Of a DNA stretch of 23,043 nt, positions 1 through 23,043 are shown piece after piece; position 1 is the stretch's first letter, and the number at the start of each line of letters is the position of its first letter. The notes beneath the pieces were generated by a model. The model did no database searches and was not told where the DNA came from. It was given only the letters and a program-made list of their open reading frames with translations. This DNA comes from a virus: the IMG/VR virus record IMGVR_UViG_3300020377_000034, positions 1 to 23,043 of that record; one strand, 5' to 3'. A program made the translations under genes and the position numbers.

Positions 1-121
1 CATCAGTTTCGCCTTTGATGTAATTAATAAGAACTAGATAATTCTTAAAGTTGTAGTTGACGCTATCGCCAAGTCCTATCTCATAAGGGGAATCGTAGGT
101 GTTCATAATTTGGTTTATCAT
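1..121 (-). CDS. Unknown protein, N-terminal part; runs off the left edge
   Basis: An open frame reads leftward from ATG at 121 to the window edge, about 40 codons without a stop. The visible start is MINQIMNTYDSPYEIGLGD, and a second in-frame ATG lies at 106. A TATAAT hexamer at 128-133 ends exactly 6 nt before the first ATG. If that is a -10 box, the transcript would begin at or near 121, so the ATG at 106 may be the one used. The visible part is hydrophilic with a Tyr/Asn-rich stretch and no motif I recognise. It lies downstream of, and in the same direction as, the small-gene run at 129-1376. Function unknown; confidence covers only that this is a real coding start. Confidence 0.6.
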   Translation of the reverse strand, partial: MINQIMNTYDSPYEIGLGDSVNYNFKNYLVLINYIKGETD

Positions 122-127
122 GTACCC

Positions 128-133
128 ATTATA
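128..133 (-). promoter_or_regulatory. Candidate -10 box (TATAAT)
   Basis: On the minus strand a perfect TATAAT lies 6 nt before the ATG at 121 and overlaps the TAA stop (129-131) of the preceding 37-aa gene. I see no good -35 hexamer 16-18 nt upstream. The same TATAAT-N6-ATG geometry recurs at 2255-2260 and 7368-7373, which is the main reason for listing it. Confidence 0.35.
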
Positions 134-242
134 GACGATCTAAATCTCTTCTTACATGTTTGTGTGACTCTTTTTCTACTGGCACATTCCTCTTTTCTGC
201 AAAGTATTTGATTTTATGTTTAATGTAGGAAATAAAATTCAT
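129..242 (-). CDS. Small basic protein, 37 aa, unknown
   Basis: This 37-codon gene begins MNFISYIKHKIKYF and ends in TAA at 129-131. Its ATG (242-240) overlaps the TGA of the upstream 83-aa gene as ATGA at 239-242. That is the same stop-start overlap used between most genes here, and it is the main support for such a short frame being real. The product is basic and hydrophilic in its second half, with many Lys, His and Arg. The N-terminal half (FISYIKHKIKYF) could form an amphipathic helix. No family recognised. It fills what would otherwise be an unexplained 117-bp gap. Confidence 0.6.
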   Translation of the reverse strand: MNFISYIKHKIKYFAEKRNVPVEKESHKHVRRDLDRL

Positions 243-490
243 CTGATTACTCCATCTGTAGGATAGTCTCTAAAATAATAATCATCCTCCTGATATATCT
301 CTATCTTTGGTGCGATCAAAGTTTCAACTAACAAATTTATATCTGCTGATATTGCATCATTTGTATCCGCCATTCTTCGATACCCTGACCCAACATACAA
401 TTGACCTGTAAATACTGATATAGTTGCAATTCCCCAAAACCAATAATAAAATTTACTTTTAACTTGATTTCTAATTTTGATTGTTTCCAT
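239..490 (-). CDS. Small single-pass membrane protein, unknown
   Basis: An 83-aa protein. Residues 1-14 are basic (METIKIRNQVKSKF). They are followed by one hydrophobic segment at about residues 15-34 (YYWFWGIATISVFTGQLYVG), then a hydrophilic acidic tail with a run of Asp/Tyr (EDDYYF). The predicted topology is one transmembrane helix with the soluble part C-terminal. The ATG at 490 shares its A with the TAA of the upstream gene (TAATG), so the two are probably translationally coupled, and the 3' end overlaps the next gene as ATGA. Family not recognised. It could be a host-membrane-modifying or accessory protein, but nothing in the sequence decides this. Confidence 0.7.
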   Translation of the reverse strand: METIKIRNQVKSKFYYWFWGIATISVFTGQLYVGSGYRRMADTNDAISADINLLVETLIAPKIEIYQEDDYYFRDYPTDGVIR

Positions 491-720
491 TAAGAAACTC
501 CTACTGCTAGTTTACTAAACCCTATTGTTAATAGGAAAATGAACATAATAACAACATCCCACATTTTATTTTTTAAGTAAAATGGTAATGCCATTAACTC
601 AAATACGACATTGAACATAGCACCGAGATATGTACTAATATGTAATGTGATGAAGTATCCTAATATTATACCATAAGTGCCTATCATTCTTGCAAGTACG
701 ATAGGTTTATATTTTTTCAT
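490..720 (-). CDS. Small polytopic membrane protein, unknown
   Basis: From the ATG at 720 this is 76 aa, starting MKKYKPIVLARMIGTYG. There are two or three hydrophobic segments: about residues 8-30 (IGTYGIILGYFITLHIS), about 31-45, and about 52-70 (MWDVVIMFIFLLTIGFSKLA). This predicts an inner-membrane protein with a basic N-terminus inside. An alternative ATG at 741 would add seven residues and lengthen the overlap with the upstream gene from 14 to 35 bp. I prefer 720 because of the typical Met-Lys-Lys start before the first membrane segment, but this is not certain. It is coupled to the downstream single-pass membrane protein. Size and two membrane helices are compatible with a holin, but there is no specific evidence for that. 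Confidence 0.7.
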   Translation of the reverse strand: MKKYKPIVLARMIGTYGIILGYFITLHISTYLGAMFNVVFELMALPFYLKNKMWDVVIMFIFLLTIGFSKLAVGVS

Positions 721-979
721 TAATAATTTGGATGACCTCATTACATTTGTCTGGATAGTCGTTTTTGTCTAAAAAATGATCTTGAACGGTAAATCCGATC
801 TGATCTAATGCTTCATTATAACATTTTTTTACATTATTGACAACATCCCTTATTTCATGATATGCCTTTTCATCTATAATAAACCTATCTTTGAAATTTG
901 GGTTTTCTTCTATCTCATTAAGAATATGGTCTAGTTGTTCCATTTGAAACAAATCAAATCCTACATTAATTTTATTCAT
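707..979 (-). CDS. Hypothetical acidic helical protein, 90 aa
   Basis: An acidic, probably helical soluble protein (MNKINVGFDLFQMEQLDHIL...). Heptad-like Leu/Ile spacing over residues 10-60 suggests a short coiled coil or helical bundle. There is no Cys cluster, signal peptide or membrane segment. The start at 979 overlaps the upstream TGA as ATGA (976-979), and the stop (TAA, 707-709) lies just inside the next gene. I do not recognise the family. Confidence 0.7.
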   Translation of the reverse strand: MNKINVGFDLFQMEQLDHILNEIEENPNFKDRFIIDEKAYHEIRDVVNNVKKCYNEALDQIGFTVQDHFLDKNDYPDKCNEVIQIINEKI

Positions 980-1263
980 TTTGGTGTATCCAGTTCAGTT
1001 GCTTCAGTAACCTCGAACATTTTTATTATTGAATCCATGCCCTCCTTACAATACTTTTGTCTGTGTTTAGCAGTTTTGTTTGTTAAATGACTTCTAAAAT
1101 AAGTATCATACTTTATATAATCTTCCTCCATATCATTTGCTTTACAATATTCTTTAAGTCCTTCCCATACCATGTCCCATGCTTCATCTGACATAATATC
1201 TCTAGCACCAAAGTATTTGTTATCACTCATGATATTAATGGAATAAAAATGTTTGTCACTCAT
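976..1263 (-). CDS. Hypothetical protein, 95 aa, with repeated IMSD starts
   Basis: A hydrophilic 95-aa protein with aromatic residues in the middle (EAWDMVWEGLKEYCKAN). Its N-terminus contains three Met-Ser-Asp blocks at residues 1, 12 and 24 (MSD, IMSD, IMSD), so three in-frame initiation sites exist. The first ATG (1263) is supported by an ATGA overlap with the preceding 38-aa gene, and the 3' end overlaps the next gene as ATGA. No known domain seen. Confidence 0.7.
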   Translation of the reverse strand: MSDKHFYSINIMSDNKYFGARDIMSDEAWDMVWEGLKEYCKANDMEEDYIKYDTYFRSHLTNKTAKHRQKYCKEGMDSIIKMFEVTEATELDTPK

Positions 1264-1376
1264 AGTATTGTAATAGTTTGTGATCCGTCAGGATTGTCGG
1301 TAATTGTTATTTTTTTGTTAGGATTTTTTCTTTTTAATAGAAACTTAAGTCTCCATCTTTTTAATAGTTTTTTCAT
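1260..1376 (-). CDS. Very basic 38-aa protein, unknown
   Basis: A 38-codon frame sits exactly between two genes. Its ATG (1376-1374) overlaps the TGA of the upstream nuclease gene as ATGA, and its own TGA (1262-1260) overlaps the next ATG as ATGA. The product starts MKKLLKRWRLKFLLKRKN. The first 20 residues are strongly cationic with alternating Leu and Lys/Arg and would make an amphipathic helix. The second half (KKITITDNPDGSQTITIL) looks like a beta hairpin. This suggests nucleic-acid or membrane binding, but that is inference only. Coupling on both ends makes chance unlikely. Confidence 0.7.
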   Translation of the reverse strand: MKKLLKRWRLKFLLKRKNPNKKITITDNPDGSQTITIL

Positions 1377-2101
1377 CTGTAAATGTGAAACATCATTCCA
1401 TGATAACCCGAAGTATATTTTTTACCTGATCCTTTCATCTGTAAATGAAATAACTTCTCGCCATCCTTTGTTCTAAACTCTGCGGTAGTATTATTTAATG
1501 TCCACTTACCAGTTTTAACCTTACTTTGTAAAGTTTGTAAAGGGATCATAGTTATATTCTCTGTTCCCTTCCTATGCCAAATAAGTGTGTTGATACTTTC
1601 TCCTGAGAATCCTCTCTCAACAATTACTCTTAAAACTTCCATTTTATTGGTGTTAATCCACCTGAGAAATGCTGCTGATACCTTAGTTTCAATATTTTCC
1701 TTATATACCCTATTCTGATGTATTTCTTTATCAGTAAGTTTTAGTTTAGGATGTTTTTTCTGGACTATAGATACCTGTTCCTTATTAGGATAACCGAAAA
1801 ACTGAGTTAAGAATAGTTCACATAATGTACCCTCTAATTTGAAATGTTCGATCCATTTAGAGGTAGAATATAATCCTACTTGAGTATGATTCTTTGATGC
1901 ACTCTTAACTGAATACTTCCAGTTACTATTCTCTTCTACAATATCAACTTTGGTATTTGATCTACCATCAACTTTATGTTTACCACCAAACAAATTGTCA
2001 AATGTAAGTGCAAGTCTGTGTTCAAATTCATGCCCTGCTTTCTTAGCATTTCTACCTGCAATTTGTGATGTTACCATGTCTGACCTTTTTGGAATTTTCA
2101 T
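1373..2101 (-). CDS. Putative PD-(D/E)XK-type nuclease
   Basis: A 242-aa protein. The N-terminal third carries a helix with GHEFEHRLA (residues 23-31) and then a strand with an acidic residue (KVDIV, D53). This is followed, after about ten residues, by a strand ending in Ser-Val-Lys (YSVKSAS, K66). The order Glu / Asp / (S)xK, followed by small and basic residues, resembles the catalytic core of PD-(D/E)XK restriction-like nucleases, with Ser in place of the usual Glu before the Lys. The rest is basic and may bind DNA. This is motif-level recognition, not a family match. An ATG at 2077 (MVTSQIAGRN) has a better ribosome-binding sequence (AAAAAGG, 6 nt before it) than the ATG at 2101, which has none, so the protein may be 8 residues shorter. 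A structured RNA lies immediately upstream (2111-2248). The stop is coupled to the 38-aa gene by ATGA. Confidence 0.6.
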   Translation of the reverse strand: MKIPKRSDMVTSQIAGRNAKKAGHEFEHRLALTFDNLFGGKHKVDGRSNTKVDIVEENSNWKYSVKSASKNHTQVGLYSTSKWIEHFKLEGTLCELFLTQFFGYPNKEQVSIVQKKHPKLKLTDKEIHQNRVYKENIETKVSAAFLRWINTNKMEVLRVIVERGFSGESINTLIWHRKGTENITMIPLQTLQSKVKTGKWTLNNTTAEFRTKDGEKLFHLQMKGSGKKYTSGYHGMMFHIYR

Positions 2102-2110
2102 AATAGTTTG

Positions 2111-2248
2111 ATGAGAGGGAACGGGGCAATGATCTGGGTTTCACCCATGTTGCCCAAATTTACGCTATGGGAATCGCTTACACCTGCACCCCTACTGCTG
2201 CCTTATAGGACTTAATGTTCGGGCATAGCAACCGTATATCCCTCTCAT
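2111..2248 (-). ncRNA. Structured RNA or leader, unknown class
   Basis: This 169-bp gene-free gap is unusually GC-rich for the region and folds as one closed unit. A perfect 10-bp helix joins 2111-2120 (ATGAGAGGGA on plus) with 2239-2248. Directly inside, 2121-2124 pairs with 2232-2235. One arm is a hairpin of 2124-2129 with 2150-2155, capped by 2135-2139/2143-2147. Another arm pairs 2164-2169 with 2224-2229. A competing pairing exists between 2149-2153 and 2228-2232, so two conformations are possible. A TATAAT at 2255-2260 would start transcription almost at the first base of the closing helix. The next gene starts 10 nt beyond the 3' end, so this may be a cis-acting leader of the nuclease gene or a free small RNA. 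An 18-codon frame starts at 2248 and stops at 2192. It resembles no tRNA. The manA and wcaG RNA motifs are known from cyanophages, but I cannot confirm a match. Confidence 0.6.
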
Positions 2249-2254
2249 GTTTCT

Positions 2255-2260
2255 ATTATA
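2255..2260 (-). promoter_or_regulatory. Candidate -10 box (TATAAT) before the structured RNA
   Basis: A minus-strand TATAAT ends 6 nt before position 2248, the first base of the closing helix of the RNA. A start site about 7 nt downstream would therefore give an RNA with a neatly paired 5' end. The hexamer 17 nt upstream (CTATCT) is a poor -35. A TTGACA at 2269-2274 is only 8 nt away and cannot serve as the -35. Confidence 0.45.
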
Positions 2261-2270
2261 ATGCATCCTG

Positions 2271-3794
2271 TCAAGAAAGATAGGGCAAATGTGACAGTTC
2301 TTTAACTGTCTCCAAATATTCCCTATGATCTACCATAACAGTTTTACTTTTTTCATGTGTGAGAGAATCATGTTGTTGTTTAGCATCATCATATAATAAT
2401 TCTGGATTTTTTCTTGACCACATATACTCCATAACTGCCTTTTGATTAAACATATTGATACCCTTCATTACCTGTATGTAATTATCATTTCCCCAGTAAT
2501 CCAACATATCGTCAGTATCAAATATATCTAAGAACTCATGTTTACATTTTTCCTCTATTGTTTTTACCCAATCAGTTTTGTGATCTTTCATGTGTCTCCA
2601 AAATTTAGAGTCAGTTCTATTTGTACAATAGTGTAAGTTTAAAAATTGTGTGTAATCAAATAGTTTTTTATTCTGACACATATTAAATCTATCTCTATTA
2701 TATTCTAAACTCTTGAGAGTAGAATTTACACTCAAGAATGTTTCTATCATAAAAGTGAGATATTGGTGGGTCAATGCTTCGAGAGGTTCAATAAATCCCC
2801 CTGCTAAACCTACTGCTACACAATTACCGATCCATGCTTTCTTTTGATACCCACTATTCCATTTAATTATTCTAGGTTCATCATTTAATTCAACTGAATG
2901 ATTTTTTTGTAACCAATTATTATAGTCCTCTTTTGCTTCCTCATCAGTAGTAAACTTAGATGAATACAAGTAACCCGTACCATATTCAGTTTGTGACGGG
3001 ATTTGCCAAATCCACCCATGCTTAGTTGCATTTGCTAGTGTGTAACTTGGAATAGAACCACTATTATTTTTTACTTTCTGTGGTATTGCCCTATCTAACG
3101 GTAAATGCTCTGATAAATCTACCCATTCTGCATCATCTAACTTATTAAGTAACATAGCATCAAGTCCACTTGCATCTACAAATAGATCCGCAGTCACTTC
3201 TCCACTCTTCTCACATATAATACTCTGAATATTTTTACCATCAGTTTTTACCTCACTTACTTTATCTTCTATAATATCAACTCTACCTTTGAGATATTTA
3301 AACAGAAAACCACATAATTTATCTGTTGTTATATGAAATGCAAAATCATGTTTATGTAACTCATTATTAGCAGGGACGGTATTAGTTGCCTTACTGAAAT
3401 TAATACCACCATCATAACAATTATTAATTAAAGAATAGAATGAACTTACATTACTTGATAATTCTGGATTTCTAGTATCTGTTTCATCATGAGTGACCTC
3501 TGCAAATCCATGATAGTATTCTGTGTCTGGAATCCAATCTTTAAATAATACACCTAACTTGATTGTTGCATCTAATTCTCTAATAGCATCCTCTGTGTTA
3601 TATCCTAAAGTTTCTTGAAATACATCAACAAAACTAGGTGTAGTTCCTTCTCCCACACCTATACTTTGATTCTCTGGATTATAATATATTGATATATCAA
3701 CTTTCTCTTTCCAAAAATTATTCATTAGTGCAGCAGCAACCAACCCAGATGTGCCACCTCCAACTATAACTATTTTTTTATGTTCAAAATTCAT
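2271..3794 (-). CDS. FAD-dependent (tryptophan-type) halogenase
   Basis: A 507-aa flavin-dependent halogenase of the tryptophan halogenase (PrnA-like) family. It is predicted to use FADH2, O2 and halide to make a hypohalous acid that halogenates an aromatic substrate through a lysine. Seen in order: the FAD-binding VGGGTSG (residues 11-17), GVGEGTTPS (46-54), IKLGVLFKDW with the candidate catalytic Lys at 79, the FAD-site DLFVDASG (203-210), the halogenase signature WIWQIP (261-266), and GGFIEPLEA (332-340). Length matches the family (about 500-540 aa). The usual Ser-Thr-Gly after EPLE is replaced by Ala-Leu-Thr, so the substrate may differ. I start it at ATG 3794, which overlaps the upstream stop as ATGA; the frame also extends two codons to a TTG at 3800. 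The preceding gene is a halogenase-like paralogue. Cyanophage Syn10 is reported to encode VirX1, an iodinating halogenase, so a phage role is precedented. The natural substrate is unknown. Confidence 0.9.
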   Translation of the reverse strand: MNFEHKKIVIVGGGTSGLVAAALMNNFWKEKVDISIYYNPENQSIGVGEGTTPSFVDVFQETLGYNTEDAIRELDATIKLGVLFKDWIPDTEYYHGFAEVTHDETDTRNPELSSNVSSFYSLINNCYDGGINFSKATNTVPANNELHKHDFAFHITTDKLCGFLFKYLKGRVDIIEDKVSEVKTDGKNIQSIICEKSGEVTADLFVDASGLDAMLLNKLDDAEWVDLSEHLPLDRAIPQKVKNNSGSIPSYTLANATKHGWIWQIPSQTEYGTGYLYSSKFTTDEEAKEDYNNWLQKNHSVELNDEPRIIKWNSGYQKKAWIGNCVAVGLAGGFIEPLEALTHQYLTFMIETFLSVNSTLKSLEYNRDRFNMCQNKKLFDYTQFLNLHYCTNRTDSKFWRHMKDHKTDWVKTIEEKCKHEFLDIFDTDDMLDYWGNDNYIQVMKGINMFNQKAVMEYMWSRKNPELLYDDAKQQHDSLTHEKSKTVMVDHREYLETVKELSHLPYLS

Positions 3795-5170
3795 ATACAA
3801 TCGTATCCTATTTCTCCAAATGGTTCTGGTGGATCAACATTACCCAAAGTTGATAATAAATGAGAATATGGACTACCTAAACCTAATGAATACTCATAAA
3901 ACATATTTGCATTATTCATCCATGAGTACGGTAATATTAATGCTCCACTAGCATTTTGTGAGTGATGTGCTATTCTAAAATCTTCCTCTGTAAATGTCTC
4001 ACTTATAATATTATCTAAGAACTTATGACCTGCAAATACGCCAGGATGTGAGAATACTGGACTATTCAAATACTCTGTTGCTTCTTTTTTAATTCTATTC
4101 CAATATGGTGTATCATGTCTTGAACCATATTGATATGTAAAACATAAGAAAGACTGTAAAGTTTGTATAATAAAACTACTAAATTGCAACTGTAACATGT
4201 GGTCATGCACTTCTCTATCTCTAGCATTATCATTAAACAAATACCTACATATTTGCTCTGCAATAAAGGCACTTGATTCAGCACTTGTACCAGGTGCACC
4301 AGGTTCTATATTAATAAGTGCAGATCCATTTCTAATGTATCTTTTATTTTTAGGATGTATTACATAATTTGATATTTTAGGTTTCCAATTGTGTGGTATA
4401 AAACTATTTTCATCCCAATTATTATTTAAAGATAAGTTTATAAATGTCTCTGGAAATACCCCTTTAAAATCCTCTATAACCTGTTCTTTGGTGCATATTG
4501 ATGAATCGTATAGGTAAACCCATCTTTGCTTATCCTGTAACGGTATGCCCACTATATGACCGTATTGTGCAGCATACTCAATAGTATAATTCCAATGACT
4601 TGGTTCGGGATTCTCAAATATTAATGCAGTATTACTGAATACGACACTAGGATTCATATAATCATCTTCCCATCCCAGTGGATTTTTTTCTGTGCAGTCT
4701 ATTACATAATCATATTCATTACCATTAATCGTACATCCATCATCTGTAACTTGAAATGAGTCGATAGTCTGTTGAACTATACTTACTTTATCGCCAAATA
4801 TTTTTCCACCGTCATCAAGAAATAATTTCCTAAGTTTTTCAATATTAAATGTATTGCTACAACCTGACACCATGAAATTCTTATCTCTTCTATTACCCCA
4901 ACCAACATATTTGTATCCACAACTATCCACACCATCACAATATTTTTCTAGGACTCTTTTCGTAAAAAATATTTCTCTCTCTAATATTTCTTGAAAGGCA
5001 ACTCCTATGCCACTTAACATGTATGGATATACTTTGTCAGGGTCATGTATTAAGGTGAACTCATCATCACCATATTTTTCCCTAGCATCATATCTTCTGT
5101 TGTTGACTAATAATCCAAGTTGAATAAATGCTTCGGGTGTTGCTCCAACTATGGCAATTTTTCTACTCAT
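3791..5170 (-). CDS. Degenerate halogenase-like flavoprotein paralogue
   Basis: A 459-aa protein laid out like the neighbouring halogenase. It has an N-terminal beta-alpha-beta start (KIAIVGATPEA, residues 4-14), a DYVIDCT segment (154-160) in place of DLFVDASG, GIPL (208-211) where the WxWxIP signature would be, and ALINIEPGAP (284-293) where FIEPLE would be. The glycine motif is altered (VGATPEA instead of GGGTSG), the tryptophans of WxWxIP are absent, and no clear equivalent of the catalytic lysine motif is visible. It is therefore probably related to flavin-dependent halogenases but with changed or lost halogenating activity. It could be a partner subunit, a flavin-binding regulator, or a monooxygenase with another substrate. 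It overlaps both neighbours by ATGA (3791-3794 and 5167-5170), so oxygenase, paralogue and halogenase are made from one coupled unit. Relationship inferred from motif order only. Confidence 0.7.
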   Translation of the reverse strand: MSRKIAIVGATPEAFIQLGLLVNNRRYDAREKYGDDEFTLIHDPDKVYPYMLSGIGVAFQEILEREIFFTKRVLEKYCDGVDSCGYKYVGWGNRRDKNFMVSGCSNTFNIEKLRKLFLDDGGKIFGDKVSIVQQTIDSFQVTDDGCTINGNEYDYVIDCTEKNPLGWEDDYMNPSVVFSNTALIFENPEPSHWNYTIEYAAQYGHIVGIPLQDKQRWVYLYDSSICTKEQVIEDFKGVFPETFINLSLNNNWDENSFIPHNWKPKISNYVIHPKNKRYIRNGSALINIEPGAPGTSAESSAFIAEQICRYLFNDNARDREVHDHMLQLQFSSFIIQTLQSFLCFTYQYGSRHDTPYWNRIKKEATEYLNSPVFSHPGVFAGHKFLDNIISETFTEEDFRIAHHSQNASGALILPYSWMNNANMFYEYSLGLGSPYSHLLSTLGNVDPPEPFGEIGYDCI

Positions 5171-5742
5171 TTTATAGGAAAGAAATTAAAATTGATTAGG
5201 ACTCTTCTCTCACTTTGAGTCGGTGATCCTGCATGATAATAATTCGAGGGAAATACTATCAATCTACCTTTTTTTGGTGACACTTGATCCACTGGTTTCC
5301 ATTCATGATTATGTCTGTCAATTTCTACTCTATCATTCAAATCACATTCATCAAATAGATAGGTATCGCCAGTAGAATCTGTAGCATAATATATAGCACT
5401 AAAACCACCTGCATCTGTGGTATCAGTATGCGGTGGATAGTGTGGTAATTTTTTAGTTATTGGTGTCTGTAATATACCTCTAATTCTAACTGGTTGATAG
5501 TTTAATAATATACCATCTACTATTTCACTCATCATTCCAATTAAGGTATGATACAGGGGCATGTCCCATATACGATTGTCCTCAAATATATTAAGAATAA
5601 ACTGTGGATAACCACCTTTCTCGCCCTTGTAGTCCATAGAATCTCGCCATGACCACGCTATCTCTTGACTTAATAGTTGTTTTTCTATTATTTTTTGATA
5701 ACTGGGACTTATAAAATCATCATAAACTTTAAACTTCATCAT
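5167..5742 (-). CDS. 2-oxoglutarate/Fe(II)-dependent oxygenase
   Basis: From ATG 5742 this is 191 aa. It has a double-stranded beta-helix dioxygenase signature. The iron ligands are H105 and D107 in PPHTDT and H170 in YYHAGSP, with R180 (SERRVL) in the position that binds the 2-oxoglutarate carboxylate. The family couples decarboxylation of 2-oxoglutarate to hydroxylation of a substrate such as a protein side chain or small molecule. The frame is open up to 5793, but those 17 extra residues overlap the upstream gene and lack family character, so I use MMKFKVYDDF. The 3' end is coupled by ATGA to the halogenase paralogue, which suggests a shared modification pathway. The stretch before the HxD motif is not diagnostic, so the substrate is unknown. 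Confidence 0.85.
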   Translation of the reverse strand: MMKFKVYDDFISPSYQKIIEKQLLSQEIAWSWRDSMDYKGEKGGYPQFILNIFEDNRIWDMPLYHTLIGMMSEIVDGILLNYQPVRIRGILQTPITKKLPHYPPHTDTTDAGGFSAIYYATDSTGDTYLFDECDLNDRVEIDRHNHEWKPVDQVSPKKGRLIVFPSNYYHAGSPTQSERRVLINFNFFPIK

Positions 5743-5995
5743 CTTTTTGTAAAGCATTAAATGGAATAACTTTATCGTCAAGTAGAAAATCAAACATCAT
5801 ATCTGGATCTTCAAAATTTTCCTCTACATTGTCCATAAAACCTTTTATCTCTCTAATTAATTTCCAACAAGATTCTTGTTCAATTCTCTCTTCTGGAGAT
5901 AAATCTACAAACCTACCCAACCTAGCATAATAATCATACTTTAAAGTAATATATTCTCTTACTTTGATAAAGTCCTTAAATGTAGGATTTTTCAT
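5729..5995 (-). CDS. Hypothetical acidic helical protein, 88 aa
   Basis: A soluble, acidic and probably all-helical protein beginning MKNPTFKDFIKVREY. It has an Asp-rich C-terminal part (EDPDMMFDFLLDD). I chose the ATG at 5995 because it overlaps the upstream TGA as ATGA (5992-5995). A longer version from a GTG at 6022 would add nine residues. Its last codons overlap the oxygenase gene by about 14 bp. No known domain recognised. Confidence 0.65.
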   Translation of the reverse strand: MKNPTFKDFIKVREYITLKYDYYARLGRFVDLSPEERIEQESCWKLIREIKGFMDNVEENFEDPDMMFDFLLDDKVIPFNALQKDDEV

Positions 5996-6201
5996 AATTT
6001 TTCCCCAAATGTTTCTTTCCACCTTCCAATTGCCACTTTCACATCCTCTAGTTTATTACTATCTGAATAAACCACACACCACTTGGATACTCTATCAAGC
6101 AAGGTATCGTCTATGTCAGGATATAATTCTTTTATTTGTGGCAAGAATACTTTTGCTTCTTCCCTCAAACTTGTTTTAGTGTTATGCACTACTTTGCCCA
6201 T
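5992..6201 (-). CDS. Hypothetical protein, 69 aa
   Basis: A small soluble protein (MGKVVHNTKTSLREEAKVFL...) with a charged helical N-terminal half and WCVVYSDSNKLEDVKVAIGRW in the middle. It overlaps the upstream gene by 13 bp (that gene stops with TAG at 6189-6191) and the downstream one by ATGA, which supports genuine expression. There is no signal peptide or membrane segment. Function unknown. Confidence 0.65.
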   Translation of the reverse strand: MGKVVHNTKTSLREEAKVFLPQIKELYPDIDDTLLDRVSKWCVVYSDSNKLEDVKVAIGRWKETFGEKL

Positions 6202-7361
6202 GATTTTACAACGGTAATGTTTGCTTGACGGAACTCATCATCAATAAATTTTAGATTAGTCCCTTTATAGGATACCACATATCCCTCTGGTTGACTAGGT
6301 ACATTATTTACAAATGTTTTTATCTTATCTACTTTGTTCAACTGTTTGATAACCATACTTTTAGCAGTACGAACTGATATGTAAGATGCACATACAAAAT
6401 ATATTTCTAACTCATTTTGTTGTATGAATCTTAGACCCATTTCTCTCATGTGTCTATATCTTTTCTTACTTGTTTCAGTTTTTTTACTTCTGATCTCTTC
6501 CTCCATTTTGTTAGAGTAAAATATTGCGAAGTCCCCTGCAACTCTTTTAGTATCAACAATATTTTTACCAGTACGAATTCTCTGATTGAAATACTGTTTG
6601 AATAGTGTTGCCATCAAAAACTTAGATGTGCCATACTCATGAATGAGTTTAAGGAACTTACTAGATTTTTTTAGTGAACCAGTTGCACGATTGATTAGAG
6701 CAGTGTACTTGGCACTATCACGCACATTGAACTTGCAAATACCAGACTCATCTACAAAGTTAGCATCTGCAACATAACACTCAGCAGTGCTAGGTATTCT
6801 TAGAGGTGCATTTACTGCTGCTGTAGCAGTTTGTATGGTGTCTCCTAAGTAAACTGTGTGAAATACAATACCTAACTTTGCCTCAGTAATACTAATACCT
6901 TTGAGTGAGTCAACTGGTACAGCATAAGTAAGAGCATTAGGTGTAAAAGTAATATATCTTTCTCCATCTAAATTTGCATATCTTGTATCATTAGTAAATA
7001 ATAAATCTCCTTGAACCATACCTCTGATACCTAGTGTAGGTAGATACTTAAGACATGTTTTAAGTTTGTCTGCTAACCCTTTATCTTCGGGTGCAAAATA
7101 ATATAAATCTATATCTGTCTCTGTATAACAAACTTTAGGATTGAACTTATTGAATACTGATTTAGTGCCAACAAAAAATCTATCAGTCTGTGGATCAATA
7201 CCACAAATAATTGCAGGTGCACCGTCCCACTTAGTACTGATCTTAAGATTTGATTGTTTGCCTGTCAGCATATAACCAAATGATTTTAAAAAATCAACAG
7301 TTTCTTCTGGAGAACCATTGAGTATATTATCTTCTAGGTGTTCGAGATGTGTGTTCTTCAT
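6189..7361 (-). CDS. Putative nucleotidyltransferase/ligase-like protein
   Basis: From ATG 7361 this is 390 aa, starting MKNTHLEHLEDNILNG. I recognise the type as a common cyanophage protein of unknown function (possibly what Pfam calls DUF6267, from memory). In the sequence, STKWDGAPAI (Lys at about residue 44) matches the KxDG motif I of covalent nucleotidyltransferases (DNA/RNA ligases and capping enzymes). GMVQGDLLF (114-122) sits where the acidic motif III would be, and GIVFHTVYLG (about 164-173) resembles motif IIIa. PEGYVVSYKG (358-367) matches motif IV, with LKF (370-372) as motif V. The order I-III-IIIa-IV-V is that of the superfamily, but about 180 residues separate IIIa from IV, more than usual, so there is an insertion. 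If active, it would form a lysine-AMP and act on RNA or DNA ends. A TATAAT lies 6 nt before this ATG. The frame stays open upstream to a GTG at 7412. Confidence 0.7.
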   Translation of the reverse strand: MKNTHLEHLEDNILNGSPEETVDFLKSFGYMLTGKQSNLKISTKWDGAPAIICGIDPQTDRFFVGTKSVFNKFNPKVCYTETDIDLYYFAPEDKGLADKLKTCLKYLPTLGIRGMVQGDLLFTNDTRYANLDGERYITFTPNALTYAVPVDSLKGISITEAKLGIVFHTVYLGDTIQTATAAVNAPLRIPSTAECYVADANFVDESGICKFNVRDSAKYTALINRATGSLKKSSKFLKLIHEYGTSKFLMATLFKQYFNQRIRTGKNIVDTKRVAGDFAIFYSNKMEEEIRSKKTETSKKRYRHMREMGLRFIQQNELEIYFVCASYISVRTAKSMVIKQLNKVDKIKTFVNNVPSQPEGYVVSYKGTNLKFIDDEFRQANITVVKSWAK

Positions 7362-7367
7362 ATCTCT

Positions 7368-7373
7368 ATTATA
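7368..7373 (-). promoter_or_regulatory. Candidate -10 box (TATAAT)
   Basis: A minus-strand TATAAT 6 nt before the ATG at 7361. No convincing -35 is seen (the best placed hexamer is CGCACA). If used, the message would be leaderless or nearly so and would start the ligase-like gene independently of the fibre genes upstream. Confidence 0.3.
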
Positions 7374-7417
7374 CACCATTTTATACCCTTTGTGCGAGAT
7401 AGGATGTGCCACTTTTC

Positions 7418-8017
7418 TTATTGGAACGGTTTACCACATAACCATACTACCAGACTTTTCCTACTTCCGCTAGTTACAGGTGTCACTTGATGTAACGAAT
7501 AACTTGGAAAGGCAACAATTAAACCTTTTTTCTTTGGAAGTGTGGATAGTTTGCTTGAATGAATCTGAAAATCACCACCCTCATATTCGTCACCATCTGA
7601 CAACTGTAAGGTGATGCTCAGTTTTCTTTGAGGATGCTCTGATCCTTTCACACCATTATCTATATGCCATCCATAGAAACAACCATCAGAATTATATCTG
7701 GTGTATTGTAAATCCTCACTAAAACAAGATATGTCAAATCTCCAGTGTAATCCGTTAAGACACCTACTTATATTTGATAACCTTTGATATATCCATTCGC
7801 TATCGTTATTTAAACCAATCCAAGAGTTTAACGACTTTCTTATTTCTGTATTTGTATCTTGATGCTCTGGGTCACCACCCACTGTAGAAGTCTGTGCCTT
7901 ACTAGACTCACCTAGTTGAATGATTTTATCACACTCTTCCTGTGTGAATCCATCTTCCCAAGTTGCAAAATCGCACTCATCATAAGTTGGATGAGGTAAT
8001 ATAGGATAATATGCCAT
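7418..8017 (-). CDS. 2OG-Fe(II) oxygenase, prolyl-hydroxylase-like
   Basis: A 199-aa protein with the full prolyl-4-hydroxylase/PKHD-type core. Iron ligands are H118 and D120 in GWHIDNG and H176 in LHQVTPV, with R186 (GSRKSLVVW) binding 2-oxoglutarate. The YEGGDF segment (145-150) between them is typical of this group. The reaction would be Fe(II)- and 2-oxoglutarate-dependent hydroxylation, commonly of proline or another residue in a protein. It lies 6 bp downstream of the collagen-like gene (8024-9793), which is full of Pro-Gly-X-type repeats. That makes the collagen-like protein the obvious candidate substrate; this is inferred from position, not shown. The start MAYYPILPHPTY is the only sensible one. 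A possible late-promoter match (AATAAATA, 8067-8074) lies inside the upstream gene, but I give it little weight. Confidence 0.88.
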   Translation of the reverse strand: MAYYPILPHPTYDECDFATWEDGFTQEECDKIIQLGESSKAQTSTVGGDPEHQDTNTEIRKSLNSWIGLNNDSEWIYQRLSNISRCLNGLHWRFDISCFSEDLQYTRYNSDGCFYGWHIDNGVKGSEHPQRKLSITLQLSDGDEYEGGDFQIHSSKLSTLPKKKGLIVAFPSYSLHQVTPVTSGSRKSLVVWLCGKPFQ

Positions 8018-8023
8018 AAAAAA

Positions 8024-9793
8024 TTAGAAGATTACTCTAATGTCTCCTCCATTTGGTATCACTTGATATTTATTACCATTAACTGCCCTTCCTGCAGCAC
8101 CTCCACCAGGATTTGATTTACCCCAGTCACCACCTGCAACACCAGGTGTACCAGGCGTTCCTGGCGTTCCTGGTTGCCCATCACCACCACCTGTGCCAGG
8201 TGAACCAGGTGTGCCAGGTGAACCAGGTGTCCCATCTGTGCCAGGTGTCCCATCTGAACCATCACCGCCAGGTTGCCCATCTGTGCCAGGTGAACCAGGT
8301 TGCCCATCTGTAGCACTACCACCTTGAGCAGAACCGCCAGGTTGCCCTGCTGTGCCAGGTGTCCCTGCTGAACCTGATCCGCCACTTGTACCACTTCCTC
8401 CAGATGTGCCAGGTGTCCCTGCTGTGCCAGGTTGCCCTGCTGTAGCAGGTGTTCCTGCCCCGCCAGGTGTGCCAGGTGTGCCAGGTGTTCCTCCAGAACT
8501 GGTTAATGTACCTGAGAGATTATTCCATCCTCTTGCTGCTGATCCTGACCCTGCAAATCCTCTAGTTCCTCCTACACCATTATATCCACCTATTCCGCCC
8601 GATCCGCCCTGTCCGCCTGTGCCACCGAATCCTTTAGATCCACCGTACCCTGCAGATCCACCGCCTCCACCAGATCCGCCCTGCCCACCAGATCCACCAG
8701 CTCCGCCCGCACCACCTGACATATTGGCACGGTTTTGTACTGCGTATTGTTGATTTGTTCTAGTATTCTTAGTTTGCTGAGTTGCTTGAGTTGTAGTTTG
8801 ACAACTAGGATACCTTGACCACCATTCTCTGCGTCTTGAACAGTTTTGACTATAACTTAAAATAGTTTCTTGTGTTGTACCTGCTACCCTCTGCCACTTA
8901 TATGATGTCCAAGTTTGTTGACCAGGTGTGCCAGGTGAACCAGGTGTGCCAGGTTGACCATCTGCACCAGGCGATCCATCAGAACCAGATGAACCAGGCG
9001 ATCCGTCTTGACCGTCTGAACCAGGCGATCCGTCTGCACCAGGCGAACCAGGCGTGACATTAGCAGTGCCAGGTGAACCAGGCACACCGTTTATACCGTC
9101 ATATCCACCACCGCCACCTGCCCAGATTTTAGAAGTTGAACCCTCACACTCTACAAATACAACCCTAGATGGGGGTGCAGATGGATTAGTAATATTAATA
9201 GCATGACCGCCAGGTTGTCCAGAACCAACACCTTTTGCTCCACCTGCTGCCATGATACCCATACCTGCAGGGGAATTAGCAACAAATATATTAAGATTAG
9301 ATGATGCAGAACTGGCAATGGATACAGCAGGGACGCTGACTTGATCCGATACCATCCTACCTCTAATTTTTAAGAGTTTAGTTATATTTCTATTAAGATT
9401 ATTACCCCAGTTTACATTATTAGTTGGTGTATCTGGTCCTGTAAGTGTACCTACATCAAATTGTTGTTCAGTTGCGTTTGGATCTTGTTCTATACAATAT
9501 TCTTTTATAATGTCCTTAACATCTTGAGGTGAGATAGCACCACTTGTAGGAACTCCTACATTTTCTACAGCATCTAAAATGTATGGTAAATGAGGTGTAC
9601 TAGATGTAGGATGTGCAGGGAAATTATATGGTGCATCTATATCAGTAACTCTGAACATTTCAGATGCAGATATGGATTTAGATGTATCACCTATCGCTGC
9701 CCTGATTGTACCAAATGAATACTCAGTATTATTTGGATATTGTGATGTTTTTAATAGTCTTTGTGTGGTATTTGACCAATCTGGTGCTGCCAT
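8024..9793 (-). CDS. Collagen-like / polyglycine-rich virion fibre protein
   Basis: A 589-aa protein in distinct blocks. Residues 1 to about 210 form a non-repetitive N-terminal domain (MAAPDWSNTTQRLLKTS...). Then comes a first collagen-like stretch of GSPG, GTPG and GADG triplets (DNA about 8918-9090). Next is a 60-residue insert with W, R, Q and Cys (YKWQRVAGTTQE...), then a block of GGX repeats (DNA about 8560-8715). A second, longer collagen-like stretch follows (about 8125-8500), and the end is GGAAGRAVNGNKY...DIRVIF. Collagen triplets trimerise into a triple helix, and GGX blocks can form polyglycine-II helices as in the S16 gp38 adhesin. Both fit a tail fibre or adhesin tip. It is 4 bp downstream of the 856-aa fibre and 6 bp upstream of a prolyl-hydroxylase-like gene. 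Not an enzyme; probably a receptor-binding or fibre-tip component, which is inference. Confidence 0.82.
   Translation of the reverse strand: MAAPDWSNTTQRLLKTSQYPNNTEYSFGTIRAAIGDTSKSISASEMFRVTDIDAPYNFPAHPTSSTPHLPYILDAVENVGVPTSGAISPQDVKDIIKEYCIEQDPNATEQQFDVGTLTGPDTPTNNVNWGNNLNRNITKLLKIRGRMVSDQVSVPAVSIASSASSNLNIFVANSPAGMGIMAAGGAKGVGSGQPGGHAINITNPSAPPSRVVFVECEGSTSKIWAGGGGGYDGINGVPGSPGTANVTPGSPGADGSPGSDGQDGSPGSSGSDGSPGADGQPGTPGSPGTPGQQTWTSYKWQRVAGTTQETILSYSQNCSRRREWWSRYPSCQTTTQATQQTKNTRTNQQYAVQNRANMSGGAGGAGGSGGQGGSGGGGGSAGYGGSKGFGGTGGQGGSGGIGGYNGVGGTRGFAGSGSAARGWNNLSGTLTSSGGTPGTPGTPGGAGTPATAGQPGTAGTPGTSGGSGTSGGSGSAGTPGTAGQPGGSAQGGSATDGQPGSPGTDGQPGGDGSDGTPGTDGTPGSPGTPGSPGTGGGDGQPGTPGTPGTPGVAGGDWGKSNPGGGAAGRAVNGNKYQVIPNGGDIRVIF
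8125..8500. repeat. Collagen-coding minisatellite, long block
   Basis: On plus, the unit CCAGGTGTGCCAGGTG and variants (ccatctg, ccaggtgaa) recur in multiples of 9 bp. This encodes Gly-Thr-Pro-Gly-Ser-Pro and Gly-X-Asp triplets on minus. Near-identical units over nearly 400 bp invite slippage or recombination, so length probably varies between relatives. The block is distinctly more GC-rich than its surroundings. Confidence 0.8.
8918..9090. repeat. Collagen-coding minisatellite, short block
   Basis: A second run of the same repeat vocabulary (CCAGGTG, CCAGGCGATCC) encodes the N-terminal collagen-like stretch of the same protein. Its units favour CCAGGCGATCC over CCAGGTGTGCC, so the two blocks have diverged from one another. 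Confidence 0.75.
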
Positions 9794-9797
9794 AACA

Positions 9798-12368
9798 TTA
9801 ACTGAATGAACCTAGTACAATAGAACCTACTCCAACTAGATTTAGCACCGCAGTATTTCCTACTGTAATTATTTCGTAACCAGTGGTTGCACTACCTACT
9901 AATGATCTCCACTGATCGTCTGCACAATATACTTGAAGTTGATGAGTAGGTGAGAAATAACCCATGTTAGATGTTGACCAACCAACTGGTTCATCTGAGG
10001 GTTCAAATGGTGTTTGTGCAGTTTTATTTGCTTCACTCTCAAATATAGGACCTTTAAATCCTCTGACTGATACAAAATCATTAAGTGTTTTACCAAATGT
10101 TTCTGTAAGTATTCCTATAAAGTTACCATCACCTTGACCCATACCAAGTCTCAGGGTCATATCATGCCTACTAAACCATAGGTTACCAGTTTGATCTCCG
10201 TCACTATGGAAGAATGACTGACCACTGTTGTTTGTATTTCCTTCGCAAATTGGTAGGCATAGAGGACCTCCTGCATTTCGCATATCTAATGCACCGCCAG
10301 GTTGCTCAGTATTGAAACCAATCTGAACTATGTTAGTACCCATACCAACAGTACCACCAATACCTGTATGATCTCCATATAGTTTGATGTTCCTGTATAT
10401 TTCTATATTTTCAACACCATTAGATGTTGCTGCAACTGCTGTAGTTCCAATTCCTATACTACCACTTTCAAATATACTTACTACATCCTCTAACTCATTT
10501 GTGCCTGGTAATCTAGCATAACCAACATATAATTTACTGTTGTCTATTCTGTCTCCAGATGTAGAACCAATACCAACACCCTGACTATCAGGATCTAAAA
10601 AGATTTCTGACTGTGTGGCATATATTTCAAGACCATCAGTTATTTGTTTTTGTGCAGTATTAATACCAATATATTGTCCAAATATTTGTGTGTTTTGACC
10701 ACCTGTTACTAATATATCGTTAAATGTGCTAACTCCAGTTGCTTTATATCCTAGTGCAGATACAACACCTGTTAGTCCATCAATTTCAATAACACCCGTA
10801 GATATAGTTCCAATACCCGTTACATTTAAACTACCTGCTACATCTAAGGTACTACACTCAGCAGCACCTAATGTAGAAATACCTGCGACATTAAGATTAG
10901 AACCTGTGATATTTTGTCCAACTATATTTCCTGTCTGTAAATCTCCTGATGATTGTATATCTGTTGCTCCAACAATAGCACCATTCATAGTGATGCCAGA
11001 ACCAACAATTAATCCACCACCATTTAATATTGATACGGAAGAACCTGCTACGGAATTACCAACTACAAGACTACCACCAATAGTTTGTCCTCCACCTATA
11101 TTTGAACTAGATGTTGCGTCTAATTCTTGTGCGGTTACTGTTCCTGTTACATTAAAGTCAGCACCACCTGTTACAGTTCCTTGAAATGTTGATATACCTG
11201 CAACTGATAGACCTGCACCGACATTCAGTACATTTATATTTTGTGTAGAACCTAATTCAACTGTACCAACTAAACTACCACCAATTGATATACTTCCACC
11301 TAATATTAAATCTCCATTGTGAACTCTGACTGTGCCGATAAATCCTGCAGCATCACCAATAGCAGATTCAGTAAGTCCTACTCCTAAGAATTCTCCAACA
11401 ATTAAATCTTCTCCTACTGTACTAACACCTGCACCTCTAAGGAATGTAGGTGCTGTGCCATTGATGTCAACAGAATCTACTTGTATGTCTGGATCACCTG
11501 CCAATGCGTATGCAATCGCTGCATTAGACGCTGTGGTTGCAGTTCCACTAAATGTATTTGCTGTAATTATACCATTACTACCTACGATTCCACCTGATAC
11601 TTGTAATGTAGAGAAACTTGAAATACCTGAGAATGTTCCTCCTACACCTAAAATATTATTAACAGTTATGTCTGGTGAACCAGTTAATCCTTGTGCATTA
11701 TCCGCTAATGTTGCGTTAGTTGCAGTTCCTATGAATTCTGGGGCAGTAACCTGATAAAATACAGAGATGGATGAGAATGTACCAACCTCAGCATTTACAT
11801 TACCCTGACCTGCACCTGTTTGATTTAATACTGTAATATTTCTTGTTACTATCCCTTCAAATGTACCAATACCACTTTCACCATCAAAGAATATCTCATG
11901 ACCTACACCAAAATCTGCACCACCTCTAGGTTGCTCTGTAGCAATACCAACATCTTTTAAGGAATATATCGTATTACCTGCACCAGGATTTACCCAAACT
12001 GAAGCAGGGATGTTCTTTAACTGTGATCCATCACCAAAATATTGAATTGCATTTACTATACCTGTTTCTGATACCGTAAATCCAGTTGTCCCTACACCTA
12101 CTTGAAATGCTGCCTCTGGAACGGATGTTCCTATACCAACTGATGCTCCCGTACTAACAGCAATATCATTCTGAAATGTTGATATTCCCGTAACTTTTAC
12201 ATTATTAAATTCAGAATTTTCAGATACTATTACATTACCACGGACATCTAACTGTTGTCGAGGTATGGTACTACCAATACCTACCAGACCATTATTAGAA
12301 ATCAGATCATCAGTATCAACTTGAATACCATCTCTGAAATTAATTACTGTTTTATAATTACTTGGCAT
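9798..12368 (-). CDS. Tail-fibre-like structural protein with GIST/GIGT repeats
   Basis: An 856-aa protein beginning MPSNYKTVINFRDGIQVDTD and then a LDVRGNVIV-type entry. The body is built of short beta-strand repeats of the type V-x-G-I-S-T-F (VTGISTFQND, VAGISTFQGT, VAGISTLGAA, ATGVSTFNDI) interspersed with GIGT and VGGS turns. This points to a trimeric beta-helical or beta-prism fibre shaft. The C-terminal about 150 residues are non-repetitive and may form the tip (QVYCADDQWRSLVG...). There is no S74 domain, unlike the neighbouring 1751-aa fibre. A GATAAATA late-promoter match overlaps the end of the upstream gene and would place a start about 23 nt before this ATG. The next gene follows after 4 bp. 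Virion location is inferred from composition and context. Confidence 0.85.
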   Translation of the reverse strand: MPSNYKTVINFRDGIQVDTDDLISNNGLVGIGSTIPRQQLDVRGNVIVSENSEFNNVKVTGISTFQNDIAVSTGASVGIGTSVPEAAFQVGVGTTGFTVSETGIVNAIQYFGDGSQLKNIPASVWVNPGAGNTIYSLKDVGIATEQPRGGADFGVGHEIFFDGESGIGTFEGIVTRNITVLNQTGAGQGNVNAEVGTFSSISVFYQVTAPEFIGTATNATLADNAQGLTGSPDITVNNILGVGGTFSGISSFSTLQVSGGIVGSNGIITANTFSGTATTASNAAIAYALAGDPDIQVDSVDINGTAPTFLRGAGVSTVGEDLIVGEFLGVGLTESAIGDAAGFIGTVRVHNGDLILGGSISIGGSLVGTVELGSTQNINVLNVGAGLSVAGISTFQGTVTGGADFNVTGTVTAQELDATSSSNIGGGQTIGGSLVVGNSVAGSSVSILNGGGLIVGSGITMNGAIVGATDIQSSGDLQTGNIVGQNITGSNLNVAGISTLGAAECSTLDVAGSLNVTGIGTISTGVIEIDGLTGVVSALGYKATGVSTFNDILVTGGQNTQIFGQYIGINTAQKQITDGLEIYATQSEIFLDPDSQGVGIGSTSGDRIDNSKLYVGYARLPGTNELEDVVSIFESGSIGIGTTAVAATSNGVENIEIYRNIKLYGDHTGIGGTVGMGTNIVQIGFNTEQPGGALDMRNAGGPLCLPICEGNTNNSGQSFFHSDGDQTGNLWFSRHDMTLRLGMGQGDGNFIGILTETFGKTLNDFVSVRGFKGPIFESEANKTAQTPFEPSDEPVGWSTSNMGYFSPTHQLQVYCADDQWRSLVGSATTGYEIITVGNTAVLNLVGVGSIVLGSFS

Positions 12369-12395
12369 TATTTTAAGTAGGTAAAACCCTGTAAG

Positions 12396-15300
12396 TTATT
12401 TATCTTTAATGTCATCAACCTTATTGGAAAGATCTTTGACTGCCTCGATTAGTAGAGGTATTAATTTGTTGTAGTGGACACCCTTAGTTCCATCAGGTTT
12501 AGTTGATACTGCTTCGGGTAAAACCTTCTCAATGTCTTGTGCAATCACACCAATATCATGTCCAGAATAGTTTTTGTTACCTTCCTTCCAATCATATTCA
12601 GTACCACGAATTTGCATAACTTTAGCAAGAGGATTATCTAATAGTGATATATTCTCTTTTAATGATATGTCAGATGTTTGACCATAGAACGCAACAATGT
12701 CATCACAAACATGTAAAGGTCCTCCACAGAATGTTGCACCTGCACCTGCGAAGAATACATCACCACTAAATGTTGTGAATCCTGTATTTTGTACCAGTTG
12801 ATTATAAATTACTGGTGCATCATACTGTGTTTCAGTTGCAATTGCAACTCTAAAACCTGGCGAAGCATTAAGAATTAAATCACCTGTATTGGTTTTAGTT
12901 GTGATCTCAGTTTTGTTAGTACCAACACCGACTATCACATTGTTAACAACAGCACCATTAGGGAACTCACCTGTAAAGTCTATTGTACCTGCTAGTTCAA
13001 TACTACCACTAGATACAACTTTACCTGTCATAGATATGTCATTTGTAAATGTAACAGGACCATCAAACTGAGATAGTATATTTTGACCTGTACCACCTTC
13101 AACATTCAATCTTTGTTTAACAGTAACTTCATCAAATACAACAGAGTTTGCGGAAGGATCTTCACCTGTTATGCTAGGAATAGGAATATCAAATGATTTT
13201 TCCTGTCCAGTTGCAGAGTTAATCTTCTTGTTTCCAATGAAGAAGTCACCTCTGTTGTTCAGTCCAGTATAAACAGTTGTACCACCACCTCTGTTTTGTG
13301 ATTGAGCAAGGAATTCCTCTGTCTCAGTTAGAGTTCTATTTTGAACCTGTGGCAATGCAGTAGAATAGTTACCAGGACCATAACCAAGATATTCAAATGT
13401 GTGTCCAGATGCCCTTAGTATGGACGGTCTTCTACCCTCCACTGCTAGGGTATTCAGTTTTCTAATTTGAGAATTAATTTTGTGGTTCTTAGGAACTGTT
13501 CCCAACTGTCCTCTAAGAACAGTAAGAGAATCATTATTTGCTCCACTTAATCCTGTAGCAGATACTCTTATGATCTCCTCATCAATCTCTAAGTAATCTC
13601 CTAGTTGGAATCTATTTGCAGTTCCGATACCACTAGCATGCTGAACTGGGAACGCTGTAGTTGTAGTTACAACATCAGTTGTTAGTCCAACAGTATCATT
13701 TCCATATAACTTGAAGTATCGAGAACCTATTGCCTCTTTGACATTAACTGCTTGATTATTGTCTGAGAAAGCATGTGGTAAGATTCTGAATCCTGCAACA
13801 TATACTGGATCGGTAACTGTTTTTGCTGTAAACTGATTAGGATTTGAAATAGTATTACTATAGTAGTCACCCACTTTATTATTATTGTTATCTACCAATG
13901 TAAACTGTGATCCTTGCCTAATACCATGAGGTAATGTTGTGGTAAATGTTGTTAATCCTGTTGTTGCATCAAACTGAGTGGATGCTATGGCAACAGAAGG
14001 ACCTGAGTTAAAGACATATTGACCTGCTAATATAGTTGGATCTCCTGTTGTAGCAGCGATAGCGATACTACTCTTAGAAGGGACACTTACAATTCTAAAA
14101 TATCCACCAACAGTTTGACCAATACCTGTGACTTGAATTGTGTCATTAATACCACTGATTAATCCTGTGGTTGGAACTCCAATTGATGCTCCTACAAAAT
14201 TCTCAGGGAATAATGTTTCACCACCTTGATAACCAGAACCAGGCGATTGTATTTCAAATGTGGTTATTGCAGTAGAACCAACACCAACTGTAATGTGTGC
14301 AGTTGCACCATTCCAATTTTGTCCTCCATCTAATAATCTTACATTATACTTATCTGTAGTAGCAAATCCTGTACCACTACTCATAAATGAGGGATTATCA
14401 AAATCAGCAATACCATTGAGAGAATGTTGATCTGTTAGTTGAACTGTTACAATACCTGCTGATACTGGTGAAACACTAGAAACACCAATACCTAAACCAA
14501 AGTTTTGTGCAAATTTATCTATTGCTTCTCTGGTTGCTGAGTTAAGTAAGTTGTTAGAGTCAACCTTACCCAGAGGAGTTCTTCTAGCAAATGATTTTGT
14601 TGCAGGTGGATTCTTTCTTATATTATCTCTATCTAATTGTGGATAAAAATCACTAACCTGTTGACTGTATTTTTGATTTGAAAATTCGCCAGGTGGTGAA
14701 TAATCAGATGCTAAAATTTCTAGTAGATATACACCATCAGTCTCATCTTTAACATAAGGTTTTAGTACAGTCGATCTGTAAACATCAAAGTTACCTTTAT
14801 TATCCTTTACAGCAAATCTAGGTAAACCTTGATCTCTAGTTGCAGTATTGTCTATAAAGTTACCAGTATTTTTTACATCACCATCTATATCTACATTTTT
14901 ATACTGAAACTCCATGCTATTGGGAACTGCAGTTACAGTATAGAATCCATTATAACCTTTCTTTCCAACACCTGTAGGGTTATTACTGTCAAGAACATTC
15001 TCGACCAGTACCATCTGACCCTCTCTTACTTTATGTGGTTTCTCTACTCTGACTGTTACTGTACCACCAACTTCGCTAGTTGTTGCGATAAACCCGTAAT
15101 TTCTCTTGAAATTATTATCTTCTTGAGTAATTGTAGTTTTAGTAGCGTCAGATGTTTTTGCAAATCCAGTTGAAGCAGATTGCTGCAAAATAAATCCTTC
15201 TACGGGATCTCTTGAGTTACTTGCTTCTTTTGGAATTACATAACGAACTTTATATAATTTGTTATCAATACCTCTACGATCTTCAAATCTCTTAAAGTAT

Positions 15301-17651
15301 GATGAATCTGTTTTATCATCATTTTTAACATAATCATTATTCTTAATTTGATCAAATAGGTTAGAATTATTTTCACTCAATACATACCAGTTTTGCTGAG
15401 TATCATCAAATTGAATTGGATGTCCAATATCATTTGGATTCTTATCACTTACTCTACTTTCTACTCTTAAATTAGTACCACCGAAAATTGATATGGGAAT
15501 ACCATTTACAGCATTTGAAAATGTGCTTGCTAATTTTAATGCAGTTGGTGTAGGTTTGATAGCAAAGTAAACTCTGTTTGGTTCTAATCCCTCTGGTAAA
15601 TCACCATCCTCACTTATAACACGAACTGTCTCACCATCAATAATACCAATATCGTTAATTGCTAGTTCAAAATTGGTATTAGGTGCTGATGCAGGACTAA
15701 ATTTAGTTCCTTGATGAGAGTTGATTCCAATACTAGCAGTTTGAACACCTACGGTTATATTCTCTGGCATGTAAACTGGAGAACCAAACTCAGTTCCACC
15801 TATTGACACATATAATTTTTCGTTTAAGTTTGCACCTAATCTATATCCCTGTGTTAATGCAAGTGGTGGTACATCTTCTCTATCAAATCCTGCGAGATAT
15901 AAGTGTGATGATATTCCTGCTTGCTTTGTTTTATCTACATCTAACTGGAAATAAGATATTTTGTCTATATCTTCATCAAAAGTTGATACAAACTCAGGAG
16001 AAACTATGTGTGTAATATATCCTTGATCGTCCCTCGGAAAAGCATCTGGTCTGAATCCACCTGATAGTAAAGCATGTTGTCCAAAGTTTGAGTTGGAGTT
16101 GGTGATAGATGCGTCAGATCCACCCTCACCTTTGATATGACCATTAAATCCAATAGCAAACACGGACACAATCTGCATGACTGCATCATTATCCATCCTG
16201 ACATGAGTTTGTTCCCAACCCTTTCGATATATTGCACTGCTATCTAAGTGATATACTGTATTTGGGTCAGTAGAACTTGACTCTGCACTTAATGTAGCAC
16301 CTGTAGTTTTTGAATATGGTATTGACTCATAGATACGACTCTCTTTATTATATTTCGCAAATGCTCTGTCATCTTTCTGTAGTGAGATACCAGTGAACTG
16401 AGCAACAACCATTGATCTGAAACCTGTTGCTTTTGCACCATCTGCCAACATTCCATTCATACCATAAACAGAACGAAGTGATAAGTTAAAGATATAAGGT
16501 GATGCACCTTTTACTGTATCAGATTCAATTGTCACCCTTGCTGCACTAATATTAGTAGGTGTAGCAGGTAAATTAGCAGGGACAGCAGGTATTAAATATG
16601 TAAACTTAGTCTCAGATTGTACAGATTGTACAGATGTTGATATATTATAAGGTGTAACATTGACACCACTAATTTTAATTGGTGTACCTGCAGTTAATCC
16701 ATGAGGTAAAGTTGTTGTGACAGTTACCTGAGTAGTTGCTGTAGTACCATCACCCGCAAAAATAGATGATATGATGAGAGGGTCATTACCTAATGCACCA
16801 ACGATCTCAAATTCTGGTCTAACTTTATCAAAATCACCTACTACATTCGGCCATTCAAAGTTTACTGGACGACCCGTTGGTTCTTGATAAGCATAACTCA
16901 ACTTATAATAGTACATACTTAGGTCTGTACCTGCTGCCTCAAATCCCTCTACCTCATTAACACCATCAGCATACTCAAAACAAGTAAGTTTATGATGAGA
17001 GAATGTCGGCCTTGATCTATTTGCTTCATCAAAATTCTGGTGATCTGTATATACTAAACCATTTTCATCGCCATCAAAGAAACTAAATTGCCAGAAGTAA
17101 CAGTTACCTGTTATCCTCATTATAGCAGAATTTGGTACAAAATCATCTGTGGGATTTGGTACATATAGAGGTCTTACCTTAGTCTTTCTCAAATCCATAC
17201 CAACTATGGATGTACCTCTAGGAACTATTACACCACCATAAATTGAGTTGAACTTATATAATACATTGTTCTCTACTGTTAAATCAAATTCGCTAGTAAG
17301 ATTTAATCCAAAAGTTAGTGAAGCGAGTGTTTCTGCACCTGCAGGTGATACTGATAATGCTCTGGTTGCATCTGTAGGATCTGGTTTGATAGCAAAACCT
17401 GGTCTATTATCAATAACATGTTCGCCAGGATATATTAATATAGTTGTCTTATCAGTTTCATCATTATCAATACCTGACTGATATGAGAATCTCGCAGACT
17501 CAATAAGAGCTCTTTGAATTGTTTTAAAAGGTTTGGTTAAAGAGTTACCTTGATTTGTAATACTATCTGTAGAGTCCAAATCATTTGGATTCACATAGAG
17601 GATTCTACCCTCGGTATTCTTTATAAAATTTTCTAGCTTATTTAATGGCAT
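12396..17651 (-). CDS. Giant tail-fibre protein with C-terminal S74 chaperone
   Basis: At 1751 aa this is the largest gene here. The N-terminus (MPLNKLENFIKNTEGRILYV) leads into a segment typical of pectin-lyase-like parallel beta-helices (SLTKPFKTIQRALIESA, then TTILIYPGEHVIDNRPG). The middle contains Ig-like beta modules repeating an LPHG(L/I)-type turn (TTTLPHGLTAGT, TTTLPHGIRQGS, EKPHKVREGQ). The C-terminal about 92 residues form a peptidase-S74 intramolecular chaperone: SDISLKENIS, then IGVIAQDIEKVLPEAV and YNKLIPLLIEAV. In this family a Ser-Lys dyad cuts before the chaperone after the fibre trimerises. S1660 (codon 12672-12674) and K1665 have the spacing of the K1F endosialidase pair (S911/K916), so self-cleavage should work. 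It is the first gene after a late-type promoter region. Host range of the phage is likely set partly here. Confidence 0.9.
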   Translation of the reverse strand: MPLNKLENFIKNTEGRILYVNPNDLDSTDSITNQGNSLTKPFKTIQRALIESARFSYQSGIDNDETDKTTILIYPGEHVIDNRPGFAIKPDPTDATRALSVSPAGAETLASLTFGLNLTSEFDLTVENNVLYKFNSIYGGVIVPRGTSIVGMDLRKTKVRPLYVPNPTDDFVPNSAIMRITGNCYFWQFSFFDGDENGLVYTDHQNFDEANRSRPTFSHHKLTCFEYADGVNEVEGFEAAGTDLSMYYYKLSYAYQEPTGRPVNFEWPNVVGDFDKVRPEFEIVGALGNDPLIISSIFAGDGTTATTQVTVTTTLPHGLTAGTPIKISGVNVTPYNISTSVQSVQSETKFTYLIPAVPANLPATPTNISAARVTIESDTVKGASPYIFNLSLRSVYGMNGMLADGAKATGFRSMVVAQFTGISLQKDDRAFAKYNKESRIYESIPYSKTTGATLSAESSSTDPNTVYHLDSSAIYRKGWEQTHVRMDNDAVMQIVSVFAIGFNGHIKGEGGSDASITNSNSNFGQHALLSGGFRPDAFPRDDQGYITHIVSPEFVSTFDEDIDKISYFQLDVDKTKQAGISSHLYLAGFDREDVPPLALTQGYRLGANLNEKLYVSIGGTEFGSPVYMPENITVGVQTASIGINSHQGTKFSPASAPNTNFELAINDIGIIDGETVRVISEDGDLPEGLEPNRVYFAIKPTPTALKLASTFSNAVNGIPISIFGGTNLRVESRVSDKNPNDIGHPIQFDDTQQNWYVLSENNSNLFDQIKNNDYVKNDDKTDSSYFKRFEDRRGIDNKLYKVRYVIPKEASNSRDPVEGFILQQSASTGFAKTSDATKTTITQEDNNFKRNYGFIATTSEVGGTVTVRVEKPHKVREGQMVLVENVLDSNNPTGVGKKGYNGFYTVTAVPNSMEFQYKNVDIDGDVKNTGNFIDNTATRDQGLPRFAVKDNKGNFDVYRSTVLKPYVKDETDGVYLLEILASDYSPPGEFSNQKYSQQVSDFYPQLDRDNIRKNPPATKSFARRTPLGKVDSNNLLNSATREAIDKFAQNFGLGIGVSSVSPVSAGIVTVQLTDQHSLNGIADFDNPSFMSSGTGFATTDKYNVRLLDGGQNWNGATAHITVGVGSTAITTFEIQSPGSGYQGGETLFPENFVGASIGVPTTGLISGINDTIQVTGIGQTVGGYFRIVSVPSKSSIAIAATTGDPTILAGQYVFNSGPSVAIASTQFDATTGLTTFTTTLPHGIRQGSQFTLVDNNNNKVGDYYSNTISNPNQFTAKTVTDPVYVAGFRILPHAFSDNNQAVNVKEAIGSRYFKLYGNDTVGLTTDVVTTTTAFPVQHASGIGTANRFQLGDYLEIDEEIIRVSATGLSGANNDSLTVLRGQLGTVPKNHKINSQIRKLNTLAVEGRRPSILRASGHTFEYLGYGPGNYSTALPQVQNRTLTETEEFLAQSQNRGGGTTVYTGLNNRGDFFIGNKKINSATGQEKSFDIPIPSITGEDPSANSVVFDEVTVKQRLNVEGGTGQNILSQFDGPVTFTNDISMTGKVVSSGSIELAGTIDFTGEFPNGAVVNNVIVGVGTNKTEITTKTNTGDLILNASPGFRVAIATETQYDAPVIYNQLVQNTGFTTFSGDVFFAGAGATFCGGPLHVCDDIVAFYGQTSDISLKENISLLDNPLAKVMQIRGTEYDWKEGNKNYSGHDIGVIAQDIEKVLPEAVSTKPDGTKGVHYNKLIPLLIEAVKDLSNKVDDIKDK
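12397..12404 (-). promoter_or_regulatory. T4-late-like promoter GATAAATA
   Basis: The octamer GATAAATA on minus (12404 to 12397) matches the T4 late consensus (TATAAATA; NATAAATA in cyanophages). It is formed by the last two codons and part of the TAA stop of the 1751-aa fibre gene. A start about 6 nt downstream (near 12391) leaves a leader of about 23 nt before the ATG at 12368. The identical octamer occurs on plus at 17695-17702. Confidence 0.6.
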
Positions 17652-17682
17652 CTCACTCTCAGTAGATACAGGTTGCTGCAGT

Positions 17683-17689
17683 TATTTAG
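17683..17689 (-). promoter_or_regulatory. Late-promoter-like GCTAAATA for the giant fibre
   Basis: On minus, CTAAATA (17689 to 17683, preceded by G) differs by one base from the NATAAATA late consensus. It sits about 30 nt upstream of the ATG at 17651. With the plus-strand GATAAATA only 5 bp away, the 70-bp intergenic region 17652-17721 appears to hold two back-to-back late promoters. Nothing else is visible in this gap. Confidence 0.4.
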
Positions 17690-17694
17690 CCTTA

Positions 17695-17702
17695 GATAAA
17701 TA
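17695..17702 (+). promoter_or_regulatory. T4-late-like promoter GATAAATA
   Basis: Plus-strand GATAAATA, the same octamer as at 12397-12404. A start near 17708 gives a leader of about 14 nt to the ATG at 17722. It would drive the plus-strand block of small membrane proteins and the proline-rich structural protein. Confidence 0.6.
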
Positions 17703-17721
17703 CTTCACGCATACTAATATT

Positions 17722-17976
17722 ATGGATTTTCAAAAAGTAACAACTAGCGTTACTGCTGCAACAGTTGTAGGAACAGGTCTTGTGGTTGGTGGCAATCAAG
17801 CGATTGACCATTATAGTAACGGTCCTCAAAAAAGACAGGATGCACAAATTGAGCAAATTAGGCAAGTAGTTGCTGAAGAGGTCTTTAAGCAATTGCAAAA
17901 TGCTTGGCCTGAGACTTCAGGTCCTGTGAAAGGATCTGTAGTACCCAAAAATTACAAAAATAACTTACCAAAATGA
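17722..17976 (+). CDS. Small membrane-anchored protein, 84 aa
   Basis: First gene of the plus-strand block. Residues 3-25 (FQKVTTSVTAATVVGTGLVV) form a hydrophobic, Thr/Val-rich segment that could be a membrane anchor. Residues 33-62 (PQKRQDAQIEQIRQVVAEEV...) form a charged amphipathic or coiled-coil helix, and the end is Pro/Lys-rich. I recognise the type as common in cyanomyoviruses, but it has no known function. It overlaps the next gene by ATGA (17973-17976). A late-type promoter lies 20 bp upstream. Confidence 0.75.
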   Translation: MDFQKVTTSVTAATVVGTGLVVGGNQAIDHYSNGPQKRQDAQIEQIRQVVAEEVFKQLQNAWPETSGPVKGSVVPKNYKNNLPK

Positions 17977-18212
17977 AAGCAATCAAAGGATTTAACGGTG
18001 GTCTATGGGCATTCCGTCTAGTATTTGCAGTAGTGGTCGCAGAACTTGCCATAGTAGCAGGGACTGTGGTAGGATGTTTTGAACAGGACATTTGTTCTGA
18101 TGCAGACACTCAAGCAATTAAAGAAACAATGCAAGGTTTAGCAACTAAATCATTCGCACTGTATGCTGCAGAAAAAGGTATCAAATCTAACTCCAAAGAA
18201 AATGAAGTATAG
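17973..18212 (+). CDS. Small membrane protein with two cysteines, 79 aa
   Basis: A basic N-terminus (MKAIKGFNGG) is followed by a hydrophobic segment at about residues 11-35 (WAFRLVFAVVVAELAIVAGT). A short CFEQDIC loop comes next, with two Cys six residues apart that may form a disulphide if periplasmic. A soluble helical tail follows. The segment may be an uncleaved anchor or a signal peptide. The start overlaps the preceding stop by ATGA, and the end overlaps a 29-aa gene by 11 bp. Cyanophage homologues exist in my memory, but no function is known. Confidence 0.75.
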   Translation: MKAIKGFNGGLWAFRLVFAVVVAELAIVAGTVVGCFEQDICSDADTQAIKETMQGLATKSFALYAAEKGIKSNSKENEV

Positions 18213-18291
18213 CTCAGCAATCATATTAAGCATTATTTTTGCTTCAATCATATGCCTACCAACATTTGCATATGCAGGAGTAGCGGTATGA
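18202..18291 (+). CDS. 29-aa signal-peptide-like microprotein
   Basis: A 29-codon frame, MKYSSAIILSIIFASIICLP at its start, ending TFAYAGVAV. It consists almost wholly of a signal-peptide-like sequence: a Lys near the start, a 13-residue hydrophobic core, then an AYA-type cleavage site. If processed, only a few residues would remain, and CLP could instead serve as a lipoprotein-like site, though the context is not a good lipobox. It begins inside the end of the 79-aa gene and ends in an ATGA overlap with the 41-aa gene. That chain of overlaps is the evidence for it; function unknown. Confidence 0.5.
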   Translation: MKYSSAIILSIIFASIICLPTFAYAGVAV

Positions 18292-18413
18292 ACTACCATG
18301 AAGTAATGTTAGTATATAAAAAATCCCCATACATTCCCCTAAGTCGTATTCCTAAAATTTTCTGGACTGCCTTAGTTGTAGCAGTATTATGTCAATTCCC
18401 TACATTAACCTAA
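18288..18413 (+). CDS. 41-aa single-pass membrane microprotein
   Basis: The ATG at 18288 overlaps the preceding TGA as ATGA and has the best Shine-Dalgarno sequence in this block (AGGAG at 18276-18280, 7 nt before the ATG), so it is likely translated. The N-terminal 20 residues are polar and basic (MNYHEVMLVYKKSPYIPLSR). They are followed by one membrane segment (IFWTALVVAVLCQFPTL). Its last 25 bp overlap the start of the next gene. No known family. Confidence 0.6.
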   Translation: MNYHEVMLVYKKSPYIPLSRIPKIFWTALVVAVLCQFPTLT

Positions 18414-19216
18414 ATGGTATTCAAATAGACTTTAGTAGAATTAGTGAAGTCAACATAGGTGATACTCGTGTTTGGGTGATAAATCCTCCAACAGCGATTC
18501 CACAAAGAGTCCCAGTAACTACTGAGATTGGAACTCCAATTGTGGATATACCTGGTTGCGTGAAGATAAATCGTGAGAATTCCAGTCGGAAGGAAGGCAA
18601 TAAGAACAAGGTATTAGTAGATGACGACCCCAAAGGTAATATTGTATTATGTGACGGTGGGATGCCTTATTACGAACCTGCTGACTATAAATCAGATGGG
18701 TTAACATGGGAAACAGTAAAAGTAGAACAAGAAGAACCTCCTCCAGTAAATACGGGTGATCCACCTCCTCCTCCAGACTCAAATACAGAAACACCTGATA
18801 CACCAATACCTCCAAAAGAAGTAGAGTGTCCTCCTCCTAATGCTAGAAGAATAGGTGATAGGTCACAAACTGGGAAAGAACAGATAAAAGAGTACAAATT
18901 AACACCTGATGGTAAAATTTGTGAGACAATTTGGGAACCAGTTCCTGCAGTGCAACAATTCTTACCTTCTATAGAAACTGTATCAACAACAGCAACCATA
19001 GCAACAGTCGCTACTGTATCTGCCTTGTTTGCTAAACCAATAGCAGACTTGCTTCTAAAAGTTGTAAAACCTGTTGTTAAGAAAGGTATTACTGCTGTGA
19101 AGAAGAAGTTTGGTCGTCCTGAGAAGAGGATGTCCCGATCTGAATGGGTAACCCAAGAATATCGGAAGTCGAGAGGTCTACCTCCGATTGGTCAGAAGGT
19201 GAAGAAGAAGGATTAA
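18389..19216 (+). CDS. Proline-rich structural-type protein, C-terminal anchor
   Basis: A 275-aa protein. Residues 1-110 form a soluble domain (MSIPYINLNGIQIDFSRISE...). A Pro/Glu-rich linker follows at about 112-150, including PPPVNTGDPPPPPD and CPPP. A second small domain (150-185) leads into a hydrophobic Thr/Ala/Val segment at about 195-215 (TVSTTATIATVATVSALFA). The C-terminus is very basic (KPVVKKGITAVKKKFGRPEK). The order linker, membrane-like helix, cationic tail fits a virion protein that touches membrane or DNA. I remember similar cyanophage virion structural proteins, but this is not certain. The last 128 bp overlap the opposite-strand gene 19089-20321. No terminator is visible. 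Confidence 0.75.
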   Translation: MSIPYINLNGIQIDFSRISEVNIGDTRVWVINPPTAIPQRVPVTTEIGTPIVDIPGCVKINRENSSRKEGNKNKVLVDDDPKGNIVLCDGGMPYYEPADYKSDGLTWETVKVEQEEPPPVNTGDPPPPPDSNTETPDTPIPPKEVECPPPNARRIGDRSQTGKEQIKEYKLTPDGKICETIWEPVPAVQQFLPSIETVSTTATIATVATVSALFAKPIADLLLKVVKPVVKKGITAVKKKFGRPEKRMSRSEWVTQEYRKSRGLPPIGQKVKKKD

Positions 19217-20321
19217 TCCATTTGGGTTGTGGTAGGTTATGCTCATGTGGTATAACCATACCGCCTGGTGCTGTAACAACTACATCAGCACATATAGCAG
19301 CGTATTGAGATTTAGGATGGAAAAATATACCTTGTTTTTTAAGTTCTCCACAATTTTTTAATCTTGCCAATTCAAAATCAAGTCTTTTATTAGATACAAC
19401 TTGAGTTGCTAGATTTATCTGTGCCTGTGCTGCCTCTTGGCACTGCTTTTGTAATTTCCTATTCATAGGTATTGACAATGTTGCAGAGACACCAAAGTTA
19501 AAACTTTGATTTGCCTTCATGTCAGTCCTGACTGGTTTGAACCAAGTTGGTTCTAAGTTACCATTTTGCACTGCGTCTGGTACACCATCACCTGCAGGGA
19601 CATCAACTGTAATCTCCATATCTTCGCCATCAGGAAACCATCTAGTGCCATCTGCCTTAGTTCGATCGTCATACCATGATTCCCACGGATAATTCTTAAC
19701 TGTTATTGTTTGCTCTACTGTTCTACCACTTATATCTGTTACATTATATTGTGGTTCATTATAAAAATCTTCCCACGGATGTTTTCTACTATCTGCATAT
19801 TGAATATATGGTGTTACATTGAATGTACTTCCTTGACATTGCACTCCACCACCATAAGTATTAGTTATGTACGGACCCTGTAGGACCTGTATAGCTTGAT
19901 TCGTCACAGAACCAGACGAATTAGCTATTGGATTAGCTGTGGCCGACACGCCTCCTACGCCTTCAGCAAGTGCGACATTTGGTGATAGAAGACTACCTAT
20001 GGTCGCTATTGCGTAAATGTGCTTGTTGTGTCGGTGACGCTTTCTATTGTGGTTGTCCGTTGTATTATTGTTTGGTTCGTCATACCAGGTCCTTGGTAAC
20101 TTTGAGTGAACTGGAACGCACCTGTCGGATCTGTTATTGTAAAGTTTGTTGGTTGTGAGAAGTCTAACGAGTCGAAAGAAGATGTTACGCTTCCCGTTAT
20201 TATCCCGTTGCCATTTGTCGCTGACACGCCTGGTGTCACCGATACTGTTGATGTAGTCACTGGAGGATTTAGATTTTCCCCGTTGTTGTCTACTCCTACT
20301 CCCGTTACTGAGTACTCCCAT
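19089..20321 (-). CDS. Exported cyanophage protein, start uncertain
   Basis: The conserved part begins at about 20018 and runs about 309 aa. It starts with a signal-peptide-like segment (YAIATIGSLLSPNVALA, then EGVGG). GVSATANPIANSSGSVTNQA follows, and the C-terminal region contains RLDFELARLKNCGELKKQG and FHPKSQYAAICADVVV. I recognise this as a conserved, exported cyanomyovirus protein of unknown function. No ATG, GTG or TTG lies near the conserved start. The frame is open back to an ATG at 20321, but that adds 101 residues read out of frame over the upstream gene, rich in Arg/Asn and unlike a domain. An ATT at 20018 is the best-placed non-standard start. The last 128 bp are antisense to the proline-rich gene and encode a Ser-rich tail. 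Confidence 0.65.
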   Translation of the reverse strand: MGVLSNGSRSRQQRGKSKSSSDYINSIGDTRRVSDKWQRDNNGKRNIFFRLVRLLTTNKLYNNRSDRCVPVHSKLPRTWYDEPNNNTTDNHNRKRHRHNKHIYAIATIGSLLSPNVALAEGVGGVSATANPIANSSGSVTNQAIQVLQGPYITNTYGGGVQCQGSTFNVTPYIQYADSRKHPWEDFYNEPQYNVTDISGRTVEQTITVKNYPWESWYDDRTKADGTRWFPDGEDMEITVDVPAGDGVPDAVQNGNLEPTWFKPVRTDMKANQSFNFGVSATLSIPMNRKLQKQCQEAAQAQINLATQVVSNKRLDFELARLKNCGELKKQGIFFHPKSQYAAICADVVVTAPGGMVIPHEHNLPQPKWINPSSSPSDQSEVDLSTSDILGLPIQIGTSSSQDDQTSSSQQ

Positions 20322-20500
20322 CCTGTACGATAATCAATTGAATTTATGGTTTCTTGCACCGTAGAAGTTGTCTCGGTGCGGCTTGTCATACTGCCCTGTT
20401 GGAAATTAGGCACAACAGGAACAGACATCGCAATCGGGGCATTCGCAGTCAGGGCAAATGCACCCACACCCAGAACAAGCTTCTTCAGATTCATGTTCAT
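20006..20500 (-). CDS. Exported protein with signal peptide, 164 aa
   Basis: MNMNLKKLVLGVGAFALTAN and the following PIAMS form a clear Sec signal peptide with likely cleavage near residue 26. The mature part is Thr/Ser/Gly-rich and beta-rich, with SMTSRTETTSTVQETINS, an SVTPGVSATNGNGIITG stretch and an end of TTTIESVTDTTSTFTQ. It looks like a conserved cyanophage exported protein, function unknown. It starts 9 bp after the stop of the 172-aa gene, and its 3' end abuts the conserved start of the next exported protein. ATG 20494 (MNLKK) is as good a start as 20500. This stretch is more GC-rich than the genes around it. Confidence 0.75.
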   Translation of the reverse strand: MNMNLKKLVLGVGAFALTANAPIAMSVPVVPNFQQGSMTSRTETTSTVQETINSIDYRTGWEYSVTGVGVDNNGENLNPPVTTSTVSVTPGVSATNGNGIITGSVTSSFDSLDFSQPTNFTITDPTGAFQFTQSYQGPGMTNQTIIQRTTTIESVTDTTSTFTQ

Positions 20501-20507
20501 GTGTCAT
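20406..20507 (-). CDS. Doubtful 33-aa cysteine-rich overlapping microORF
   Basis: In another frame over the signal-peptide codons of the 164-aa gene, an ATG at 20507 opens 33 codons. The N-terminus is acidic and His-containing (MTHEHESEEA), followed by ten Cys at residues 11, 14, 16, 18, 21, 23, 26, 29, 31 and 32, a metallothionein-like spacing. The ATG lies only 2 nt after the upstream TAG, the best position for re-initiation. However, TGC codons arise automatically when Ala codons (GCN) follow T-ending codons, which is exactly what the overlapped signal peptide contains. It may be an artefact. Confidence 0.2.
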   Translation of the reverse strand: MTHEHESEEACSGCGCICPDCECPDCDVCSCCA

Positions 20508-20509
20508 AA

Positions 20510-21028
20510 CTAATCTATGGTAATTTCTGACACAAATTGTCCAGTAGCTGTTGTACCTGCTCCACCTGCTGTTAGTGTCATCACACCTGCTGAGGTAATA
20601 GTACCTGCAAGACTACCTGCTACACCACCAGATTGAGTTACAACGCTTCCGTAAGCGGGCATGTCTGCGACAATACCACTGCTAACATCTACACCTGATC
20701 CTATTGGATTTACAGCGTCCCCCATTACGAAACTCTCGGAAAGGCTGAAAGCCGATCCTGCTGTTGTGACACTATAAGATCCCTGTGTTTGTGTCGCTGC
20801 TGCTGTTGCAGCGTTGTCACCACTTGCTTTTGTAAGACCACCTAATGTACCTGCGGTGATATTACTACCACTTACGGTATAGGTTGATCCTATGCGTGAA
20901 GACTGTGTTGCAGCCCCGTCCACACTGAGTTGTGTACTCGTAGACAATCGGTGAGTCAAATCTGCTTTAACTGGAGTAGAAAGGAGTCCAGTTGCTGCTA
21001 TCATAATGAAGGGAATAATTTTCTTCAT
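20510..21028 (-). CDS. Exported Ser/Thr/Gly-rich protein, 172 aa
   Basis: A signal peptide MKKIIPFIMIAATGLLSTPV with an AxA-like site (VKA, then DLTHR) is followed by a low-complexity beta-rich mature part of Thr, Gly, Ala and Ser (GTLGGLTKASGDNAATAAAT, SYSVTTAGSAFSLSESF, TLTAGGAGTTATGQF). I recognise the type as conserved in cyanomyoviruses. It may be a fibril or particle surface protein, but this is unproven. It is the first gene of a set of three exported proteins reading leftward. The 33-bp gap upstream holds only an AT-rich GATAATAA sequence, a weak promoter candidate. Confidence 0.75.
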   Translation of the reverse strand: MKKIIPFIMIAATGLLSTPVKADLTHRLSTSTQLSVDGAATQSSRIGSTYTVSGSNITAGTLGGLTKASGDNAATAAATQTQGSYSVTTAGSAFSLSESFVMGDAVNPIGSGVDVSSGIVADMPAYGSVVTQSGGVAGSLAGTITSAGVMTLTAGGAGTTATGQFVSEITID

Positions 21029-21061
21029 TATTTGAGTATTATTATCTACAACTATATAGGC

Positions 21062-21385
21062 TTAAATTTCGTGCAATTCTGACATTTGCAACTCTTTTCT
21101 TATGTCTTCATGCAATCTTTCTACTGCACCTTCTTGTAACTTATTGGCACTAGGTAATCCTTGCTGACCTGGTAGTTCTCCCTCTAAAGTTGCATCAACA
21201 TCAATGATATGTGGTGGTAATGGTTTTGGTGCGTTTATTCTTTTATAAGTAAATGTTTCGTTTTGATACTCTGCGTGTAACCATACAGTTCTTTGGGCAT
21301 ATTCTTCGTGACTACAATCACAATATTTTTGACCCATTTCGTCATAGACTGTCCAATAAGGATAAAAGTGCAGTGGTAAAATCAT
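21062..21385 (-). CDS. Hypothetical protein, 107 aa
   Basis: A soluble protein. Its N-terminal aromatic part (MILPLHFYPYWTVYDEMGQK) contains a CDC pair and resembles a small beta domain. A Pro-rich linker (NAPKPLPPH) follows, then an acidic helical tail (EGAVERLHEDIRKELQMSEL). The start overlaps the stop of the 46-aa gene as ATGA (21382-21385). No known domain recognised. The 3' end lies 33 bp before the exported-protein set. Confidence 0.7.
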   Translation of the reverse strand: MILPLHFYPYWTVYDEMGQKYCDCSHEEYAQRTVWLHAEYQNETFTYKRINAPKPLPPHIIDVDATLEGELPGQQGLPSANKLQEGAVERLHEDIRKELQMSELHEI

Positions 21386-21522
21386 TTTTTCATTAATCTA
21401 GAGATAAGCACTTTTCTTCGCTTTTTTGCTGCCCTGAGTGCTTGTGGTTTGAGGGATCTTTTTAATTCTTTTTTACTATGATGTTTCCAGTTAGGTGTTA
21501 TCATGGTATTAGCACCCATCAT
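21382..21522 (-). CDS. Very basic 46-aa protein, unknown
   Basis: A short frame from ATG 21522 (a second ATG at 21519) ends in TGA at 21382, overlapping the next gene as ATGA. The product starts MMGANTMITPNWKHHSKKEL and then becomes a Lys/Arg-rich helix (ALRAAKKRRKVLISRLMKK), which suggests RNA or DNA binding. It overlaps the end of the 56-aa gene by 14 bp. Coupling at both ends is the main evidence. Confidence 0.6.
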   Translation of the reverse strand: MMGANTMITPNWKHHSKKELKRSLKPQALRAAKKRRKVLISRLMKK

Positions 21523-21679
21523 TGTGGGTGGTGTGTATCTTTATTATCTCATCACTTGGATCTCTATGAACTATCTTATCTTTCTGTATCTCAATAAACT
21601 CCATGTGTGACCTTATGAAGTCACGAGCATCATCATCTGGTTCGTATGAAGATGGTGCAAGATCGGGTTTCTCTTCCAT
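21509..21679 (-). CDS. Acidic 56-aa protein, unknown
   Basis: A frame from ATG 21679 to TAA 21509 encodes an acidic, hydrophilic protein. It starts MEEKPDLAPSSYEPDDDARD, then a helical part (FIRSHMEFIEIQKDKIV), and ends in HTTHNDGC. It begins 21 bp after the stop of the 65-aa gene and overlaps the basic 46-aa gene. An acidic and a basic microprotein side by side might bind each other; that is speculation. It covers a stretch that would otherwise look empty. Confidence 0.6.
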   Translation of the reverse strand: MEEKPDLAPSSYEPDDDARDFIRSHMEFIEIQKDKIVHRDPSDEIIKIHTTHNDGC

Positions 21680-21700
21680 TTTATTTGATCCATGTGGGTT

Positions 21701-21898
21701 TTACGGAGCTGCAACCTTCACCTCCTCATAACAGATGTCTTGAGGATCAAGGACTGTTTTGCAAAATTCTAGTACATTTACAAACTCTTGAGGTTTTTTA
21801 CACTTCACGAGTTTTTCTTCACCATCAGAAGAAATGCAGTTCACTGTTCTTTTTTGAACATTTACTACAACTCTTGAAATGTATTCGTCATTATTCAT
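21701..21898 (-). CDS. Hypothetical protein, 65 aa
   Basis: The frame is open back to a GTG at 22015, but that would overlap the oxygenase gene by 53 bp. A strong promoter (21923-21951) lies inside that extension, so I start it at ATG 21898 (MNNDEYISRVVVNVQKRTVN). The product is a small beta-type protein with three Cys (VNCISSD, VKCKKP, EFCKTVL, plus DICYEE near the end makes four). Even Cys spacing hints at metal binding but gives no recognised motif. An intermediate ATG exists at 21943. Function unknown. Confidence 0.6.
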   Translation of the reverse strand: MNNDEYISRVVVNVQKRTVNCISSDGEEKLVKCKKPQEFVNVLEFCKTVLDPQDICYEEVKVAAP

Positions 21899-21922
21899 AG
21901 AATGATGTAACCAGAAAATACC

Positions 21923-21951
21923 ATTATAGCATGATAGTATCATACCGTCAA
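21923..21951 (-). promoter_or_regulatory. Sigma70-type promoter, extended -10
   Basis: On minus: TTGACG (21951-21946), a spacer of exactly 17 nt, then TGC-TATAAT (the TATAAT at 21928-21923), which is an extended -10. It is the best bacterial promoter in the window. The predicted start is near 21916, 18 nt before the ATG at 21898. It lies just past the stop of the third oxygenase and would give the small-gene group early or host-polymerase-driven transcription independent of late promoters. Confidence 0.7.
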
Positions 21952-21962
21952 GGGCAACTACA

Positions 21963-22526
21963 TTATATATGATACCAGAATGATAATACAAATCTCTCAG
22001 CACCACCAACCTCACTTACATAGTGTAGATGTTCATGGTTTGAAAATATTAATAGTTTTCCTGCCTTTGGTTTTACCTCTATATTTTCAAATAAAGTAGA
22101 ACCTCCTGTAAAGTTATCATTTAGATAAACCATCGCTGCAAATATATCTGGTTCATGAATACTATTATCATCAATATGAGGTTTCATGAATGTCCCTATT
22201 GGCCACCTTACAACACCAACATATTGTAATTTTGCGTTCTCATCAAAAGTGTTACATCTTCTAGTTACATCCATAATGACATTACTAAAAAGTTTATCCT
22301 TTGAACTTGTAAGATCAACAGGATCAACCTTCCCACCTAAGTATTTTGCTCCATAATTAGCATCAAACTCAAACTTAGGTATCTCTGGATTCTTTGTTAG
22401 ACCCTCGTTTGGATTTGAATGTGTTACTGTCTCAAGAAAACTATCACGCTTATCATATAAATCTATGAATGGTTTACAAAGTTTAGGATCTAAAAAATCA
22501 TCCTCAATATAAATCACCTTTGTCAT
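21963..22526 (-). CDS. 2OG-Fe(II) oxygenase, prolyl-hydroxylase-like
   Basis: A 187-aa protein with the complete core: iron ligands H117 and D119 in KPHIDDN and H168 in HLHYVSEV, with R178 (AERFVLSFW) for 2-oxoglutarate. YLNDNFTGGSTLF (134-146) is the usual strand pair before the distal His. It is the third such enzyme in the window and differs from the other two outside the core. Its ATG overlaps the stop of the fibre-type gene at 22523-22526 as ATGA, so it is made together with that structural protein. A virion protein is therefore a plausible substrate, as with the collagen/oxygenase pair at 7418-9793. Confidence 0.88.
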   Translation of the reverse strand: MTKVIYIEDDFLDPKLCKPFIDLYDKRDSFLETVTHSNPNEGLTKNPEIPKFEFDANYGAKYLGGKVDPVDLTSSKDKLFSNVIMDVTRRCNTFDENAKLQYVGVVRWPIGTFMKPHIDDNSIHEPDIFAAMVYLNDNFTGGSTLFENIEVKPKAGKLLIFSNHEHLHYVSEVGGAERFVLSFWYHI

Positions 22527-23043
22527 TTTGTTTTAGTATTTGGAGGACCTGCAAAGTCTGGATGATCGTACCTACGATTCTCAAAGTCATCAGAGTAATG
22601 ATGTGGATCAGGATAATCTTTCCAACTATTACCTTCGTATTCAGTAATCAATGGGTTAATATCTTTTCTCTCTGCATATACATGATAGAAGCAATCAATT
22701 TCTTTGTCCTCTTTGCCATGTCCTCTATGAATCGTAATCATTTTATTATCAAATTCTTTGACATATAATTTTTGACATGTACCAATAGGAGTTAATTGTA
22801 CCGTAATACTATCTTCATGTACCAGATCAGTCCAGTAGTATGGAAGTAAAATAGTATTCGATCCTTTTAATCTACCACGAAAATATACTGCAACCTCAGG
22901 TCCTTCAATACATGCGTATCTAAGTCTATGTCCTTCTCCTCTAGTAGGATGAACTAGATCAAATGGTTTTGGTGATGCGTCTGCTGCATTAAATCTAGAT
23001 GATAGGTCACCAATATTACCATGATCAAAAAATGCGTTACCAC
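22523..23043 (-). CDS. C-terminal part of a fibre-type structural protein
   Basis: The frame is open from the right edge to TGA at 22523 (173 codons visible), with no start inside the window. Reading it only from the ATG at 22741 would miss two thirds of it. Visible segments in order are GNAFFDHGNIGDLSSRF, FDLVHPTRGEGHRLRYACIE, GPEVAVYFRGRLKGSNTILL, PYYWTDLVHEDSITVQLTP, IGTCQKLYVKEF and CFYHVYAERKDINPLITEYE. The tail is rich in Asp, Pro, His and Tyr. I recognise this module as the conserved C-terminal domain of several cyanophage structural or fibre proteins (EGPE...RGRL...YW..LV..DSITV.LTPIG), probably a folding or tip domain. Tightly coupled to the downstream oxygenase. Confidence 0.8.
   Translation of the reverse strand, partial: GNAFFDHGNIGDLSSRFNAADASPKPFDLVHPTRGEGHRLRYACIEGPEVAVYFRGRLKGSNTILLPYYWTDLVHEDSITVQLTPIGTCQKLYVKEFDNKMITIHRGHGKEDKEIDCFYHVYAERKDINPLITEYEGNSWKDYPDPHHYSDDFENRRYDHPDFAGPPNTKTK

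What the first reader, a model, noticed from the sequence alone, without database searches (positions are those of the whole stretch)
2271..5742. Coupled cassette: oxygenase, degenerate halogenase-like protein, halogenase
Three ORFs joined by ATGA overlaps: a 2OG-Fe(II) oxygenase, a 459-aa protein with halogenase layout but altered FAD and signature motifs, and a halogenase with intact WIWQIP and Lys79. Known: a cyanophage halogenase (VirX1) with iodinating activity has been reported. New here is the pairing with a likely inactive or re-purposed paralogue and an oxygenase, which suggests a multi-step modification pathway or heteromer.
Basis: partly seen in the sequence, partly recalled or inferred. 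Interest (0 to 1): 0.75.

Follow-up and report, generated by a model that had tools for sequence, protein, structure and literature searches.

The report
Phage tail-fibre halogenase and inactive partner
A marine, probably cyanobacterial, virus carries three linked genes - an iron oxygenase, a halogenase that has lost its catalytic residues, and a normal halogenase - right behind its tail-fibre genes, and comparison with dozens of related viruses suggests that they chemically modify the fibre with which the virus recognises its host.

Summary
Three genes at 2271-5742 (minus strand) overlap by ATGA: a 2OG-Fe(II) oxygenase, a 459-aa halogenase-fold protein ("deg") and a motif-intact flavin halogenase ("hal"). 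deg is not decaying: dN/dS is about 0.07-0.20, orthologues are 25-78% identical, and the predicted fold matches tryptophan halogenases. Yet it lost residues that 178 of 178 other viral halogenases keep (Lys79) or nearly all keep (GES, WxW/F, EPLE).

The interpretation needs correcting. (1) deg is not hal's close paralogue. It is sister to another, shorter viral halogenase, and hal belongs to a distant family (S-SRM01 type): the active partner beside deg has been swapped, and is sometimes absent. (2) The constant feature is the locus: fibre - fibre - collagen-like fibre - prolyl-hydroxylase-like oxygenase - DUF6267 - deg, deg being present in 21 of 21 contigs found without using deg as bait. 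(3) hal's own family sits separately between fibre and adhesin-tip genes in about 20 contigs.

Best explanation: a tail-fibre modification module, in which hal halogenates an aromatic side chain of a fibre (candidate: invariant Trp325), deg is a non-halogenating partner, and the oxygenase hydroxylates. The fibre link is well supported; chemistry, substrate and heteromer are inferred. An oxygenase-halogenase pair in cyanophage S-SSM6a was described before.

The parts
2271..3794 (-). hal: flavin-dependent halogenase, 507 aa, all signature motifs intact; S-SRM01-type family
3791..5170 (-). deg: 459-aa halogenase-fold protein lacking GxGxxG, GES, Lys79, WxWxIP and the second Glu of EPLE
5167..5742 (-). 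oxy: 2OG-Fe(II) oxygenase, 191 aa, facial triad HTD...H plus Arg present; 50% identical to the S-SSM7 oxygenase that overlaps a halogenase gene
5729..6022 (-). 97-aa protein of unknown function, overlaps the start of oxy; conserved in the clade with a downstream partner
5992..6201 (-). 69-aa ORF of unknown function
6189..7412 (-). DUF6267 protein (KWDG motif), constant gene of the fibre locus
7418..8017 (-). P4H-like 2OG-Fe(II) oxygenase next to the collagen-like fibre
8024..9793 (-). collagen-like fibre protein, 589 aa (Pfam Collagen 7.8e-8)
8726..8905 (-). basic central segment of the collagen-like fibre; Trp325 (codon 8819-8821) is the only column of the segment conserved in at least 90% of homologues; candidate modification site
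9798..12368 (-). 856-aa fibre protein (phrog tail protein)
12396..17651 (-). 1751-aa tail fibre with C-terminal Peptidase_S74 chaperone
1373..2101 (-). 242-aa protein (phrog_25220), gene that closes the cassette in most relatives

Best explanation
The trio is the lineage-specific end of a conserved tail-fibre module in T4-like, probably cyanophage, viruses. The module makes and chemically finishes a collagen-like fibre. The P4H-like oxygenase would hydroxylate the Gly-X-Pro stretches; the intact halogenase would make HOX with FADH2, O2 and halide and halogenate an aromatic side chain of a fibre or adhesin protein, best candidate Trp325 (WW motif) in the basic linker of the collagen-like fibre; deg no longer halogenates and instead recruits or holds the fibre for the neighbouring active halogenase, probably in a heteromer; the second oxygenase adds a hydroxylation. 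Shown: gene order, homology, fold, motif loss, selection, partner swapping, association with fibre genes. Inferred: enzymatic activity of each protein, the substrate, the contact between deg and hal, the order of steps.
For: deg occurs in 21 of 21 contigs with the P4H-DUF6267 arrangement found by a P4H-anchored scan, and not beside P4H or DUF6267 in other settings. Active partner beside deg in clearly different states: downstream WIWQIP type, downstream short type, upstream short type, none. deg and short partner are sister clades (99/97); hal belongs to the S-SRM01 family (100/99); the upstream partner joins the short-partner clade while its deg joins the deg-alone clade, so it was probably acquired separately. 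hal's own family lies between fibre and adhesin-tip genes in about 20 other contigs and in S-SRM01. deg has lost residues near-invariant in 178 relatives while dN/dS is 0.07-0.20. Trp325 is the only column conserved in at least 90% of fibres within a 60-residue segment. Precedents for peptide Trp: MibH, which needs prior proline hydroxylation, and SrpI (PMC12615548); QhpG (PMC7876137).
Against: No biochemical or virion mass-spectrometry data. Gene neighbourhood is indirect evidence and tail-fibre regions gather many accessory genes. Ten of 31 distinct deg genes have no halogenase neighbour (two more lie too near a contig end to tell), so deg does not need one in cis. WW versus single W in the fibre tracks one deep split only, so it is not independent evidence. 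Trp325 could be conserved for structure. Contigs are fragments and partly redundant.
Confidence: 0.45

Rival explanations
1. The halogenase and oxygenase are auxiliary metabolic genes that make a halogenated small molecule (amino-acid or sugar derived secondary metabolite, or a capsule decoration) during infection; their place behind the fibre genes is only a hot spot for inserted genes.
For: Proposed in PMC7824862 for the S-SSM6a cluster, which holds an oxygenase next to a halogenase; S-SSM7, whose region matches S-SSM6a's, carries a relative of the window's oxygenase (50%) overlapping a halogenase gene beside carbamoyltransferase and sugar genes. VirX1 iodinates many free small molecules (PMC8407142).
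Against: No sugar, carbamoyl or other biosynthetic genes were recognised in the window's locus; deg and hal families are each tied to fibre modules across many contigs.
Confidence: 0.25
2. deg is an enzyme in its own right that uses the FDH fold for another flavin reaction (for example peptidyl-Trp hydroxylation, as QhpG), and the halogenase next to it acts separately.
For: deg-alone lineages keep GAGADA and Lys79 and may still bind FAD; deg also occurs without a halogenase neighbour; QhpG (7ctq) is among the structural matches (Z 20.6).
Against: In the window clade the Rossmann glycines and Lys79 are lost as well, and the GES and EPLE motifs are lost throughout, which argues against flavin chemistry there.
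Confidence: 0.2
3. Relic: deg is a decaying halogenase duplicate without function, carried along by linkage.
For: Loss of catalytic motifs.
Against: dN/dS 0.07-0.20, full length kept at 25-78% identity, a conserved C-terminal GLGxPYA...PPExFGxI signature, present in every fibre locus examined.
Confidence: 0.02

Closest known systems
VirX1, flavin-dependent halogenase of cyanophage Syn10 (PDB 6qgm)
   Same: Viral FDH with intact motifs; its gene lies a few genes from gp35/37/38-like genes and overlaps a second halogenase gene (CPUG_00131)
   Different: About 29% identity to hal and a different branch of the tree; both Syn10 tandem copies keep their motifs; natural substrate of VirX1 not known to us
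S-SRM01 flavin-dependent halogenase (QPX48017)
   Same: Closest isolate relative of hal (43%); sits between tail-fibre genes and the gp37-gp38 adhesin tip gene
   Different: No deg and no oxygenase beside it
S-SSM7 / S-SSM6a oxygenase-halogenase pair (described as part of a biosynthetic cluster in PMC7824862)
   Same: Relative of the window's oxygenase (50%) whose gene overlaps a halogenase gene
   Different: Distant halogenase branch, no deg, sugar/carbamoyl gene neighbours
Peptide halogenases MibH and SrpI; peptidyl-Trp dihydroxylase QhpG
   Same: FDH-fold enzymes that act on Trp in peptides; MibH acts after proline hydroxylation
   Different: RiPP or quinone-cofactor pathways; no pseudo-halogenase partner known to us

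Membership tests
Flavin-dependent (tryptophan) halogenase - hal | Trp_halogenase domain over full length | tested here: met
   PF04820 1.7e-83, residues 7-452
Flavin-dependent (tryptophan) halogenase - hal | GxGxxG, catalytic Lys79, WxWxIP, catalytic Glu | tested here: met
Flavin-dependent (tryptophan) halogenase - hal | Halogenating activity with FADH2, O2 and halide | not testable with these tools
   needs purified enzyme
Flavin-dependent halogenase - deg | FDH fold | tested here: met
   AlphaFold model, Foldseek 2.6e-17 to PyrH, VIA-align Z 27 to SttH and PrnA
Flavin-dependent halogenase - deg | FAD-binding GxGxxG and GES motifs | tested here: not met
   GATPEA and LSG in all window-clade orthologues
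Flavin-dependent halogenase - deg | Catalytic Lys79, WxWxIP and Glu of EPLE | tested here: not met
   Ser, HIVGIP, EPGAP; Lys79 kept in 178 of 178 scored other viral FDHs
2OG-Fe(II) oxygenase - oxy | HxD...H iron triad and 2OG-binding Arg | tested here: met
   HTD 105-107, H170, R179/R180; family hit 1.1e-7
Peptidyl-tryptophan halogenase (MibH/SrpI type) | Acts on Trp in a peptide or protein | not testable with these tools
   candidate Trp325 only from conservation
Collagen prolyl hydroxylase - 7418-8017 | P4H-like domain next to a collagen-like substrate | tested here: met
   2OG-FeII_Oxy_3 4.2e-17; adjacent to Gly-X-Y protein here and in most relatives; activity not testable

The most novel reading that the evidence does not exclude
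Phages halogenate their own tail fibre: a heteromer of an active halogenase and a motif-stripped pseudo-halogenase modifies a conserved tryptophan of a collagen-like fibre, after prolyl hydroxylation, and the active subunit can be exchanged in evolution while the pseudo-subunit stays.
Probability: 0.3. Interest if true: 0.87.

Novelty: new variant of a known kind. Interest (0 to 1): 0.64.

Why it matters
Cyanophages often carry halogenase genes (20 of 153 cyanophage genomes in PMC10452541), and no natural substrate was found in the papers read here. The data give a concrete, testable answer (tail-fibre or adhesin proteins), name a candidate residue, and describe a conserved halogenase-fold subfamily that has lost its catalytic motifs and whose active neighbour is exchanged. 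If true it would add halogenation to the modifications of virion proteins and a possible way to tune host recognition.

Tried and rejected
Recent duplication of hal to give deg: rejected, the tree places them far apart. Decay of deg: rejected by dN/dS. DUF6267 as pointer to function: AlphaFold model (pTM 0.59) has no PDB match below E 0.5; weak RNA-ligase rows (6vt0, 6vte) fit the KWDG motif but prove nothing. DUF6267 alone as marker of the locus: it is widespread without halogenases. The collagen-like fibre's N-terminal 233 residues find no match in isolate phages, so no cultured phage with this locus was found. Sequence search of deg and of oxy against PDB chains: no hit. WW motif as independent evidence for the partner: rejected, one deep split. 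Papers: no report of halogenated phage virion proteins found in the open library; the VirX1 primary paper was not held. The phage list for hal also held Campylobacter and human faecal phage records; not followed.

Full report
Observation. The three ORFs exist as described on the minus strand, joined by two ATGA overlaps. hal (3794-2271) is a textbook flavin-dependent halogenase by sequence: Pfam 1.7e-83, VGGGTSG, GEGT, Lys at residue 79, GWIWQIP, EPLE. oxy (5742-5167) has the HTD...H...R set of a 2OG-Fe(II) oxygenase. deg (5170-3791) is a halogenase relative by Pfam (4.2e-5) and PHROGs (1.1e-24), and its AlphaFold model (pLDDT 69, pTM 0.74; residues after about 370 poorly modelled) matches Trp halogenases in the PDB at Foldseek E 2.6e-17 and VIA-align Z up to 27.

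What deg lost. In an alignment of 195 distinct viral halogenase-like proteins (119 hal-type, 60 short type, 16 deg), Lys79 is present in 178 of 178 scored non-deg proteins, the first Trp of the WxW motif in 179 of 179, and the Glu of GES in 174 of 178. In the deg subfamily both Trp positions, the GES Glu and the second Glu of EPLE are gone in all 16, and Lys79 and the second Rossmann Gly in 8 of 16. Yet deg evolves under purifying selection: dN/dS 0.07-0.20, like its neighbours, and keeps its own signatures such as a C-terminal GLGxPYA...PPExFGxI stretch.

The conserved unit is a tail-fibre locus. Upstream of the trio lie a 1751-aa tail fibre, an 856-aa fibre protein, a 589-aa collagen-like protein, a P4H-like oxygenase and DUF6267. 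About 45 IMG/VR contigs (partly the same viruses seen in several samples) show this order or part of it, usually followed by the 242-aa gene. A scan anchored on the P4H-like gene, independent of deg, gave 21 contigs with the P4H-DUF6267 arrangement and downstream sequence, and all 21 hold deg; P4H relatives in other settings sit by other Gly-X-Y proteins and have no deg.

The active partner changes. Among 31 distinct deg genes, the neighbour is a WIWQIP halogenase downstream (window, L001-L004, L027, L030), a short GWMFGIP halogenase downstream (L028, L029, L267-L269, L343), the short type upstream (L032-L037, L352, L354, L357), or nothing (L031, L038, L040, L273-L275, L277, L284, L286, L349); two more, L353 and L358, lie too near a contig end to tell. 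The tree has deg as one clade (100/98), sister to the short partners (99/97); the window's hal belongs to the S-SRM01 family (100/99); the upstream short partner groups with the downstream ones while its deg groups with deg-alone lineages, so it probably arrived separately. The tree is unrooted within these groups, so the direction of the swap (short partner first, then hal) is inferred. Deg genes without a neighbour keep GAGADA and Lys79, while those with a downstream partner lost both. That fits relaxation of deg's own chemistry once a partner supplies it, but it rests on few independent events. In the near-genome-length contig G001 (179.8 kb, psbA and psbD, deg without a neighbour) a second, motif-intact short halogenase lies just upstream of psbA.

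Second line to the fibre. Relatives of hal itself (41-46% identical) lie between a fibre gene and the gp37-gp38-like adhesin tip gene in about 20 other contigs and in S-SRM01, in viruses that have no deg there. Other phage halogenase families in the same search do not show this arrangement.

Candidate substrate. In the collagen-like fibre a 60-residue basic segment (window residues 297-356, mean top-residue frequency 0.45) has one column conserved in at least 90% of 20 homologues: Trp325 (codon 8819-8821), in RREWWSRYP here, RRGWWG in the clade with short downstream partners, GGWP elsewhere. This is a lead, not proof; the WW/W difference reflects one deep split.

Comparison with the known. VirX1 (Syn10) is a viral FDH that prefers iodide (PMC8407142); its gene lies near gp35/37/38-like genes and overlaps a second motif-intact halogenase gene. 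Tandem halogenases are common in phages (34 distinct pairs). The oxygenase-halogenase pair in S-SSM6a was described in PMC7824862 as part of a secondary-metabolite or capsule-decorating cluster. Halogenation of Trp in peptides is known for MibH, which needs prior proline hydroxylation, and SrpI (PMC12615548); QhpG dihydroxylates a peptidyl Trp (PMC7876137) and is among deg's structural matches.

Host. The window itself carries no host marker that we recognised. Its tail fibre is closest to Synechococcus phage S-SRM01 (50%) and five relatives with the same locus carry photosystem genes, so a picocyanobacterial host is likely (inference).

Verdict. The cassette is real and the degenerate halogenase is a conserved subfamily. 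The pairing is not a fixed trio: deg is constant, the active halogenase is exchangeable, the oxygenase is clade-specific. The best reading is tail-fibre modification with deg as a non-halogenating partner; the fibre link is well supported, the chemistry is untested.

Noticed in passing
L013 3986-7091 (cyanophage Syn10); L016 3416-6572 (P-RSM6); L130, L132, L135, L142, L146, L147, L154, L173, L181: Tandem, often ATGA-overlapping halogenase genes are common in phages; the gene beside VirX1 (CPUG_00131, annotated hypothetical) is a motif-intact halogenase, and in L154, L173 and L181 one copy carries a GWSW[NE]IN variant of the signature.
   Followed up: partly
L107-L118, L120, L125-L127, L129, L131, L144, L152; L009 3971-8944: S-SRM01-type halogenases lie between a tail-fibre gene and the gp37-gp38 adhesin tip gene in about 20 contigs.
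   Followed up: partly
6189-7412 (-): DUF6267 protein has a KWDG motif reminiscent of nucleotidyltransferases/ligases, is found in 471 phage records, and has no confident PDB fold match.
   Followed up: partly
L386 3635-6900 (G001 contig 18.6-22.2 kb): A 377-aa-frame halogenase with Lys79 and GWMFSIP lies just upstream of psbA and psbD in a phage whose deg has no halogenase neighbour.
   Followed up: no
L267-L270, L342-L347: A second P4H-like oxygenase gene follows the first in the clade with short downstream partners.
   Followed up: no
21963-22526 (-): A third 2OG-Fe(II) oxygenase gene in the window, away from the cassette.
   Followed up: no
L019 5630-15109 (cyanophage S-CREM1): A collagen-like protein, a halogenase and eight genes annotated as 2OG-Fe(II) oxygenases lie within 10 kb.
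   Followed up: no
18389-19216 (+) and 19089-20321 (-): Two conserved phage genes (phrog_570 and phrog_848) overlap tail to tail by about 130 bases.
   Followed up: no
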